A stretch of DNA of 64,000 bases from Parabacteroides faecalis. Lineage in GTDB: Bacteria; Bacteroidota; Bacteroidia; Bacteroidales; Tannerellaceae. Location: NCBI RefSeq assembly GCF_022809355.1, contig NZ_JAKZMM010000009.1, forward strand, positions 1-64,000. Reading direction: 5' to 3'. Shown piece after piece: positions 1 to 64,000 of this stretch. Under the pieces are notes generated by a model. That model was not told where the DNA came from, made no database searches, and was given only the letters and a program-made list of their open reading frames with translations. Made by a program: the position numbers and the translations under genes. Every line of letters begins with the position of its first letter. The stretch's first letter is position 1.

Positions 1-92
1 AAATGGCAGGATGGAATTCTGATTTCCTCGTAGAACTACTTGATGCAGACTGGAATCCTCCTTGTAATAAAATAGATTCCAGTAAAAAATGA
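1..92 (+). CDS. C-terminal end of a gene that starts before the window (partial)
   Basis: Reading the frame of base 3, codons are open from the left edge to a TGA at 90-92 and give about 29 residues, ending in a polar, lysine-rich tail (DSSKK). The frame has no stop before the window edge, so it is most simply the last codons of an upstream gene on the plus strand. The piece contains WNSDFLVELLDADWNPP, which I cannot assign to a family. It could also be chance, because it is short. Confidence 0.35.
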   Translation, partial: MAGWNSDFLVELLDADWNPPCNKIDSSKK

Positions 93-112
93 TTGTAATG
101 CGTCAGCCCTGT

Positions 113-178
113 TCACTAATATGATTTGATTAATTTACCAATATGAATTGATTAAATCACATTTGTTAATCAAATAAT
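113..178. repeat. Three tandem 22-bp units with a short dyad core (array A)
   Basis: Three units start at 113, 135 and 157, exactly 22 bp apart. Each begins with a 12-bp core (TCACTAATATGA, TTACCAATATGA, TCACATTTGTTA) followed by a 10-bp AT-rich linker such as ATTGATTAAA. The cores resemble those of the array at 36387-36474 (TCACCTAGGTGA with linker ATTAATTAAA). It lies between the partial gene ending at 92 and the small ORF at 268. It may be a phased binding site or a dispersed repeat; the function is not known. Confidence 0.6.
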
Positions 179-267
179 ATATAATTGTCTTTTCAAGAGT
201 TATATATGAGATCCACATTAACTTTTTAGCTATTTTTCAATAGATTACATTATATATATTCATTTAA

Positions 268-477
268 GTGAATGAAGTAATTGACTCATCACCCATTGAT
301 CACGCCCAGCTATATGCCCAACTAAAAATTCTGCTGGACCTAGGCGAACAATATTGGATGAATAAAAGAAGAAGAAGCTACCTAGAAAAAGTCAATCAAT
401 CTTTTTATCGAATCTCTGCCGAAGAAGATGTCTTCAACCTTTCAAATTTGGCAATAATGTTATTTGTAGTAATTTAG
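268..477 (+). CDS. Small hypothetical protein, 69 aa
   Basis: The ORF begins with GTG and ends with TAG. The product is polar, with a basic patch (NKRRRSYLEKVNQ) in the middle and a hydrophobic end (LAIMLFVVI). I do not recognise a family. The hydrophobic C-terminus could be a tail anchor, or it could be out-of-frame sequence of a truncated gene. No clear promoter or ribosome site was seen. The array of 22-bp units at 113-178 lies just upstream. It may be a gene remnant rather than a functional gene. Confidence 0.3.
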   Translation: MNEVIDSSPIDHAQLYAQLKILLDLGEQYWMNKRRRSYLEKVNQSFYRISAEEDVFNLSNLAIMLFVVI

Positions 478-560
478 CTTACAAATAGTCAAGGTAACCT
501 AGTATTGATTTCACAAAAGGTCATAAGATTCTGGCCATCAGATATCACCACGTGCCATCA

Positions 561-971
561 ATGTTCAAAATCACCCCATACAAAACAAAAATATACCTGA
601 ACTTACCAGAATTGTTTTATGCGCAAGCCGTCATGTCACGCAGGGTGGTATTTGATGATCTATGCGACGAGATCGCCGAAACCTGTACACTGACTTCGGC
701 CGACATCAAGGCAGTGCTGGATCGTGTGACCTGGGCGATGGTGACACATCTGCGTAACGGCGAGATCGTCCAGTTTGCCGACTTGGGTAATTTCCGTATC
801 GCCATCGGCAGTCCGGGCGTGTCCAATCCGGAAGACTTCAACGCTGTCATGATTCGCAGGCCCAAGGTCGTGTTTTCACCCGGCAAACGCCTGTGCGACA
901 TGCGCAACCTAGCCAAGTTCAACCGCTTCACCGTCGACAAGGATGAAGGAATGGATGAAAGTGGAGAATAA
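561..971 (+). CDS. HU-like DNA-binding protein (Bacteroidetes HU family)
   Basis: The product of about 136 residues belongs to the HU/IHF-like group common in Bacteroidetes, which bends DNA and is often encoded near surface polysaccharide or mobile loci. The core shows DDLCDEIAETCTLTSADIK, a helix pair, then GEIVQFADLGNFRIAIGSPG, the typical HU beta-arm turn, and RRPKVVFSPGKRL. It is closely similar to the protein at 48279-48707: most residues after YAQAV are the same, but the first ~22 residues differ. The frame is open from a GTG at 552, but the ATG at 561 is the more likely start. The tail (KDEGMDESGE) is acidic. A strong stem-loop follows at 1029-1083. Confidence 0.8.
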   Translation: MFKITPYKTKIYLNLPELFYAQAVMSRRVVFDDLCDEIAETCTLTSADIKAVLDRVTWAMVTHLRNGEIVQFADLGNFRIAIGSPGVSNPEDFNAVMIRRPKVVFSPGKRLCDMRNLAKFNRFTVDKDEGMDESGE

Positions 972-1028
972 AACGATCGAATAGGATGAGAATACAAATC
1001 AAGAGAAATCTCATACTAAATCAATAAA

Positions 1029-1083
1029 ATATAAATTCTCCACAAGAACTATTAGATTAAAACTTCATGTGGAGAATTTATAT
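1029..1083. terminator. Long stem-loop between convergent genes
   Basis: A 16-bp perfect inverted repeat (arms 1029-1044 and 1068-1083, core AATTCTCCACA / TGTGGAGAATT) encloses a 23-nt loop. It sits between the HU-like gene (plus strand, ends 971) and the GH99-like gene (minus strand, ends 1131), so it probably ends both transcripts. There is no strong T-run. Confidence 0.55.
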
Positions 1084-1130
1084 ATTGGTCAATAATTTTG
1101 TATCAGAACGAATTAATGAGCAAAACCACT

Positions 1131-2300
1131 TTATTGATCTTTAAAAACTCGCTTAACAGCTTCTAAATAACCATACTTATATAATGTATCAGGTTCTAAA
1201 CTACTACCCTCAGCCCATTCATTCCAAGCGTTAATTGTAATTAACGGCCTCTGATTAGGATGTTCATCTGCATATTGCTTTGCCTTATACAAAAATCTTT
1301 CCAATTTTTCAGGTGTCACTCCTGACACAGCAGGCTGTGCAGCTCCTGGATAACGCGGATTGGGATCCCAGTCTATAGACACATGAGGAAAATAAGGAAT
1401 AGAGAAATTTTCATCAAACTCCTTGTATTTAGCTACTGCTTGTTCTCCCCAAGAGGCATAATCTTGATTGGTCGGAATAAAATGACACCATTGATAATTC
1501 GTTAAGCCTTCAAAACCTAAATATTTAACGGTGTTTTCTTGAGTTTCCGTTTTATCTCCAGGTGTAGCTGAAATTGTAGCCGGAAGAGCTCCCCATAAAA
1601 TAGCCTGCAGATGTACACCCTTTAGGCCAGCTTTAACACACTTATCTTTAAATTTATCTAAGGCAAGTTTTGCCTCTTTCATGCCACCTAGTCCATTAAT
1701 AAACGTACCTAACTCATAAATGGCAAAGACCGGTTTCCCATCTATTTTATAATAATTAGGGCGAGAGAAATAATCCTTAATAATATGATCAGTAAAGCGA
1801 TCAAATATATCAGCGGTTACTTCTCCCTGCCGATACACTTTACTTTTGTCTGGCTCATTGGGGTCAATATAAGTTGTATGAGTATGATTTGCCCACATTA
1901 AATAGAATTTCATCTTTTCATTATTCTTCGCCTTTAGAAATCCATTGTTCAAAACTCCTTCTAAAAAAGGTTTATCATCATACCAATACCAGTCAAAAAT
2001 AAATGTATTTACACCGTACTTTAAAGCTGTATCAATCACCTTCTCTTGTACTTTCGGATCTGCTTCATCTAAATAGCCCCACAAAGGAACACGAGGTTGG
2101 CGATGCCCTTCAAACTTAGGTTTAGCCTTATAAACAGCTTCCCATTCACCTTTCCCATCATGGAAAATATTCATTTCCTGTTTAAAACGAGGTTCATCAT
2201 GATAAGCCGGCCAAACATAAGCTGCCACATCATACTTTTGTTGAGCAAAAGCAGATGCGTTAAACATAAACAATAACGCAAACAGATGATAAACTTTCAT
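1131..2300 (-). CDS. Secreted GH99-like / WbsX-like glycoside hydrolase
   Basis: This exported protein of 389 aa has a signal peptide (MKVYHLFALLFMFNASAFA, then QQ). The pattern matches the GH99-like superfamily called glycosyltransferase WbsX (PF14307): early VAAYVWPAYH, then FIFDWYWYDDKPFLEGVL near residues 95-115, LMWANHTHT, a long middle part, and close to the C-terminus ITINAWNEWAEGSSLEPD, the usual catalytic-barrel end motif. GH99 enzymes cleave alpha-mannosidic linkages; the activity of this branch is inferred. It is the last gene of locus 1, 33 bp after the GH106 gene, and its enzyme probably acts in the periplasm or at the surface on the glycan imported by the SusCD pair upstream. 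Confidence 0.75.
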   Translation of the reverse strand: MKVYHLFALLFMFNASAFAQQKYDVAAYVWPAYHDEPRFKQEMNIFHDGKGEWEAVYKAKPKFEGHRQPRVPLWGYLDEADPKVQEKVIDTALKYGVNTFIFDWYWYDDKPFLEGVLNNGFLKAKNNEKMKFYLMWANHTHTTYIDPNEPDKSKVYRQGEVTADIFDRFTDHIIKDYFSRPNYYKIDGKPVFAIYELGTFINGLGGMKEAKLALDKFKDKCVKAGLKGVHLQAILWGALPATISATPGDKTETQENTVKYLGFEGLTNYQWCHFIPTNQDYASWGEQAVAKYKEFDENFSIPYFPHVSIDWDPNPRYPGAAQPAVSGVTPEKLERFLYKAKQYADEHPNQRPLITINAWNEWAEGSSLEPDTLYKYGYLEAVKRVFKDQ

Positions 2301-2333
2301 ACTTCTTTTAGTTTAATGATGTTAGTAAATAGT

Positions 2334-5300
2334 TTAATTTATTACTTCCAATAATCGAACCGGCCCAATCAAACCGGATTCAGATAACGCTGAATTTTTA
2401 TTATAATGTGAATAAGTTGTTGATGTATGTTTTTGAGACTTGCCTTGTTCTGTCAAGATAGCATCACCTATAAGTCTGTTGACCCATGTATTTACAACTT
2501 CGATAGTCAATTTGTTCTTTCCAGTTTGCACATACTTACTAATATCCAATTGATATGGATTCGTCCAAACCGTACCGACATCTTTGTCGTTTAGCCAAAC
2601 TTTTGCCATTATTCCGACTTTGCCAAGATCCAAAAATAATGTTTTTCGGGACATTCCATCTGTCAATTCGAATGTCTGATGGTAAGTTGCCGTACCAGAA
2701 TAATATTTAATCTCCTCATCTTTACTATCTCTCCAATCAATTAGCTTGTCTATCATAATTGTTTGGGATTCTCCCCCAATTGAATTGAATGAAACGCTCC
2801 ATGAGTTATTAAATGCATAAAGAGTTCGGAAAGAGGGATAGTTTGTTCCACTTTCTGTAGGTTTACCATCCTTTCTGAATACAATGAAGAAGCTTTGGTT
2901 TATATTAAACTTCATCGGTATAATTGTTTTTCCGTTATCTGATAAGAATGATTGGATTTTACGAATTTCACCAGTCAACGGATCCCAAAGCTCTGGAACT
3001 TTTCCATCTATTCGAAATATACAATTTGTTTCAAGATCTCGATTTGTTCGGTTCGAAACAAAGTAAATATCGTAACCTGTTCCGATACGATGGGTATAAC
3101 GAACTCCATCTGCTATAAAATCCTCCTGAACGTTCATTTCAGATAAAATTTTAGCCGTACAATCATAATGAGGATATAAATTATCCTGTGATTCAACAAG
3201 CTCATTCCCCCAAATAATATAACCCTCTCCTACTCGTTTTTTCAGGAGAGTAGACGGAATGGGCCCTTTCCCCCAAATATCATCTACCAATGATGCTATT
3301 TCGATATCACATTGTGGATACCCCTGTAAACTCGGAGATTTTTTAGGAGGCATTCCAACTACTGTTGCTCCGTGCATGATTAATTCTTTTATTTTTTTGA
3401 GAATTTCCGGAGTCATCGTTTCCTTATTTGGCAATACCAAGATACGATAAGTAGCACCACTCGGGAAAACAATATTACCTTCTTTTACGTCTGCTTGAAA
3501 TAAAAAACTTGGAGGACAAGCATCAAATGAATACCCTCTTTTGTCAGGAAAGACATTAATATTGGGGTTGTCTGCTGCTGAAACCCGTTCTAATGTTTCA
3601 TTGGGATGAATATAGAATAGACCATATTGATTCCCTGTTTGTTTATCATATGCAGATTGGGGTGCTTGGAAAACATGTGGATTACCTTCTGGACAAAAGT
3701 AGAGGATATCAGCAACTGTCCGTCCTTGTTGTAATAAGAATTGACAACGAGCTAAATAGTCGTGATAAGCCTTACTCATATTCCACCATGTTTGATTACG
3801 ATTCCAATGTACTCCAATTCCCCCCATAGTCATTCCTGGTTTAATGGAGTCTGGAAAACTTTGATGTACAAATGTATGAAACATAAAGCGATTGATTCCA
3901 GCAGATAAAGCCCAATCAGTTTGATTCTTCAGACTTCCCGGATAAGCGTCCCAACCATCATTCATAGCCGTGAAGCTTTCAGCCGGAACAACCGATTGCC
4001 CCTTCAAATGAGCCATTGAGGTTGCTTCAGCAACACTGAATAATGTATTAAAACCGAATCCTGCTCGCCAAAATTCGCACATAGGATAATCGGCCATAGC
4101 AGCTAATTCCAAATCAGCCGTAGACGTCATATCATAAGGTTCGATAGAAAGTTCCAAGCCGTGACTATGTGCAAACTTTCTGATATAGCCCAAGTGATTT
4201 TCCAAAATTAATTCTTGAATAGTCTTACGTAAATCCCATAAGAAACGCTCTGTTTTCTCCAAACTTTCCACAATAAACCCAGCGTAAGCGGGATAATAAG
4301 GCTGAGGATCGTATTTCCGGCGTGCGATAAATTCGTCTCTCAAATGTTCGGTCCAGTTTTGAGCACCCATTTCCCAACTATCAAAGTGTAGAGCAGCAAG
4401 TCCTCCATAAGGCGATTGCTCTGTTCTCTTTTCGAACCCAACATGTTTGAACAACTTGGCGGCAAAATTCTCTAAATGATGGGCAATAGCAGTTGTATCC
4501 AGTTTATCTGTTTCAAAACCTAAACCCGGAAGAGGAGCAGGACTTGAAACGGCTCCAGTATTACGAACTCCGAAACGCATAATAGTCCATTCTCCCGACG
4601 GAAAGTTCCATACTAACGTTCCATCGTCTTGCAATCCTGAAGATACATCAATTATCTCGTCCGGATTAATCAAACAATCAGACGGAATTGTTGTATATGT
4701 AGCTGAAGTTGGCAGATATTGTTTCACCCCGTACATAGAACTATAAGGATATCTTCCATAAAGCGATTTTTCGTCAACATCCGTTATACGTTTATCTCCC
4801 TTAGGTGTAGGAAATGCCAATACGATAATATCTTCATAATAATTTTCCCAATCCTTTCGTTGTTCAGCAGTAAATGCAAACTTACCGTAAAAGCGATTTC
4901 GGGCTTGAGGTTTAGGCAAAAAAACTTTTACTGTTCTATTTCCTTGTACCGTAACGGTTGATGATACCAAATGCTTCATCGATTCTTCTACATTTACCCA
5001 CGGACCGCCCGTTCCAGCCCAACCGGGACCAGTTCCCAAGGATAATCGAACTCCCAAACGTTCACATTCACGAACCAAATGCTTAAATATATCCAACCAT
5101 TCATCACTTAGCATATTCACATTTCCACGAGGAATACCCGTATTTACCTCTAAAAAGATAACATGGGAAATTCCAACTCGAACCATAGCTTCAAGGTCTT
5201 TAGTAATTCCTTCTTTAGATAGATTCCCGTCCATAAAATACCAATAAACCCCAGATTTAGCAGAGTTAGGTGGGTTTAGAAAGCCATTCTCTAAGTTATC

Positions 5301-5396
5301 TTGAACATTTTTCTGTTGGCATTGTGTCATAGTAAATAACAGAAACAATGGGAATATTAAGAAAAAGACATATTTCTTCAAATATCCAATTAACAT
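2334..5396 (-). CDS. GH106 family alpha-L-rhamnosidase-like lipoprotein
   Basis: The 1020-aa product has a hydrophobic leader ending in FTMTQCQQK, a lipobox-like site with Cys near residue 26. After it comes the GH106 start pattern SGVYWYFMDGNLSKEGITKDLEAM, followed by GTGPGWAGTGGPWV. These features are shared with the GH106 protein at 23885-27040. GH106 enzymes remove alpha-L-rhamnose from pectic glycans such as rhamnogalacturonan II or from glycosides. The C-terminal ~150 residues (GVMAKVWLNDKDVGTVWTNP type) form the galactose-binding-like beta-sandwich usual for the family. It lies between the frameshifted susD (about 196 bp upstream) and the GH99-like gene, consistent with a rhamnose-containing substrate for locus 1. 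Confidence 0.85.
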   Translation of the reverse strand: MLIGYLKKYVFFLIFPLFLLFTMTQCQQKNVQDNLENGFLNPPNSAKSGVYWYFMDGNLSKEGITKDLEAMVRVGISHVIFLEVNTGIPRGNVNMLSDEWLDIFKHLVRECERLGVRLSLGTGPGWAGTGGPWVNVEESMKHLVSSTVTVQGNRTVKVFLPKPQARNRFYGKFAFTAEQRKDWENYYEDIIVLAFPTPKGDKRITDVDEKSLYGRYPYSSMYGVKQYLPTSATYTTIPSDCLINPDEIIDVSSGLQDDGTLVWNFPSGEWTIMRFGVRNTGAVSSPAPLPGLGFETDKLDTTAIAHHLENFAAKLFKHVGFEKRTEQSPYGGLAALHFDSWEMGAQNWTEHLRDEFIARRKYDPQPYYPAYAGFIVESLEKTERFLWDLRKTIQELILENHLGYIRKFAHSHGLELSIEPYDMTSTADLELAAMADYPMCEFWRAGFGFNTLFSVAEATSMAHLKGQSVVPAESFTAMNDGWDAYPGSLKNQTDWALSAGINRFMFHTFVHQSFPDSIKPGMTMGGIGVHWNRNQTWWNMSKAYHDYLARCQFLLQQGRTVADILYFCPEGNPHVFQAPQSAYDKQTGNQYGLFYIHPNETLERVSAADNPNINVFPDKRGYSFDACPPSFLFQADVKEGNIVFPSGATYRILVLPNKETMTPEILKKIKELIMHGATVVGMPPKKSPSLQGYPQCDIEIASLVDDIWGKGPIPSTLLKKRVGEGYIIWGNELVESQDNLYPHYDCTAKILSEMNVQEDFIADGVRYTHRIGTGYDIYFVSNRTNRDLETNCIFRIDGKVPELWDPLTGEIRKIQSFLSDNGKTIIPMKFNINQSFFIVFRKDGKPTESGTNYPSFRTLYAFNNSWSVSFNSIGGESQTIMIDKLIDWRDSKDEEIKYYSGTATYHQTFELTDGMSRKTLFLDLGKVGIMAKVWLNDKDVGTVWTNPYQLDISKYVQTGKNKLTIEVVNTWVNRLIGDAILTEQGKSQKHTSTTYSHYNKNSALSESGLIGPVRLLEVIN

Positions 5397-5526
5397 ATAA
5401 TTTTCTCCAATTTTTATAATGATAATCTATTTTGAATTTAATATAAATCATTTAATAAAAAGAGTTTTCTCTTGAAATAAAACATCAAAAGAACCAAGCA
5501 AAACTACAAACAAAAGCTTAGTTAAT

Positions 5527-5547
5527 ATAAACGCAAGTTTCGTTTAT
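5527..5547 (-). terminator. Weak hairpin downstream of susD
   Basis: ATAAACG and CGTTTAT pair across a 7-nt loop in the 196-bp gap between the susD stop and the GH106 start. The stem is short and AT-rich, so it may lower read-through rather than stop it. Nothing else was recognised in this gap. Confidence 0.3.
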
Positions 5548-5592
5548 AGTTTTGCTTACTATCTCCGTAAATATTTAACGGTATTTTTCTGA

Positions 5593-7403
5593 TTACTTAT
5601 ATCCCGGATTTTCTACCATATTCGGATTACTTGCTGTTCTCCCCAGAGTAATAGGTAAATAGTAATTTTCCTCTTTAAACAAAGGCACGGAAGAACTTCC
5701 ATCTATATTATTTAGAATTTTCAGCTTATACTTCATTTCACCTTTTGTATAGCTTTCATAATCTAAAATATATTGCAATCCGGAAAAGCTATGCGATAAC
5801 TCTGTAGTTGCAATTCGCCAACGCCGAACGTCCCAATAACGATGTCCTTCGAAAGCTAACTCCACTTTACGCTCGTGGCGGATCTTATCCCGATCGATGG
5901 ATTTTAAAGGAGCAATACCTGCACGATCTCGGATCTGATTGATTGCCTCCAATGCTTCGTTGGTTTTACCTAATTCGAAAGCGGCTTCAGCATAATTCAA
6001 CAATGTTTCGGCATATCGGAAGATCAGCCAATCCTGATCAGATGTAGCCCAAGCAGATTCAGTACCAGCCATGTTATCATGAGATTCTTTTAAATATTTC
6101 ATAACACCAAAATTAGTTCCTTCCATGTCTTGGTCTCCTTTACATAATACTCCATTATAAGAGTCTTTTGTTTCAATCGTACCATCTGGTAAAAGTAATC
6201 CATTATGATAATCAACAAAACTTCCTTGCCAAGGGGTTTCCTGGGTATAAATAGTTGCGAAGAAACGCGGATCTTTCTTTCCCCAAAGTTCTTCTATAGT
6301 CCATAATCCGTTTTCTATTTTATTACGGTCTAATTTACCTGAAGTACCATCAACATATTCAAATTCTTCCACTAATTCCAAATAAGGTGCACTAAAGTTT
6401 CCTCGATTCCACCCTTGTGGACGAGGACATTGAAAGAAATCCACACACCAGCCATTTCCTCCTGAAATTAGTCCATTGGAACTATCATGCCTTTTAGCAA
6501 AAATTGTTTCGCTATTATTCTCAACAAGAAATATATTCTTAAAATTGGTTACTTTATCCGCATCTTGATTATACAGTTGGAATTTACCACTGTCCATAAT
6601 TTCTTTAGAGGCATCGTAAGAGATTTGATAAAATTCTTTTGCTTTATCTGCCGGAATACCAACTACACCGTCTAATTGAACTTTACCGAATTGGGCGATG
6701 CTGGCTGCATAAAGGGCAGCCCTAGACTTTAATGCAAGAGCCGCATATTTTGTAGCACGCCCTAAGTCTCCACTTGCAGTTACTTCTGGTAAGTCATTTT
6801 TAATAGCCTCTAATTCTGATATGATGAAATTATAAACATCTTCCTCTTTATCTCGTGGCGGAAATAATTCTTCCTCCGGATCAGTCAGCGATTGTGCTTT
6901 TAAGATTAAAGGGATTCCGCCATACCGTTTCACCATTGCAAAGTAAGAAAATGCACGTAAAAAACGAGCTTCTGCAACTCTTGTCCTTTTTAAATTTTCA
7001 TCTAATGTGGAATTAGGTACTTTTTCGATAAATTCGTTGATGATTCTTACGGGTACATATCCCCACCAGTCTAATAATCCACCTCCGATTTTTAATCCGC
7101 CAAATTTAAAGTTATAACCAGCTTGTGCATCTCCCCAATCTCGCCATAGAGCCATACATTCATCTGTGATTTGATCTACAACAAAACAGGGGAAGTAGCT
7201 ATCACCACTCCAACCGACACCATTACTTTCATTTCCGAAGAAAGACATATGATAATAACACTGCACTAAATATGCCTCGATCAGGGCTTCATCGTTCCAA
7301 ACGGTTTCGTCTGATACATATCCAGCGGTTCTTTATCCAATACATCGGAACAAGAAGTAAAAAGCGATGCGCAAATAAATATAGATAAAAATAACTTTTT
7401 CAT
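5593..7403 (-). pseudogene. SusD-like outer-membrane glycan-binding lipoprotein, interrupted by a frameshift
   Basis: The long open frame (5593-7266, 557 aa) starts inside the protein, but the missing N-terminus lies directly upstream in another frame. From ATG at 7403 it reads MKKLFLSIFICASLFTSC, a lipoprotein signal with the Cys acceptor, then SDVLDKEPLD. The other frame continues VSDETVWNDEALIEAYLVQ into the open frame. The join is at about 7318-7319, and the total length is one base short of a whole number of codons. Restored, it would be about 603 aa, normal for SusD. RagB/SusD features include FLRAFSYFAMVKRYGGIP and, near the end, LNYAEAAFELGKTNEAL and HRYWDVRRWRI. It follows susC by 14 bp. 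It is either a true loss or a sequencing or assembly error. Confidence 0.8.
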
Positions 7404-7417
7404 AATGATTTAATAAG

Positions 7418-10400
7418 TTAAAATGAAACATTAACACCGACTGATAAAGTTCTTTGTTGAGGATAATACCAACCACCTTGCCCAGATGGAGCTTCCGGAT
7501 CGATGTGATATTTACCCAGTTTGTTAAATGTAAGTAAGTTAGTACCTGCAAAATAGATACGGCATTGTTGCATAAATAACCTCCGGCAAATATCTTTAGG
7601 CAATGTGTAACCAAAAGCCAAAGATTTCAATCGTAAATATCCAGCTTTCTTATAAAAATAGTCGGACGTATATCCATTGGTGGAAGCACCACCTAAGCGA
7701 GGATAAAGAGCATTCGCATCGTTATTCTCTTCAGTCCAACGCATATCAAATACTTCTTGAGGATAATTTAATGTTTCATGATATAATGAAACCATTGTAT
7801 TATAACCAAATGCACCTTGAAATAAAGCAGACAAATCAAAATCTTTATATTTAAAATTTAAATTAAATCCATACATCCAATGTGGTACAGTACCTTTACC
7901 AATCTCTACTTGGTCTCTCCAATCCAATACTTTATCTCCGTTGACATCTACATAGCGAATATCCCCCGGTCGTAAAGATGCGTTTCCTTGATTATCTTGA
8001 TCAAATGGTAAATTATCAATTTCTTCCTGAGAAGTAAACAATCCATCAGATATGTAACCAAATGTACGATCTGTCCATTGACCTGAGACCTTATTAATAC
8101 GAATTTGGTCAGGATCTGTATAAGTTTGTTCCTCATAATGGTCCCATTTAGCTCTTGACCACGAAATATTACCACTGACATCAAAACTAAAGTCCTCATA
8201 AGATTTAGAACTACCAATAGATAATTCAAATCCACGATCATTCATACTATTCAGATTTTCGGCAGGAAAACTTGCACCAAAAGAAGGGGATGTTGAAGCT
8301 GTCCTTGTTGCCGGAATACCAGATCGCTTGCGATAGAAAGCATCAGCTTCTCCATAAACTAATCGATTCTTAAAAGAATAATCCATACCGACGTTCCATA
8401 TTTCGAACTTTTCCCATGTCAAATCTGGATTTGCTAATCCTGTAGTAATAATACCAGACATGGATTTGTCTCCTAATAAGTAATAACCATTTAATTTATA
8501 TCCTGACAAATATTGAAAATTACCCACCGCATCGTTACCGGAACGTCCATAACTGGCTCTAAGTTTTAAATCATCAAGAACAGATTTGGTATTATCCATA
8601 AACGACTCTTCAGAAATTCTCCAACCCAATGAAGCACTCGGAAAAACTCCCCAACGATGTCCAGGAGCAAATTTAGCAGAAGCATCAGCCCTTAAAGTTG
8701 TTTCCAATAAATATTTATTTTTATAAGTGTAATTGATTTTTCCAACAAAACTCATACGCCCCATTTCAGAAGAAGCTCCATCGTTCTTCATTGTTTCTGT
8801 ACTCCCTACAAATATTTCTTCTAATGCAGGTGTCAAAAATTCATCTCGACTTGCAGATAACCAATTTCCATTGTAATCAATCGCTTCATACAATGCCAAA
8901 ACTTGTAAAGCATGATCATCTGCCAACACATTATCATAATTCAAAGAAAATTGACGAGTCAACATTGTATTATGATCATGCCTTTGGCTCATTTGAGCTT
9001 GAGTTCCAAAAGCTCCAGAACTAATATAAGTATCACTTGCTACATCATATCGATAAAACGCTACAGGACGATTAAATTTTTTGTCATAATTAACATCATC
9101 GTAATAATTTACAAAAGCCTTTGCAGAAAGTCCTTTTATCCATTTTCCAAAATCATATTTTAAAGAAATGGTCGCTCTAATATTCATTTTTTTAGTATTA
9201 ACATAACCACTAAGTTCTGTATTAGAAGTAACATGTGCACCTCCAACACCCATTCCATTAGCGTATGATACTTTACCTGGATCAGGTAAATGTGCAGGAT
9301 ATATAGGTAAAGTATTCCATAAATCATTCCAAACCCCTGCATTAGCTTGCGATCGAGCAGTAGTCATATTATCTGATTTCATTAAAGCAATATCAAACTG
9401 CATAGATAAATTATCAGTAATTTTAGCATCAATATTTGATTGCAAATTATAACGACTATAATTACCTCCATTTTGTTTCCATACAGTTTCTTGATTCATA
9501 TAACCTAAGAATCCATAATATTTGATTTTGTCACTACCTCCGCGGACTGATATATTATGTTGCTGTTGTGGAGCCCAATTTCGAATCAGTTCATCATACC
9601 AATCTGTATTTGGATATTGAGGATCATTTCCTGCATAATATTTTTTTATTTGATCTTCTGTAAAAGGAGCCGTAGATTCTGGATTTCCAGCTTGCAACCA
9701 TTCTTCTCGTTTCAGTGTAGCATAATCTCCTGATGAAACAGGTTTAGGCATAGTAGTAATACCTTGGAAAGTAACAGAAGAATTAACCGTCACAGTTGGT
9801 TTCTGTATCGTACCACGCTTAGTAGTCACTAAAATTACACCATTTCCAGCTCGTGCTCCATAAATAGAAGCAGACCCATCTTTCAAAATACTAATTGATT
9901 CGATCTGATTAGGATCTATATAATTAAAATCTGCTTCAATTCCATCAACAATCCAAATAGCATTATCAGCAAATCCTCTAATCTTAATAGATGCCTGATC
10001 TGCTCCAGGCTGTCCACTCAATTGTTGTGACACTAATCCAGGAAGTCTACCACCTAAACTATTAATGGAACTTGCCACCGGAGCTACAGTCAATTCTTCC
10101 GTTTTCACTGATGCTATAGATCCTGTTAAATTTCCTTTTTTCTGTGTTCCATACCCCACAACCACCAATTCATCCAAAGCTTTCGAATCTTCTTTTAAAG
10201 CAATCGATAAATTAGTCTGTTTTCCTACTTTGATTTCCTGATTGGCAAATCCGATATAAGAAACAACTAAAGTTGCACCTTCTTCTACATCTAATGAGAA
10301 TTTACCATCCATATCAGTAATGGTTCCGTTAGTGGTACCTTTTACCATCACATTGGCACCGATTACCGGCATACCGGTAGCATCTAATACCGTACCGGTA

Positions 10401-10828
10401 ATTTTCTTACCACTTTGGGCTACAGCAGGAACAGCCATTACCTCTTTATCCGATACCTTGATCAGGATTTGCTTGTCGATAATCTGGTAATTGTACCCTG
10501 TGTTTTGCAAGACTTGTGCCAATACATCTTCTATGCTGGCGTTGTTGGCACTGACACTCACCTTTTGTTTTACATTAATCTGGTTATCGTTGAAGAAGAA
10601 TGTAAAGTCGCTTTTCTTTTCAATTTCCTTGAAAACTTCGCTGATGCTGCTGTTCTGCTTGTGGATTGAAAACTTCAAACTCTGTGCATACGTTGAAGCA
10701 GAGATGGAACAAACAGCCAATAAATTACACAAAGACGTAACTTTCATGATACGGATTGTTTTTGTTAACAGCGGGACACGACGATCCCTGTCATTTTTTT
10801 TCATACTTTTGTATTGTTTTTGATACAT
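7418..10828 (-). CDS. SusC-like TonB-dependent transporter with STN signalling domain
   Basis: This 1136-aa outer-membrane receptor has a long N-terminal extension; the actual signal peptide is probably MKVTSLCNLLAVCSISA, from Met28. It continues with an STN (secretin/TonB short N-terminal) domain around residues 50-125, a carboxypeptidase-regulatory-like beta domain (GKKITGTVLDATGMPVIGAN), a TonB box region (ALDELVVVGYGTQ), a plug (VDGIEADFNYIDPNQIESI) and a beta-barrel ending in RTLSVGVNVSF. STN transmits substrate occupancy to FecR and an ECF sigma factor, both encoded just upstream (10963 and 12113). It is followed 14 bp later by its SusD partner, which is frameshifted. The regulatory-like domain is almost identical in protein to that of the second SusC at 15378. 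Confidence 0.93.
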   Translation of the reverse strand: MYQKQYKSMKKNDRDRRVPLLTKTIRIMKVTSLCNLLAVCSISASTYAQSLKFSIHKQNSSISEVFKEIEKKSDFTFFFNDNQINVKQKVSVSANNASIEDVLAQVLQNTGYNYQIIDKQILIKVSDKEVMAVPAVAQSGKKITGTVLDATGMPVIGANVMVKGTTNGTITDMDGKFSLDVEEGATLVVSYIGFANQEIKVGKQTNLSIALKEDSKALDELVVVGYGTQKKGNLTGSIASVKTEELTVAPVASSINSLGGRLPGLVSQQLSGQPGADQASIKIRGFADNAIWIVDGIEADFNYIDPNQIESISILKDGSASIYGARAGNGVILVTTKRGTIQKPTVTVNSSVTFQGITTMPKPVSSGDYATLKREEWLQAGNPESTAPFTEDQIKKYYAGNDPQYPNTDWYDELIRNWAPQQQHNISVRGGSDKIKYYGFLGYMNQETVWKQNGGNYSRYNLQSNIDAKITDNLSMQFDIALMKSDNMTTARSQANAGVWNDLWNTLPIYPAHLPDPGKVSYANGMGVGGAHVTSNTELSGYVNTKKMNIRATISLKYDFGKWIKGLSAKAFVNYYDDVNYDKKFNRPVAFYRYDVASDTYISSGAFGTQAQMSQRHDHNTMLTRQFSLNYDNVLADDHALQVLALYEAIDYNGNWLSASRDEFLTPALEEIFVGSTETMKNDGASSEMGRMSFVGKINYTYKNKYLLETTLRADASAKFAPGHRWGVFPSASLGWRISEESFMDNTKSVLDDLKLRASYGRSGNDAVGNFQYLSGYKLNGYYLLGDKSMSGIITTGLANPDLTWEKFEIWNVGMDYSFKNRLVYGEADAFYRKRSGIPATRTASTSPSFGASFPAENLNSMNDRGFELSIGSSKSYEDFSFDVSGNISWSRAKWDHYEEQTYTDPDQIRINKVSGQWTDRTFGYISDGLFTSQEEIDNLPFDQDNQGNASLRPGDIRYVDVNGDKVLDWRDQVEIGKGTVPHWMYGFNLNFKYKDFDLSALFQGAFGYNTMVSLYHETLNYPQEVFDMRWTEENNDANALYPRLGGASTNGYTSDYFYKKAGYLRLKSLAFGYTLPKDICRRLFMQQCRIYFAGTNLLTFNKLGKYHIDPEAPSGQGGWYYPQQRTLSVGVNVSF

Positions 10829-10962
10829 AAATTAGACTTGCCACTGGCTTGGACTCCGTTTGGCAAGCTTGTGTTTCTTAAACTCTCAGATTGAACGGGA
10901 GGTACTTGCCGGTATCTTCCGTTTCTTTCAGGTTAACTTCTTACTCCTTTCTCATAGGCATT

Positions 10963-11931
10963 TCATTTTATTCTGGTTAATATATAGCTTTCATCTGTAT
11001 TCTTTTTGTATTGCAAGGGTGCCGATTGACGCATGATAAACAGGATTACGTCCAACGATTCATCACGTACTTTAAACGTGAAACGATAGTTGTTCAACAG
11101 GCTTTCTTCACATTGAATCTTCCGTCCATACCAACGTTCCAAACGTGGAATGATCATAGCCAGATTCTCATTTTCGAATGACAAGACTCCAGTTCTCCAC
11201 GAAGTATATTTATCAGCTTCGATCTGCCCAACTTCTACTTTATGGGTATTCTTATGCCAAATCAGTCGTTCATCCGGACTCATGATCTGTTCTTTTACCA
11301 CTTTCTTATCCCGTTCAAAACCGACCTTGATTTTTCCATTCACCAAGATGGCTTCCATATCCTCCGAGTCTTCGTAATTAAACAGTTCGAAAGCCGTACC
11401 CAAAGCTTCTACCTGTACATCATTCATCTGTACCCGGAAAGGTTTGGAGGGATCTTTCGCTACATCGAAAAAGGCTTGACCTTCCAAGCGGACATTCCGG
11501 CTGTCGGTTCTAAACTCCGATGGATATTCCAACCGGCTACCAGGTCCTAAACAGACATGGGTTCCATCAGGTAATTGGATTTTCTCCAGATTCTGAATAC
11601 CGGAAGTAACCACATAAACCGGTGCGGCAGTCTTCTGACTCCACAAATAGGTAATTCCACTCAAAGCAATGACAAGCAAGATAGATGCCGCCACACTATA
11701 CCATTTATAAAAATAAGACTTCCAAGGTTTATTCTTTTGACCGGTCTGTTGCCGAATACCGGCCCACAGTTGATCAGGGTTTACCTCCTGACTCCTGTCT
11801 GATGCCTGTTCCCATTGTTGAAGCCAGATCTGTTCCATTTCCGGACTTTGAGACAGCCTTGCTTTCTCTTCTTCGGATAATGTCCCGGACAACAATTTCT
11901 GGACTATATGTTTTTTCTCTTGTATATTCAT
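10963..11931 (-). CDS. FecR-type anti-sigma factor
   Basis: This inner-membrane regulator of 322 aa has a cytoplasmic N-terminal part of about 80 residues that would bind the ECF sigma factor. One membrane segment follows (SVAASILLVIALSGITYLW), then a periplasmic FecR domain with LPDGTHVCLGPGSRLEYPSEF and VRLEGQAFFDVAKDPSKPFRV, and a C-terminal DUF4974-like part ending YKKNTDESYILTRIK. It lies between the SusC transporter (134 bp downstream) and the divergently transcribed ECF sigma gene. It would keep the sigma factor inactive until the STN domain of SusC signals through it. Confidence 0.9.
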   Translation of the reverse strand: MNIQEKKHIVQKLLSGTLSEEEKARLSQSPEMEQIWLQQWEQASDRSQEVNPDQLWAGIRQQTGQKNKPWKSYFYKWYSVAASILLVIALSGITYLWSQKTAAPVYVVTSGIQNLEKIQLPDGTHVCLGPGSRLEYPSEFRTDSRNVRLEGQAFFDVAKDPSKPFRVQMNDVQVEALGTAFELFNYEDSEDMEAILVNGKIKVGFERDKKVVKEQIMSPDERLIWHKNTHKVEVGQIEADKYTSWRTGVLSFENENLAMIIPRLERWYGRKIQCEESLLNNYRFTFKVRDESLDVILFIMRQSAPLQYKKNTDESYILTRIK

Positions 11932-12018
11932 ACTTTTTTCGCCTTTACTAATAAATACACGCGATATCCTATCTTCCCCCTATTCCCGATTAAAAAAATG
12001 CGTTTTTTTTCAATAGTA

Positions 12019-12049
12019 TTGGCAAGAAATGTCTTTTTATCTATTTTTG
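12019..12049 (+). promoter_or_regulatory. Bacteroidetes-type promoter of the ECF sigma gene
   Basis: TTGG at 12019-12022 is followed after 19 bp by TATTTTTG at 12042-12049, matching the TTTG (-33) and TAnnTTTG (-7) pattern of the Bacteroidetes housekeeping sigma factor. Because it lies downstream of an ATG at 12029, it argues for a later translation start at 12113. Confidence 0.55.
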
Positions 12050-12112
12050 TTGAAAAACGAAACAATAAAAGTTAAGGATAACAACTTGCAAAGTTGCAAC
12101 AACAATAGATTG

Positions 12113-12676
12113 GTGGATCAAGAAAAAGAACTCATAATTGCCCTGAAACAAGGAAACGAAAAGGCTTTCAATATCCTCTATAAACAATATTGGAAGCAGG
12201 TTTACAATTTCTGCCGGCTATATCTGACGAATACGGAAGAAGCCGAAGAAGTTGTACAGGATGTTTTTGTCCGTTTATGGCAATCCCGTGATTTCTTACG
12301 GGAAAATGATAATTTTAAGGGTTTGTTATTCATCATTTCACGCAATCTGGTTTTTAACCAAACCCGCAAAAGCTTTAACCATGATTTCTATACGCTTTCA
12401 CTTTTGGAGGCGTTGGAGAATATGCCAGAAGAAAACAGTTATGACATCGAAAAAGAATTGGAAGCAAAAGATTTAAGTGCTTACATTGACCTGCTGATAG
12501 CCGAATTGCCTCCGCAACGACAGAAAATATTCCATCTCAGCAGAAAGGAACATAAAAGTTATAAAGAAATAGCAGACCTGATGCACCTGTCGGAAAAGAC
12601 AGTCGAACATCAGGTCTCTGAAGCGTTGAAGTTTTTACGCAAACATATTACCCTCCTGGTTATCTTCCTGAATTAG
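12113..12676 (+). CDS. ECF sigma-70 factor
   Basis: From the GTG at 12113 the product is about 187 aa, normal for an ECF sigma factor. The frame is open further upstream to an ATG at 12029, but the promoter-like TATTTTTG falls inside that extension. Region 2 shows GNEKAFNILYKQYWKQVYNF and EEAEEVVQDVFVRLWQ. Region 4 shows LPPQRQKIFHLSRKEHKSYKEIA with the helix-turn-helix YKEIADLMHLSEKTVEHQVS. It is divergent from fecR, its likely partner, and would switch on the SusCD locus. Its 3' end overlaps the convergent phosphodiesterase gene by 17 bp. Confidence 0.9.
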   Translation: MDQEKELIIALKQGNEKAFNILYKQYWKQVYNFCRLYLTNTEEAEEVVQDVFVRLWQSRDFLRENDNFKGLLFIISRNLVFNQTRKSFNHDFYTLSLLEALENMPEENSYDIEKELEAKDLSAYIDLLIAELPPQRQKIFHLSRKEHKSYKEIADLMHLSEKTVEHQVSEALKFLRKHITLLVIFLN

Positions 12677-13706
12677 CAGTAAGCCCGAAAGTGACCAATA
12701 AGCCTTTATGATCTGTAGGCCAAACAGCCAATGGGGTGATAAAACGATCTTTGGAAGTTTCCTTGATACGCTGGCTTTTACAAATACTTCCTTCCGGGCC
12801 AAAAATAACCGCATCTTTTACAGACAGTCCTTCTGCAGGATAATAGAATATATAATCAATGCGATCTCTTTCATCCGCTTTAGGAGCCCAAGTCAACTTA
12901 TTAACCGGGATCAAGGGATTGTCTGCAGGGAAAGTGAAACCCGGATAAGCTAAAACATCCGGATAAACTTCACGGTATGTATCTATAAATCCGTTATTAT
13001 CCAGAATAAGCGGAACAGTCCAAGGAATAATCAAACCGTGATGATCATACAAGTCCTTGGTCTCGCGTATCCAGTCCAGATGAGATGGTTCATTAAAATC
13101 CCCACCTAAAACAACAATTCTTCCGGCTGCAATATCTTCTTTCGCAGCAGTCACAAAGTTCCGAATCGCATCGTCCCGCAAAGATGCATCATTGACTGCC
13201 AAAACTTCCTGAACGGTTTCCGGTATAGGAATTTCCTTCCAGGTAGAACCATCATACCCTCTTACATTATAATAAGCGTCGCTCAGATAATCCAAATGGG
13301 CCGTATATACGGCTATTTCCCGACCATATATAGAAGAAACCAAACGATAAATACTTCCATGGTCATCCTTCAAAGGGAAAACCGTCGTTGAATCGGTTAT
13401 CGGATATTTACTTAAAAGTCCAGAATCATTGCTGTAAAAAGAATAATATGTTTCTCCCTTCTGAGATAAAGACCGTACAATCCGATCACAAAAACGGGTT
13501 TGGTTATAATTTCTCACCTCACTAAACGTTACGAAATCAGGTTTCAAGCGGACTATCTCATTAACTATAGCCTCATAGCCTCCTTCTACTACGGTTCCTT
13601 CCTGCCATATATTCCATTGCAGAACCGTAAATTCCTTATCTCCTTTCCCATAGATTGAAAAAGGGAATAGCAAACACAATACACAAACAATCCAGTTTTT
13701 CATCAT
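12660..13706 (-). CDS. Exported endonuclease/exonuclease/phosphatase-family hydrolase
   Basis: The 348-aa protein has a signal peptide (MKNWIVCVLCLLFPFSIYG). EEP-fold motifs appear in order: LQWNIW near residue 31, the metal-binding Glu in FVTFSEVRN near 60, AVYTAHLDY, VVLGGDFNEPSH with the catalytic Asp and Asn near 205, DRIDYIFYY, and the final WPTDHKGLLVTF. The family cleaves phosphodiester bonds in nucleic acids, sphingomyelin or inositol phosphates; the substrate cannot be read from sequence. It follows susD of locus 2 but has its own promoter-like box and a terminator before it, so it may be regulated separately. The start could be either of two adjacent ATGs. Confidence 0.85.
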   Translation of the reverse strand: MMKNWIVCVLCLLFPFSIYGKGDKEFTVLQWNIWQEGTVVEGGYEAIVNEIVRLKPDFVTFSEVRNYNQTRFCDRIVRSLSQKGETYYSFYSNDSGLLSKYPITDSTTVFPLKDDHGSIYRLVSSIYGREIAVYTAHLDYLSDAYYNVRGYDGSTWKEIPIPETVQEVLAVNDASLRDDAIRNFVTAAKEDIAAGRIVVLGGDFNEPSHLDWIRETKDLYDHHGLIIPWTVPLILDNNGFIDTYREVYPDVLAYPGFTFPADNPLIPVNKLTWAPKADERDRIDYIFYYPAEGLSVKDAVIFGPEGSICKSQRIKETSKDRFITPLAVWPTDHKGLLVTFGLTANSGR

Positions 13707-13748
13707 TTACCTTATCTATTTTAGTATTAAAACTCTATACATTGTCCA

Positions 13749-13756
13749 CAAATGTA
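13749..13756 (-). promoter_or_regulatory. -7 box for the EEP-family gene
   Basis: On the minus strand the box reads TACATTTG, 43 bp before the ATG at 13706, with a TTTG at 13776-13773 that is somewhat closer than usual (16 bp). It lies downstream of the hairpin at 13778-13820, so it would give an independent transcript. Confidence 0.4.
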
Positions 13757-13777
13757 CATCTTTCTTCTAAAACAAAC

Positions 13778-13820
13778 AGAGGCACAAATCTTCATTTTCA
13801 CAAATAAAAGACTGTGCCTC
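13778..13820 (-). terminator. Terminator after the second susD
   Basis: GAGGCACA on the minus strand pairs with TGTGCCTC across a loop of about 26 nt. A T-rich stretch (TGTTTGTTTT) follows. It is placed 33 bp after the susD stop. Confidence 0.5.
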
Positions 13821-13852
13821 CATTTACTGTATGTCATTCAATAACAATTCTC

Positions 13853-15367
13853 TTATTTCAGAAGCCACATAACATCATTAGGTGTATCATTTCCTCCGAA
13901 CTGGCGATCAATAGCTTCTTCGATATGTTCTCTGTTACGCGAATATTCATCTTCCGGATACATCCACCGTAACGGTAATTGATCTTTTACTTCATTCATA
14001 TTAGTCTGCGGATCAATAGGAATTTCAGGAAGACCTGTTCTGCGATAATCATAATAAGAGTTGAAAGCCAACTGGAATACTGAACCAATAAATTTCTGTT
14101 CGATAATTTGTTCAAGACCTTTATTGGCGTCAAAAGCTGCTTTTCCCTGTAAATATTGATCTATATACGCATCGTCAATTTCTACCTGATGACGATATTC
14201 TGCAGGCGTATATTCTGCCGTAAACTTCATAGCAGCCCGAACACCATTTTCATAATGATCTTTAGCAGACTGCGGAGTCTTCCAGCCTCGTAAGGCTGCC
14301 TCAGCCAGTACAAACTGAATTTCTGAATATGCAATAAATTTGACCGGCTCACCTTCTGCTACCCGGTGATAACGTCTGTTTATGGCAGAATGAAGTCCCT
14401 GCGCACATTCGTCCTGCACAGTACCATATACTAATACCGGATTTACACCACTGTAAGCATCAAATGAATCTTCTCCCTTTGACGCCAAGGCTTCTGCCGG
14501 TTCTGCATAATAAAATAAGCGTCTGTCGTCTAAGTTTTTCATCATATCCACAATGAATGAAGTCATAAACGGATAAGTCCAATAGTTCTGTTTTTCCCAA
14601 TAAAATGGATACCATTGAGCACTTTTATCCGCAGAATAAACGCGTTGATAACTTTCGGCCTCGGAAGCAAACAGAGGACGGGAAGCCATCTCTTCAAACA
14701 TCTGACGGACATTGATACTTCCTACATTCTCCTTTTTACTTAACATATTAAGTACCCGTAAAGAAAAACTGTTTACTGCTTTTTGCCATAAGAAAGGATC
14801 ACCATTATATACCGGATCTCCGTCCAAAGTTGAGGCTTCTGCAAATAAATCAGAAGCTTTTCTCAGATCATTTAGTATGGTCTCAAAAACGGATTCTTGC
14901 GTATCATATTTAGGAGCATAGATAGCATCTGATTCTCCTTTTCCTGCTTCAGAACAAGGAATGTCTCCTAACGCCATCGTCATGTCATACAGTACATACG
15001 AACGTACAAACAAATTCAGCGCTTCATAAGCTTTCTTCTCTTCTTCCGGCATGGATTCATCGGCATCTGCAATTTCTTTCATTTTGTTTGCATCTGTCAG
15101 GGTGGAATAATCTCCAAAATCCGTTCTTTCAAATTTATTATACAGATACCATTCCATATGTTCGGTAGAAGTTGTCTGCTTAACTAACCAGGAATCAGAC
15201 AAGAACCATTTTCCCGTAGAACTCTCTGTCGTATTTAAAATGATCTGGGTTGCCAAAAATGATGGCGATACAGAAGTCGGAGTATCCGGATTGGTATTGA
15301 TCTCATCAAAATCTCCACAAGAAACGAGAGATAACAGAGACAAAGCAAATAAATATATCTTTTTCAT
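13853..15367 (-). CDS. SusD-like lipoprotein of locus 2
   Basis: The 504-aa surface lipoprotein has a signal ending LLSLVSCGDFDEINTNPD (Cys17). The N-terminus INTNPDTPTSVSPSFLATQII, the FVRSYVLYDMTMALGDIPCSEA segment and the end FNSYYDYRRTGLPEIPI are typical of the SusD-like_2 branch (PF12771). Members form the lid of the SusC transporter and bind glycan or other substrates. It is 10 bp downstream of its susC, so the two are co-transcribed. Members of this branch occur in loci for diverse substrates, and nothing here names the ligand. Confidence 0.92.
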   Translation of the reverse strand: MKKIYLFALSLLSLVSCGDFDEINTNPDTPTSVSPSFLATQIILNTTESSTGKWFLSDSWLVKQTTSTEHMEWYLYNKFERTDFGDYSTLTDANKMKEIADADESMPEEEKKAYEALNLFVRSYVLYDMTMALGDIPCSEAGKGESDAIYAPKYDTQESVFETILNDLRKASDLFAEASTLDGDPVYNGDPFLWQKAVNSFSLRVLNMLSKKENVGSINVRQMFEEMASRPLFASEAESYQRVYSADKSAQWYPFYWEKQNYWTYPFMTSFIVDMMKNLDDRRLFYYAEPAEALASKGEDSFDAYSGVNPVLVYGTVQDECAQGLHSAINRRYHRVAEGEPVKFIAYSEIQFVLAEAALRGWKTPQSAKDHYENGVRAAMKFTAEYTPAEYRHQVEIDDAYIDQYLQGKAAFDANKGLEQIIEQKFIGSVFQLAFNSYYDYRRTGLPEIPIDPQTNMNEVKDQLPLRWMYPEDEYSRNREHIEEAIDRQFGGNDTPNDVMWLLK

Positions 15368-15377
15368 AAGTCTATCA

Positions 15378-18300
15378 TTACAATGTTAAGTTAATATTAA
15401 AACCTACGTAACGAGAAGTAGGCGTATTCAGGTTCTCTTTTCCTCTATCCGGATCAGAGAAACGGAATTCTTTAGTCCATAACAACAAGTTTTGTCCTAC
15501 AATACCAATACGCATATTCTTACATAAGATTTTCTGGGCGATATTAGATGGCAATGTATAGTTCAATGCAACCTCTCTCAACTTGATGAATGTTCCATCC
15601 AAAATATTCTGACGGGCGTTATGGTCCCATGGGTTCTCATTATAGATCTGCGTATAGTTCTGATAAGAAACCGGGACATTATTCGGAGCAAAGACTCTTG
15701 TATCTTCAATCACATTACCGTAAGGATCATAAGTTGCGGATCCGCTTACTACCATTGATCCTTGTCCTACATAGTTTTGCAACCCATTAACGACTTCATC
15801 ATATCTCCACTGGTTATCACTATCAGGATGAGCTCCGGAATTCCACATGGCCTGTTCCGTCCAAGAATACATCAATCCTCCGATACGTCCATCAATTGAG
15901 ATACTCAGGTCAAAGTTCTTATAGTTAAATGTATTTGTCCAACCCAATATACATTTGGGATCACTATATCCCATTACTGTCTGATATTTGTTCTTGACAG
16001 GCAAACCGGCCTGGTGAACAATATTGCCCTCGTGATCTCTTTCCCAGTCTGTGATAAAATATTTATCATAACGTTCTCCCTCTTGTATTCTAGGATCCTT
16101 TGAACTGTGTATCGGGTCCATCTTATGATAATACCAGTGCCAAAAAGATAAATTGAAGGCACTTTCCCATGAGAAATCCTTATTTACAATCGGTTTACCA
16201 CCAAGTGTAAATTCCATACCTTTCTGTTTTAATTCTTCGGATGTATTGGTAATCATACTACTGAAACCAGACGCCTGAGAAATACTTGCTTCGATCAAGC
16301 GGTCATATCTTAATCGAGTAAAATAGGTATAATCAAATGACAACCGGTTATCAAAGAATCTGAAATTCGTACCAAATTCATAAGAAGTTTCTGTTTCCGG
16401 TTTGATATTCGCATCGCGAATCTTAGTCGGGTAAGTGGCTGTTGAAAATCCATTCCAGACATCTGTACTTACATTGAAAACCCGGTTGATCTCATATACA
16501 TCCAAATCTTTCTTTGCAACAGTCCAAGAAGCACGGATTTTCCAGAAATCCAGAATATCTTCTATCGGATTGAAAAACGCTGTAGGCAAAATACTTCCCG
16601 ATACAGAGGGATAAAAATATGATCTGGAATCTGCCGGTAAGGAAGAAGACCAGTCATTACGTCCTGTAACATCCACAAAGACACCATTTTTCCAAGAAAG
16701 TCCTGCTTTTCCATAAACACTATATAAAGCTTTCTCACTGACTGTCTTACTTACTCCTGCTCTTTCTACCGAAGCATTTAATGAATAGAATCCGGGAATA
16801 GACAAACCGCCTCTTGTATTTGCATACAGACTTTCGTTTTTATACCAATACGATGACAAACCGGCAATAAAGTTCAATGAAAAATCTTTCCAGGCATAAT
16901 CACCTTTCACGATCAAATCATTGTTAAAGCTTGATCCCTTATAGAGATTATAAGCATAATATCCTCTTTTTTCTCCACTGTCACCTACGGATTGTCTTTT
17001 TTCCTCACCGTTATTGTAATTATCAAAACCAGAACGCAACATGACAGACAAATTATCGAATATATCATAAGTCATCGTCAAGCTTGTATTCAATAAGTTA
17101 TTATCTTCTTTATTGATGCGTTCATACATAATGTAATAAGGATTATCATACCAAGCCTTAAAGGGCCAGTTCTGTTCTTGATCTTTTACTTTCCAATAAT
17201 CCTTAAAATCACGTATATCATATTCGGTACCACCCCAGATCAGCATATTATAGAGAATGTTACCTCCTCCATAATCGACTTTCGGCATATTCGGCGCCAG
17301 TTCCTTTTTATACGAGAAACTTGCGTCCAGTTTAAACTTATTGTAAGTAATGTTACCGCTACTATTTACAATAAACTTATCCAATTTCGAATTAGGATAC
17401 TGCCCATTTTGATGAACATGAGTTGCAGACACACGATATCCGCCCAATTTCCCTGCCTGGGAAATATTGACGTTCGTATTAGTCACTAAGCTGGAACGCA
17501 AGAAATTCTTGATATTATCTCCTCCTTTAGACAGTAAAGGCATTACTTTCATTTCTTTCGTTATCGGATCATATTGCTCAACTTCATGTCCGTCCATATA
17601 GTCACCCCAGACATTCCCGCTGTTGTATTCCAATATACCATAATTACCAGTACTGTAGGAGTGCTGAGCTTCCGGCATTTTCAGATAACCGGCACTGAAC
17701 ATGGTATTGTTTGATACATTTACAGTCAGTGCACCTTCTTCATTGGCTTTCTTTGTGGTTATCATAATCGCACCGGCACGACCACGAACTCCGTACAATG
17801 CGGATGCTGTAGCACCTTTCAATACGTCTATACTCTCTATATCTTCCGCACTGATATCACTCATACTCATATTACCATAAGCGACACCATCAATTACAAT
17901 CAATGGAGATTCACCACGTAACTTTAATTCTGGTGATTCAGAAATTTCAGAACTATTATTAATCTGCAATCCGGAAATCTTACCTGTCAAGCTGCTGGCT
18001 ACGTTTACCCCTTTTACCACAGACAAATCTTCACCCGATACCTTTTGTACAGAGTAACCCAATGCCTTTTCTTCACGTTTAATACCCAAGGCTGTAACGA
18101 CCAATTCATCCAATGCTTCTGCATCTTCTTTCATGGCTATAGACAGATTTGTTTGGTTGCCGACTTTTATTTCTTGGTTACTAAATCCGATATAAGAAAC
18201 AACTAAAATTGCACCTTCTTCTACATCCAATGAAAATTTACCGTCCATATCGGTAATGGTTCCGTTGGTTGTTCCTTTTACCATCACATTGGCTCCGATT

Positions 18301-18758
18301 ACCGGCATACCGGTTGCATCCAATACTGTACCGGTGATTTTCTTCCCGGATTGTTGAACAAGAGGCAGAGTTTCATTTCTCTTCGACAGGACAATACGAT
18401 TATCTACCACCTGGTAAACAATATCCGTACCGTCAAAAACGGCATCCAGAATCTTGAAAATATTCGTTTCGTTCATAGAAACAGATACCCGTCGGTTTAG
18501 ATCTACATGACGGTTATTATAGAAAAACGAGAACTCTGTCTTGCTTTCTATCTGTTGAAGCACATCTCCCACGGTCTGATTTTCTACATGCAGACTGACT
18601 GTCGTTGTTTGTGCATACGTGTTGGTTGCCTGTACTAATCCTGCTGATCCGATCAGGCAAGCGAAAAATAAGGATTTCATAATAATCGGTGTTTTCTTAA
18701 AAGTCGCGTGCGGTGACTTTGCAGCCCATAATAAGGGCGTTATACAATTTTTTTGCAT
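15378..18758 (-). CDS. SusC-like TonB-dependent transporter of locus 2 with STN domain
   Basis: The 1126-aa receptor has a signal region around MKSLFFACLIGSAGLVQA, preceded by an N-terminal extension of about 26 residues as in the first SusC. The STN domain follows (TTTVSLHVENQTVGDVLQQI to about residue 125), then the carboxypeptidase-regulatory-like domain, the TonB box region (ALDELVVTALGIKREEKALG), a plug (VIDGVAYGNMSMSDISAEDI) and a barrel ending RYVGFNINLTL. The variant VVTALGIKREEKALGYSVQ is the common SusC subtype paired with SusD-like_2 partners. FecR is encoded 256 bp upstream, but no sigma factor is nearby. Confidence 0.93.
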   Translation of the reverse strand: MQKNCITPLLWAAKSPHATFKKTPIIMKSLFFACLIGSAGLVQATNTYAQTTTVSLHVENQTVGDVLQQIESKTEFSFFYNNRHVDLNRRVSVSMNETNIFKILDAVFDGTDIVYQVVDNRIVLSKRNETLPLVQQSGKKITGTVLDATGMPVIGANVMVKGTTNGTITDMDGKFSLDVEEGAILVVSYIGFSNQEIKVGNQTNLSIAMKEDAEALDELVVTALGIKREEKALGYSVQKVSGEDLSVVKGVNVASSLTGKISGLQINNSSEISESPELKLRGESPLIVIDGVAYGNMSMSDISAEDIESIDVLKGATASALYGVRGRAGAIMITTKKANEEGALTVNVSNNTMFSAGYLKMPEAQHSYSTGNYGILEYNSGNVWGDYMDGHEVEQYDPITKEMKVMPLLSKGGDNIKNFLRSSLVTNTNVNISQAGKLGGYRVSATHVHQNGQYPNSKLDKFIVNSSGNITYNKFKLDASFSYKKELAPNMPKVDYGGGNILYNMLIWGGTEYDIRDFKDYWKVKDQEQNWPFKAWYDNPYYIMYERINKEDNNLLNTSLTMTYDIFDNLSVMLRSGFDNYNNGEEKRQSVGDSGEKRGYYAYNLYKGSSFNNDLIVKGDYAWKDFSLNFIAGLSSYWYKNESLYANTRGGLSIPGFYSLNASVERAGVSKTVSEKALYSVYGKAGLSWKNGVFVDVTGRNDWSSSLPADSRSYFYPSVSGSILPTAFFNPIEDILDFWKIRASWTVAKKDLDVYEINRVFNVSTDVWNGFSTATYPTKIRDANIKPETETSYEFGTNFRFFDNRLSFDYTYFTRLRYDRLIEASISQASGFSSMITNTSEELKQKGMEFTLGGKPIVNKDFSWESAFNLSFWHWYYHKMDPIHSSKDPRIQEGERYDKYFITDWERDHEGNIVHQAGLPVKNKYQTVMGYSDPKCILGWTNTFNYKNFDLSISIDGRIGGLMYSWTEQAMWNSGAHPDSDNQWRYDEVVNGLQNYVGQGSMVVSGSATYDPYGNVIEDTRVFAPNNVPVSYQNYTQIYNENPWDHNARQNILDGTFIKLREVALNYTLPSNIAQKILCKNMRIGIVGQNLLLWTKEFRFSDPDRGKENLNTPTSRYVGFNINLTL

Positions 18759-18837
18759 AAATTTGTTGTGTTTTTGTGTAAAAAATGATGGTTAGGTTTG
18801 TCGCCAAACAAACCGGTTAATGAATTCATTTCATGCG

Positions 18838-18862
18838 GGGGAATAACGTCAATTATTTCCCC
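18838..18862 (-). promoter_or_regulatory. Hairpin between fecR and susC of locus 2
   Basis: GGGGAATAA and TTATTTCCCC pair across a 6-nt loop, with one bulged base, in the 256-bp gap before susC. There is no T-run after it, so it could be a leader structure or a processing site. Nothing else was recognised in the gap. Confidence 0.3.
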
Positions 18863-19014
18863 GTGTGTTTTTATGTAGGTTCTCTTTCCATGATATGTTT
18901 ATTTAAGATTATTATTACGTCTTTTGTTCTCGTTTTCTTATAAGACAAGCGAGAGAAAGAGATTCCTAAACGAAAAGACGATTTTTTATATAATTTTTTT
19001 CGAATACGGTTATT

Positions 19015-20013
19015 TTAGTAAATTTCGATGGTTTGCTTCTTCTCTGATTTATCCTGCGAAGCGATGTAACGCCATTTGATATGAGACGAAATTTGGAAAA
19101 TTTCCAAAATACGCTCTAAACGCTGGTTGGTGAATGTACCGGTAAACGCATCTTGTTGGTATTTGGGATTGGATACCTTGAATTGTACATAATAACGTTT
19201 CTCCAGCATGCGAAGAGCTTCGTTGAAAGGTGTATTGTGGAAGATCAGTTTACCATCTTTCCAGGAAGATTCCGAGATTCCGTTGGTCTTGAAGGTCTCA
19301 TATTGGTTCCTGAGGCGATTATATACAATCTTTTCTCCGGGGTGGATGGAGACTTCCTTTCCCTCATATTTGAAACGGACGGCTCCTTCCACCAAAGTGG
19401 TGGCAATGGTAGAATCCTGGGCAAAAGCTTCTACATTGAAGGAGGTACCCAATACTTCTATGGCTGCCTGATATGGAGTCGATACGATAAAACGTTGTTC
19501 CGGATTCTTGGTAACTTCAAAATAGGCTTCACCGGAAAGCTTTACGTTACGTGTCTGGTCGGTGAATACTTCCGGATAAGATATGGAAGATTCGGAATTC
19601 AAGGAGACATGAGAACCGTCTGGTAAGGTCAGTTGGGTAGTCATGCCGGGATTGGTCTGCACGGTCAGCCAACGGACTTCTTTCTCTGCTGTGCGTGGAA
19701 AGAACCAATATAAACCGAGTAATGGAAGGAATAAGATAGCTGCCGCCTGTTCAAGCCGGTGCAACCATAGTTTGGCCTCTGACAGCCGGATGCGGCGATT
19801 CACTTTCTGTAAGGCTTTTTCCGGTTGTACACGGTTCATCACCGAAAGTGTATCAGCCGACAGGTTGATTAAATACATTTGGCGGACAATTTTCTGATGT
19901 TCTTCTGATTCGGCCATCCATTGTTCTACCCAATGTCTTTCTTCCATCGTCACGTTCCCGTCGCAGTACCGAGGAAGCAGTTCTTCTATGCGGATATTTT
20001 CCTTTTGTTCCAT
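19015..20013 (-). CDS. FecR-type anti-sigma factor without an adjacent sigma gene
   Basis: The 332-aa protein begins with a cytoplasmic part (LLPRYCDGNVTMEERHWVEQW). One membrane segment (AAAILFLPLLGLYWFF) lies near residues 90-105. The FecR domain follows (LPDGSHVSLNSESSISYPEV, VKLSGEAYFEVTKNPEQRFIV), then a C-terminal region with FNEALRMLEKRYYVQFKV (DUF4974 type). It should regulate the SusCD pair 256 bp downstream. Unlike locus 1, no ECF sigma gene is found upstream; the next gene is superoxide dismutase. The sigma partner may be encoded elsewhere. The 22-bp repeat array at 20162-20249 lies in its upstream region. Confidence 0.9.
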   Translation of the reverse strand: MEQKENIRIEELLPRYCDGNVTMEERHWVEQWMAESEEHQKIVRQMYLINLSADTLSVMNRVQPEKALQKVNRRIRLSEAKLWLHRLEQAAAILFLPLLGLYWFFPRTAEKEVRWLTVQTNPGMTTQLTLPDGSHVSLNSESSISYPEVFTDQTRNVKLSGEAYFEVTKNPEQRFIVSTPYQAAIEVLGTSFNVEAFAQDSTIATTLVEGAVRFKYEGKEVSIHPGEKIVYNRLRNQYETFKTNGISESSWKDGKLIFHNTPFNEALRMLEKRYYVQFKVSNPKYQQDAFTGTFTNQRLERILEIFQISSHIKWRYIASQDKSEKKQTIEIY

Positions 20014-20161
20014 ATTTCTCCATTGTCTGTTATATAGACAGGCGAAATTACCTAAATCCTAAACAGACTGACTAGTTTTTTCATTTTTTTTTGAGGCGGG
20101 ACAGCGTGGATAGGTACTATTCAGTGGATAAAATTCCGTTATCAATTCATTGTTTGACAAC

Positions 20162-20249
20162 TGTCGAAAAGCTTTTCCATATTTGTCAAAAAGCTTTAGC
20201 ATATATATGGAAAAGCTTTAGCACATCTGTCAAAAATATGAAAAGTTAC
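20162..20249. repeat. Four tandem 22-bp units upstream of fecR (array B)
   Basis: Units start at 20162, 20184, 20206 and 20228, exactly 22 bp apart. The consensus is TGTCAAAAAGCTTTAGCATA, best seen in units 2 and 3. Unit 4 has lost the AAGCTTT core. A 15-bp perfect inverted copy of AAAGCTTTAGCATAT (20190-20204) recurs at 20262-20276. The array is about 150 bp upstream of the fecR start. It could bind a regulator on one DNA face, since 22 bp is close to two helical turns. Confidence 0.65.
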
Positions 20250-20303
20250 GATTTTCGACGAATATGCTAAAGCTTTCTTCTGTTTATGGGTATTGAAATG
20301 CAA

Positions 20304-20879
20304 TTATCCTAAGAGATCGGCCACTTTCTCCCAATTGACTAGTTTCCAGAAAGCCTCGATGAAGGCAGCCCGGTTATTCCGGTAGTCAATGTAATAGGCA
20401 TGTTCCCATACGTCAATAACCAATAAAGGCTTCAGTCCGTCTTTTAACGGATTGCCTGCATTGGGTGTAGGCAACAGAGACAGTTTCCCGTCTTTTCCGA
20501 GCACAAGCCATACCCAACCTGACCCGAAAAGTCCTAAAGCTGCTTTCGTGAAATCTTCCTTGAATTGATCAACCGAGCCGAAATCGCGCGTCAGTAATCC
20601 GGCCAGATCATCCGGTAAGGAAGGTTGTTCTGGAGTTAATAACTGGAAGAAGAAGGTGTGGTTCCAGGTTTGAGCCGCATTGTTGTAGATTCCGCCGTCT
20701 GCCTGGCAGACAATCTGTTCTAGTTCCAGGTTTTCATAGGGCGTTCCTGCAATCAGTTTATTCAGGTTGTTTACATACGTCTGAAGGTGCTTTCCATAAT
20801 GAAAGTCGAACGTTTCTTTGCTCATCAACGGAGCGAGTGCTTCCATCTCGTAGGGAAGCTTAGGCATCTGATGCATCAT
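20304..20879 (-). CDS. sodB: Iron/manganese superoxide dismutase
   Basis: From the ATG at 20879 the protein is about 191 aa, the normal size. The frame extends further upstream to 20954, but those 25 residues do not belong to the family; an ATG at 20867 (MPKLPYEMEAL) is also possible. Metal ligands sit in FDFHYGKHLQTYVNNLN (His), NNAAQTWNHTFFF (His) and VIDVWEHAYYIDYRNNR (Asp, His). It converts superoxide to peroxide and oxygen in the cytoplasm, as is usual in aerotolerant Bacteroidales. The choice of Fe or Mn cannot be read with certainty. Confidence 0.95.
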   Translation of the reverse strand: MMHQMPKLPYEMEALAPLMSKETFDFHYGKHLQTYVNNLNKLIAGTPYENLELEQIVCQADGGIYNNAAQTWNHTFFFQLLTPEQPSLPDDLAGLLTRDFGSVDQFKEDFTKAALGLFGSGWVWLVLGKDGKLSLLPTPNAGNPLKDGLKPLLVIDVWEHAYYIDYRNNRAAFIEAFWKLVNWEKVADLLG

Positions 20880-21018
20880 ATCATTTCGTTTTAAGTTTGT
20901 TAGTTTATCAGTTTCTTGTTCCTGATTGTATAAGTTTTTGATTCTCGTATTCATAACTTATAGGTCAAGTACTAATAAACTAACAATCTGGCGGAACATT
21001 AAGTTTAGGAAATAGCCG

Positions 21019-23805
21019 TTAATCAGCTAACTTTTCCTTTAGGTAATGTCCGGTGTAGGAAGATGGGCAGGCGGCTACCTCTTCCGGCGTTCCGGCACAA
21101 ACCAGGTTACCGCCGTTCTTTCCGCCTTCCGGTCCTAAGTCGATAACATAGTCCGCACATTTGATGACGTCCATGTTATGCTCGATGATGACTACTGTAT
21201 GGCCTCGTTCTATCAAAGCTTTGAAAGCCTTTAATAACGTCTTGATATCATGGAAATGCAGACCTGTAGTAGGTTCATCGAAGACGAAGAGCGTTGGCTG
21301 CTGCTTTTCCTGTCCTAAATAGAAGGCCAGTTTGACGCGCTGGTTTTCTCCTCCGGACAACGACGAGGACGTTTGTCCTAATTTGATATAACCTAAGCCG
21401 ACTTCCTGTAGCGGCACTAGCTTTTTGATGATCTTCTTTTCTTGTGTTCCCGGATTTTGAGAGAAGAACTCGATGGCCTGGTTGACAGTCATCTCCAATA
21501 CATCGTAGATGTTCTTTCCCTGGTATTCTACTTCAAGAACGGACGACTTGAAACGCTTGCCGTGACAATCTTCACATTCCAACGTGACATCTGCCATAAA
21601 TTGCATCTCTACCGTGATGCGGCCTTCGCCTTTACATTCTTCACAGCGTCCGCCTTCCTTATTGAATGAGAAATAGGCTGCAGAATAATCCAGTTGTTTG
21701 GCCAAAGGCTGTGCACCGAAGAGTTTCCGGATTTCATCGTAGGCTCCGACGTACGTCACCGGATTTGAACGGGAACTTTTCCCGATTGTATTCTGATCGA
21801 CATATTCGATATCCTTGATCCGGTTTAGATCTCCTGTCAAAGCCGAGCAGTCGATTGTCAGACGGGCATCATCCAGATGCTGTTTGACGCCTTCATAGAA
21901 GATATCGCGTACTAATGAGCTTTTACCGGAACCACTGACTCCGGTTACAACCGTTAATATGTTTAACGGGAATTTGATGTCGATTCCTTTCAGATTATTC
22001 TTGCGGGCACCTTTCACTTCGATGTAACTGTTCCACGGACGGCGATAAAGCGGAAGTTCAATCTTGTCTTCTCCTGTCAGGTATCTGACCGTATAACTGT
22101 TACTCTGGTTTTGCAGATGGGCTACGTCGCCTTGATAGACAACTTCGCCACCCAAGCGTCCAGCTTTCGGACCAATGTCGATAATATAATCGGCTGCCCG
22201 GATGATTTCTTCGTCGTGTTCAACGACAACAACCGTATTCCCCAGTTGTTGTAACTGGCGCAAAACATGAATCAACAAGTCGGTATCACGGGAATGCAGA
22301 CCGATACTTGGTTCATCGAGAATATATAATGAACCCACCAGACTACTTCCTAAAGAAGTGGCGAGGTTGATACGCTGGCTTTCTCCACCTGATAAGGAAG
22401 AAGAAAGACGGTCGAGCGTCAGATAACCCAAGCCAACGTCCAACAGGAATTGAAGACGGTTTTTGATTTCAGTCAGCAAGCGACTGGCAATGGCGGCATC
22501 GTTCTCATCCAGATGTAAATGGTCGAAGAAAGCTTTGGCTTCTGTAATTGGCATGGCCACGACTTCGGCAATGTTCTTCCCGCCTATTTTCACATACAAT
22601 GCTTCCGGCTTCAATCGTCCTCCTTTACAAGCCGGACATACGGTTTTTCCCCGATAACGGGCCAACATGACCCGATATTGGATTTTATATAGATTCTCTT
22701 CTACATATTTGAAGAAATCGTCGATGCCGTGTACACCTTTGGCTCCGTGCCACAACAAATCTTTTTCTTTCTCGGTCAGTTCGTAATAAGGACGATGAAT
22801 CGGGAAATCATAGCGGGCACTGCTGACGATGAAGTCTTTCAGCCATTCGCCCATCACTTCGCCTTTCCAACAGACCACGGCGCCTTCGTAAACAGAAAGG
22901 CTTTTATCCGGTACGACCAGGTTCTCGTCGATTCCCAGCACTTTCCCGAAGCCTTCACACACCGGACAAGCACCCAGCGGGTTGTTGAAGCTGAACATCA
23001 TGTCAGTCGGTTCGATAAAGGTCATGCCGTCTGCCTCGAATTTCTTGGAAAACTCTTTCAAGATGACTTGGTCCTGCAAATAGATACGGATCCGACAAAC
23101 GCCATGTCCTTCGAAGAAGGCGGTCTCTGCCGAATCAGCCAGTCGGCTTCGTAAGGATTTCTCCTGCGAAACAGCCAGTCGGTCGATCAACAGTTCAATC
23201 GGTTCTTCCAATAACTTCGGGTCAGCCAAAGCTTCTGCAATCCGATAAGCTTTATCATGGATAAACAAGCGGGTATAACCTTCCTTCTGCAAGATCTCCA
23301 GTTGTTCCTTCATCGAGCGGCCTTCAGGAAGAATGACCGGAGCGAAGACGGCGAAGCGCGTTCCGTCCGGGTATTCCAATACTGTCCGGACAATATCGCT
23401 AACCTGATGCTTCTTTACTTCTTCCCCTGAGATCGGAGAGATTGTCTTTCCGATACGGGCATAAAGCAAGCGCAGATACTCATAAATCTCGGTCGAGGTG
23501 CCTACCGTCGAACGCGGATTCCGCGTATTGACTTTCTGCTCGATAGCAATAGCTGGCGGGATTCCTTTGATGTAATCGCATTCCGGTTTACTCATGCGTC
23601 CCAAAAACTGACGGGCATAGGCTGAAAGACTTTCCACATATCGCCGTTGTCCTTCGGCATACAACGTATCGAAAGCTAACGATGATTTGCCGCTACCCGA
23701 CAGTCCCGTTATCACTACCAGTTTATTGCGAGGTATTTCAACATCTATATTTTTCAGATTGTTGACTCTGGCACCTTTAATGAAGATTGAATTTTTCTCG
23801 GACAT
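21019..23805 (-). CDS. uvrA: UvrA-family excinuclease ATPase
   Basis: The 928-aa cytoplasmic DNA-damage recognition ATPase has two ABC modules: a Walker [10 protein letters not shown] near residue 35 with signature [15 protein letters not shown], and a second GVSGSGKSS with [15 protein letters not shown]. The second zinc site is complete ([11 protein letters not shown] and [11 protein letters not shown]). The first is only half present: CPVCEGFG follows [11 protein letters not shown], but the usual earlier CxxC pair is replaced by FEADGMTF. This fits a UvrA paralogue rather than the main copy. It has its own promoter-like element at 23828-23859. Confidence 0.9.
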
Positions 23806-23827
23806 ATTTTCCCTTCTCTTGTTTATG

Positions 23828-23859
23828 CAAAAATAAACAAGTTCCGGCGTTCTGACAAA
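23828..23859 (-). promoter_or_regulatory. Bacteroidetes-type promoter of uvrA
   Basis: On the minus strand TTTG (23859-23856) is followed after 20 bp by TATTTTTG (23835-23828). The predicted transcript start is about 15-20 bases before the ATG at 23805. Confidence 0.6.
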
Positions 23860-23884
23860 TAAACCCTTTCAATCCCATTTAGAA

Positions 23885-26800
23885 TCATTCCCTTTTTACA
23901 ACCTCCAGCGTGACTGGCCCGATCAATCCTGATTTCTGTAAAGGATCTTTCTCGCTCCATCCGTTGCAGGCTGTCCACGTGGTCCGTTCCTGTTCCGGTA
24001 GGCGGCTGTCTCCGATCAGGCGGTTCTGCCAGGTTGTGGTTACTTCTACCGAAATTTGATTCTCTCCTTTATGTAACCATTCTGATATGTCCAAACGATA
24101 AGGCGGTGTCCAGACGCCACCTGCATATTGACCGTTTACGGTTACTTTGGCTGTAACTCCTATGTCTTGCAGATTCAGGTAAATGTTTCCAGCCGGCAAC
24201 TGATCGATGGTAATCTGTTTGTCGTAAACAATAGTTCCCGAATAATAACGGATGGATTCATTCGGATGCGTGCTGATATCGATTAACTGATCGAATGATT
24301 GCGCTTGTTTCGGTCCTCGTATCGAATCCTTGAATGTAACGTTCCAATCCTTATCCAAAGTCATCCATGTTTCCGGGCGTGGACAGTTCGCTTCAATACC
24401 TGTTGCCGAAGCTTTGCCTTTCTGCCGGAATACAATAAACGCACTCTCGAAAGGAGCCAACCGCAAAGGAACTTGTGTCCCGTCTTCTGTGAACTTGAAA
24501 GCCGGTAACCGACGGATCTTACCTGTGGTAGCATCCCACCATTCGGGCTGTTTCCCTAGTATGCGGAATTCGGGAGTCACTTCTATTTCCTGATCACTTT
24601 GATTGGACAGGAAATAAATGTCTTTTCCTTCAGCCTGCCGGTGCGCATATAAGACAGGAGAAGCTTCAGGTATTTGACAGTCAGGTACACAATCTATCTT
24701 CTCCAATGCTTCTTGCATGGACATGCCATACAGAAGCCAGCCTTTCCCTCGTTGTACGGCCTGCGTTTGTTTTCCGTCCAGCCCCTTCCACAAGCTTTCT
24801 GCCAAAGCTTTTACTTGCTGATCCGCTTTCTCATAATCTTTTCCACTCGGAGAACGTTCCGGTGCAGGCCCCAAAATGACAGCACCGTCGTTGAGTAGCG
24901 ATGCTATTTTCTCCAATAACTCCGGTCGCATTGTCTTTAATTCCGGTAATACAAGCATCCGGTATCGTGTTCCATGAGGAAGAGTCAATAAGCCATCTTT
25001 TACATACAAATCCCGTTCAATGACTTCAGCATTGATATAATCGAACTGATATCCTTTCGGCAAAGCCGGCTGCGTGATTCCTGTCATTTTAGGAGCATCC
25101 TCTCCGATGAAATAGGCAACGTCGGCAATGTTCAATCCTTGTTGTAGCATGAAGTTGGTACGTTTCAGATAGGATGTGAATAAATCCATGTGCGGATACC
25201 AGGTGTTCAGTCGGTTAAATTCACTGCTGAACCAGGCATTTACTCCCGGTACACGTTCATCTGAAGGCTGGGAAATACATAGATGTAATAGCGAGCTGTT
25301 GATACCTTCGCTGAAGAAACGGTCTCCGCGTTGTTTCATCATGGCCGGATAACAGTTGAATGGGCGGCCTCCGCTGGTAAATGATTCAGCCGAGATACGT
25401 TGTTTGCCATAGATGTGCCCGCAAGAAGACGCTGCCCGGTTTTCGATATTCCCTAAATCACCGAAACTCCAGAACTCACCGCCTATTTCATCCGATTGTC
25501 CTCCATACTGGAGAAATTCTCCGGGGAAACCCCAGTGCCCATAATTCTCTAACCAGGTTCTCAATCCGTACTTATGGGAAATATCCCGTAATCCACCTAC
25601 GTAATCATAGGCTACTCGGTCGGCAACCAGTCGGCGTACATCCCAAAGGAAACGATCCGAGCGGTCTTGGCTATCTACTACATATCCATTATATACAGGC
25701 AGGAAGGGTAACGGATCATAACCATAGCGAGACTTGAAAGACTCCATGAAGTCGTCTGTGAAGTTTTGACCTCCTGTCTCATAGCTGTCCTGTACAACAA
25801 CCTTCCAGCATTTCCGGTCGGCTTCCGGAATGCGTCGAATGATTTCTCCCATATAAGCCTCGAAATGGGCCGCTACATGTTCACGACTCATCTTATCTAC
25901 TTCCAATCCTGTAGCGATTGGCTCTGCCGGACTATTGGTTACACCGGTTGGGCACATACCCGTCCGCATGATGATCCATTTCCCGGCTGGAGCTTCCCAA
26001 GTAAGCTGATCACCTGTCAGACAGGAAGAGATATCAAGAACCTGTTCTGAATGAATCGCCCATGATGCCTCATCTAAAACCGGTTGTTCACGCCATTGAT
26101 ACTCTTTCCAGTAAGGTAGCGGTGTTTGGAACATCTTAGCCAGACTCTTTTCCGGATAACGTTCGATTTGCGGAGCTGACGACAGGATAATGTCTTTGAG
26201 TTCGCCTCCAGCCGCTGATGCCTCTATTTCTACTTTGAAACGGCTGGCTTGAACTGCTGGAACGGAGACAACAACCGGAGCATACGGATCAAAACCTACA
26301 TTCAGTGCAGCATTGAAGCGGTCGAGGATAAATTCGTCTATTAATTTATAGCTTCCGTTCTGTTCGGCAAATAACCGGGCTGTTGTATTGATCGGCTTTT
26401 CTGAAGGATAAAATGAAATGGTCCGCAAAGTAAAACCTGGGTTTGTCTTGAGGATTACTTCGTATGGACTTTTCTGATCTTTAGAAAATGCTACTTTTCC
26501 TGATGACACGGTATCTGCTTTCTCTGGTGCAGGAAACGCGATTACACGAACATCCTGAAAATCCTTGGAAGGTTTATCTAATGTCATGGAAATCTTTTTC
26601 CCTCCATCTACCTGACAGCTGGTTGAAGTCAGATACCGCATGGCTTGTTCGGGTTTAATCCAAGGTCCGCCGGACTGGCTCCAGCCAGGTGAATTGAAGA
26701 TTCCGATTTCGATACCCAACTCTGTGGCCGTTTTTAAGGCTGTATGCAGAATTTTCCACCATTCTTCACTGCCGAATGCCACCTTCTTATAGGGCGTTTC

Positions 26801-27040
26801 AATTCCATCCACTCCCATACTTCCGATAAAAGCCCGGTTGATACCGGCCTCTTTCATGGCATACAAGTCTTTCTTTACACCTTCTTCCGAGATATTTCCT
26901 GAAATCCAATACCAATAAACGGAAGTTTGTACCTGATCTGACGGATCTTTAAATACCGATTCGACTGGATCGGATGAGCAACTCATGCCTGCTAATGATA
27001 AAGCTAAGCCTAATAGGGCCTGTCCAATTAGATTCTTCAT
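23885..27040 (-). CDS. GH106 family alpha-L-rhamnosidase-like lipoprotein (second copy)
   Basis: From Met at 27040 the product is about 1051 aa, with a lipoprotein signal MKNLIGQALLGLALSLAGMSC. An upstream ATG at 27061 is possible, but the -7 box at 27075-27082 would leave almost no leader. GH106 marks are QTSVYWYWISGNISEEGVKK, IGIFNSPGWSQSGGPWI, and late GVTAKVTVNGQYAGGVWTPP, with the C-terminal beta-sandwich. It resembles the GH106 protein of locus 1 but is not next to a SusCD pair. It lies alone between the T9SS operon, which ends in a strong terminator, and uvrA. Confidence 0.88.
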   Translation of the reverse strand: MKNLIGQALLGLALSLAGMSCSSDPVESVFKDPSDQVQTSVYWYWISGNISEEGVKKDLYAMKEAGINRAFIGSMGVDGIETPYKKVAFGSEEWWKILHTALKTATELGIEIGIFNSPGWSQSGGPWIKPEQAMRYLTSTSCQVDGGKKISMTLDKPSKDFQDVRVIAFPAPEKADTVSSGKVAFSKDQKSPYEVILKTNPGFTLRTISFYPSEKPINTTARLFAEQNGSYKLIDEFILDRFNAALNVGFDPYAPVVVSVPAVQASRFKVEIEASAAGGELKDIILSSAPQIERYPEKSLAKMFQTPLPYWKEYQWREQPVLDEASWAIHSEQVLDISSCLTGDQLTWEAPAGKWIIMRTGMCPTGVTNSPAEPIATGLEVDKMSREHVAAHFEAYMGEIIRRIPEADRKCWKVVVQDSYETGGQNFTDDFMESFKSRYGYDPLPFLPVYNGYVVDSQDRSDRFLWDVRRLVADRVAYDYVGGLRDISHKYGLRTWLENYGHWGFPGEFLQYGGQSDEIGGEFWSFGDLGNIENRAASSCGHIYGKQRISAESFTSGGRPFNCYPAMMKQRGDRFFSEGINSSLLHLCISQPSDERVPGVNAWFSSEFNRLNTWYPHMDLFTSYLKRTNFMLQQGLNIADVAYFIGEDAPKMTGITQPALPKGYQFDYINAEVIERDLYVKDGLLTLPHGTRYRMLVLPELKTMRPELLEKIASLLNDGAVILGPAPERSPSGKDYEKADQQVKALAESLWKGLDGKQTQAVQRGKGWLLYGMSMQEALEKIDCVPDCQIPEASPVLYAHRQAEGKDIYFLSNQSDQEIEVTPEFRILGKQPEWWDATTGKIRRLPAFKFTEDGTQVPLRLAPFESAFIVFRQKGKASATGIEANCPRPETWMTLDKDWNVTFKDSIRGPKQAQSFDQLIDISTHPNESIRYYSGTIVYDKQITIDQLPAGNIYLNLQDIGVTAKVTVNGQYAGGVWTPPYRLDISEWLHKGENQISVEVTTTWQNRLIGDSRLPEQERTTWTACNGWSEKDPLQKSGLIGPVTLEVVKRE

Positions 27041-27074
27041 GGTGTTTTTGATTGAGAACATACATAATTTGTCT

Positions 27075-27082
27075 CAAAGATA
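27075..27082 (-). promoter_or_regulatory. -7 box for the second GH106 gene
   Basis: The minus strand reads TATCTTTG, the most common form of the Bacteroidetes -7 box, 35 bp before the ATG at 27040. A clear -33 element was not found. Confidence 0.45.
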
Positions 27083-27166
27083 ACCGCTTCTATTGTAAGC
27101 CATCTTTCTTTTTTGATATTTGTTTTATCAATATTGATATGGAGTGGAATTTCATTTGTGGTGTAT

Positions 27167-27198
27167 AAAAAACGGGATGCCACGTTGGTGACATCCCG
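27167..27198 (-). terminator. Rho-independent terminator of the T9SS operon
   Basis: CGGGATGCCAC pairs with GTGACATCCCG across a short loop (one mismatch). On the minus strand the stem is followed by TTTTTT. It lies about 30 bp after the porN stop. Confidence 0.8.
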
Positions 27199-27227
27199 GT
27201 AAAATATTTATCGGCTTGTTTTTATAC

Positions 27228-28307
27228 TTATCTGCGGCGAATACTTCGAACGGCACCAGAAGATTTCGGAGCTTTTGATGCCTTCGGCGCTTTTACTTTC
27301 TCCGTCTTGGTCTCTTTTACTTTAGTTTCTTTTGCCTTGGCTTTCTTCCCTTTTTGGCTAGCTTCCAGTTCTTTCAGCAACGTTGTATCCGGCTTCATCC
27401 ATAATGAATCCTCGAATGAAACTAGCTGCTTTTCGATCCGGTCCTGTTCTTTCTTTAATGAATCAGGCGTTGGACAATAGGCCTGCAATGGCTGGTTCAT
27501 CAGGTTCTGTGTCTTGATGATGTCACCATCGAACATCCGACGACGGAAATAGTCGTCGATGGTGAATGTCATTGCATTGTTGAGGTTAGATGTCATGATA
27601 TAAGCCGTATGCAAATAAGGACGGAGATTTTCATAAGGCAACCAGAACATCGGACTGGTGGTTTGACCAAAATCATTGTCGGACGATAACAACGGGCAAA
27701 TGGCCAGCGTCTTGACATCGAACAAAGAATTGTTCTGGTCGAAGTACCACATTTCCTTTACGTAATATGATTTCACCTGTTCGGAAGGAATATCACTTTC
27801 GTTGATGACTAATGATGGTTCGCCTCCGTTCTTCTGTTCCACTTCTTCATAAAAGACATGGAAACGGTCCAGCATTTCCTTGAAGTTTACCAAGTGTTCA
27901 TCATCGAATACTTCATAACCATCCAAATATTCATACACCTTCAACTTATTCTCACTGAGTAGTTGGAAGATCAAGGTGAATAAGTTCATCTGTCCGTTCA
28001 TCGGACGAATCGGATAATATAAAGGAGTATTCTTTTCTTTAGTCAGATCGACCTGGCGATATACCACGCGCATCCAGCGGGCATTTCCTACCTGTTGGGT
28101 CAGACGTTCATTCAGGTCTTGCGCACGGACCGACAATTCCGGCAGTCCGCTCTCTTCTTTTGCTGTTGCCCGTTCTCCCCGACTGGCACGCGGTCCTTTG
28201 CGCTGTTGCTGCGATGTTTGCGTTCCTTCATTCTCATCCTGAGCCTGAGCCGGAAGAATGGTCATCAAGGAAAGCAAGCAAGCCACTATATAATAGATAC
28301 GTTTCAT
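27228..28307 (-). CDS. porN: Type IX secretion protein PorN/GldN
   Basis: The 359-aa periplasmic protein has a signal peptide (MKRIYYIVACLLSLMTILPAQA). The core is the GldN pattern: WMRVVYRQVDLTKEKNTPLYYP, MNLFTLIFQLLSENKLKVYEY, VKEMWYFDQNNSLFDVKTLAICP and MFWLPYENLRPYL. GldN forms a ring complex with GldK lining the periplasm of the T9SS. The last ~45 residues are rich in Lys, Ala and Pro (KAKAKETKVKETK type) and are probably disordered. It is the last gene of the porP-K-L-M-N operon, 47 bp after porM, and ends at a strong terminator. Confidence 0.93.
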   Translation of the reverse strand: MKRIYYIVACLLSLMTILPAQAQDENEGTQTSQQQRKGPRASRGERATAKEESGLPELSVRAQDLNERLTQQVGNARWMRVVYRQVDLTKEKNTPLYYPIRPMNGQMNLFTLIFQLLSENKLKVYEYLDGYEVFDDEHLVNFKEMLDRFHVFYEEVEQKNGGEPSLVINESDIPSEQVKSYYVKEMWYFDQNNSLFDVKTLAICPLLSSDNDFGQTTSPMFWLPYENLRPYLHTAYIMTSNLNNAMTFTIDDYFRRRMFDGDIIKTQNLMNQPLQAYCPTPDSLKKEQDRIEKQLVSFEDSLWMKPDTTLLKELEASQKGKKAKAKETKVKETKTEKVKAPKASKAPKSSGAVRSIRRR

Positions 28308-28354
28308 AAGACGTTATATATTTATTTCTTTCGTAGTTGATCTTCTGAAGCAGA

Positions 28355-29923
28355 TTAATTGACAATTACTTCGATCGTTGATATTTTACGTTCAATACCG
28401 TCCGGACCTTTGGCGATCACATTGGTGATATAGAACCGTTTTCCCCTTGACAGACGGCGGATGTAATCTTTTTGCCGTTGCGAGAAGTTGGTTCCTTGTG
28501 CTACTTCCGGAATTGCATTACCCATCGAATCGAAGAATGTCAATTCAAAGCTCAGCACCGTATATTTTACGTTCAACAGATCATCGTCAATGGCTGCCAG
28601 GATTCCGTTTGCTTCCACCAAGCTACGTTTGGAAATCTTTCCGCCCCGGAATTTCCGGACATTTCCGTTTTCGTCCTTATATTCGATGTAAGGCATCGGA
28701 TCGGGTAAAGCACGTACGCGGAACGATGTTTTGGCCATTTCGACATTTCTGCCATCGGCCATGCGGGCATTGACCGTAACGATAGCTTCTGTCCCTACTT
28801 TCGACGGACGAGCTTCCCATAAATCTCCTTTTCGTGTTAATGTTCCGTTCGTCATCGTTGCGGTTACGTTTCCACTCGGAACACCCGGAACTGCAATACG
28901 GATTGGGTTGGCAATACCAGCATATAAGACATTCATCAATGTAGGAGCTACCGTAGCACTGGGCTCCGTTACGAAATATTCGCTTTCGAACGGATAACGG
29001 TTTGTGCTTCCGTCGCTATTGGGCATTTCGATATATCCTTTTACCGGGAATGTTCCGGTTGCGCCTGTTCCTACTGTGAATACACCTTCTTTTTCTGCCG
29101 GAAGTTCTTTCCCATTTACAAAGATGGTAGGACGCTTGGTCGAATCGACTGCCGACAAGACAATGTTAGCCTGATACTGGCTTCCTCGCATCACGATCTG
29201 GCTTTGTGGAATAACCTGTGCCGTGATCTGGTTGACACGATAGTCTCCGACATCCACGTTCTTCAATAGAATGGAAAGGACTTCTCCTTCTGCATAACGT
29301 ACATCACTTTGTATCTTTGTCAATAAGGTAATAGCTGCTGCCACCGGCATATTCTCAAACAAGGCTGTTTCCCATGTCCGGATATTAATACCCGGCTGAT
29401 AAGGAGGCTCTGTGCTCAGCGCATTTTCGATGATACGTGTTTTAGCAGAGTCCTGTACAAGCGTACCCAACCATGTCCGATAAGCATCGATCGATTCACG
29501 CAACTTTTTTCCTTCACCTTTCATCGGAGCAAGCATAACACGTGCTGCCGCTTCCAGGTCATCTTTATGTTCAATGTTATCCACATTCGCTTCTTTGCCA
29601 TCAGCGATGACGGCTATCTTCTGCTTCAGATCCTGTATATAGTTATACAAAGAGTCTGACTTCTGCTTTACCTCCCGACCTTTCTGGTACCATTCCTTCA
29701 CCTTTTCGGGGTTTGTCTGGTAATAGGCTTCCAGTTCGTTGGAAACAATGTCATTGCGTTGCTTCGTATTGTCGATGGAGGTTCGCAAACTGTCTTGAAC
29801 CAGCTCAAAGCCATCCAAAACTTCTGATGATACATTCAATGCCATCATGGCGATAAACACCAGATACATCAGGTTGATCATCTTTTGGCGTGGCGAATTC
29901 GGATTGTTTGCTACTCCTGCCAT
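28355..29923 (-). CDS. porM: Type IX secretion motor-linked protein PorM/GldM
   Basis: The 522-aa protein begins [20 protein letters not shown], the classic GldM N-terminus, with one membrane helix ([20 protein letters not shown]). Its long periplasmic part includes [20 protein letters not shown] and [22 protein letters not shown]. GldM spans the periplasm and passes motor force from GldL to the outer-membrane machine. It lies 54 bp after porL and before porN. The length is typical. Confidence 0.95.
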
Positions 29924-29977
29924 TGTTTATCTGTTTTCCTACAAAATCGTTCTATATAACTTTATTCTTTATTTCAC

Positions 29978-31009
29978 TCATCCTTGTTTCGGAGCATTGT
30001 ATGGTTGTTGGTATCCATACGGCTGCTGATACATCGGTTGCTGATACGGCTGCTGTTGATACATCGGCTGTTGAGGAGCCATATTAACAGTCATGGCCTG
30101 CAACAAACGGCTATATACCTGGTTCAGCTGAGCCAGCTGTTGTGTCATCTTTTCCGTTTCGCTGCGGAATACGGAACTATCCACAACCGAACCGTTGTAC
30201 ATATCTTTAATACGGGACAAGCCGGCATTGATCTGTTCGATGTTTTCGATCTGCATGCTGATGCTTCTCAACTGTGCTTCATAAACGGCATTCAGACCAC
30301 TGATATTTTGGTTCAATGCCTCCATCTGTTGTACATAGCCTTTTGAATTCTGGCTGATACCGTCCGAATTATCGGAAATATGCTGGTAGGCATTTAATAA
30401 TGTGTCGGAAGCACTTGTCAATGAGTTGGTCACTTGTGAGAACTTTTCCATCTGTTCAGACATCGACGACAATTGTTCCAGGTATTTCTGAGTAGCTTCG
30501 GTCAGTTCCGCCATCTTTGAGATTTGTTCGGCTGCACCACTCAGTTTCTTGATACTGTCAGACAAGTTGCGGGTATCTTCTTCCGTTACATTCAACCCTA
30601 AAGAGGCAGCAGCGGCTGCACCACTGACTGCACTAGCATTGGAAGACATGTCGTTACCCATATTCATGACAACGCCTCCTACTTGGATACCGTTACCGCC
30701 GTTGGCTTCGCTTCCTTTACTGAAGTCCGGACGATCCAGCGGATTCTTTGATTTAAGAACCGGGAATACATCTTCCCAATGATATTCGTCGTTCGGACGT
30801 TCAAAGGCAGAAATAAAGAATACGGCAGCTTCCGTAATCATTGCTACAAACAAGATTTGGTTGGCATACGGTAAATGCAACAACTTGAATAAGGCTCCGA
30901 TGATAACGACTGAAGCACCCCAGCTGTAACAGAAGTTCAATACACGTTTTCCTTTCTCACTGGAAAGGAACATTTCTATGATATTCTTATATCTTCTATA
31001 TTTTCCCAT
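29978..31009 (-). CDS. porL: Type IX secretion motor protein PorL/GldL
   Basis: The 343-aa inner-membrane protein has two helices near the N-terminus: GASVVIIGALFKLLHLPYA, then ILFVAMITEAAVFFISAF. The next 200 residues are cytoplasmic and helical, with coiled-coil character (ISKMAELTEATQKYLEQLS). GldL and GldM form the proton-driven T9SS motor. The tail after about residue 310 is a low-complexity Gln/Pro/Tyr repeat (MYQQQPYQQPMYQQPYGY), encoded by short tandem repeats around 29990-30075, and may vary in length between strains. Confidence 0.94.
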   Translation of the reverse strand: MGKYRRYKNIIEMFLSSEKGKRVLNFCYSWGASVVIIGALFKLLHLPYANQILFVAMITEAAVFFISAFERPNDEYHWEDVFPVLKSKNPLDRPDFSKGSEANGGNGIQVGGVVMNMGNDMSSNASAVSGAAAAASLGLNVTEEDTRNLSDSIKKLSGAAEQISKMAELTEATQKYLEQLSSMSEQMEKFSQVTNSLTSASDTLLNAYQHISDNSDGISQNSKGYVQQMEALNQNISGLNAVYEAQLRSISMQIENIEQINAGLSRIKDMYNGSVVDSSVFRSETEKMTQQLAQLNQVYSRLLQAMTVNMAPQQPMYQQQPYQQPMYQQPYGYQQPYNAPKQG

Positions 31010-31043
31010 GGAATTATATCTTTATTCGTTTGTAATATTCTTC

Positions 31044-32483
31044 TTATTTCTTTTTCCCTTTTACTTTGGAAAATCCGATTTGTGTGCGGACGCAACGGAA
31101 ACCAATGTATGAACGGGTTTCGTTCTGGTATTCGAAACTGCGCATATCCGAGCGGATAAACTGGGATACATCTTTCCAGGAACCGCCTCTTACCACTTTC
31201 TTCTTCAGGGCATACGGATCTTCTTTAGCTGCATTGTACCGAAGTTCCGGATTGATGTCGCTCATCTGATTCGGACCTGATTCTGTATAAGCGGTAGAAG
31301 TCCATTCGGATACGTTACCGGCCATATCAAACAAGCCAAATTCATTCGGAGCAAAAGAACCTACGCGGGAAGTGATCAGGTGACCGTCTTCCGTGTAATT
31401 ACCTTTTCCGGGCTTGAAGTTACCCAAGAAGCAACCTTTACCACTACCACCAACCAGGTTATCGCCTGCCCAGGGATATTTATTCTCGTTCTTTCCGCAA
31501 CGGGCTGCATATTCCCATTCTCCTTCCGTTGGCAAACGGAAAGGCTCTACAACTTGTCCAGCCGGTAAAGCCAATGATTGTTTGAACAGGTTGGTACGCC
31601 AGATACAAAAGGCTGTGGCTTGTTCCCAAGATACGCCGACAACAGGATAATCATCATATCCCGGATGATTGAAATACATACGGGTATAAGGTTCGTTGTA
31701 AGCATTGTTGAAGTCGTTTACCCAGCAGTTTTCGTCCGGATAAATATTGACAATCCGTGTATGCAGGAAATCCCAAGGACCACTTCTGGGGCGTGTGATG
31801 GTTTCGTTGACGATGTTTCCTTCTTCGTCAATATAAGCCGTATCTTTCGAGATCATGATTACTTCGTTCGGATCAACCTTGATGTCGGTATTACGGACGC
31901 GATCTGTCGGATCCATCTGGTTTTTCCGGAGAGCGGCTGCTGTATAATCATACCATTCGTATTTGAATACCATCTGTTTGGCATCCAATTTCTTTTCTCC
32001 TGTTACCGGGTTGGTATAATAGACACTCTCAATAGCTCGGATTTCGTCTTCGTTTGCCTTTTTCCAGGGAATCGGACGGCTCCAGTCCAAATGAGGTGTT
32101 ACCGGATCACCATATTTGTCTTCGGTGATCTTGAACAAGTCATTACCACCATAAGCCGGATCGGCCAGACGTTCACGGATGATGGAGTCGCGCACCCAAT
32201 ATACGAACTGACGATATTCAGCATTCGTCGTTTCTGTTTCATCCATCCAGAAGGCATCTACCGAAATACCTTTCTTATCCGGCATGATTCCCCAAATCGA
32301 ATCCTTTTCAGCCGGTCCCATCTCGAAGGAACCCCGGTTGATTAGCACCATTCCGTAAGGAGCCGGTTCGTTGATAGCCATTGAACGTGCTCCCGTGACT
32401 TCTCCTCCAGCATTCGAAAGCGATCTGCCACAAGAGGTCAGCAGCGAAACTACTGCCAGAAGTATTACCCCTATTCTTTTCAT
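31044..32483 (-). CDS. porK: Type IX secretion lipoprotein PorK/GldK
   Basis: The 479-aa lipoprotein has a signal ending LLTSCGRS (Cys18). The rest is a formylglycine-generating-enzyme-like fold (FGE-sulfatase): YGMVLINRGSFEMG, DAFWMDETETTNAEYRQFVY, FRLPTEGEWEYAARCGKNEN and VRGGSWKDVSQFIRSDMRS. In GldK this fold is structural and forms the periplasmic ring with GldN. It is 4 bp downstream of porP and 35 bp upstream of porL. The length is typical. Confidence 0.95.
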   Translation of the reverse strand: MKRIGVILLAVVSLLTSCGRSLSNAGGEVTGARSMAINEPAPYGMVLINRGSFEMGPAEKDSIWGIMPDKKGISVDAFWMDETETTNAEYRQFVYWVRDSIIRERLADPAYGGNDLFKITEDKYGDPVTPHLDWSRPIPWKKANEDEIRAIESVYYTNPVTGEKKLDAKQMVFKYEWYDYTAAALRKNQMDPTDRVRNTDIKVDPNEVIMISKDTAYIDEEGNIVNETITRPRSGPWDFLHTRIVNIYPDENCWVNDFNNAYNEPYTRMYFNHPGYDDYPVVGVSWEQATAFCIWRTNLFKQSLALPAGQVVEPFRLPTEGEWEYAARCGKNENKYPWAGDNLVGGSGKGCFLGNFKPGKGNYTEDGHLITSRVGSFAPNEFGLFDMAGNVSEWTSTAYTESGPNQMSDINPELRYNAAKEDPYALKKKVVRGGSWKDVSQFIRSDMRSFEYQNETRSYIGFRCVRTQIGFSKVKGKKK

Positions 32484-32487
32484 ATAC

Positions 32488-33432
32488 TTATAATATACGT
32501 ACGCTTTTATGTTTTGTATTTCCTGTCTTTGTCTTTTTCAGTTTTAACCGGAACTGAACCACCACTTCATGGTTTCCCCATGATACATTCCGTATGGCCG
32601 TTGTCGGATAACCGAAAGAATAGCCGATGTTGAATTTTCCGATGTTTGCTCCCAGCAAGATACCGACCGATTCGTTCATCTTCCAAGAGATACCACCGTT
32701 AAACATCTTATTATATTCCATCCGTGCTGTTACATCCAGATGATAATTTTTCGTATCTGTTAACAAAAATACGGAAGGCTTTAATACTATCAACGGATTA
32801 TTCAGCTGAATATTGTATCCGCCCATAAAATTAAGCATTCCTCCGATATATGTGTACACGGTTTCCTCTAATTGTATCTCTGGAGAGGTAACATGGGTAT
32901 AACCGATGCCGGCATAAAAGTTTTTATGGGTGTAAAAGAGTCCGACATTCAGGTCAAGTCCCATTCCGCTGACCGTTCCTTTTGGGAAGGCCTCGTCTTC
33001 TTGCTGGTGAAAAGGGCTTTGAGGAATATAGATACTGTCGGCTTTGAATGATTCCGTTACGAAGCCGATTTGCAATCCTCCGCTCAATACACCTCCGAAA
33101 AGTTTCTGCTTATAGGCATATTGGGCACCGACGAATGTATTCTGAAACAGACCGATACTTTCTGTATAAGCCGCTATGCCGATACCATGATTGGTCTTTC
33201 CTATCTTCAGAGGCATATCGGCTGTTACAAAGAATGATTGTTGAGCGTTGGGAAATCCTACCCATTGTCGGTTAAACAAAGCCAGCATTTTTAAATCTTC
33301 TGTTGATCCGGCAGCCGCAGGATTATAATACGCCGTCGCCATAAAATAATGGCTTAATGCCGCATCCGTCTGTGCTTTCAGTCCTTGGAGAACTGCCCAT
33401 CCTAATATGATCAGAAAAAGTATTCGCTTCAT
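32488..33432 (-). CDS. porP: PorP/SprF-family outer-membrane protein of the T9SS
   Basis: From the ATG at 33432 the protein is about 314 aa, with a signal MKRILFLIILGWAVLQGLKA; the 21-residue extension to 33495 is probably not translated. PorP/SprF motifs include HYFMATAYYNPAAAGSTEDL and MLALFNRQWVGFPNAQQSFF. The C-terminal half is rich in beta strands (VGILLGANIGKFNIGYSFGYP). It anchors the secretion apparatus or its surface substrate complex at the outer membrane. It is the first gene of the operon and ends 4 bp before porK. Confidence 0.9.
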   Translation of the reverse strand: MKRILFLIILGWAVLQGLKAQTDAALSHYFMATAYYNPAAAGSTEDLKMLALFNRQWVGFPNAQQSFFVTADMPLKIGKTNHGIGIAAYTESIGLFQNTFVGAQYAYKQKLFGGVLSGGLQIGFVTESFKADSIYIPQSPFHQQEDEAFPKGTVSGMGLDLNVGLFYTHKNFYAGIGYTHVTSPEIQLEETVYTYIGGMLNFMGGYNIQLNNPLIVLKPSVFLLTDTKNYHLDVTARMEYNKMFNGGISWKMNESVGILLGANIGKFNIGYSFGYPTTAIRNVSWGNHEVVVQFRLKLKKTKTGNTKHKSVRIL

Positions 33433-33837
33433 GCTGTTTTTATAAATACCGGTAACCTCCTTTCTTGCCTTTCGTACGAGATATTCCGAAACCACTAAAC
33501 TTATAACGGAACAATCGGCTTTCTATTGTTTTCTTTATTGAAGAAATTGTTTCATATGAATAGCAATCAGTTGTCTAATTTATCTCGTGGTTGAGCAAGT
33601 TCACCACAAACAAGAACAAAGATAATAGTTTTTAGATAAACATGAAGAATTTTAATTTCTGTTCTTATACTTTTGTCTTGGATGATTAGATGTACCTAGA
33701 TCAGGTATTTCTAAAGTTATCTAAATTGCATTGTTGCTTAGACAAACTAAAATGGTCAAAGACGATTATAGAAATAAACAGACAAACAAAAAACAGAATG
33801 TAATAAACCTCTTATTACATTACTTTTATCTATATGA
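33433..33837. other. Intergenic region upstream of the T9SS operon
   Basis: About 400 bp without a gene. It holds a -7 box for the porP operon at 33617-33624, giving a leader of about 175 nt. The rest is AT-rich, and no other motif was recognised. Confidence 0.5.
33617..33624 (-). promoter_or_regulatory. -7 box of the T9SS operon
   Basis: The minus strand reads TATCTTTG. The predicted start is near 33610, with a long leader to the ATG at 33432. No clear -33 element was seen. Confidence 0.4.
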
Positions 33838-34980
33838 TTAAAGTAATTTCTCCAATTCCTCAACTGGGGGAAGTAATTTTTTTAGCCGTTCATCCATGTC
33901 TGCTGAAGTCTTATAGGTCGCTACACCCATAGGCTTATCGTAATCTTGGATAACATACTCAACAAATTTCTTATTTGCACTTTTACAAAGAATAATACCA
34001 ATGGAAGGATTCTCGTTAGGTTTACGAACATCATCATCAAGAATGCGAAGATAAGCAGCTAACTGACCAAGATATCCAGGTTTAAATGGACCATCCTTCA
34101 ATTCCACACAAACTAGAGCAGCAAGTTCCCTATTGAAAAACAGCAAATCAGGAAATTCCTCAACTCCATATTTTTCTAAATGATATTGATTCCCCACAAA
34201 TGTGAAATCTTTACCAAATGTCATAATGAATTCTTTCACATTCTGTATGATACCTTGCTCTATCAATCGCTCATCTCTATCTTTATCACGTACAAACAAC
34301 TCTTCCACATTAATAAAATCGAGTAAATACTCATCCTTAAACATAGAAATAGCTCGATAGGCTTGAAGTTTATCCGGAATATTCTTCTTAAAATTATTAG
34401 GTAATTGGCCCTGATGATTATATAAGTCATCATTTATCATTCTCTCCAATTCATCAACTTTAGCTTTGGTTTCAAACGCAAACTGAATATAAAACTTTCT
34501 TTGTTCCATATCCTTTACTTTGCTTACTATGGCATAATGATGGGTAAATCCTATGCCCATAAATGCAGATATAGGAAAATCAGAACCTACTTTAAAATGA
34601 ACAATAGGTAATTCATTCGTTTCAACGAACGAATTTGATATATTGGTTGCTAATTTGTTCGTTTCAACGAACGAAATATCAGAAAGACTTTTCCATTCTT
34701 CGTAAAATGTACGCATTTTGCGTAAGCTTGGGGCAGAAAAGCCTCTCAATCCAGGTAATTCTTTACGCAACTGTTCACTAAGAGCCTCTATAAATCCTTT
34801 TCCCCAATTCTTATTCCTGGTATTAGCAGATATAAATCTTCCAATACCATAGTATAATGCCAATTGTTCCTGATTTACTAAGCCCAAGGCACGTTCCTGA
34901 CTATTAAGAATTGCATTCTTTATGATATGAACTGCATTATTAAGCTCACTCAATTGATTTAAACCATTATTTTCACCCAT
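33838..34980 (-). CDS. DUF1016 (YhcG-type) PD-(D/E)XK nuclease-like protein
   Basis: From the ATG at 34980 the protein is about 380 aa; a 16-residue upstream extension to 35028 is unlikely. The N-terminal domain (NQEQLALYYGIGRFISANT, GWGKGFIEALSEQLRKELPG type) and the C-terminal nuclease domain (EEFPDLLFFNRELAALVCVELK with the ExK-like VELKDGPFKPGYLGQ) match DUF1016/YhcG. The family is linked to DNA processing and to mobile or restriction loci. Between the domains there is a 14-residue in-frame duplication (FVETNKLATNISNS then FVETNELP) built on a palindromic 18-bp DNA repeat. It appears to be a single-gene unit. Confidence 0.85.
   Translation of the reverse strand: MGENNGLNQLSELNNAVHIIKNAILNSQERALGLVNQEQLALYYGIGRFISANTRNKNWGKGFIEALSEQLRKELPGLRGFSAPSLRKMRTFYEEWKSLSDISFVETNKLATNISNSFVETNELPIVHFKVGSDFPISAFMGIGFTHHYAIVSKVKDMEQRKFYIQFAFETKAKVDELERMINDDLYNHQGQLPNNFKKNIPDKLQAYRAISMFKDEYLLDFINVEELFVRDKDRDERLIEQGIIQNVKEFIMTFGKDFTFVGNQYHLEKYGVEEFPDLLFFNRELAALVCVELKDGPFKPGYLGQLAAYLRILDDDVRKPNENPSIGIILCKSANKKFVEYVIQDYDKPMGVATYKTSADMDERLKKLLPPVEELEKLL
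34616..34675. repeat. In-frame palindromic 18-bp repeat inside the DUF1016 gene
   Basis: TTCGTTTCAACGAACGAA occurs at 34616-34633 and again, identical, at 34658-34675, 42 bp (14 codons) apart. Each copy contains TTCGTT/AACGAA dyad symmetry. The copies keep the frame and add a repeated FVETN segment to the protein. Confidence 0.8.
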
Positions 34981-35045
34981 AAGCTTAATCTTCTTTATTA
35001 AAGAATTACACAATGACCAATTACACAATCTGGAACGGTCAGAAA

Positions 35046-35053
35046 CAAAGATA
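35046..35053 (-). promoter_or_regulatory. -7 box of the DUF1016 gene
   Basis: TATCTTTG on the minus strand, about 66 bp before the ATG at 34980. No clear -33 element was seen at the usual spacing. Confidence 0.35.
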
Positions 35054-35192
35054 ACAATTTTATAGACAATAAATGCATCTATATCAAACTCTATAATTCC
35101 TAGCTTTTCTACAATGGTCTTAATAAATTATTTTTTCAATAGAAGAGATACCGTAGTTTGGATAAACCACACTTTAAAAGGCCTTAAAACAC

Positions 35193-35229
35193 CAGCGCGA
35201 CAAACAATGAATATTTGTTTGTCGCGCTG
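35193..35229. terminator. Strong stem-loop after the DUF2795 gene
   Basis: CAGCGCGACAAACA and TGTTTGTCGCGCTG form a 14-bp perfect stem with a 9-nt loop. It lies 32 bp after the DUF2795 stop, and TGTTTT follows on the minus strand. It probably ends that transcript. Confidence 0.7.
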
Positions 35230-35260
35230 ATATTTAATTGTTCAACCTATTTGAAGGCTA

Positions 35261-35482
35261 TTAATATTCTTCCTCGTTGAAGAAGAAATCTTCCTTGCTC
35301 GGATAATCAGGCCAGATATCTTCCATACATTCATAAATCTCGCCTTCGTCTTCCATTTCTTGCAGGTTCTCTATTACCTCTAATGGTGCACCCGAACGCT
35401 GAGCATAATCAATCAATTCGTCTTTGGTTGCAGGCCATGGTGCATCTTCCAATTTTGAAGCTAACTCTAATGTCCAATACAT
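35261..35482 (-). CDS. Small acidic DUF2795 protein
   Basis: The 73-aa protein reads MYWTLELASKLEDAPWPATK, then ELIDYAQRSGAPLEVIENLQ, and ends in acidic residues. This is the conserved DUF2795 core found as a single small gene in most Bacteroidales. Its function is unknown. It has a good promoter (35600-35630), a leader of about 110 nt whose ends can pair (GCCAA with TTGGC and GTAAT with ATTAC), and a strong terminator, so it forms its own transcript. Confidence 0.85.
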   Translation of the reverse strand: MYWTLELASKLEDAPWPATKDELIDYAQRSGAPLEVIENLQEMEDEGEIYECMEDIWPDYPSKEDFFFNEEEY

Positions 35483-35599
35483 AGTTTCTATAGTATTAAA
35501 GAGGAGATGCCAAGATGTAATTGAGTTTTACAAAACACATCGGTTTTTTCTGTATGACGATGATTACGTTTTGGCACTGCCTCGGTTCCAAATTTTCCG

Positions 35600-35630
35600 C
35601 AAATGTATAACAATATTTTTTAGATGCAAG
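35600..35630 (-). promoter_or_regulatory. Promoter of the DUF2795 gene
   Basis: On the minus strand CTTG (35630-35627) is followed after 19 bp by TACATTTG (35607-35600). The -33 element overlaps the last codons of the adenosyltransferase gene. Confidence 0.5.
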
Positions 35631-36183
35631 TATAATCCCAAATAATTTCTTTTCCGTTATGCTTCAGGCATTCTTTTCGTGCCAATACGAATAAATAATC
35701 GGAAAGACGGTTGATAAATATCAGCACCGGATCTTCTACTTCGGCCTGTTCTGCCAGGCTGTAGATGCGGCGTTCTGCCCGTCGGCATACGGTGCGACAT
35801 ACGTGTGCCAGCGAAGCCGAACGGCAACCTCCCGGCAATACGAAATTCTTCATCTTGGGAAGTTTCTCGTCAATGCGGTCAATCTCATGTTCGATCTTTT
35901 CAATGCTTTCCTGAGTCACCTGACTTTCGATTTTCAATTCGGTAGTCGATTGGTCGGTGGCCAGATAGGAACCGATGGTAAACAGCTTATGCTGGATAAA
36001 CAGCAGGAACTGCTCGTCTTCTGCGTCATCGATAGCTGTCATCAGCAGACCGATGAATGAATTCAATTCATCAATGGTGCCATAACTCTCTATGCGGCGG
36101 TCGGCTTTCGATACGCGTTGTCCGCCCACCAGCGATGTTGTGCCTTTATCTCCCGTACGGGTATATATCAAACTTTTTGCCAT
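35620..36183 (-). CDS. PduO-type ATP:cob(I)alamin adenosyltransferase
   Basis: The 187-aa enzyme transfers adenosyl from ATP to cob(I)alamin to make coenzyme B12. Family marks are IYTRTGDKGTTSLVGGQRVSK at the N-terminus (ATP-binding), YGTIDELNSFIGL, FVLPGGCRSASLAHVCRTVCR and a conserved end (INRLSDYLFVLARKE). It is a housekeeping step for B12 enzymes. It lies about 4 kb from the corrinoid methyltransferase run but on the other strand. The 22-bp array C lies in the 308-bp gap upstream. Confidence 0.93.
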   Translation of the reverse strand: MAKSLIYTRTGDKGTTSLVGGQRVSKADRRIESYGTIDELNSFIGLLMTAIDDAEDEQFLLFIQHKLFTIGSYLATDQSTTELKIESQVTQESIEKIEHEIDRIDEKLPKMKNFVLPGGCRSASLAHVCRTVCRRAERRIYSLAEQAEVEDPVLIFINRLSDYLFVLARKECLKHNGKEIIWDYTCI

Positions 36184-36386
36184 ATCTTCTTTTCGTTATC
36201 GATTTGTTTTCAACTCAAGGCTGTAAAGATAATCATTATTATTCAAGTTGCTGCTTGCCTGCTTTCTTTTTTCAGGGTGGCTGATGGATGATGGGTATGA
36301 CACAACTGGATATTCCTAGTTAATAGCTTGTAAACTAATGTTTTTACGTTATTAATTCATACGAAGATAAGCCTATTTATATTGAG

Positions 36387-36474
36387 TCACCTAGGTGAAT
36401 TAATTAAATCATATTGGTGAATCAATTAATTCACCTGGGTGATTCAATCTTTTCACCTAAGTGAAAAGATTAGT
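36387..36474. repeat. Four tandem 22-bp units with palindromic cores (array C)
   Basis: Units start at 36387, 36409, 36431 and 36453, exactly 22 bp apart. The cores are TCACCTAGGTGA (a perfect palindrome), TCATATTGGTGA, TCACCTGGGTGA and TCACCTAAGTGA, with AT-rich 10-bp linkers. Around the last core the dyad widens to 11-bp arms (AATCTTTTCAC / GTGAAAAGATT). The array lies in the 308-bp gap between the GH43 stop and the adenosyltransferase start, where nothing else was found. It shares period and core with array A (113-178). Confidence 0.75.
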
Positions 36475-36491
36475 TTATAACGAGGAAAGTA

Positions 36492-37541
36492 TTACTTGAT
36501 AACTGGCGGACAAGCACTTTCCGAAGGCTCTTGCTTATTTACGTAAGGCCATCCGTCTTCATCCCACAGGATCTGGTCGAGCAAGACTTGGCGTTGTGCT
36601 CCGAGGTTACTCAGTTCGAAGGCATGATATAGCATCCAGGTATTGCCTTCGTCGTCTAATTGCAGGATGGCATTGTGGCCTGTCCCAACGAAACGGCTAT
36701 TTTTGTGTAATACGGTTTCGTGGGCATTGTCGAGCATCTTTTCTCCTTTCTTGTTGACATAAGGGCCGAATAGGTTTTCCGAGCGGGCTACCACGGTTGT
36801 GTAAGTACTCTTTTCACCTTCACAGCAAGAGCCGACTGAAGCGAACAGGTAATAATAACCGTTGCGTTTCCACAGATTGATGGCTTCGTAGGCATTTCCA
36901 GCCAGTTGCTGCTTGGTTTCTACTTTCGGTGTGATATCCAGATTGTCTGTTACATTCAGCTCCATGATATAAATATTCCGGAAACTGCCCCAAAGCATGT
37001 AATATTTGCCGTCTTCTTCATAGAAGAACTGGTCGATGGAGTTTTCAACATCGACATCGCGGCTGTTGAATACCTTCCCTTTCGGTGTAAACGGACCTTC
37101 GGGCGAATCGGAAACGGCATAACCGATGGTACTGATCCAATGATTGCCCCATTCGGCCAACGAATAGAACAGCACATATTTCCCTTTGATATACCGGATC
37201 TCAGGTGCCCAGAGAGCAGCTTTCTTTCCTTCGGGATTGTTATCGACGAAGTTTGGACGCGTCTCTTCCGTGAAAGCCGTACCTATTTCTTCCCAATGCA
37301 CCAGATCTTTGGATTTGAAGATAGGCAGATTATGGATATCTTCGGTGGCATAGAGATAGTAAGTGCCGTCTTTCACCCGAATGGCTGTCGGATCGGGTGC
37401 CGAGATACGGATCACCGGATTCTGATATTCGGCAACGGTTGTTGTTGAGTCGGAAGGTGCTGCTCCCTGGTTGGCTGATGATTCATTGCCTCCGCAAGCG
37501 AGAAGCAAAAACGAACTGAATAGACTAAGAATGTATTTCAT
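36492..37541 (-). CDS. GH43 family lipoprotein (arabinan- or xylan-active type)
   Basis: From the ATG at 37541 the product is 349 aa with a lipoprotein signal MKYILSLFSSFLLLACGG; the 47-residue upstream extension has no family support. Catalytic residues of the five-bladed propeller are visible: Asp in ISAPDPTAI, Asp in ENSIDQFFYEE and Glu in NAYEAINLW. Other marks are KKAALWAPEIRYIKGKYVLF and GHNAILQLD. GH43 includes arabinofuranosidases and xylosidases; the linkage is not known. It is next to the GH29 gene but has its own promoter. Confidence 0.88.
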   Translation of the reverse strand: MKYILSLFSSFLLLACGGNESSANQGAAPSDSTTTVAEYQNPVIRISAPDPTAIRVKDGTYYLYATEDIHNLPIFKSKDLVHWEEIGTAFTEETRPNFVDNNPEGKKAALWAPEIRYIKGKYVLFYSLAEWGNHWISTIGYAVSDSPEGPFTPKGKVFNSRDVDVENSIDQFFYEEDGKYYMLWGSFRNIYIMELNVTDNLDITPKVETKQQLAGNAYEAINLWKRNGYYYLFASVGSCCEGEKSTYTTVVARSENLFGPYVNKKGEKMLDNAHETVLHKNSRFVGTGHNAILQLDDEGNTWMLYHAFELSNLGAQRQVLLDQILWDEDGWPYVNKQEPSESACPPVIK

Positions 37542-37622
37542 GTTGTTATAAATTGGTGACAATCGAAATTGAGAATTGAGTGAAACCGCATTGCCCGGCA
37601 TCGGGCAGCAAGTTTCGTCGGG

Positions 37623-37656
37623 CAAAGATAGTAATTTCCGGTAAACCCTAGGCAAA
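37623..37656 (-). promoter_or_regulatory. Promoter of the GH43 gene
   Basis: On the minus strand TTTG (37656-37653) is followed after 22 bp by TATCTTTG (37630-37623). It gives a leader of about 75 nt, which contains a GCCCG/CGGGC hairpin. Confidence 0.5.
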
Positions 37657-37707
37657 ACGAATCGGCCCTTCTCTATTCCCAATTGATTGCACCAACCTTC
37701 AGCATGC

Positions 37708-38742
37708 TTATTGTTCTGATTCGCGAATCATCTTCCCTACTTCCTGCAAGGTCTTGACATCAATGTCTCTGATTTTTCCCTGATAATCCGGTCCGACATT
37801 CAGCGAGAAGATATTACCGTACTTCACGGCTTCCTGATAATCGTGGAAGATCTTCGAAGCCGGATAGCAGAGCTGGTCGTGTTTGGGTAAGGAATAGAAC
37901 CACATTGCGCCACCTTCGTGCGGAGGAAGAATCGGATAGGTGAATTCGGCTACTAGATATCCTTTATGGCTACTCTCCTGTTCCTTGTTGTATTGGGATG
38001 CATTGGCATCGCCCAGCTGACCGGGTTTTCCCATTTCCCGCAAGCAGAGACGTCCGGAAGGTTCTCCGTGGTTATAGCCGACGAAGCAATTGGGTTGGAA
38101 CTGATGTACCCACTCTGTGGTTTCCTTGTGTGATAATCCGCCGTCGCCTACAGCATGGTCAAACCAAATTAATTCAATGGGTCCGTATTGCGTCAGGAGT
38201 TCTTTTAGCTGGGCTTTCTTGACTTCCGGATTACTGCCGCCGGCATCACGGCTGTTGCCGCCTTTTCCTCGTGTCGCTCCCGGCCAGTTCCAGTCGCCTT
38301 CCGAGAAATAAAGTCCTAACTTGATACCGTATTTATCGCATGATTTGCGAAGCATGGCCAGCACATCTTTGCCCAACGGTGCATTGGTGACTTTCAGATC
38401 GGTGGTTTTCGTATCCCACAGGCAGAAGCCGTCATGATGTTTCGCCAGGAAATAGATATATTTCATACCGGCTTCTTTGGCTGTCTTGGCCCATTGGTCG
38501 GTATGACATTCGGTGGCCCGGAAGAATTCCGGTGGAAGTTCCTGTCCGGTCCATTCGGTGCCGGAGAAAGTACTGAACGACCAGCAGATAAACATACCAA
38601 ACCGCAGGTCTTTCATTTCCTGGGCTCTTATTTCATCGGGGATTTTTTCCTGGATGATTTCAGGACGCTTGTTGCTACATCCGCTGAGCAACAGAAAAGA
38701 TACTAATAAAGTGACATACGTACTAAGTTTCTTGTGTATCAT
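37708..38742 (-). CDS. GH29-type alpha-L-fucosidase-like lipoprotein, short form
   Basis: From the ATG at 38742 the protein is about 344 aa, with a lipoprotein signal MIHKKLSTYVTLLVSFLLLSGC. The barrel shows LRFGMFICWSFSTFSGTEW, KYIYFLAKHHDGFCLWDTK and IELIWFDHAVGDG, whose Asp is at the GH29 nucleophile position. The family hydrolyses alpha-L-fucosides. It is shorter than usual and lacks the C-terminal beta-sandwich common in full-length fucosidases, so the substrate may differ. A -7 box is at 38770. Confidence 0.85.
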   Translation of the reverse strand: MIHKKLSTYVTLLVSFLLLSGCSNKRPEIIQEKIPDEIRAQEMKDLRFGMFICWSFSTFSGTEWTGQELPPEFFRATECHTDQWAKTAKEAGMKYIYFLAKHHDGFCLWDTKTTDLKVTNAPLGKDVLAMLRKSCDKYGIKLGLYFSEGDWNWPGATRGKGGNSRDAGGSNPEVKKAQLKELLTQYGPIELIWFDHAVGDGGLSHKETTEWVHQFQPNCFVGYNHGEPSGRLCLREMGKPGQLGDANASQYNKEQESSHKGYLVAEFTYPILPPHEGGAMWFYSLPKHDQLCYPASKIFHDYQEAVKYGNIFSLNVGPDYQGKIRDIDVKTLQEVGKMIRESEQ

Positions 38743-38769
38743 GTTATATATAAGATTAAGTTGATGAAT

Positions 38770-38777
38770 CAAATATA
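38770..38777 (-). promoter_or_regulatory. -7 box of the GH29 gene
   Basis: The minus strand reads TATATTTG, 28 bp before the ATG at 38742. The -33 element is not clear. Confidence 0.35.
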
Positions 38778-38882
38778 CAGAAATGCTTTTCTCTGCTTCT
38801 TTCTGAAGCAAAAATAACGGATCTGATCGGATATCGATTGTATATTCGCAGATTATCGTTGTAAAATATTCTTCCTGAAGGC

Positions 38883-39773
38883 TTATGTCCCGAGTACACC
38901 CGGATGTTTTTGCAGCTGCTGATAGTATTCGCTGGGTGTTTTTCCCATGATGGCCTTGAATTGCCGGTTAAAGTGCGATAAGTTGTTATAACCGCAGTCA
39001 TAGGCAATCTGTCCGATGGAGATATTCTTGTTCATGAGTAGTTTGGTGGCGTATGAGATACGCAGTTCGGCCAGATATTGGAAAAGCGTCTCGCCGGTGT
39101 GTTTCTTATAATATCGGCACAAGGCACTTGGATTCATGCCGGCATAAGCTGCGATTTGCTCGAGGGTGATGTTTTCCTGATAGTTCCGGTTCATGAACAG
39201 GTGAGCACGCTGGATGATCGGGTCTTCTTTTCCTTGTTCATATGTATTGATATAATGGGCACTGGTCAGGAATGTATAAGGACAGGCCGACAGATCTTGC
39301 AGGATCTGATAAAGTGAGAGCAGGCGGGAAAAGCCGGACAAGGCGGGCAGTTCCCGAAACTGTTGTTTGATGCGTTCAAGTCCGTCGCCCGAAAAGCGTA
39401 ATCCTTTTTGGGAATCAGACAGCAGGCGATAGATCGACGAAAACTCTTCGACGGCTGATTCCTGAGCCGGGAAAATATCGGTCTTGAACTGGGAATAGAC
39501 CGAAGCCGACCGCAATGAAGTCCCTTTAATATAATATTCGTGTGAACTAAGCCAGAGATGAGGCAGGTCGTGCCCGATCAGCATAAAGTCTCCGGCAGCC
39601 AGCTTATAGGTCATATCACCGACAAAAGTATAACCTTCTCCTTGTTCGATCAGGATCAGTTCATATTCCGGATGAATATGCAAAGGTGCCTCAAAATAAG
39701 TATGTTCATAGCAGACTGCCGAAAACGAAGAATGAACAGGCTTAATGACTTTCTCGACGGATATCTGGTCCAT
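38883..39773 (-). CDS. AraC-family transcriptional regulator (cupin plus HTH)
   Basis: The 296-aa regulator has an N-terminal cupin sensor (YFEAPLHIHPEYELILIEQ, then GYTFVGDMTYKLAAGDFMLI). The C-terminal ~95 residues carry two helix-turn-helix units (ENITLEQIAAYAGMNPSALC and SIGQIAYDCGYNNLSHFNRQF). Such regulators sense small sugars or glycosides. It is divergent from the corrinoid/symporter operon, with -7 boxes for both directions in the shared 121-bp region, so it probably controls that operon. It also lies upstream of the GH29 and GH43 genes on the same strand. Confidence 0.93.
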   Translation of the reverse strand: MDQISVEKVIKPVHSSFSAVCYEHTYFEAPLHIHPEYELILIEQGEGYTFVGDMTYKLAAGDFMLIGHDLPHLWLSSHEYYIKGTSLRSASVYSQFKTDIFPAQESAVEEFSSIYRLLSDSQKGLRFSGDGLERIKQQFRELPALSGFSRLLSLYQILQDLSACPYTFLTSAHYINTYEQGKEDPIIQRAHLFMNRNYQENITLEQIAAYAGMNPSALCRYYKKHTGETLFQYLAELRISYATKLLMNKNISIGQIAYDCGYNNLSHFNRQFKAIMGKTPSEYYQQLQKHPGVLGT

Positions 39774-39797
39774 TATTGGTGAATTTTAGGATGATTG

Positions 39798-39805
39798 CAA
39801 AAATA
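39798..39805 (-). promoter_or_regulatory. -7 box of the AraC gene
   Basis: The minus strand reads TATTTTTG, 25 bp before the start at 39773. The -33 element is uncertain. Confidence 0.4.
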
Positions 39806-39853
39806 GTATCAATCAACGCAAATATATTTCAAAAGAATGGGATTTGCAAGTCC

Positions 39854-39861
39854 TACATTTG
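39854..39861 (+). promoter_or_regulatory. -7 box of the UroD/symporter/corrinoid operon
   Basis: TACATTTG, 33 bp before the ATG at 39895. A directly repeated TTTGCAA lies at 39843 and 39858 and could be part of the regulator site. Confidence 0.45.
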
Positions 39862-39894
39862 CAAAAACGGATAAATATAAATCTATCAATTATC

Positions 39895-40986
39895 ATGACA
39901 CATAAAGAACGGGTTATTAGAGCCTTAAATCACGAAGAGACAGATCGCCCTCCTTTTCAGGCGACATTTACTCCGGAGTTTGCAGATCGCCTTCGTGCTG
40001 AATTTCATTTGCCGCCTATGTTTACGGAACCGCACCATCGTACCTGGTATGGATATGATTTGGAAATACTGACCGGTCAGGATGCTTTGCAGGCAGGCGC
40101 GGGTTGGGTAACCAATTATTACCTGAAGCCGGAAGCTTATACCGATGAATGGGGTGTTGAATGGAAGATTGATCCTTATACAACTCCTTTTGGTGTGGGG
40201 CATTATACGAATATTGCCCATAATCCTTTGCGGGATCATGATGAGGCGGCGATGGCTTATAAGGCTCCCGATCCGACTCGTCCGGAATTGTATGCGCATC
40301 TGGAGCGCCTGGTACGGGAATATGGACAGGAATATTATATCATCGGACGTGTGCATGGTACTATCTTCGAAACAGCCTGGGCTTTGCGTGGCCTGGATAC
40401 GTTGATGACCGACTTTTATCTGAATCCGGAACTGACCAATCACTTGTTGGATGAAACTTATCTGTATCATAAGGAAGTGGTTTGCCAGATGGTGCGTCGA
40501 GGCGTCGATATGATTTGGTTGGGCGATGATATGGGTGCGCAGGATTCTTTATTGATCGACCCGGATTTATGGCGGGAATACTTCAAGCCGCGGATGGCAG
40601 ATATTATCCGTACGGCAAAGGCCATGAATCCGCAGGTGAAGATTGCCTATCATACCGATGGTTGTAATTATGATATTATACCGGAACTGATCGAAATCGG
40701 TCTGGATGTGTTGAATCCGATACAGACCGAATGCATGGATCCGGAGATCTTGCAGGAGAAATACGGGGATCAGCTCTGTTTCTTCGGCGGAGTGGCAGTG
40801 CAGTCCACCTTGCCTCAAGGCACGGCAGAAGAGATTCGTCGGGAATATCAGTGGCTGAAGAACTCGATCGGCAAGAACGGCGGATGGATTTGTGCGCCGA
40901 CACATCATGTCCAGTTGGATACGCCGATGGAAAACTTCTTTACGTTATTGGAAACAATCGGTATCGAAGACAAGCGGAAGAAATAA
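39895..40986 (+). CDS. Uroporphyrinogen decarboxylase-superfamily protein, likely methyltransferase
   Basis: From the ATG at 39895 (MTHKERVIRALNHEETDRPP) the product is 363 aa. The start is the classic UroD/MtaA/CmuA-superfamily beginning. The frame is open further upstream, but the promoter-like TACATTTG lies there. In MtaA the zinc is held by H-x-C plus a later Cys. Here the region reads YHTDGCNYD (His near residue 253), followed by WICAPTHHVQ (Cys near 333), so the second position is Asp rather than Cys. It may therefore act on a different methyl donor from the canonical MtaA-like protein at 43271. It is the first gene of a corrinoid run: symporter, corrinoid protein and MtaA-like follow. 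A heme decarboxylase role is unlikely in this context. Confidence 0.82.
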   Translation: MTHKERVIRALNHEETDRPPFQATFTPEFADRLRAEFHLPPMFTEPHHRTWYGYDLEILTGQDALQAGAGWVTNYYLKPEAYTDEWGVEWKIDPYTTPFGVGHYTNIAHNPLRDHDEAAMAYKAPDPTRPELYAHLERLVREYGQEYYIIGRVHGTIFETAWALRGLDTLMTDFYLNPELTNHLLDETYLYHKEVVCQMVRRGVDMIWLGDDMGAQDSLLIDPDLWREYFKPRMADIIRTAKAMNPQVKIAYHTDGCNYDIIPELIEIGLDVLNPIQTECMDPEILQEKYGDQLCFFGGVAVQSTLPQGTAEEIRREYQWLKNSIGKNGGWICAPTHHVQLDTPMENFFTLLETIGIEDKRKK

Positions 40987-41021
40987 GGAAGAAAACAGAA
41001 TAAACGAATTAGTTAACCGCC

Positions 41022-42590
41022 ATGCAAACATTTTCAACACTCGATTTGGTGATTTTCATCGCTTATGCTTGCCTGATCCTGTTTACAGGCTTGTTTGTGA
41101 GCCGGACACGTCGGGGTGCAGACAAAGATTCCCAGGACTATTTCCTGGCGGGAAAGTCTTTGAGCTGGTGGGCGATCGGTGCGTCGATCATCGCGTCCAA
41201 CATCTCGGCCGAGCAGTTTATCGGCATGTCTGGTTCGGGTTTTGCGATCGGTCTGGGCATTGCCTCGTATGAGTTTATCGCAGCAGCAACCCTGATTGTT
41301 GTCGCCGTCTTCTTCCTGCCGATTTATCTGCGGTCGAATATTTATACGATGCCTCAGTTTCTGGAGATGCGTTATGACAAGCGGGTGAAAACGATTATGG
41401 CTTTCTTCTGGCTGCTGGTCTTTATCTTCGTGAACCTCACGTCTATTCTATACCTGGGCTCGCTGGCCATTAACAAGATTATGGGAATAGATATGTTCTG
41501 GAGTATCGTCGGACTGGCTTTGTTTGCCGGCATCTATTCTATCTATGGCGGATTGAAAGCGGTGGCACTGACCGATTTCATTCAGGTGGTCTTCCTGATT
41601 GGTGGTGGTCTGCTGACGACGTATGTGGCACTTGACTATTATTCCGGTGGCGAAGGCGCTTTGGCCGGATTCAGCCAACTGTTGCAGCAGGTGCCGGAGA
41701 AGTTCGACTTGATCTTGGATAAAGACGATCCGAATTATATCTATTTGCCGGGTGTGGGCGTGATTCTGGGCGGATTATGGGTGTCTTCGCTTTATTACTT
41801 CGGTTGTAACCAATACATTATCCAGCGAGCTTTGGCGGCGAAGAGTTTGCCGGAAGCACAGCTGGGACTGGTTTTTGCCGGGTTGCTGAAGATTATCCTG
41901 CCGCTGATTGTGGTGATTCCGGGAATTGTAGCTTTTGCCATGGATGCGCCGATCGATAAACCGGACCAGGCTTATCCCTGGCTGATGCATAACTTTATTC
42001 CGACGGGCATCAAGGGCATTGCCTTTGCGGCGTTGGTAGCGGCTGTGGTCAGTTCGCTGGCTTCGATGATCAACAGTATTTCCACGATATTTACGATGGA
42101 TATCTATAAAGAGTATCTGGCCAAGGCACCGTCGGAGAAGACGCTGGTTCGTGTCGGACGTCTGTTCGGAGTATTGAGTCTGGTGGTTGCCGTCGTCATT
42201 GCTCCTATGTTGGGAAACCTGGATCAGGCATTCCAGTTTATCCAGGAATTCACAGGCTTTGTCAGTCCGGGTGCTCTTTGTATCTTTCTGATGGGTTTCT
42301 TTTGGAAGCGGTCGAATGCGGAAGGAGCCATTGCCGCGGCGATAGGCACATTTGTCTTCTCGCTGCTGATGCGTGTCTTCCTGCCGGAAGTCTCGTTTAT
42401 TGACCGGATGGGATATGTGTTCCTGTTGTGTGCGGCAACCATGTTCCTGCTGGGCTGGCTGAAGAAGCCGGCTGATGCCTCGAAAGCGATCATCATTGAT
42501 CCGGCCTTGTTCCGTACCACCCGTTTGTTCAAAGGACTCAGTATTTTGATAATGGTTATATTAAGCACGATTTATTATATATTTTGGTAA
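41022..42590 (+). CDS. SSS-family sodium:solute symporter, sugar (SGLT) type
   Basis: The 522-aa inner-membrane protein has many membrane segments. The block SLSWWAIGASIIASNISAEQ and the block IYSIYGGLKAVALTDFIQVV are the hallmarks of the vSGLT-like sodium/sugar branch rather than the proline or pantothenate branches. It would import a sugar or glycoside with sodium. It starts 35 bp after the UroD-like gene and ends 2 bp before the corrinoid protein start, so it is in the operon. The sugar-type pore is a clue that the operon handles a carbohydrate. Confidence 0.9.
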   Translation: MQTFSTLDLVIFIAYACLILFTGLFVSRTRRGADKDSQDYFLAGKSLSWWAIGASIIASNISAEQFIGMSGSGFAIGLGIASYEFIAAATLIVVAVFFLPIYLRSNIYTMPQFLEMRYDKRVKTIMAFFWLLVFIFVNLTSILYLGSLAINKIMGIDMFWSIVGLALFAGIYSIYGGLKAVALTDFIQVVFLIGGGLLTTYVALDYYSGGEGALAGFSQLLQQVPEKFDLILDKDDPNYIYLPGVGVILGGLWVSSLYYFGCNQYIIQRALAAKSLPEAQLGLVFAGLLKIILPLIVVIPGIVAFAMDAPIDKPDQAYPWLMHNFIPTGIKGIAFAALVAAVVSSLASMINSISTIFTMDIYKEYLAKAPSEKTLVRVGRLFGVLSLVVAVVIAPMLGNLDQAFQFIQEFTGFVSPGALCIFLMGFFWKRSNAEGAIAAAIGTFVFSLLMRVFLPEVSFIDRMGYVFLLCAATMFLLGWLKKPADASKAIIIDPALFRTTRLFKGLSILIMVILSTIYYIFW

Positions 42591-42592
42591 TT

Positions 42593-43261
42593 ATGGAAGA
42601 TTTGTTTGAAAGAATTGCAGCATGTGTGGAGTTTGGGAAGATTAATCAGGTTTCACCTTATCCTCCTGCCATGAAAGGACAACCCGGAGCCGAAGAACTC
42701 ACGGTTCAGGCTTTGGAAGAAAACGTTAGCCCTTCGGATATCCTGACGAAAGGCTTGATTCTGGGAATGGAAAGAATCGGTCTCAAGTTTAAGGAAAACA
42801 AGGTGTTTGTTCCTCAGGTACTGATGAGTGCCAAGGCTATGGGAACAGCCATGAAGCACCTGAAGCCTTTCTTCAATGACGGAACCGTACAACGGAAAGG
42901 TCAGTTTATCATCGGCACAGTCGAAGGTGACTTGCATGACATCGGAAAGAATCTGGTGGCCATGATGATCGAAGGCAATGGATACGAGGTGATCGACCTG
43001 GGTGTGGATGTGAAGGTGGATCAGTATCTGGAAGCGATCCGTCAGCATCCGAATGCTTATGTGGGCATGTCGGCTTTGTTGACCACCACGATGATGAACA
43101 TGGAAGTGATCAACGCTGCGATCAAGAAGGAGTTCCCGAATGTGATCACGTTTGTGGGTGGTGCTCCGGTGACAGCCGACTTCGCGAAACGGATCGGTGT
43201 GGATTATTATACCGACGGTCCGCAGGAACTGGTAGATATATTGAATAAGATTAGCGCATAA
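42593..43261 (+). CDS. Corrinoid (B12)-binding methyl carrier protein
   Basis: From the ATG at 42593 the protein is 222 aa. It has an N-terminal helical cap (TVQALEENVSPSDILTKGLI) and a C-terminal Rossmann domain that holds the corrinoid. The axial ligand motif D-x-H-x-x-G is in GTVEGDLHDIGKNLVAMM, with His near residue 115; TTTMMNMEVINAAIK and TFVGGAPVTADFAKRIG follow. This is the MtaC/MtbC type, which shuttles a methyl group between two methyltransferases. A UroD-superfamily protein on each side of it in the operon suits that role. The start follows the symporter stop by 2 bp. Confidence 0.93.
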   Translation: MEDLFERIAACVEFGKINQVSPYPPAMKGQPGAEELTVQALEENVSPSDILTKGLILGMERIGLKFKENKVFVPQVLMSAKAMGTAMKHLKPFFNDGTVQRKGQFIIGTVEGDLHDIGKNLVAMMIEGNGYEVIDLGVDVKVDQYLEAIRQHPNAYVGMSALLTTTMMNMEVINAAIKKEFPNVITFVGGAPVTADFAKRIGVDYYTDGPQELVDILNKISA

Positions 43262-43270
43262 AGGGAGAAG

Positions 43271-44269
43271 ATGATGGCAGCTTGGATAGATCAGATTATG
43301 AAGAATCCGCGTCGGGTGGCAATGCCTATCATGACGCATCCGGGAATTGAATACATCGGCAAGCATGTGGTCGATGCAGTGACGAATGGGGAAGTCCACT
43401 TCGAGGCGATTAAGGCTGTGGTGGAGAAATACGATATGGCGGCTTGTACGGTGATCATGGATCTGACCGTCGAGGCCGAAGCTTTCGGTTGCCAGATCGA
43501 GTTTCCCGAAGATGATATGCCGCATGTCGTGAACCGCCTGGTTTGCGATGAGGCTTCCGTGCAGGCTTTGCAGGTGCCGGATCTGACACAGGGACGTGTA
43601 CCGGAATATCTGAAGGCTAATCAGCTGGCGGTTGCTTACTTTAAGGATCGTCCGGTCATCGCCGGCTGTATCGGTCCGTACTCACTGGCAGGCCGTTTAT
43701 ACGATATGTCGGAAATTATGATGGCGATCTACATCGAGCCCGACACGATCCGTCAGTTGTTGGAAAAGTGCACCGCCTTTATCCTGGCGTATTGCCGGGA
43801 ACTGAAACGGATCGGTGTGACAGGCGTGATGATTGCCGAACCGGCTGCCGGCCTTTTGTCGGATGAAGATTGCCAGGCTTATTCGTCGGTGTATGTCAAG
43901 CAAATCGTGGATGCGTTGCAAGACGATGACTTCACGATCATTCTGCATAACTGTGGCAATAGCGGACAATGCACGCAGGCGATGATTCAGACGGATGCCG
44001 CCGCTTTGCATTTCGGCAATGCCATCGATATGAAATCAGTCCTGGAAGTTTGTCCGGCTGATCGTCTGGTGATGGGAAATCTGGATCCGGTAGGCGTACT
44101 GAAACAGGCTACTCCCGAAGTGGTCTATGAAAAGACACTGGAACTGCTTCAGCAGACGGCTTCTCACCGGAATTATGTACTTTCTTCCGGCTGTGATATG
44201 CCTCCTGGCATTCCGGAAGCCAATATCCGCGCTTTCTACAAGGCATTACAGGCTTTTAATCAGGAATAA
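43271..44269 (+). CDS. MtaA-like zinc methyltransferase (UroD superfamily)
   Basis: The 332-aa protein shows the canonical zinc site: IILHNCGNSGQC with His226 and Cys228, and SSGCDMPPGIPEANIRA with Cys308. It also has IAGCIGPYSLAGRLYDMS. MtaA-type enzymes move a methyl group from a methyl-corrinoid protein to a thiol or a folate-type acceptor. It starts 9 bp after the corrinoid gene. No RACo-type activator ferredoxin was found in the window, so activation of oxidised corrinoid would need a partner elsewhere. Confidence 0.9.
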   Translation: MMAAWIDQIMKNPRRVAMPIMTHPGIEYIGKHVVDAVTNGEVHFEAIKAVVEKYDMAACTVIMDLTVEAEAFGCQIEFPEDDMPHVVNRLVCDEASVQALQVPDLTQGRVPEYLKANQLAVAYFKDRPVIAGCIGPYSLAGRLYDMSEIMMAIYIEPDTIRQLLEKCTAFILAYCRELKRIGVTGVMIAEPAAGLLSDEDCQAYSSVYVKQIVDALQDDDFTIILHNCGNSGQCTQAMIQTDAAALHFGNAIDMKSVLEVCPADRLVMGNLDPVGVLKQATPEVVYEKTLELLQQTASHRNYVLSSGCDMPPGIPEANIRAFYKALQAFNQE

Positions 44270-44335
44270 TGATACCGGCGGACAGGGAGATGAGGCGACT
44301 ACCCGTTTCCTTGTCTGCTTCAAAACGTATGGCTT

Positions 44336-45196
44336 ATGGATAAAATTTCAGCATCCCGATTTTTCTGTTTGCTGGAAGACTTGAGGAACAACTTGAAACA
44401 CGAGCGTCTGGCAGAAGTATTTCGGGTGATTTCTTTCCAGGCGAACGAGGCCTATGGTCCGCATACGCATTTACGACTGGAAATCAACTATGTGAAGAAA
44501 GGCTCTTGTATCCTGAGTTTGCCGGAAGAATGCTTCTATTTTCAGGAAGGCGAGATCATGATCATCGACTCGAACGTGGAGCATCTGTTTGAAGCCGGCA
44601 AGGCGGGAACGACATTGCTCCAGCTGGAATTTCTTCCGGAGATTTTCTATGCTTTCCTGCAAGAAGAGGCCGAAGGGAAGACGGCTGCTTCTTTCCCGGT
44701 CTTTTCGCATCAGAACCGCCTGATCAAGATTGGTAATAACGTCCGGATCATGCGGGTCATCCAGCGCATCATCAACGAACTGGATGCCCAAAAACTCTAT
44801 TATGAATCGTTGGTGATTCTCTATTACGCCGAACTGTTGATGCTGATTTACCGTTATCTCGAAGAAGTGTTTGTACCCATAGGCGCCAATGAGAATCTGA
44901 AATACGCCATTGATTATCTGCGGAAACATTATCGTGAAAACATCAAGATGGCTGAGGTGACCCAGTCGCTGGATATCAGTGAACGCTATCTGCGCAAACT
45001 CTTCATGCAGACACTCCAGCTTTCTCCGCTGGATTACCTGAACCAGCTCCGGGTGAATAAGGCGATCGAGCTGATGAAGAACACCGAATTGAGCCTGAAA
45101 GAAATTGGTTTTGCCTGTGGCTTCAATTCTTCCCAGCACTTTTGCCGGGTATTTAAACAACAGGTCGGCATCAATCCGCGGGATTTCCGGGAATGA
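44336..45196 (+). CDS. AraC-family transcriptional regulator
   Basis: The 286-aa regulator has an N-terminal cupin sensor (GPHTHLRLEINYVKKGSCIL, IMIIDSNVEHLFEAGKAGT) and a C-terminal HTH pair (ENIKMAEVTQSLDISERYLR and SLKEIGFACGFNSSQHFCRV). It lies 66 bp after the MtaA-like gene and 38 bp before the GH2 gene on the same strand, so it is likely co-transcribed. The operon thus has two AraC regulators, one divergent at its head and one inside. Confidence 0.92.
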   Translation: MDKISASRFFCLLEDLRNNLKHERLAEVFRVISFQANEAYGPHTHLRLEINYVKKGSCILSLPEECFYFQEGEIMIIDSNVEHLFEAGKAGTTLLQLEFLPEIFYAFLQEEAEGKTAASFPVFSHQNRLIKIGNNVRIMRVIQRIINELDAQKLYYESLVILYYAELLMLIYRYLEEVFVPIGANENLKYAIDYLRKHYRENIKMAEVTQSLDISERYLRKLFMQTLQLSPLDYLNQLRVNKAIELMKNTELSLKEIGFACGFNSSQHFCRVFKQQVGINPRDFRE

Positions 45197-45234
45197 TCTG
45201 ACGATCTAATATCAATTATTAATTCTGGATAAAT

Positions 45235-48222
45235 ATGAACAGTAGAACATTTGTATTGGGTCTGTGTGCCTGCTGCCTGCCTCTTTTCTGGCAACCGGCA
45301 TCAGCGCGTGCTGCCGAGCAGACCTCCGAAACGACTTACCTGATTCCGGAATATCAGTCCGGAATACAGCGTCCCAGCCTGCTGCTGAATGGTACATGGG
45401 ACTTTAAATATACCGAGAAAGACCGTTGGGAACCGATCTTAGTGCCCGGCGAACCGGCGATGCAGGGCTATGCCATCCGCCACGACCAGCCTTTCTTTTA
45501 CCGGAAGACGTTCACCGTGCCGGCCGACTTCAAGGGACAGACGGTCATCTTGCGCTTCGACGGTGTCTATAGCCATGCCCGGCTGTTTGTCAACGGGAAG
45601 TTCGTGCGCGAGCACTTTGGCGGCTTTTCGCGGTGGGAAACCGATGTGACCGACTTCGTGAAGGCTGGCCGGAAGAACGAGATCCGTCTGGAAGTGACCG
45701 ATCGCCTCGATGAGATCTCGTATGCTTCGGGCTATGCGCATCATCCCATCGGCGGCATCTTGCGGGATGTCACCCTCTTTGCCTTGCCGGAGAATCATCC
45801 GGCCGATTTCCACCTCGAGACGGATTTGGATGCGCAGTATCAGGATGCCGTGTTGCGGGTGCGTTATCAGATGAACCGGGTGGCGGGCGAAGAGGTTGTT
45901 TATTCCTTGCTGGCTCCCGATGGCCGTGAGGTGAAGTTACCACAGGCGCGCTTTGCCCTGAAACCGGGCATGAACAGCCAGGATCTGCAGGTCACGGCTC
46001 CGCTGAAGTGGGATGCCGAGCATCCGAATCTTTATACCTTGCACGTGCAGGTCGTGCGCGACGGACAGGAAGTCTGCCGTTTCAGCAAACGGGTGGGTTT
46101 CCGTGAGGTGGAGATCCGCAAAGACCAGATGTTTGTGAACGGTATGCCGGTGAAGCTGCGTGGCGCCTGCCGTCATGATATTCACCCGAAGCTGGGACGA
46201 ACCACGACGGCTGAATTGGACAGCCTGGATGTGTTGCTCTTCAAGCGTTCGAACATGAACTTTGTCCGTACCTCGCATTATCCGCCTTCCGAGCATTTCC
46301 TGGATTATTGCGACCGCTTCGGGGTGTATGTGGAGTGCGAGTCGGCGGTTTGTTTCGTCGATACGCACCGGCAGAAGAACTATGCGCCGGGCAAGACGCA
46401 AGACAGTACGGCGTTCACGCACCGCTATCTGTCTCAGCTGCGCGAGATGGTGAAGTCGTTCCGTTCGCATGCCTCTATCCTATTCTGGTCGATCGGCAAC
46501 GAGAGTGTCTATGGGAAGAATTTCCAGCAGTCGTGGGACTGGGTGAAGGCAACCGATACGACGCGCCCCGTGATCTTCAGTTATCCGGGCTCGCTGGGCG
46601 ACCGCCAGCCGATCTACGACCTGCTGAGTATGCATTATCAGGATGTGCACGGAAACCTGAACCAGTGGAACCGCTCGACGCGGGGCTTCGAGGGCGAAGG
46701 TATTCCGGCGATCTTCGACGAATGGGCGCATCCGGCTTGTTATACGTATGAGACCTTGCAGACCGATCCGAACATCCGCGAGTTCTGGGGCCAGTCGCTG
46801 GAGATGATGTGGAGCGGCTTGTTTGATGCCCGTGGCGGACTGGGCGGCGCTATCTGGGGATATATCGACGAGACGTTCCAGCTGCCCGAGCCGAAGAAGG
46901 GAACGCCTTTCTGGAAAGAGTTTGCCCATACGGCGAAACCCGAAGGATTCCGGGGTAACTGCGTAGGCTATGGCGAATGGGGCATCGTGGATGTATGGCG
47001 GCGTGAAAAGCCGGAGTTCTGGTCCACCAAGAAAGCCTATTCGCCGGTGCGCCTGCTGGAGCGCGAGGTCGCCTCTGTCCTGCCGGGCGAACGGCTCATC
47101 CTGCCGGTCTATAACCGCTTTGATCACACCAGCCTGCAGGAAATCAAGATGGTTTATTCGTATGCCGGGAAAGAAGGAAACATCCTGTCTCCGGCGGTTG
47201 CTCCGCATCAGAAGGGTGTGCTGGTCGTGCCGGGCGAGGACTGGAAAGAAGGAACAGCGGTGGAAATCGCTTTCTATACCGCACAGGGCGAACTGATCGA
47301 TAAGGAACAGGTCGCACTGGGCAAACCGGTTGTTACGCTGCCCCGGGCTTCCCGCAAGGGTGCCTTGACGGTGGAAGAGTCGGACGGCTTTATCCGGGTC
47401 AAGGGACAGGGCTTTGAGATTCCTTTCTCCCGCCAGAGCGGACTGATCGAAAAGGCGGTGGCAGACGGACAGGTGGTGATCGAGAAAGGGCCTTTCCTGC
47501 ATCTCTTTATCAACCTGAACCATCTGTCGGGAGCCGAGGTACGCAAGACGGCAACCCGCTTTGTGACCGACGAACGCGACTGGAAGAAAGAGAGCCTGAC
47601 TTATACCCAGCGCAACGGCATGGTGGAAGTGACGCTGACCGGAACCTATCAAGACGTGCAGACAACGGTTTATTTTACCATCGCTCCTACCGGCAAGATG
47701 CACGTCCGCTATCAGACCAGCGGCGAGCCGAACGGCTATCTGCGCGAGACGGGACTGGCATTCCATCTGCCGGACAGCTACCGCCAGTTGGAGTGGCAGC
47801 GCAAAGGACTCTGGAGCTGCTATCCGGAAGATGCCCTCTCGGGCAATGCCGGCAGGGCTTCTCTCTACAATCCCAACCGGGTGGCGTATGGCGAAGAGCC
47901 CAAACAGCCTTGGGCTGACGATACCCACAACTACTATTATTGGGCAGACGCCGGAGCCAATGCTGACCAGCCGCTGACGAACCGGGCAAAAGCGATGAAA
48001 GAGAACATCTATTTCTATACCCTCCGGCCAGACAATCCGGCAGGCAGCCTGTCGGTCTGCTCGGCAGATGCCACCTTGTCGTGCCGCCTTTACAAGCGCG
48101 ACAACAACCCGTTGGTACTCTATGTAGACGATCGTTGGGACTATCCGGAAATAGCCTGGGGTAATTATTGCAAGACCTTAGAGGCCGTTCCGTGCCAAGG
48201 ATTTATGGAGTTTGTATTCTAA
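45235..48222 (+). CDS. GH2 family exported glycoside hydrolase
   Basis: The 995-aa enzyme has a signal peptide (MNSRTFVLGLCACCLPLFW, then QPASARA). The order is a sugar-binding jelly roll (residues ~45-190), an Ig-like domain, a TIM barrel (~290-600) and a long beta-rich C-terminal region. The acid/base Glu423 is in FWSIGNESVYGK, and the nucleophile Glu496 is in IPAIFDEWAHPACYT. GH2 covers beta-galactosidase, glucuronidase and mannosidase; this one is not close to a named subgroup I can recall. It may release the substrate for the upstream methyltransferase operon. The gene is richer in G+C than most of the window. A shared terminator follows. Confidence 0.9.
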   Translation: MNSRTFVLGLCACCLPLFWQPASARAAEQTSETTYLIPEYQSGIQRPSLLLNGTWDFKYTEKDRWEPILVPGEPAMQGYAIRHDQPFFYRKTFTVPADFKGQTVILRFDGVYSHARLFVNGKFVREHFGGFSRWETDVTDFVKAGRKNEIRLEVTDRLDEISYASGYAHHPIGGILRDVTLFALPENHPADFHLETDLDAQYQDAVLRVRYQMNRVAGEEVVYSLLAPDGREVKLPQARFALKPGMNSQDLQVTAPLKWDAEHPNLYTLHVQVVRDGQEVCRFSKRVGFREVEIRKDQMFVNGMPVKLRGACRHDIHPKLGRTTTAELDSLDVLLFKRSNMNFVRTSHYPPSEHFLDYCDRFGVYVECESAVCFVDTHRQKNYAPGKTQDSTAFTHRYLSQLREMVKSFRSHASILFWSIGNESVYGKNFQQSWDWVKATDTTRPVIFSYPGSLGDRQPIYDLLSMHYQDVHGNLNQWNRSTRGFEGEGIPAIFDEWAHPACYTYETLQTDPNIREFWGQSLEMMWSGLFDARGGLGGAIWGYIDETFQLPEPKKGTPFWKEFAHTAKPEGFRGNCVGYGEWGIVDVWRREKPEFWSTKKAYSPVRLLEREVASVLPGERLILPVYNRFDHTSLQEIKMVYSYAGKEGNILSPAVAPHQKGVLVVPGEDWKEGTAVEIAFYTAQGELIDKEQVALGKPVVTLPRASRKGALTVEESDGFIRVKGQGFEIPFSRQSGLIEKAVADGQVVIEKGPFLHLFINLNHLSGAEVRKTATRFVTDERDWKKESLTYTQRNGMVEVTLTGTYQDVQTTVYFTIAPTGKMHVRYQTSGEPNGYLRETGLAFHLPDSYRQLEWQRKGLWSCYPEDALSGNAGRASLYNPNRVAYGEEPKQPWADDTHNYYYWADAGANADQPLTNRAKAMKENIYFYTLRPDNPAGSLSVCSADATLSCRLYKRDNNPLVLYVDDRWDYPEIAWGNYCKTLEAVPCQGFMEFVF

Positions 48223-48224
48223 TC

Positions 48225-48276
48225 AAAAGAGCCTCCACCCCTTGAAGCTGCTACTTCTTGAGGTGAAGGCTCTTTC
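48225..48276. terminator. Bidirectional terminator
   Basis: AAAGAGCCT-CACC pairs with GGTG-AGGCTCTTT around a loop of about 20 nt. It lies between the GH2 stop (plus) and the HU-like stop (minus) and can serve both. Confidence 0.8.
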
Positions 48277-48278
48277 AT

Positions 48279-48707
48279 TTACACGCCCCCGCCAGCATCT
48301 GCGCCATCGTCTTTATCGACGGTGAAGCGGGCGAACTTGGCGACATCGCGCATTTCCTGCAAGCGCTTGCCCGGATGGAACACCACCTTCGGCTTGCGGA
48401 GCATGGTTGCCGTGAATTCTTCGGGCGTGGCTGATCCGGCACTGCCCACGGCGATGCGGAAATTACCCAAATCACCGAACTGAACGATCTCGCTGTTCTT
48501 CAGGTGTGTTACCATGCCCCAGATCACACGGTCCAACACCGCCTTGATGTCGGCTGAAGTCAGCGTACAGGTTTCTGCGATCTCATCGCACAAATCGTCA
48601 AACTCCACCCGGCGCGTGCTCACTGCCTGGGCATAATACAACTTTGCGTTTTCCAACGCACCCCTACTCATGTCTTTTCTCTGCACTAACGTATAAGAAA
48701 TTGCCAT
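48279..48707 (-). CDS. HU-like DNA-binding protein (second copy)
   Basis: From the ATG at 48707 the protein is 142 aa (MAISYTLVQRKDMSRGALEN). The 47-residue extension to 48848 is probably not translated, because a -7 box and a 10-bp repeat array lie there. HU marks match the copy at 561-971: DDLCDEIAETCTLTSADIK, FGDLGNFRIAVGSAG, RKPKVVFHPGKRL and FARFTVDKD. It probably shapes DNA and, with the repeat array in front, may regulate itself. The neighbours are the GH2 operon and the defence operon. Confidence 0.85.
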   Translation of the reverse strand: MAISYTLVQRKDMSRGALENAKLYYAQAVSTRRVEFDDLCDEIAETCTLTSADIKAVLDRVIWGMVTHLKNSEIVQFGDLGNFRIAVGSAGSATPEEFTATMLRKPKVVFHPGKRLQEMRDVAKFARFTVDKDDGADAGGGV

Positions 48708-48771
48708 AACTTTATCAGGACAAGTTTTTAATAGGTTCGGCAACCGCGCCTCTTCCTCTCTTGTCACACTA

Positions 48772-48779
48772 CAAAGATA
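48772..48779 (-). promoter_or_regulatory. -7 box of the second HU-like gene
   Basis: TATCTTTG on the minus strand, giving a leader of about 58 nt. The 10-bp repeat array begins 21 bp upstream and covers the place where a -33 element would be. Confidence 0.5.
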
Positions 48780-48800
48780 CAACGCCCCAAAATCGCCGTG

Positions 48801-48880
48801 TGGATCAATGTGGATCAGTGTGGATGAGTGTGGACGAAAAGGGATCAAATGGGATCAGTGTGGATGAATGTGGATGAAAT
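48801..48880. repeat. Eight tandem 10-bp repeats upstream of the HU-like gene
   Basis: Eight units of 10 bp, consensus TGGATGAGTG (variants TGGATCAATG, GGGATCAAAT and others), run from 48801 to 48880 without a break. The period equals about one DNA helical turn. The array covers the -33 region of the HU promoter. The gap up to 49033 also holds one REP-like hairpin (48952-48974) and nothing else recognised. Confidence 0.85.
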
Positions 48881-48951
48881 AAGGGGGAAGTTTTAGGGAA
48901 AATGGCCGACTGGAGCAGACAAAAACCGGCAATTCTTCATTATGCGAAGTA

Positions 48952-48974
48952 GAGGCGCAGCGCTGCTGCGCCTC
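48952..48974 (+). repeat. REP-like hairpin, copy 1
   Basis: GAGGCGCAGC and GCTGCGCCTC pair in a 10-bp stem with a 3-nt loop. GTA precedes it. The same stem occurs at 59819, 61628 and 61741. It lies 59 bp downstream of the res stop. Confidence 0.7.
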
Positions 48975-49033
48975 GGGTGTTGGGGTTTCTAATCTTTTGA
49001 TAGGATGTTGTGGGAAGAGGATCTTTTACGCAT

Positions 49034-51724
49034 CTAGAAAGATCTTATTAAATATTCAAAGCTATTTGATCTTTCCACAATATCGTGTCTTAAAAGATGA
49101 TACTTCCAAGGTTTTCCTCCATTTTTAGATGTATATTCTGTCGCATTTTTACAGTATTCTTCTGCAGCAGCTTTTTTGGCTAATACATCCTCTGCTGTTA
49201 GATCTTTTACTGCTTTTGTTTCCACCATGTAAATGCAATCAGAGGTTTCCACAATGAAGTCTGGTTCATATCTTTTTGAACCGTTTGCCCAAAATATATT
49301 GAATTGATTTGGTGCTGGTCTCAACCATCGGATAACATTTTTGTCAGCTTCAAGTACATTTGCAAAATTCAATTCGGTTGAGCTATCAAATTTACATTCA
49401 GTATAGTATGACTTTAAGAAGCCTCTATAAATATACTTCTTCACAAATCCAGGTTTAACAATATCTCTAAAGTCTATTTTGCCAAAACCTTCAAGTTCAG
49501 TTAAATGCTGTTCCACAATACCAGTGAATGGCAATACTTTAGGTTTAAGATAACCTAATGGTGTTATCACAAAGTGTTGTTTCATTTGGTCGTAAATAGT
49601 ATTGGATATAGCCTTTTTAAATTGATTTACAACCTTGGGTAAATCTTCTTCTTTTTCTATATTCTTTCCTATGGCATTTACAGCCTGTTCTGCCAGATGA
49701 TATAAGAGTTCCGAATTATTATCATAGTCTATATCATCATAGTCCATTAATGAAACGACAATTTGATTTACAGGAGATTCAAACTTTCTGCCGGTTTTTG
49801 CTTGTAAAGTTTCAACACTCTTTTCCCCTGCACCTACGCTGACTCTTAAAATTTCGTCTTCTAAAGCGGGTAGGTCAAATCCTATGCGTGTGTCAAGATC
49901 AAACCATTTATATTCAGCTTTATAGGCCTCTTTCTGAATAGTCATACGTGGAATTTCTATGATGTTGTCAATAAAATTCTTTACAACGATTTCCACGACA
50001 TCATCTACTTCTTCCAATAATGGTTTAGCAACCTCATCAGCAAATAAAGGGTCTCTTTCTCTTGCCTTTTTGATAATTTCGCTTCTCGTGTTAGCCTTAA
50101 TCACTTCAATTACTTCAGGTCGTGACAGTTCTTTTGTACAGGATACCTGAGTATTCATTTTAGGTATAACTTCCCATACTGCACGCTGGGCATCCATAAT
50201 TGCACGTGCATTTTGTTTCTCTATTTCAGTCTTAGCTTCTTTGATCGCCTTTTGTTCCTGAAAATCAATAATTGTTGTAGCTGTTACAATCTTGCCCGGC
50301 GTTGTATTTAGTTGATCATCATCAAGTTCTACGTATGAAAACTTGCTCAATACCGAGTTTTTATCATTAGCCTTAGCTATAACCGCTTCAAAATTCTCAT
50401 GGGCAATTACAGTCAGTTTATCTATGTCTGCATATCCAGTGCGCTTTCCATATGGTAATCTTAAACCACGCCCGATTTGTTGTTCAACCAAAATTGGTGC
50501 ATCCGCAGCACGTAATGGCACTATTGTATAAAGATTGGTCACGTCCCAGCCCTCTTTTAACATATTGACGTGGATTACAATCTCTATTTTGTTGTCGGGC
50601 TTTTCCAACGAGAGGAACTGTTTGTCTATTTCTTCATCTTTCTTTGTAGAGCTGTCTATCTGTAGGACTTTACCAGCATACTTTCTGTCAAACATTTCAT
50701 TTTCTATCCTGTTGAATGTTTCCGTTGCATGCTGAATGTTTTTACATACAATTAGAATAAATGGTTTGACTAAAGGTAGATTATTATTTTTAGCAAACAT
50801 TTGAAGGTGCAGTTTCGTATATTCATGCACGCTTATAGCATCTTCTATTTTAAGTATATCCAACTCTTCATCGTTCATATTCCCTCTGCTAAAGTTTTTA
50901 CGTTTAGCAATAGTTGGTATTTTGACATACTTACCATCTAGCAAAGCTTGAGCCAAGTTGTATTCATAAACAATATTCTTGAAAGGTTTACCCTTTTCAT
51001 CTGTAGGCGTGGCTGTCATTTCCAAACCAAGTATCGGACGCAATTCATTGATGGCTTTTCTGGAAGCATCAGCATGATAACGATGTGCTTCGTCCATTAA
51101 AATGACAAGATCATCTAATGAGGAAAGGTAATTAAAATATGATTGTCCTAGGTACTCGGATAATCTTCTCATTTTAGGAGTACCTTTTTTACTTCCTTCT
51201 TTACTCTCGGTATTAAACTTTGAAATGTTGAAAATATTTATCTGAATCTGGTTTTCGGAGAACAGACTTCGCGCCATATCGTAGTTTTCGCCGGTGATAA
51301 TATAAGGTTCATTGTGTACAAACTCAGAAATACCTCGGAAAACATATTTTTCATATGAAGGATCACCAAAGTCTCTCATCAGCTTCTCATACAATGTCAG
51401 GTTGGGAGCCAATATAAAGAAATGCTTAATACCTTTTGCCAGATAAAGATAGGCAATGCAGGCACCCATGAGGCGTGTTTTACCAATACCTGTTGCAATG
51501 GAGAAAGCGAACGAAGGAAACTCGCGCTCGAAATTCTTACATGCAGGGCATATTGCTCTCACTTTACTCAACTGCTCTTCCAAAAAAGCGGCATACGCTT
51601 CACCTGACGGGCGATTTTTGAAGTCCAACTGCTCTACCAGCTTGGCCATTACGTCTAATGCTTCGGCCAAGGGTTCACGCAACGAAAGGCGTTGCTTGAT
51701 ATTGTTACTATAGAAATTACTCAT
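49034..51724 (-). CDS. Type III restriction endonuclease Res subunit
   Basis: The 896-aa protein has a helicase core and a nuclease end. Walker A is SIATGIGKTRLMGA (residues 77-83), DEAH is in VILMDEAHRYHADASRK near 210, then LEMTATPTDEKGK, and IEIVIHVNMLKEGWDVTN with LVEQQIGRGLRLPYG as helicase motifs V and VI. A PD-(D/E)XK site near the end reads YEPDFIVETSDCIYMVETKA. It would cut DNA whose type III sites lack methylation, together with Mod (53662). It is the last gene of the seven-gene operon, 4 bp after ptuB. Confidence 0.92.
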   Translation of the reverse strand: MSNFYSNNIKQRLSLREPLAEALDVMAKLVEQLDFKNRPSGEAYAAFLEEQLSKVRAICPACKNFEREFPSFAFSIATGIGKTRLMGACIAYLYLAKGIKHFFILAPNLTLYEKLMRDFGDPSYEKYVFRGISEFVHNEPYIITGENYDMARSLFSENQIQINIFNISKFNTESKEGSKKGTPKMRRLSEYLGQSYFNYLSSLDDLVILMDEAHRYHADASRKAINELRPILGLEMTATPTDEKGKPFKNIVYEYNLAQALLDGKYVKIPTIAKRKNFSRGNMNDEELDILKIEDAISVHEYTKLHLQMFAKNNNLPLVKPFILIVCKNIQHATETFNRIENEMFDRKYAGKVLQIDSSTKKDEEIDKQFLSLEKPDNKIEIVIHVNMLKEGWDVTNLYTIVPLRAADAPILVEQQIGRGLRLPYGKRTGYADIDKLTVIAHENFEAVIAKANDKNSVLSKFSYVELDDDQLNTTPGKIVTATTIIDFQEQKAIKEAKTEIEKQNARAIMDAQRAVWEVIPKMNTQVSCTKELSRPEVIEVIKANTRSEIIKKARERDPLFADEVAKPLLEEVDDVVEIVVKNFIDNIIEIPRMTIQKEAYKAEYKWFDLDTRIGFDLPALEDEILRVSVGAGEKSVETLQAKTGRKFESPVNQIVVSLMDYDDIDYDNNSELLYHLAEQAVNAIGKNIEKEEDLPKVVNQFKKAISNTIYDQMKQHFVITPLGYLKPKVLPFTGIVEQHLTELEGFGKIDFRDIVKPGFVKKYIYRGFLKSYYTECKFDSSTELNFANVLEADKNVIRWLRPAPNQFNIFWANGSKRYEPDFIVETSDCIYMVETKAVKDLTAEDVLAKKAAAEEYCKNATEYTSKNGGKPWKYHLLRHDIVERSNSFEYLIRSF

Positions 51725-51728
51725 ACCA

Positions 51729-52385
51729 TCAATGCTTGTTCCAGACTATTTCATCTTCAAACTCTGTTTCCAAATGATTATCGCGGATTACCCAATACTT
51801 GAAACCCAGCATTTCTTGCTCAATGGACAATTCGGCCGCCACCAAAGCCCGGTTGGCTGGTGTTGGTTCCATCAGAAATGCGTTGACTTTCTCCAAAAAG
51901 TTATTCATAATCTGCTTGGTATAATCAAAAAAACGTTTTTCCTTAATCGTACGTATAATTTGTTTTCCGCTGTGAATCAACCTCCCATTATACAAAACAT
52001 GAAGCATATTAATTGTATTTCTATGTATCACATCTTCAATCATACTCAAAAAAACGGCTTCGTTTTTCTCAAAGTCAATTCTTTGAATTATCTCATCCTC
52101 TATATTAATAACTGACGGATAAATATTATCATCAAAAGAATTTCTTTTCTTTCCATTACAATATCTACAAGATAAAAACAAGTTACTCCAAGTATTGGTT
52201 AATATAGGATAATTCTTTTGACTTCTATAATGTTCTATTTCAAAATCTGTGATTAACCGACGCTCACAAATATAACATTTCTCGTGTTGGTCCTCCAGTA
52301 ATTGAACTTTTACATCCTCTCCATCATATTGAGAGGTAGTCAACAAGGAGGATGGTATTATTCCGCTCTTTCTTTCCCTGATCAT
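51729..52385 (-). CDS. ptuB: HNH endonuclease, PtuB-like (TIGR02646 type)
   Basis: The 218-aa protein has the zinc HNH core of PtuB: EKCYICERR (Cys37, Cys40), then EIEHYRSQ with the catalytic His52, then YPILTNTWSNLFLSCRYCN (Cys73, Cys76, Asn77). This is the pattern of the TIGR02646 family that pairs with a PtuA ATPase in Septu anti-phage systems and in retron Ec78. Its start overlaps the ATPase stop by 4 bp (ATGA), which implies coupled translation. The Septu role is by homology of the pair; the position inside a type III R-M operon is unusual. Confidence 0.85.
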   Translation of the reverse strand: MIRERKSGIIPSSLLTTSQYDGEDVKVQLLEDQHEKCYICERRLITDFEIEHYRSQKNYPILTNTWSNLFLSCRYCNGKKRNSFDDNIYPSVINIEDEIIQRIDFEKNEAVFLSMIEDVIHRNTINMLHVLYNGRLIHSGKQIIRTIKEKRFFDYTKQIMNNFLEKVNAFLMEPTPANRALVAAELSIEQEMLGFKYWVIRDNHLETEFEDEIVWNKH

Positions 52386-53626
52386 GGCAACACTGTTTTA
52401 AGAACCGACGCATATCTGTTTCTGATTGCCATATAAGTTCCAACCAAGTTGGGCGAAACCGACTCCGGCACTTTATTCAAATCCTCAACAAGCTGCCTGA
52501 TGTCATATTTGTCTGAATCGGTCAAGCTTTCTTTCTGTAATAACGATTCAAGTCTTTCTAGCTGCATTTGCATATAGCTGGAATCGGAAGAAACTCCAAA
52601 ATAACCTTCAGCCAAAGTCTCGTAAGAGTATTGGGTCAATTCATTGATGGTTTCCCGATGCTCCAAATCGAATGCCACGGCGTTGTCCAACGAGTTGAGT
52701 ACAAATGGCGAATGTGTCGTAATAATGAACTGTATGTTAGGGAACACCTTCGTCAGGAAAGGCATAATCATCTTTTGCAATTCCAGATGCAGATGGGTTT
52801 CCACTTCGTCTATTAACACAATTCCTTCTTTTTGATAGGCGCGTATTAAATTATCTTTTCCTTGCATTTTAAGAATCAAGTCAACCACAATATCTAATAT
52901 AGCGGCATAGCCATCAGATAATTGCGTAAATCTGAATTCTTTTCCTTCAGTTTGAATTAGGAAGCTATAATTTTTATGATTAAACTTTAATCGCAACTCC
53001 TTATCGTCATAGATCTGTTTAAGAAGATTTTCAAAATTAATGAACCATTTATTTATTAGTTCCGCATCTTTAAGTTCTCCTTCATTGCGCGCCAATGCTT
53101 CTTGAATCTTTAGGTCTGATAGGAAATTAAGGAATTGATTCGTTACGGTTTTTTTTACGGCTCCTTTGATTTCATAAGTTGGTTTCGTAGGGCTTTCTGG
53201 CTCTATCATTTCTGGTTTTCTTGCAGCTTGATAAAAAGCAATAATGAAATTACCCTCTTTGTAAGCATTAATTATATCTACCACATTAACAAAATCCAAT
53301 TTGACTTTTCCATAAAGCGTATTAAACTTCATTTCGTAAAAATCAATACCATTTTTTACACTCATCAATTCCTTATCATCCTTTACACCATCGTCTAATC
53401 TCCTTTTTAAATAATTTAAGTTAACCTCGTATTTTGTAAAATCCAACGTTTTATCATCTTTGATTCTTTCCAGAAAATCCGCTATCGCATTCAGCAACAC
53501 CGTTTTTCCACTACCATTCTTACCCGTTATCATCAAATGGGGCGCTTGTTCGTCGGCAATGGGTATATCGAAGTTCTTCAGATGGAACAATTCGTTGACA
53601 TGTATATTTTTAATGAAGTAATTCAT
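52382..53626 (-). CDS. ptuA: SMC-like AAA ATPase, PtuA-like
   Basis: The 414-aa protein has Walker A LMITGKNGSGKTVLLNAI (residues 35-42), a signature-like region FTQLSDGYAAILDIVVD, Walker B GIVLIDEVETHLHLELQ near 265-280 and the H-loop FIITTHSPFVLNSLD. This is the RecN/AAA_21 type that drives Septu. It is shorter than some PtuA proteins and has no visible extra nuclease domain. It is translationally coupled to the HNH gene. In known systems PtuA holds or activates PtuB, which cleaves nucleic acid after phage infection. Confidence 0.85.
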   Translation of the reverse strand: MNYFIKNIHVNELFHLKNFDIPIADEQAPHLMITGKNGSGKTVLLNAIADFLERIKDDKTLDFTKYEVNLNYLKRRLDDGVKDDKELMSVKNGIDFYEMKFNTLYGKVKLDFVNVVDIINAYKEGNFIIAFYQAARKPEMIEPESPTKPTYEIKGAVKKTVTNQFLNFLSDLKIQEALARNEGELKDAELINKWFINFENLLKQIYDDKELRLKFNHKNYSFLIQTEGKEFRFTQLSDGYAAILDIVVDLILKMQGKDNLIRAYQKEGIVLIDEVETHLHLELQKMIMPFLTKVFPNIQFIITTHSPFVLNSLDNAVAFDLEHRETINELTQYSYETLAEGYFGVSSDSSYMQMQLERLESLLQKESLTDSDKYDIRQLVEDLNKVPESVSPNLVGTYMAIRNRYASVLKTVLP

Positions 53627-53661
53627 ATGTTTATTCGTTTATATTGATTCATAATATTATT

Positions 53662-55419
53662 TTATTCTTCTTCTAATTTATCCTCACATTCCACTTCGGG
53701 CACTTCGATGATATTCAGCGAATAATCATCCTTGCCAAACTCGCATCGACCCAACAACATTTGAGGGATTTTCTTGATGGAAATATTGTTGAAAGCTTGC
53801 TTGCATTCGCGCTGAAACGACGTGCAGCAGATAAGCAAGGATTCATCTTCCGCCATTGTTTCATGAATGGCCGTCAACGATTCGACTGTTAGGAACTGAG
53901 TCGTCGTGTAGATATAATCCGTTTCTGAGCCATATCCTTGTTTCCAGTAAACTTCTGCATCAGGTTGGTATGTATATCCTTCCTGCTTGGCCATTGCTGC
54001 AGCAAGCATATCTGCATTATATTCTTTGTTAATTACTGGATTCCCGAACTTGTCTTCTTTAAGGAGGCTTGGTGCTAATTCATAGAACTTAAATCCACTT
54101 CCACCACTCCAGTTCTGAGCCTTGCTTATGCCACCTTGATCTGTTCCATCTGTAACTTTCTTAAGACGAGGAACGCAATGAGTGTAGGCATGGTTACCAA
54201 GTTCTATACCGATATAACGTCTTCCCATTTTTTGGGCTACAGCAGCTGTGGTTCCAGAACCTAGGAAACTATCTAATACTATATCTCCAGGATTTGAAGC
54301 AAGAAGTAATATTCTTTCGATTAATTTTTCAGGCTTTTTACCTCTTGGAAAATTTACTCCTCCTTCGTTCCCAAGGTCTGATTTTGGTATATCATCATTC
54401 TTCCAAACATTTGATAATCTTGTTGTTTTAACTATATTACCATTTTCAATGTAAGCTGTATCTTTTAGCCATGCACACAATTCCGCATTATAATAATATA
54501 AAGTAGTGTATATATCTTTATTTTTCCCTCTATTTGGAATATATTCAACAGAATATAGAGAATTTTTTGACATTTTACTCATGAGCTTGTTTTGAAATTC
54601 ATTTTCTTGTTGAATGACATATGTTCGGAATAAACTATCAAAATTGTTTTTATAATTTTCTCTTATTTCTCCTTCCCTTTTATCGAAATTTGCTAATGAG
54701 ATAGATTCTACTTTATAATTATTGTGTCTGAAGATTTTTACTGGAAGTCCATTTGAAGGTGCAAGGAATTCTTCTATTAATTCTTTTTCACCTTTATCAA
54801 TAAGGACCTTGTTATATCTTTTCATAGTCTTTTGTTCTAATATAGTAGAACCAAGAACTTCATTGAGTATGAGATTATTCTTTTTATATACAAGGATTTT
54901 TTCTCCAGTATTGAAAAAAGCCCCCCCTTGACCAAGACCAGAAACGCTTGATTTTTCGTAAGTTATATCTACAACGAAATTGTTCCGGTTAAAAATCTCA
55001 TCACATATTACCTTTAGATAGTGCCCTTCTGTATTATCTATACTAATCCATAAGCTTCCATCCTCCGAAAGTAAATTATGTAGAATACAAATTCTTTTAT
55101 ACATAAGATTTAACCATATTGAGTGCTCAATATTATCATCATAATGTTCAAAAGCATTACCAGTATTATAAGGAGGATCTATGTAGATGCATTTAACTTG
55201 CCCTGCATAGTCTTGTTCAAGAGCTTTTAATGCAAGTAGATTGTCGCCATGTATCAGCATATTACCTTTCCAAGGCTTACCATTACGTAAAACTCCAGTT
55301 TCAGGTTCACCGTAGGAGTATTCTTTATTCTCAATAAGAATACGAGGTTCCAATGGTTGGCGTTCATCATTCTTGCCAATCCAAGTCAATTCCAGTTTAT
55401 ATGTATTATTTTTTGTCAT
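53662..55419 (-). CDS. Type III DNA adenine methyltransferase Mod subunit
   Basis: The 585-aa protein has methyltransferase motif IV DPPYNTGNAFEHYDDN (residues 81-84 for DPPY) before the SAM motif I DSFLGSGTTAAVAQKMGRR near 380-395. This beta-class order is usual for type III Mod, an N6-adenine enzyme. The middle third (about 150-330) is the target recognition domain. It contains a G7 tract followed by a T6 run on the coding strand at 54927-54915 (GQGGAFFNTG), a possible slippage site. Mod both protects DNA and sets the site for Res (49034). The operon order is mod, ptuA, ptuB, res. Confidence 0.93.
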   Translation of the reverse strand: MTKNNTYKLELTWIGKNDERQPLEPRILIENKEYSYGEPETGVLRNGKPWKGNMLIHGDNLLALKALEQDYAGQVKCIYIDPPYNTGNAFEHYDDNIEHSIWLNLMYKRICILHNLLSEDGSLWISIDNTEGHYLKVICDEIFNRNNFVVDITYEKSSVSGLGQGGAFFNTGEKILVYKKNNLILNEVLGSTILEQKTMKRYNKVLIDKGEKELIEEFLAPSNGLPVKIFRHNNYKVESISLANFDKREGEIRENYKNNFDSLFRTYVIQQENEFQNKLMSKMSKNSLYSVEYIPNRGKNKDIYTTLYYYNAELCAWLKDTAYIENGNIVKTTRLSNVWKNDDIPKSDLGNEGGVNFPRGKKPEKLIERILLLASNPGDIVLDSFLGSGTTAAVAQKMGRRYIGIELGNHAYTHCVPRLKKVTDGTDQGGISKAQNWSGGSGFKFYELAPSLLKEDKFGNPVINKEYNADMLAAAMAKQEGYTYQPDAEVYWKQGYGSETDYIYTTTQFLTVESLTAIHETMAEDESLLICCTSFQRECKQAFNNISIKKIPQMLLGRCEFGKDDYSLNIIEVPEVECEDKLEEE

Positions 55420-55423
55420 ATTT

Positions 55424-55990
55424 TTAAAGATTATTCCAAATTGAAGGATTAGTTAATAAACTAGCTATAATGTTAGACATCACAGATTCCCCAAAGTCTT
55501 TAATTTTTTCTATTATTTTAGGCTTCAACAAATCAGCATTATTATTAGTTTCTCTTGCTAGGTTCTTTAATTCATTATACTGTTCTTGGGTCAATGTCTC
55601 TCTAAGAATATTATGGATTGTGTGTATTTCTTGGGTTTGCTCTTGTGTTTGACTTATATTAATATAAGTCTTAGGTGTTGCCTTTTCTTTTGGACAGCAG
55701 CCTGGTATATCTCTTAATGATATAAGGATAGCAATTAAATTATAAATAGTTTCTTTACTTATTTTCTTATTAGACAATTCATTAAATCTTGCCAATGCTA
55801 TGTCCTTCGGAAAATTTATTTGAATGAATCTTTTTGATTTTTCAACCCAACCAAAGAACTTTTGCCCGTCTTCTATATAATAAGAAGCTTCATGTAGAAT
55901 ATTCATGCCATCACGATACTCGATGTATGGTTCGCTATATTTAATTTCAAACGATTCACCTTCTTTTATTAAATCTTCTATTGTAACCAT
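55424..55990 (-). CDS. Unknown protein in the defence operon, 188 aa
   Basis: I do not recognise a family. The N-terminus is acidic and polar (IEDLIKEGESFEIKYSEPY). The middle reads KSKRFIQINFPKDIALARF. The second half is mostly helical (TQEQYNELKNLARETNNNAD). It has no membrane segment or obvious catalytic motif. It starts 2 bp after the membrane protein ends and stops 4 bp before mod, so it is firmly part of the operon. Possible roles are a sensor or specificity partner for the helicase or the membrane protein. The gene is more AT-rich than its neighbours. Confidence 0.75.
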   Translation of the reverse strand: MVTIEDLIKEGESFEIKYSEPYIEYRDGMNILHEASYYIEDGQKFFGWVEKSKRFIQINFPKDIALARFNELSNKKISKETIYNLIAILISLRDIPGCCPKEKATPKTYINISQTQEQTQEIHTIHNILRETLTQEQYNELKNLARETNNNADLLKPKIIEKIKDFGESVMSNIIASLLTNPSIWNNL

Positions 55991-55992
55991 AA

Positions 55993-56841
55993 TTATAGTT
56001 GTATTATTTTATTTATTTTTTCTTGCTCATAGTCCAACAATTCAAGTATAGTTTTCTGAATATTATCTGCCTTAATATTCCGCATAGCTTCTTTCATCCT
56101 TGTTGATATGATTTCTTTATTCTTACTTGATATTTTATAATCATACTCGATTATTATATCCCAAATTCTTCGACTTTTGGATATATGTGTATGTTCCTCT
56201 TGCTGATATTTTTTTGTTTTACTTTCGTACATTCTCCTTAGTGTATCGTCACTACCATTATGACCATATACTTCAAATACATACCAGTCAAGATCTTCTA
56301 TCAAAGCGCAGAATTCATCCGAATATGACTTTAATTTTTCAATGATATTGCTTTCTTCTTTAGTTAATTGATTTGAGAACATTATTCCTTTGGAGAAATC
56401 TGCGACATTAAAATTATCAATGATTTGTTTTAGTGATGCTCTAGTTTCTTTAATTTGAATATATGCAATTGTTTCTTTTGTAAGCATTCTGTTTGCAATT
56501 GCATTTATATCATTTAAACTAAAAGACTTATAATATTCTGCAAGCTTTGTTTTCAACTCAGTAAGCCATTGGCTTTTTTGTTGATACTTCAGAATATTAA
56601 TTTGAAGGTTTCTGTTATTTTTATTTTCATTTTGATTCTGGCTTAATTGTTTGTGCAGAACATAGAATGCTATGCAACTGCTTAGAACCGTACCTATATA
56701 TGCTCCCCAAAAGTTTAACCAATCTGTATCTTTTCCTACAAATTTAAATATAGCTGGCTTTAATATTAAGCAATTAATTATAATAGGTACACTTATAATA
56801 AGTAAAATAACCCACCAGTATTTTTTTAGTATATCTATCAT
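55993..56841 (-). CDS. Membrane-anchored unknown protein in the defence operon
   Basis: From the ATG at 56841 the product is about 282 aa; an ATG at 56856 overlaps the SNF2 stop and gives five more residues. Two hydrophobic helices are near the N-terminus (WWVILLIISVPIIINCLIL and WGAYIGTVLSSCIAFYVL). About 200 residues of charged helical sequence, likely coiled coil, follow (HKQLSQNQNENKNNRNLQIN and the C-terminal KADNIQKTILELLDYEQ). This layout of two membrane helices and a helical soluble part is common among membrane components of anti-phage systems, but I cannot name a family. Confidence 0.75.
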   Translation of the reverse strand: MIDILKKYWWVILLIISVPIIINCLILKPAIFKFVGKDTDWLNFWGAYIGTVLSSCIAFYVLHKQLSQNQNENKNNRNLQINILKYQQKSQWLTELKTKLAEYYKSFSLNDINAIANRMLTKETIAYIQIKETRASLKQIIDNFNVADFSKGIMFSNQLTKEESNIIEKLKSYSDEFCALIEDLDWYVFEVYGHNGSDDTLRRMYESKTKKYQQEEHTHISKSRRIWDIIIEYDYKISSKNKEIISTRMKEAMRNIKADNIQKTILELLDYEQEKINKIIQL

Positions 56842-59702
56842 TATTTTAATTTCCATTTTATTGTAAATAAATTTTCCCAGCTTACTTTCTGCTTCAACAT
56901 CTTTTCAATCTTATCAAGCAACATATCTTTCTTCTCATCAATCTCATCTTGTGCTTCATAAAGATACTGTCGTTTCTCGATGCGTTTTTTCTCCAGCTCC
57001 TTGATTGCCCGCTGTGCAGAAACTTTTTCATCAAGGCGGATTATCTTTTTAGCTTCAGATTTTCTCAAGCGTATTTCCTGATCGAGGTCTGAAATTTCTT
57101 TTTCAAGACCGAGTTTCATATCATCTGCCCAATTATCCAGCTTGTCCATTTCTTCATCGAAGAATTTACTGTTTCTTTCAGCAGAATCAGCTACTATCTC
57201 ATTTTGCATCTCAGAAATCTTTTCATGCAAAACTTCTTGAATATTATTCTCAATTACTTCAGTACCTAGTTTTTCTGCCGGAAGACTTAACATTCGTTCT
57301 GCTATATCTGGATATACGAGACTTCCATCTTGTTTAAGACAAGCTATAACAAGGTGATCTTCTTGTTCAAATGAATCTATCGTAATCTTTTCTACTTGCA
57401 TATAGCCTTCACTTCCGATCAACTCATCTAAAAGTTTCATCTTCCCTTCAGTTTCAGTGTAATGAAACTCTACTAATCCAGATTCTATTTCATAAGACTT
57501 GCAAGCTGTAATAATTTCTTTAGCTAAAGGATGCCCCATCCGAAATGGTTGCAGATTCTCAACATTAACTGCGTCTTTTGCCAAAGTGAATTTTTCACCG
57601 GCATATTGTCCGCTTTCAATCTCAAAAGAGTAGTCTGTTTGGTTAAACACGGCTTTATCTTTAAAAGCATGTTGTACTAGCAACCACAGATTTTTTTCGA
57701 ACAGACTCAGATTTTTTTTGCTTTGGGCCAAATTGTCCCTTAGTTTTTCTTTAACCGATTCATCAAAGTTTTCCAACAGTGCAGAACGGGCTTTTATCAT
57801 CTTTTCTGATATTTGCTCTTGCAATTCTGCTTGTAAAGTATCAAAAGCCTTTTCAATTTCTTCTGTTGTCCGACATTCGTTATAAATTTGGGCTATTCGT
57901 TTCTCAAAATCAACACCATTTCCGATACTTCCTAATACCTCATCACTTGCTCCAAAAACTCCATTAAACAGTTGGAATTTCTCATCAAGCAATTGATATA
58001 CACGTTTATCCGCAGCATTGCCTTTGTTTAAGAAATTGATAACCACAACATCAAACTTTTGTCCGTAACGATGACATCTTCCTATTCGCTGTTCTATCCT
58101 TTGTGGATTCCAGGGCATATCATAGTTTACTATTAACGAACAGAACTGAAGATTTATACCTTCAGCAGCAGCTTCGGTTGCAATCATAATTGTAGCCTCA
58201 TTTCTAAAATAATCTACTAAAGCTGCTCTTCTGTCTGCCGTTGGTGATCCAGTTACTTTGGATGTTCCTTTGTGTACGGTCAGCCAATCATTATAGATAG
58301 CTGTTGATTCTTTATCAGCATTGGTCCCGTTAAAGCGTACAACTTTTCCCTTAAAACCTCTCTTTTCTAACAGCTCATAGAGAAATTCCTGTGTACGTTT
58401 AGATTCTGTAAAGATTAGAGCTTTCTGCGCAGCTCCTAAGTTCTTTAATTGCTCAAACCCTTTATCAAGCGCAACAAACAGATGCTCAGCCTTGCTGTTC
58501 TTTTTAATTTTCTCAGCCAGGTCTCTAAACTGTTTCAGTTCCTCAATCTCTTTTTTTATTCCTTCGATATCATCAGGATGAAGCTCTTCTGTTTCTTCAA
58601 TTTCTGTTTCCTCTCTATCTACCCATTGGTCATTGTCTTCTTCATATTCTGCTATAACTTCATTCTCTAATGAATACAAAGAATCAGCTTGAGCCAATAT
58701 TTCTTGTAGACGATTGATAAGTGAACAGAATGTTCCATAAATCGCATATGTAGAAGAAGCCAATAGTTTGCGAAGTATCAGTGTCATCAATTGCCTCTGA
58801 CTATTTGGAAGAGCATAAAGTTGAGGTTTGCTTAAATACTCTGTAACCATATCATACAATCGTTGTTCATTTTCTGTCGGATAAAACTCTTCAACAATTG
58901 CAATGCGTTTGGTATATTTGATATATTCGAGAACTTGTCTTCTTAAAGTTCTTTTACATACAGGTTGTAATCTTCTTCTTAGCTCATGAAACTCTGCTTC
59001 AGTCAAATTATGACCAAACTGACTTTTAAAACTCTTTAGGTCTCCAAATACATAATCGTCGATAATGGAAACCAAACCATATAACTCCAGAATGGAATTT
59101 TGTAATGGCGTAGCAGTCATCAGAATTTTCTTCTTTGAAGCTATGGCTGCTTTTATGGCATTCGCTGTTTTATTCTGCGGTTTATATACATTTCGAAGTC
59201 TGTGAGCTTCATCTATAATGACCAAATCCCAATTGGTGCGCTTTATATATGCAGCCTTTGTCTTTGCAAATTGCAAAGAACAGATAACGATATTTTCTGT
59301 ATCGAATGGATTAAAACAACCTTCTTCTACGGCTAAACTAAAAGACTTTGATTCCATTATAACAGACGGAAGATAGAATTTGTCCAACAATTCGCTTGAC
59401 CATTGTTTACGCAAATTGGCCGGACATATTACCAGTAATCTTCTTTTGTGTTCAGACCAGTGCTGAGACAAGATAATACCGGCTTCTATGGTCTTACCTA
59501 ATCCAACTTCGTCAGCAAGGATTGCGCCATTAGACAAGGGAGACTTAAATGCAAATAGAGCCGCTTCCACCTGATGCGGTGTCAGATCTACCTGTGCATC
59601 CTGTAATGAAGCCGTTAACTTATTTAAGTCATTGGCTGGAAGTCTTCTTGTTAGTAGGTTTGCAATATATTTTGCCTGATAGTCTGTTATATTATAGTTC
59701 AT
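56841..59702 (-). CDS. SNF2-family helicase of the defence operon
   Basis: From the ATG at 59702 the protein is 953 aa. An ATG at 59726 is upstream but overlaps the -7 box, so 59702 is preferred. Motifs are GAILADEVGLGKTIEAGIIL (residues 64-71 for the Walker A), LVIIDEAHRLRNVYK near 165, MTATPLQNSILELYGLVS, and the second lobe TEAAAEGINLQFCSLIVNYD with PQRIEQRIGRCHRYGQ. The C-terminal ~300 residues are strongly helical, likely coiled coil (LDQEIRLRKSEAKKI). Such RapA/SNF2-like helicases accompany several restriction systems. It is the first gene of the seven. Confidence 0.9.
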   Translation of the reverse strand: MNYNITDYQAKYIANLLTRRLPANDLNKLTASLQDAQVDLTPHQVEAALFAFKSPLSNGAILADEVGLGKTIEAGIILSQHWSEHKRRLLVICPANLRKQWSSELLDKFYLPSVIMESKSFSLAVEEGCFNPFDTENIVICSLQFAKTKAAYIKRTNWDLVIIDEAHRLRNVYKPQNKTANAIKAAIASKKKILMTATPLQNSILELYGLVSIIDDYVFGDLKSFKSQFGHNLTEAEFHELRRRLQPVCKRTLRRQVLEYIKYTKRIAIVEEFYPTENEQRLYDMVTEYLSKPQLYALPNSQRQLMTLILRKLLASSTYAIYGTFCSLINRLQEILAQADSLYSLENEVIAEYEEDNDQWVDREETEIEETEELHPDDIEGIKKEIEELKQFRDLAEKIKKNSKAEHLFVALDKGFEQLKNLGAAQKALIFTESKRTQEFLYELLEKRGFKGKVVRFNGTNADKESTAIYNDWLTVHKGTSKVTGSPTADRRAALVDYFRNEATIMIATEAAAEGINLQFCSLIVNYDMPWNPQRIEQRIGRCHRYGQKFDVVVINFLNKGNAADKRVYQLLDEKFQLFNGVFGASDEVLGSIGNGVDFEKRIAQIYNECRTTEEIEKAFDTLQAELQEQISEKMIKARSALLENFDESVKEKLRDNLAQSKKNLSLFEKNLWLLVQHAFKDKAVFNQTDYSFEIESGQYAGEKFTLAKDAVNVENLQPFRMGHPLAKEIITACKSYEIESGLVEFHYTETEGKMKLLDELIGSEGYMQVEKITIDSFEQEDHLVIACLKQDGSLVYPDIAERMLSLPAEKLGTEVIENNIQEVLHEKISEMQNEIVADSAERNSKFFDEEMDKLDNWADDMKLGLEKEISDLDQEIRLRKSEAKKIIRLDEKVSAQRAIKELEKKRIEKRQYLYEAQDEIDEKKDMLLDKIEKMLKQKVSWENLFTIKWKLK

Positions 59703-59723
59703 TGAAATATCTTCTAATTTGTA

Positions 59724-59755
59724 CAAAAATAGTTGATTTTGTTATGCTCATCAAG
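59724..59755 (-). promoter_or_regulatory. Promoter of the seven-gene defence operon
   Basis: On the minus strand CTTG (59755-59752) is followed after 20 bp by TATTTTTG (59731-59724). The first base of the ATG at 59702 would be about 15 nt from the start. No other promoter is obvious inside the operon. Confidence 0.6.
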
Positions 59756-59818
59756 TTTTATTGATCTTTTCCATTGCCTTTTGTAAAATCTACTAATTTC
59801 TCCCAAAACCGCCCGCAA

Positions 59819-59841
59819 GAGGCGCAGCAGCGCTGCGCCTC
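59819..59841 (-). repeat. REP-like hairpin, copy 2
   Basis: GAGGCGCAGC, 3-nt loop, GCTGCGCCTC. The flank CTACAGTC on the right shows that it is oriented opposite to copy 1. It lies in the gap between the defence operon promoter and the gene at 59946. Confidence 0.7.
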
Positions 59842-59906
59842 TACAGTCATTTCCCATTATCGCTGTTTATAGTCATTCATCTCATGCTGAGAATCTTTTG
59901 CCAATT

Positions 59907-59938
59907 CTACCATTTTGCTAACGTTAGCAAAATGGTAG
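59907..59938. repeat. 32-bp perfect palindrome
   Basis: CTACCATTTTGCTAAC is followed directly by its exact reverse complement GTTAGCAAAATGGTAG, with no loop. It ends 7 bp before the stop of the gene at 59946. It may be a dimeric protein site or a cruciform-prone site; no T-run follows, so a terminator role is less likely. Confidence 0.8.
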
Positions 59939-59945
59939 GTATTTG

Positions 59946-60632
59946 TCAACTTTCAAACGGCAAGCGCACCAATGAATTGAAATACTGTTTCAATAACCAT
60001 TCCTGGGCTTTGAGCTTGATCATGGCCTGACGATCATCTTCGCTGATGTGCAGCGTGTTTTGTGGCCGCCAACGGGAAAACTGTGCCATCGCGTTGAGTT
60101 TTTCTTCCAGGCTGTTACGGATAAAACCGCGGCTTTGCAAGTCTTTATACAGAATACTTGCCAACGGAATTTCCAAGTCCGGGCAATTCTTGTATTCGTG
60201 AAACCGTCTGATGATCAGCAGGTTCATCTTTTCCTCATTGTATTCGCGGCTCACCGCCGGCAAGGCTTTGACTTCCTTTTCCTGTTCTATCTGTTTGATC
60301 ACCCGATAGCGCAAGTCACTGTTTTTGTAGCCTTTCAGCCATTTATGAAAGGTCCGGTAATTCAAACCGATGTAATCGCCAAACTGTTCTTGTGCGCCCA
60401 GTTCGAAGCAAATTGAGATTTCTTCCAGGCGTAAGAAACCACAATTCTCGTATATATCGCTCACCAATTTCGCGGCCAAGACGGAAACATCTTCCTTCAC
60501 TGGCGTTTTGAATCCCAACAATACGTAGGTTTCCAACAACAGATCAATCATTCTGCCGGTTACAAACTCACTGTCAAGCTGTATAATCGGTGGTTGCCTC
60601 AAGGCTATTTTCAATCGTGTATCCAAAGCCAT
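59946..60632 (-). CDS. Hypothetical protein, 228 aa, paired with a DUF4373 protein
   Basis: I do not recognise a family. The middle (FGDYIGLNYRTFHKWLKGYK) looks like a short helix-turn-helix of replication or phage-type proteins. The end reads RLPFES. The start at 60632 overlaps the DUF4373 stop by 59 bp; an alternative ATG at 60551 would remove the overlap. DUF4373 proteins are linked to phage or plasmid replication, so this could be a partner in that process. The perfect palindrome at 59907-59938 lies just after its stop. Confidence 0.65.
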   Translation of the reverse strand: MALDTRLKIALRQPPIIQLDSEFVTGRMIDLLLETYVLLGFKTPVKEDVSVLAAKLVSDIYENCGFLRLEEISICFELGAQEQFGDYIGLNYRTFHKWLKGYKNSDLRYRVIKQIEQEKEVKALPAVSREYNEEKMNLLIIRRFHEYKNCPDLEIPLASILYKDLQSRGFIRNSLEEKLNAMAQFSRWRPQNTLHISEDDRQAMIKLKAQEWLLKQYFNSLVRLPFES

Positions 60633-61545
60633 TGTTTTCGTACATTTTTTTGGTTAATAATTTCGCTTCTGCCGCCACTTCCATCATTTCTTCGTATCTC
60701 GATTTGCGCGCCGCCGGTTTTTTATATTCCGTGCGTGGCGGCGCCATGTTTTTAGCAGACTTCGCGCCACTTAAAATTTGCATATCTGTTTCCCAATTAT
60801 TGTGGCGCCACCAGGCGATAAATCCTGATTGGTACTCTTTTTTAGTCTGAACCGTGTTTTGAAGGGCGCGCAACACATTGATATCGTCAAAACAATTCAT
60901 AGCTTGATGCGTTTTATCCAATAAAGACAATCCTTTTCCGCTAATGCGGATCAAAGTAGCGCACCAGTCTTCGTCATTCAGTAATTCCATTTTCCATTGA
61001 TCCCATTCAGCTTTTAACGATTGATCGTTCTCGCGCGCACGCGCGTTACTCTCTCTCTCAATTAAATTTATACTTTCATTTTCTTTACTTTCCTTTCCTT
61101 TTCTTTCCTTTACTTTACTTTGTGGCATTTCTTCCGAAATAACTGGGGGTTTTTCGGTCGATAATGGGATTAAAATATACAATAAGTCTTTTTCTAATCC
61201 CTTGTAGCTATTGCCTTTAACCGTAAAATATCGCTTTTGGATAGAAGGCGATGTCAAAATGAGTGAGTTTCGCAAATTTTTGTTAAAGAGATCAACTTCC
61301 ACCATAAAGTCTATCATTTCCAGGATGGTTTTGTCTCGTTTGTGAAACTGATCCGCCAAGTCAAAGATGTATTCATCGCTCAACTCGATGAAGTAGGAAT
61401 TACGATAAATGTCCGTCAGGAGTTGCAGATATAAAACAAATCCCAATTCTCTGTATTTACGTATTAATTTTCTGATTTTTATGTTTTTCAGAATATCGGT
61501 GTCTGTTGGGAAATAATCTAATCCCAATTTTATAGGTCTTGCCAT
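60574..61545 (-). CDS. DUF4373 (Lin1244/Lin1753-like) phage-type replication protein
   Basis: The 323-aa protein begins MARPIKLGLDYFPTDTDIL and has FVLYLQLLTDIYRNSYFIEL, the DUF4373 N-terminal winged-helix pattern of phage replisome organisers. The centre is a charged low-complexity stretch (KVKERKGKESKENESINL) encoded by a CTTT-rich run at 61088-61122, with a (CT)n stretch and GCGCGC nearby. The C-terminal ~120 residues are helical. It marks this tract as prophage- or plasmid-like. No integrase was seen in the window. Confidence 0.75.
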   Translation of the reverse strand: MARPIKLGLDYFPTDTDILKNIKIRKLIRKYRELGFVLYLQLLTDIYRNSYFIELSDEYIFDLADQFHKRDKTILEMIDFMVEVDLFNKNLRNSLILTSPSIQKRYFTVKGNSYKGLEKDLLYILIPLSTEKPPVISEEMPQSKVKERKGKESKENESINLIERESNARARENDQSLKAEWDQWKMELLNDEDWCATLIRISGKGLSLLDKTHQAMNCFDDINVLRALQNTVQTKKEYQSGFIAWWRHNNWETDMQILSGAKSAKNMAPPRTEYKKPAARKSRYEEMMEVAAEAKLLTKKMYENNGFGYTIENSLEATTDYTA

Positions 61546-61620
61546 ATTTTTCTTTTTGTTAGATTGTTAATTTTTTATTGTTTGTTTTTTTCTTCCATTT
61601 ATCCATAGAACTTACCCCGC

Positions 61621-61770
61621 GACTGTAGAGGTGCAGCGTGCTGCGCCTCAAAACGGCGTTTCATGCAAACAAATGACAATCAATAAAATAATGAATGAAT
61701 TTATTGTGTTATTTGTCGTTTTATCCTGTCGCGTTGGCTGGAGGCGCAGCACGCTGCGCCTCTACTCGCA
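61621..61770. repeat. REPIN-like pair of inverted REP hairpins
   Basis: Two GC-rich hairpins (61628-61649, GAGGTGCAGC with GCTGCGCCTC; 61741-61762, GAGGCGCAGC with GCTGCGCCTC) face each other. Their GTA flanks point outward. The 91 bp between them also carry an imperfect inverted repeat (CAAATGACAA with TTATTTG), so the whole 150 bp can fold into one long hairpin. No gene is predicted in this 298-bp gap (61546-61843). Confidence 0.7.
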
Positions 61771-61824
61771 TTGGGTATGTTCAACGAATAAATTCCGTGT
61801 AATCCGTGAAATCCGTGCCAAATT

Positions 61825-61858
61825 AATTGTCAATTGTCAATTCTCAATTTTCAATTGA
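61825..61858. repeat. CAATT-type repeat at the 3' end of the DUF559 gene
   Basis: A run of TTGTCAATT / TTCTCAATT / TTTTCAATT units. Its TTCTCAATTTTCAATTGA part (61841-61858) is the same as 63590-63607 and provides the stop codon and last residues of the gene at 61844. Confidence 0.55.
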
Positions 61859-62182
61859 TGAAGTTGTCAATTTCTTTCTGCATGCCCGTACTATTTGCTG
61901 AATCGTCTTCACCCGCAATAATTCGGACGGAATGGTTCGTATAACAAGCCAGCCGCAAGCGGCTGCCTCGTTATACTTTTCCATATCCCGCAAATAACCT
62001 TCGGGCCGGAAATGGCGACCGCCATTCCAAACGCCGCCTTCCACTTCGATCGCCACGCGGACTGCCGGTATGGCAAAGTCAAAACGCCATTCGCGCGTCG
62101 GGTGAAAGCGGTATTCACGCTTGGTTTCCAAACCTGTCAGGTTATAGATTTCCCGTTCAAGGGGCGAAAAGTTCTTCTCCAT
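61844..62182 (-). CDS. DUF559 endonuclease-like protein, 112 aa
   Basis: A small protein with the DUF559 (very-short-patch-repair-like) core: EWRFDFAIPAVRVAIEVEGG (a D...E-x-E nuclease site) and AACGWLVIRTIPSELLRV. The last residues (SIEN) come from the CAATT-type repeat. Its start overlaps the gene upstream (62157) by 26 bp. The family occurs in mobile and phage regions; its exact role is unknown. Confidence 0.8.
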   Translation of the reverse strand: MEKNFSPLEREIYNLTGLETKREYRFHPTREWRFDFAIPAVRVAIEVEGGVWNGGRHFRPEGYLRDMEKYNEAAACGWLVIRTIPSELLRVKTIQQIVRACRKKLTTSSIEN

Positions 62183-62429
62183 CGATCAAATAATCAGTTG
62201 CTTCATCGACTGTTTTACAGGTCGTGACAAAAAGTGCTCCCATGCGGTTGTCGAAAACAACCCATCGGTCTTGCCATGACTCATAAAAATAGCCGAATTC
62301 GTTTTGCTTGGAATTGTACTGATAACGCCGCGAACCACGTTCGCCGTCCACCAAATCGAAGAAGCAGCTGGCTGCTGCCGTACCAATCAAACAACCGGGC
62401 ATTATCCGGTCTCTAACCTCGTCGTCCAT
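62157..62429 (-). CDS. Hypothetical protein, 90 aa
   Basis: The product reads GCLIGTAAASCFFDLVDGER near the start, then WQDRWVVFDNRMGALFVTTC. I do not recognise a family. It overlaps the DUF559 gene by 26 bp, which suggests translation together. It could be a small phage or mobile-element protein. Confidence 0.5.
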   Translation of the reverse strand: MDDEVRDRIMPGCLIGTAAASCFFDLVDGERGSRRYQYNSKQNEFGYFYESWQDRWVVFDNRMGALFVTTCKTVDEATDYLIDGEELFAP

Positions 62430-62467
62430 AGATTTTCAATTTTTTGTACTGTTTTGAATGTTGTATC

Positions 62468-62547
62468 AAACACAGAGCACGGAGATACAGAGTTTTTATT
62501 TTGTTCAAAACCAATAAATTCCTCTGTGGCTTTGTGCCTCTGTGTTT
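62468..62547. repeat. Inverted AAACACAGAG repeat in a short gap
   Basis: AAACACAGAG at 62468-62477 and its complement CTCTGTGTTT at 62538-62547 frame about 60 bp. Similar CTCTGTG-rich stretches are found dispersed in many bacterial genomes. It could be a weak terminator of the gene at 62571. Confidence 0.45.
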
Positions 62548-62570
62548 TTATTCATACACTTCGCACCTGT

Positions 62571-63047
62571 TCAATTTGCCAGTACGTTAATAAACGAATC
62601 CGATTCAAACCGTTTGCCTTCCGTGATATACAGAAGGGCTTCGCGTTCGCAGAATGAGAGGTCGTCCATCAGGCGTTCCAGCCATTCATACGTATCCTTG
62701 CCGGTGTTGACACGTACAGCCAGATTGATCGGGCACGTGGTGTCGGTACGCAAACCGGCATAGATGTTAATAATTTCCGAATTGCCGCTTGGCTGGCGGT
62801 AAAACCCGTCCACATATAAGCCTGGTATTTTGCTATGGGTGAGTTGTTCTACATGGAAAAGTAAGTTTTGCATGGCAAGACCTAGTTCTTCATGGATGGG
62901 GGCGTCATTCATATAGGTGTTTTGAAAGGCGTCGTTGTTTTCCGGATTGTACTGATCTACTTTGACTTTCAATTTGTTATCTCGTATGGAGATCAGCATG
63001 AATTTCTTTTCTGTAATCATAGAAATTTGTTTTTGTATATTTTTCAT
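62571..63047 (-). CDS. Hypothetical protein, 158 aa
   Basis: The product begins MKNIQKQISMITEKKFMLIS and contains PGLYVDGFYRQPSGNSEIIN and CPINLAVRVNTGKDTYEWLE. I cannot place it in a family. The middle looks like a small mixed alpha/beta fold. It is in the same strand run as the DUF559 and DUF4373 genes and is probably part of the accessory element. The composite inverted element lies just upstream. Confidence 0.6.
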   Translation of the reverse strand: MKNIQKQISMITEKKFMLISIRDNKLKVKVDQYNPENNDAFQNTYMNDAPIHEELGLAMQNLLFHVEQLTHSKIPGLYVDGFYRQPSGNSEIINIYAGLRTDTTCPINLAVRVNTGKDTYEWLERLMDDLSFCEREALLYITEGKRFESDSFINVLAN

Positions 63048-63074
63048 TTTTTGGTTTGCTATAAGTGATTGTCC

Positions 63075-63583
63075 GTTCTTTCTGGCTTGACCCAGAAAGA
63101 ACCAAAGAAGTCAAGATCGTATTCGTTCTTTTGGCTTGACCCAAAAGAACCAAAAGGTCAAGGCTCACACTCCGAAGGCTACGGTCTCGGTTGCTACGCT
63201 AAAATCTCGGAAAACTCGCCTTCGGCTCAGACAGCCGAGATTTTTTAACGCTCCGCTCGGTCGACCGCTTAACGCCTTCTCCGTTAGGCCAAATCAATGG
63301 ACAATTGACAATGGACGATTGACAATTCATTAAGTACGAATTTCACGAAATTTGTTTTTGAATATGCCGATTGAAGAAATTGTCCATTGTCAATTCTCAA
63401 TTATCAATTGAGGGCCCGGCCTCGTTCTGGTGAGCGTTAAGCGGAGGAACGAAGTGGAGCGGCCGGAGCGTCGCTGTCTGAGCCGAAGGCGAGTTTGCGG
63501 CGCGCACAGCGAAACGCAGTGACGGAGTAGCTCAGCAGACGCAGCCTTGAACTTTTGGTTCTTTTCTTTCAAGAGAAAAGAAC
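63075..63583. repeat. Composite inverted element with covarying end hairpins
   Basis: About 510 bp without a gene. The left side has two hairpins with loop CTTGAC (63075-63102, stem GTTCTTTCTGG; 63125-63150, stem GTTCTTTTGG). The right side has a third, inverted copy (63558-63583, stem GTTCTTTTCT, loop CTTGAA on its own strand). Inside, 24-bp perfect inverted arms lie at 63212-63235 and 63473-63496, and CCGCTTAACGC at 63265-63275 is repeated inverted at 63434-63444. The centre has CAATT-type repeats. It may be a MITE-like element or a structured RNA. Confidence 0.7.
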
Positions 63584-63589
63584 AGGCAA

Positions 63590-63607
63590 TTCTCAATTTT
63601 CAATTGA
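63590..63607. repeat. CAATT-type repeat at the 3' end of the last gene
   Basis: TTCTCAATTTTCAATTGA, the same as at 61841-61858, covers the stop codon of the gene at 63600 and supplies its last Asn. Confidence 0.55.
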
Positions 63608-64000
63608 GCAACAGCGGTTCTTCTTGGTATTCAACATATTGACTATCAATAAAAACTCCTTTTTGTGCTTGTTGGCGAGCGAAGGTAAGCGGAAGTTTAA
63701 AGAAACGCTCCATGTCATCCTGAGGCAAATACTGTCCTTTTTGTTCCCACCAGAATTTGAAGAGTTCGATAAATCCCAACGGATCGTTCGGCACCGATAG
63801 CTTCTGAATCTGAATATTAGAAAGCTTCCGTTCTTCTTCCAGTAATTTCTTACGGGCATTCAACCGGGCTTCTTCTTTCTTTTCGTCCGAAACTTTCCGC
63901 TTGTCAATCCGCTTCAACTGGCGTTCGTAATTCGTCCTTAATTGTTCTTTTACCTGTTTGTTCTCTTCCCATTCCTGACGTAGCAATTCACGTAAACAGT
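63600..64000 (-). CDS. Unknown basic helical protein (N-terminus outside the window)
   Basis: The frame is open to the right edge, so the start is not in the window. A TTG at 63986 is only an internal codon candidate. The visible ~133 residues are very charged and helical (KQVKEQLRTNYERQLKRIDK). They end in a more compact part (LGFIELFKFWWEQKGQYLPQ, FARQQAQKGVFIDSQYVEY). I do not recognise the family. The last residue comes from the CAATT-type repeat. Confidence 0.5.
   Translation of the reverse strand, partial: CLRELLRQEWEENKQVKEQLRTNYERQLKRIDKRKVSDEKKEEARLNARKKLLEEERKLSNIQIQKLSVPNDPLGFIELFKFWWEQKGQYLPQDDMERFFKLPLTFARQQAQKGVFIDSQYVEYQEEPLLLN

Follow-up and report, generated by a model that had tools for sequence, protein, structure and literature searches.

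The seven genes on the minus strand of the window (the whole 64,000-nucleotide stretch of DNA analyzed) probably constitute a type III restriction-modification (R-M) chassis, with a DrmD-like SNF2 helicase gene first and embedded defense cassettes in two fixed slots, and likely serve layered defense (Table 1). Judged from sequence, they seem to be one frame with exchangeable parts and not one fixed machine. The row is not a random heap either, as slot open reading frames (ORFs) are nearly all on the chassis strand. Defense genes embedded in other defense systems are already published; no description of a two-slot chassis, or of Septu nested in type III R-M, was found in the accessible portions of the open-license PMC literature.

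Table 1. Features of the operon (positions in the window)
Feature	Position	Strand	Basis or remark
TATTTTTG box, possible Bacteroidales -7 element	59724..59731	-	Read from sequence
SNF2-family helicase, DrmD-like, first chassis gene	56841..59702	-	ORF 56841-59726; ATG 59702 likelier start, TTG 59726 less likely alternative
Membrane protein, slot A cargo 1	55993..56841	-	ORF 55993-56856; ATG 56841 likelier start
188-aa protein, slot A cargo 2	55424..55990	-	ORF list
Type III Mod	53662..55419	-	PADLOC MTase_III, Pfam N6_N4_Mtase
Mod hypervariable middle, presumed target recognition region	54340..54939	-	About residues 161-360
PtuA ATPase, slot B cargo	52382..53626	-	PADLOC PtuA PDLC00268
PtuB HNH nuclease, slot B cargo	51729..52385	-	PADLOC PtuB PDLC00323
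Type III Res, last chassis gene	49034..51724	-	PADLOC REase_III, Pfam ResIII
Slot A, exchangeable, SNF2 stop to Mod start	55420..56840	-	Locus survey and DNA comparison
Slot B, exchangeable, Mod stop to Res start	51725..53661	-	Locus survey

Gene content of the operon

The earlier note described seven intact, tightly packed genes on one strand, with PtuA and PtuB (PtuAB) nested between Mod and Res, and this description was correct. All ORFs are on the minus strand and either overlap or are separated by 2 to 35 bp (gaps of 2, 4, 35, and 4 bp from the coordinates); the PtuA and PtuB genes share 4 bp, and TAATG joins the SNF2 stop to the following start. The gene identities given there agree with the best PADLOC models (DrmD, MTase_III, PtuA, PtuB, and REase_III), and all catalytic motifs looked for were found in the operon proteins. 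The “single clear promoter” was overstated: a candidate -7-like box, TATTTTTG, matches TAnnTTTG, which we take to be the Bacteroidales -7 pattern, but a sigma-70 scan gave 50 sites against 43.6 (SD, 7.0) in shuffled sequence. The SNF2 TTG start falls within this box, and the SNF2 frame starts near the later ATG in 15 of the 21 relatives listed. A fixed 16-bp overlap of SNF2 with the next gene was dropped as an ORF-calling effect because the overlapping ATG arises within conserved SNF2 end codons. Junctions of the TAATG or ATGA type occur at many loci. The SNF2 motifs GLGKT and DEAH are invariant in all 38 alignment rows.

Mod and Res have the features of type III R-M, i.e., Mod motifs with a recognition region between them and a ResIII-family SF2 helicase next to Mod. 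Mod matches MTase_III (PADLOC, 3.5e-161) and N6_N4_Mtase (Pfam, 152.5 bits), and the order of DPPY (81), variable region, and FxGxG (FLGSG, 385) is that of an N6/N4-type DNA methyltransferase of the beta order; its solved relatives are 6k0w and EcoP15I (4zcf). In 33 aligned rows, with columns filled in at most one third of rows scored 0, residues ~161 to 360 are 5 to 29% identical to the window per 20 residues, and identity elsewhere is 42 to 93%, except in the last block (28%). The Mod middle is also a gap in pairwise DNA comparisons. Res matches REase_III (PADLOC, 1.5e-160) and ResIII (Pfam, 81.2 bits; cutoff, 22.5) and contains GIGKT and DEAH. Its C-terminal PD-(D/E)XK-like stretch scores just below the cutoff of RE_endonuc (22.9 versus 23.4 bits), with PDF (821) and ETK (835) present. 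A “Putative helicase” (7clg) is its one, weak, solved relative at an E value of ≤0.001.

PtuA (PADLOC PDLC00268, 4.2e-122) and PtuB (PDLC00323, 6.5e-85) are an ATPase and an HNH protein in one operon, as in Septu type I. PtuA has a Walker A motif, LSDG, and LIDE, and its solved relatives are the PtuA of retron I-A and PtuA 8ee4; PtuB matches Pfam HNH (28.9 bits; cutoff, 21.4), and its solved relatives are retron PtuB proteins. The NCBIfam retron Ec78 models score far under their cutoffs (PtuA, 120 of 500; PtuB, 38 of 150). No reverse transcriptase, which would indicate Septu type II or retron I-A, is among the seven genes, and the neighbors of PtuAB are Mod and Res. A PtuA search of 395 genomes of the same class recovered its own genome and one relative at 36%, and a search of plasmids recovered two relatives at 30 to 38%.

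The two slot A proteins match no family above the cutoff in PADLOC, Pfam, or NCBIfam. The membrane protein has hydrophobic N-terminal helices followed by a helical domain, and its predicted model is all-helical (mean pLDDT, 80.2). Relatives occur at L035, L037, and L076 (29 to 36% identity) and at L046 and L068 (20 to 22%); the membrane-protein cluster (c3), built by single linkage, is mixed. The 188-aa protein is predicted to have an N-terminal helix-and-strand domain and a C-terminal helical domain (mean pLDDT, 74.1). Its C-terminal part recurs in other contexts, and it has no match in plasmids at an E value of ≤1e-3. Of the 42 slots A that are visible, two contain relatives, accompanied by PDC-M04 at L036 and by PDC-M29 at L066 rather than by PtuAB. 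Neither the membrane protein (Fisher P = 0.26) nor the 188-aa protein (P = 0.50) is linked to PtuAB in 40 loci including the window, where cases are few and power is low.

Chassis and slots in related loci

The survey counted 74 related Mod loci, excluding the window itself and the rows L020, L021, and L022 (contigs equal in length to those of L042, L062, and L068) and L088 (equal to that of L065), which were dropped beforehand. Fifty-three loci were found with peptides of the window Mod and therefore lean to close relatives. Res is directly downstream of Mod in 69 of the 74 loci, and in the remaining five the contig ends ≤546 bp from Mod; the Res proteins of L028, L029, L073, L078, L080, and L081 are highly diverged from that of the window (28 to 46 bits). 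SNF2 is upstream of Mod in 42 loci (counting short fragments in L047, L082, and L150), and SNF2, Mod, and Res occur together in 39. No SNF2 is seen in 30 of the 69 Res loci, although upstream sequence of 5.9 kb or more is available in 19 of them; in nine of these, tblastn detected no SNF2 remnant.

Slot contents were taken as mechanical ORFs, chosen matches first and then longest first, and a slot was called empty if it had no ORF of ≥100 aa. Same-strand ORFs of ≥100 aa, of many kinds, fill slot A in 34 of the 42 loci with a visible SNF2. Slot B is empty in 34 of the 69 Res loci and contains PtuAB in 10 and other cargo in 25. Slot B is empty in all nine Bacillota loci, so the cargo habit is not general to Mod-Res pairs. 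Almost all slot ORFs of ≥100 aa (122 of 123) are on the chassis strand, a count favored by a cargo query set that came from plus-strand ORFs. Where cargo matches a family, that family is mostly of defense type (PtuAB, PDC-M29AB, HEC-01AB, PDC-M04AB, YhcG/PDC-S02, PDC-S13, GmrSD/HEC-06, PD-Lambda-2_B-like, and AIPR/AbiU-like). For several of the slot A families, PADLOC gives no match, and because many slot A genes lack a family, their defense label rests on position. The slots also point to families without a PADLOC or Pfam match that are candidate new defense genes.

SNF2 and Res share a common inheritance. Their identities are correlated (r = 0.91; 33 rows), a value raised by the very divergent rows L031, L071, and L075 and reached in none of 2,000 permutations. 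Cargo, including PtuAB itself, is exchanged between loci. In nine chosen pairs differing in slot A, similarity stops ≤30 bp from the SNF2 stop (≤6 bp in eight) and returns ≤14 bp from the aligned Mod start. One of four pairs differing in slot B (L035/L076) lacks a clean border there; similarity is lost 94 bp short of the Mod stop and returns inside a shared gene of ~355 aa. L032 and L059 have 97% identical Res proteins, with PtuA and PtuB only 55% and 56% identical; at the DNA level, which was compared for two pairs, their HEC-01 genes are 84 to 100% identical and the Mod middle is 44 to 51% identical. In the pair L034/L055 the Mod middle differs and PtuAB is the same, and a proposed link between PtuAB allele and Mod specificity was dropped.

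The 50-row Res tree implies a minimum of 20 changes in the slot B label and the 31-row SNF2 tree a minimum of 16, both trees being quick LG+G4 reconstructions with long branches. The label is nevertheless more clustered than in shuffles, of which 0 of 200 (Res tree) and 4 of 200 (SNF2 tree) were as low. Furthermore, PtuA and Res identities give an r of 0.47, with 152 of 5,000 permutations as high, in nine rows (the window and eight of the 10 loci with PtuAB and Res; L055 and L082, with short Res, were left out). Together, this clustering and the PtuA-Res signal indicate that cargo is partly inherited. Because close relatives of the chassis carry different cargo, the loci offer a natural series in which the dependence of embedded defense genes on their host system can be addressed directly.

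Possible modes of action

In a layered-defense chassis, Mod would mark self DNA, and Res with Mod, perhaps assisted by SNF2, would cut unmarked DNA, with the slots taking varied effector modules tightly fitted into the chassis gene row. R-M would be the first line and PtuAB the second, which may attack DNA or tRNA once phage DNA passes R-M, much as PrrC backs EcoprrI. A single transcript, the nature of the trigger, and the biochemistry assigned to each gene are inferred. PtuAB and R-M acting in parallel, uncoupled, is a real possibility that falls short of probable, and direct coupling, with R-M failure releasing PtuAB, is doubtful; both estimates concern the last mechanistic step only and overlap with the layered-defense reading. 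A convenient landing site would give the same picture as silencing of PtuAB by R-M or reporting by PtuAB on R-M, which counts against the layered-defense chassis. The earlier note instead took the seven genes for one composite system, to be given up if PtuAB proved absent from most such operons or the extra genes varied freely. In such a composite, three dedicated helper genes would assist PtuAB, an abortive effector under the control of Mod marking, as intact genes, close spacing, and overlaps might suggest; L046 even has six of the seven gene types in order, without the 188-aa gene and with a membrane protein 22% identical. However, PtuAB is missing in 59 of 69 Mod-Res loci and in 32 of the 39 that combine SNF2, Mod, and Res (present in seven), the slot genes vary freely among related loci, the same seven-gene order occurs in none of the 74 Mod loci, and the 188-aa relatives never lie beside PtuAB in their slots. 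This free variation largely refutes the composite, which is highly unlikely, and a “seven-gene system” described from one genome may be a chassis plus passengers.

Independent defense modules could also be stacked passively in one gene row, the slots being tolerated insertion sites with no functional coupling. HEC-01, PDC-M04, YhcG-like, and AlbA-type cargo occupies slot A at some loci and slot B at others, filling of the two slots is unrelated (Fisher P = 1.0; 40 loci including the window), and distant PtuAB relatives stand without Mod or Res at L087 and L090, all of which makes a passive stack credible, if somewhat less than probable. Against it, cargo genes almost invariably share the strand of the chassis and lie at gene borders. 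In addition, the searches started with PtuA recovered no close relative outside operons of this kind, a weak argument because they recovered no further one inside them either; all 10 PtuAB loci were recovered via Mod. Alternatively, chassis proteins may keep PtuAB inactive until anti-restriction or loss of Res or Mod frees it. According to excerpts of PMC2610378, the R-M enzyme linked to PrrC keeps it silent, and neutralization of the enzyme by phage T4 Stp activates PrrC. Induced retron-Eco7 PtuAB stops growth and depletes tRNA-Tyr, according to excerpts of PMC11555353, so the PtuAB of the operon, if alike, would have to be kept latent. Such a guard is nevertheless rather unlikely: the R-M type differs, slot B cargos are mutually unrelated, so that a common docking surface is not evident, and the Mod middle can change while PtuAB stays (L034/L055). 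It is more improbable still that SNF2-Mod-Res is a dedicated carrier whose two gene borders are docking positions for modules kept latent and freed on R-M failure. If so, the swapping Mod middle would make the carrier an immune platform of three cassettes, with the unnamed slot A families as new effectors. The DrmD-like SNF2 (best PADLOC model DrmD, 9.9e-200) could indicate a DISARM variant, but SNF2 is under the cutoffs of both NCBIfam DrmD models (DISARM_DrmD_b, 668.6 versus 950 bits; second model, 260.7 versus 610 bits). Genome-wide, the DrmA model scores best on the SNF2 gene itself, followed by weaker matches of helicase-like kind, and this model also matches in 13 of 14 control genomes. 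Neither DrmB nor DrmC appears among the best models for the seven operon proteins. To our knowledge, DISARM has no Res gene. DISARM was rejected on the DrmD cutoffs and the DrmA search and is extremely unlikely. Hma was also rejected, as SNF2 scores only 180 bits to HmaA (664 bits to DrmD) and Mod is an N6_N4_Mtase; Hma consists of the HmaA helicase, the HmaB m5C methyltransferase, and the HmaC ATPase (PMC8565338). For HmaC, the comparison covered the best 25 of 115 models for PtuA.

Comparison with known systems

The operon resembles embedded defense systems (“guilt-by-embedding,” HEC and PDC families; Payne et al. 2024, as cited in excerpts of PMC12988326 and PMC12629846) in that defense genes lie between the genes of another defense system and are absent or replaced in relatives, and several cargo families bear HEC or PDC names. 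One example of embedding named in excerpts of PMC12255303 is “Septu in Hma systems,” whereas the host here combines SNF2 with type III Mod and Res and has two slots and a Mod middle that swaps. The same excerpts describe DarTG2 in an Escherichia coli type I R-M operon, which shares a defense module between R-M genes and a common promoter but differs in R-M type, the repressor RptR, and the position of the cargo between hsdS and hsdR.

PrrC of the EcoprrI locus is likewise a nuclease of the second line whose gene is linked to R-M genes and lies inserted in their row, as described in excerpts of PMC2610378. There, the R-M system is type I rather than type III, and PrrC is a tRNA-Lys anticodon nuclease whereas PtuB is an HNH protein. 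MORC R-M operons combine an SNF2 helicase and an HNH nuclease in one predicted R-M operon but are defined by a MORC ATPase (excerpts of PMC2292703), which is not among the seven genes. PtuAB shares its ATPase-HNH pair and best PADLOC models with Septu type I but sits in a type III R-M operon and is exchanged as a cassette. Similarly, Mod and Res are shared with EcoP15I-like type III R-M, of which the EcoP15I Mod is a solved relative, but here an SNF2 helicase gene lies in front and cargo lies between mod and res.

The operon in the window

All seven genes are intact and lie on the minus strand in the order SNF2 helicase, membrane protein, 188-aa protein, Mod, PtuA, PtuB, and Res, confirming the one-strand arrangement read earlier (coordinates are in the table). 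Mod, Res, PtuA, and PtuB have strong PADLOC model matches, and the same models place the SNF2 protein as DrmD-like. These identities from the earlier note stand; the membrane and 188-aa proteins have no family match above any cut-off (PADLOC, Pfam, and NCBIfam). The operon proteins carry motifs for ATP binding and for methyl transfer as well as those of HNH and PD-(D/E)XK nucleases, although the Pfam RE_endonuc score for Res is slightly under the cut-off. Judged by family membership, Mod and Res would carry out restriction-modification (R-M). The case for a single clear promoter is weaker than proposed: a sigma-70 scan singled out no promoter.

The membrane protein is modelled as all-helical (mean pLDDT, 80.2). 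The model of the 188-aa protein, built from just three aligned sequences (mean pLDDT, 74.1), shows a helix-and-strand domain at the N terminus and a helical part at the C terminus. The C-terminal part has matches in 6 other genomes of the order (7/393 with its own), and no Mod or Res was found near these matches in the five neighbourhoods read.

Features of the operon, its flanks, and related loci
Feature	Sequence	Coordinates	Strand
Seven-gene operon	window	49034 to about 59702	-
ATG, more likely start of SNF2	window	59702	-
Near-palindromic 23-bp repeat	window	48952-48974	-
Near-palindromic 23-bp repeat	window	59819-59841	+
Segment upstream of operon	window	59946-63986	
Slot protein without PADLOC match	L041	7950-9998	
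Slot protein without PADLOC match	L061	11664-12782	
Slot proteins without PADLOC match	L064	8796-10023	
Slot protein without PADLOC match	L040	9127-10014	
Slot protein without PADLOC match	L076	8289-9122	
Slot protein without PADLOC match	L033	4506-5210	
Distant PtuAB pair	L089 (Persicobacter plasmid)	8992-10899	

A probable shared chassis with two slots

SNF2, Mod, and Res probably form a chassis with exchangeable cargo in slot A (between SNF2 and Mod) and slot B (between Mod and Res). No published description of it was recognised in the literature search. Related loci (L numbers) include 53 in named genomes, found with the window's Mod, and further ones from draws of whole genomes; removal of three duplicates left 74 loci, the window not counted, among whose Mod proteins no pair aligned at >97% identity. 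In whole-genome draws that include the window's own genome, Mod occurs at E≤1e-60 in 12/393 genomes of the order and 13/375 of the phylum. The operon is patchy, since only 2/38 genomes of the genus, own included, have a Res match. The same-genus relative in Parabacteroides sp. ZJ-118 (L065/L088) encodes a Mod of 558 aa and appears decayed: its first Res frame is just 449 aa, SNF2 is absent, and no HEC-01A frame was detected beside HEC-01B. L082 is likewise fragmented into short frames.

The seven genes had been proposed as one composite defence operon, and their order recurs in 0 of the 74 loci. Res lies downstream of Mod on the same strand in 69/74, and the remaining 5 reach the contig end within 546 bp of Mod. 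SNF2 is upstream of Mod in 42/74, three being short fragments (L047, L082, and L150). It was not seen in 30 of the 69 loci with Res, 19 with ≥5.9 kb of upstream sequence and 11 with <3 kb; tblastn found no SNF2 remnants in 9 of those 19. A same-strand ORF of ≥100 aa occupies slot A in 34/42 loci. Slot B is empty (no ORF of ≥100 aa) in 34 of the 69 loci with Res, holds PtuAB in 10, and holds other cargo in 25; with both SNF2 and Res present (39 loci), the counts are 14, 7, and 18. Slot B is empty in 9/9 loci labelled Bacillota, eight of them without SNF2, and the cargo habit is mainly seen in Bacteroidota. The chassis strand is shared by 122/123 slot ORFs of ≥100 aa, a count with query bias, as the cargo query set was made from plus-strand ORFs, which favours them.

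Slot B cargo comprises PtuAB, PDC-M29AB, HEC-01AB, PDC-M04AB, a family of ~355-aa proteins with weak SIR2-type matches, YhcG nuclease (PDC-S02), an AlbA-type protein, and an SMC/Ppl-like protein. Slot A carries membrane proteins, the 188-aa family, HEC-01AB, PDC-M04AB, Bro-N/PDC-S13, GmrSD/HEC-06, a weakly HigB-like protein and an HTH-M78 protein near PD-Lambda-2_B, OLD-TOPRIM (L071), AIPR/AbiU-like plus ATPase (L144), and several unnamed families. A 2024 preprint on embedded defences, as cited in PMC12988326, is the source of the HEC and PDC names. HEC-01, PDC-M04, YhcG-like, and AlbA-type cargo is found in slot A of some loci and slot B of others, and modules are also stacked (PtuAB with HEC-01 in L032 and L059; PDC-M04 with the ~355-aa gene in L076). 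The six tabulated slot regions yielded nothing above cut-off in a Pfam scan that left out the second L064 gene; by position, their proteins are candidate undescribed defence genes.

Exchange of cargo and of the Mod middle

On the Res tree (50 rows), the slot B label changes at least 20 times (least possible, 10), against a mean of 25.0 for shuffled labels, with 0/200 shuffles as low; on the SNF2 tree (31 rows), it changes at least 16 times, where the minimum is 8 and shuffled labels average 19.0, with 4/200 shuffles as low. The label has therefore been swapped often, yet non-randomly. DNA borders were compared for nine chosen pairs that differ in slot A, four of them in slot B content too. Similarity stops ≤30 bp from the SNF2 stop in 9/9 pairs (≤6 bp in 8/9) and restarts ≤14 bp from the aligned Mod start in 9/9. 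At slot B, it stops 10-42 bp past the Mod stop and restarts 7-10 bp before Res in L041/L057, L059/L058, and L045/L058; the border is less clean in the fourth pair, L035/L076. Mod residues of about 161-360 form a third hole, with 5-29% identity to the window per 20 residues (33 rows), and this variable middle is what a target recognition region would be expected to show. SNF2 identity follows Res identity (r=0.91; 0/2000 permutations as high; 33 rows), and PtuA identity follows it less (r=0.47; 152/5000 permutations; 9 rows).

PtuAB is a cassette in its own right. Identity between L032 and L059 is 97% in Res versus 55% in PtuA and 56% in PtuB. Their DNA divergence spans PtuA and PtuB and stops at HEC-01, where DNA windows are 84-100% identical; the two also differ in the Mod middle. 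L041 and L056 share 95% in Res versus 67% in PtuA and 51% in PtuB. Among 395 genomes of the class, PtuA had a single other match at E≤1e-40 (L087; 36% identity), adjoining genes that by eye resemble histidine biosynthesis. Among 72,556 plasmid records, it had two at E≤1e-20: an E. coli record (L090) without Mod or Res near the match, and L089. The L089 pair lies within an apparent type I R-M operon, its R-M genes judged by eye, which looks like a second kind of R-M host for PtuAB.

Embedded defence and the flanks of the operon

One defence system embedded within another is an established arrangement. Septu type I is reported as a frequent companion of Hma (PMC8565338); examples given of embedding are “Septu in Hma” and, within type I R-M, DarTG2 (PMC12255303), PrrC is placed in type I R-M (PMC12629846), and BREX and related loci are described as carrying backup nucleases (PMC12839542). 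PrrC is kept silent by its R-M partner and activated once phage Stp neutralises that partner (PMC2610378). By analogy with PrrC, PtuAB may be a backup against phages able to overcome restriction, either coupled to R-M or simply co-located with it.

The 23-bp repeat flanks the operon in inverted orientation, and 100 shuffles gave 0 such pairs. The genome holds 19 copies with ≤2 mismatches (reversed control, 0) and, on contig C3, a further inverted pair with a spacing of 8 kb. The segment upstream of the operon, four proteins of which have no PADLOC match, encodes small unknown proteins and a Lin1244_N/DUF7833 protein, which we take to be of phage or element type; the segment is perhaps a mobile element.
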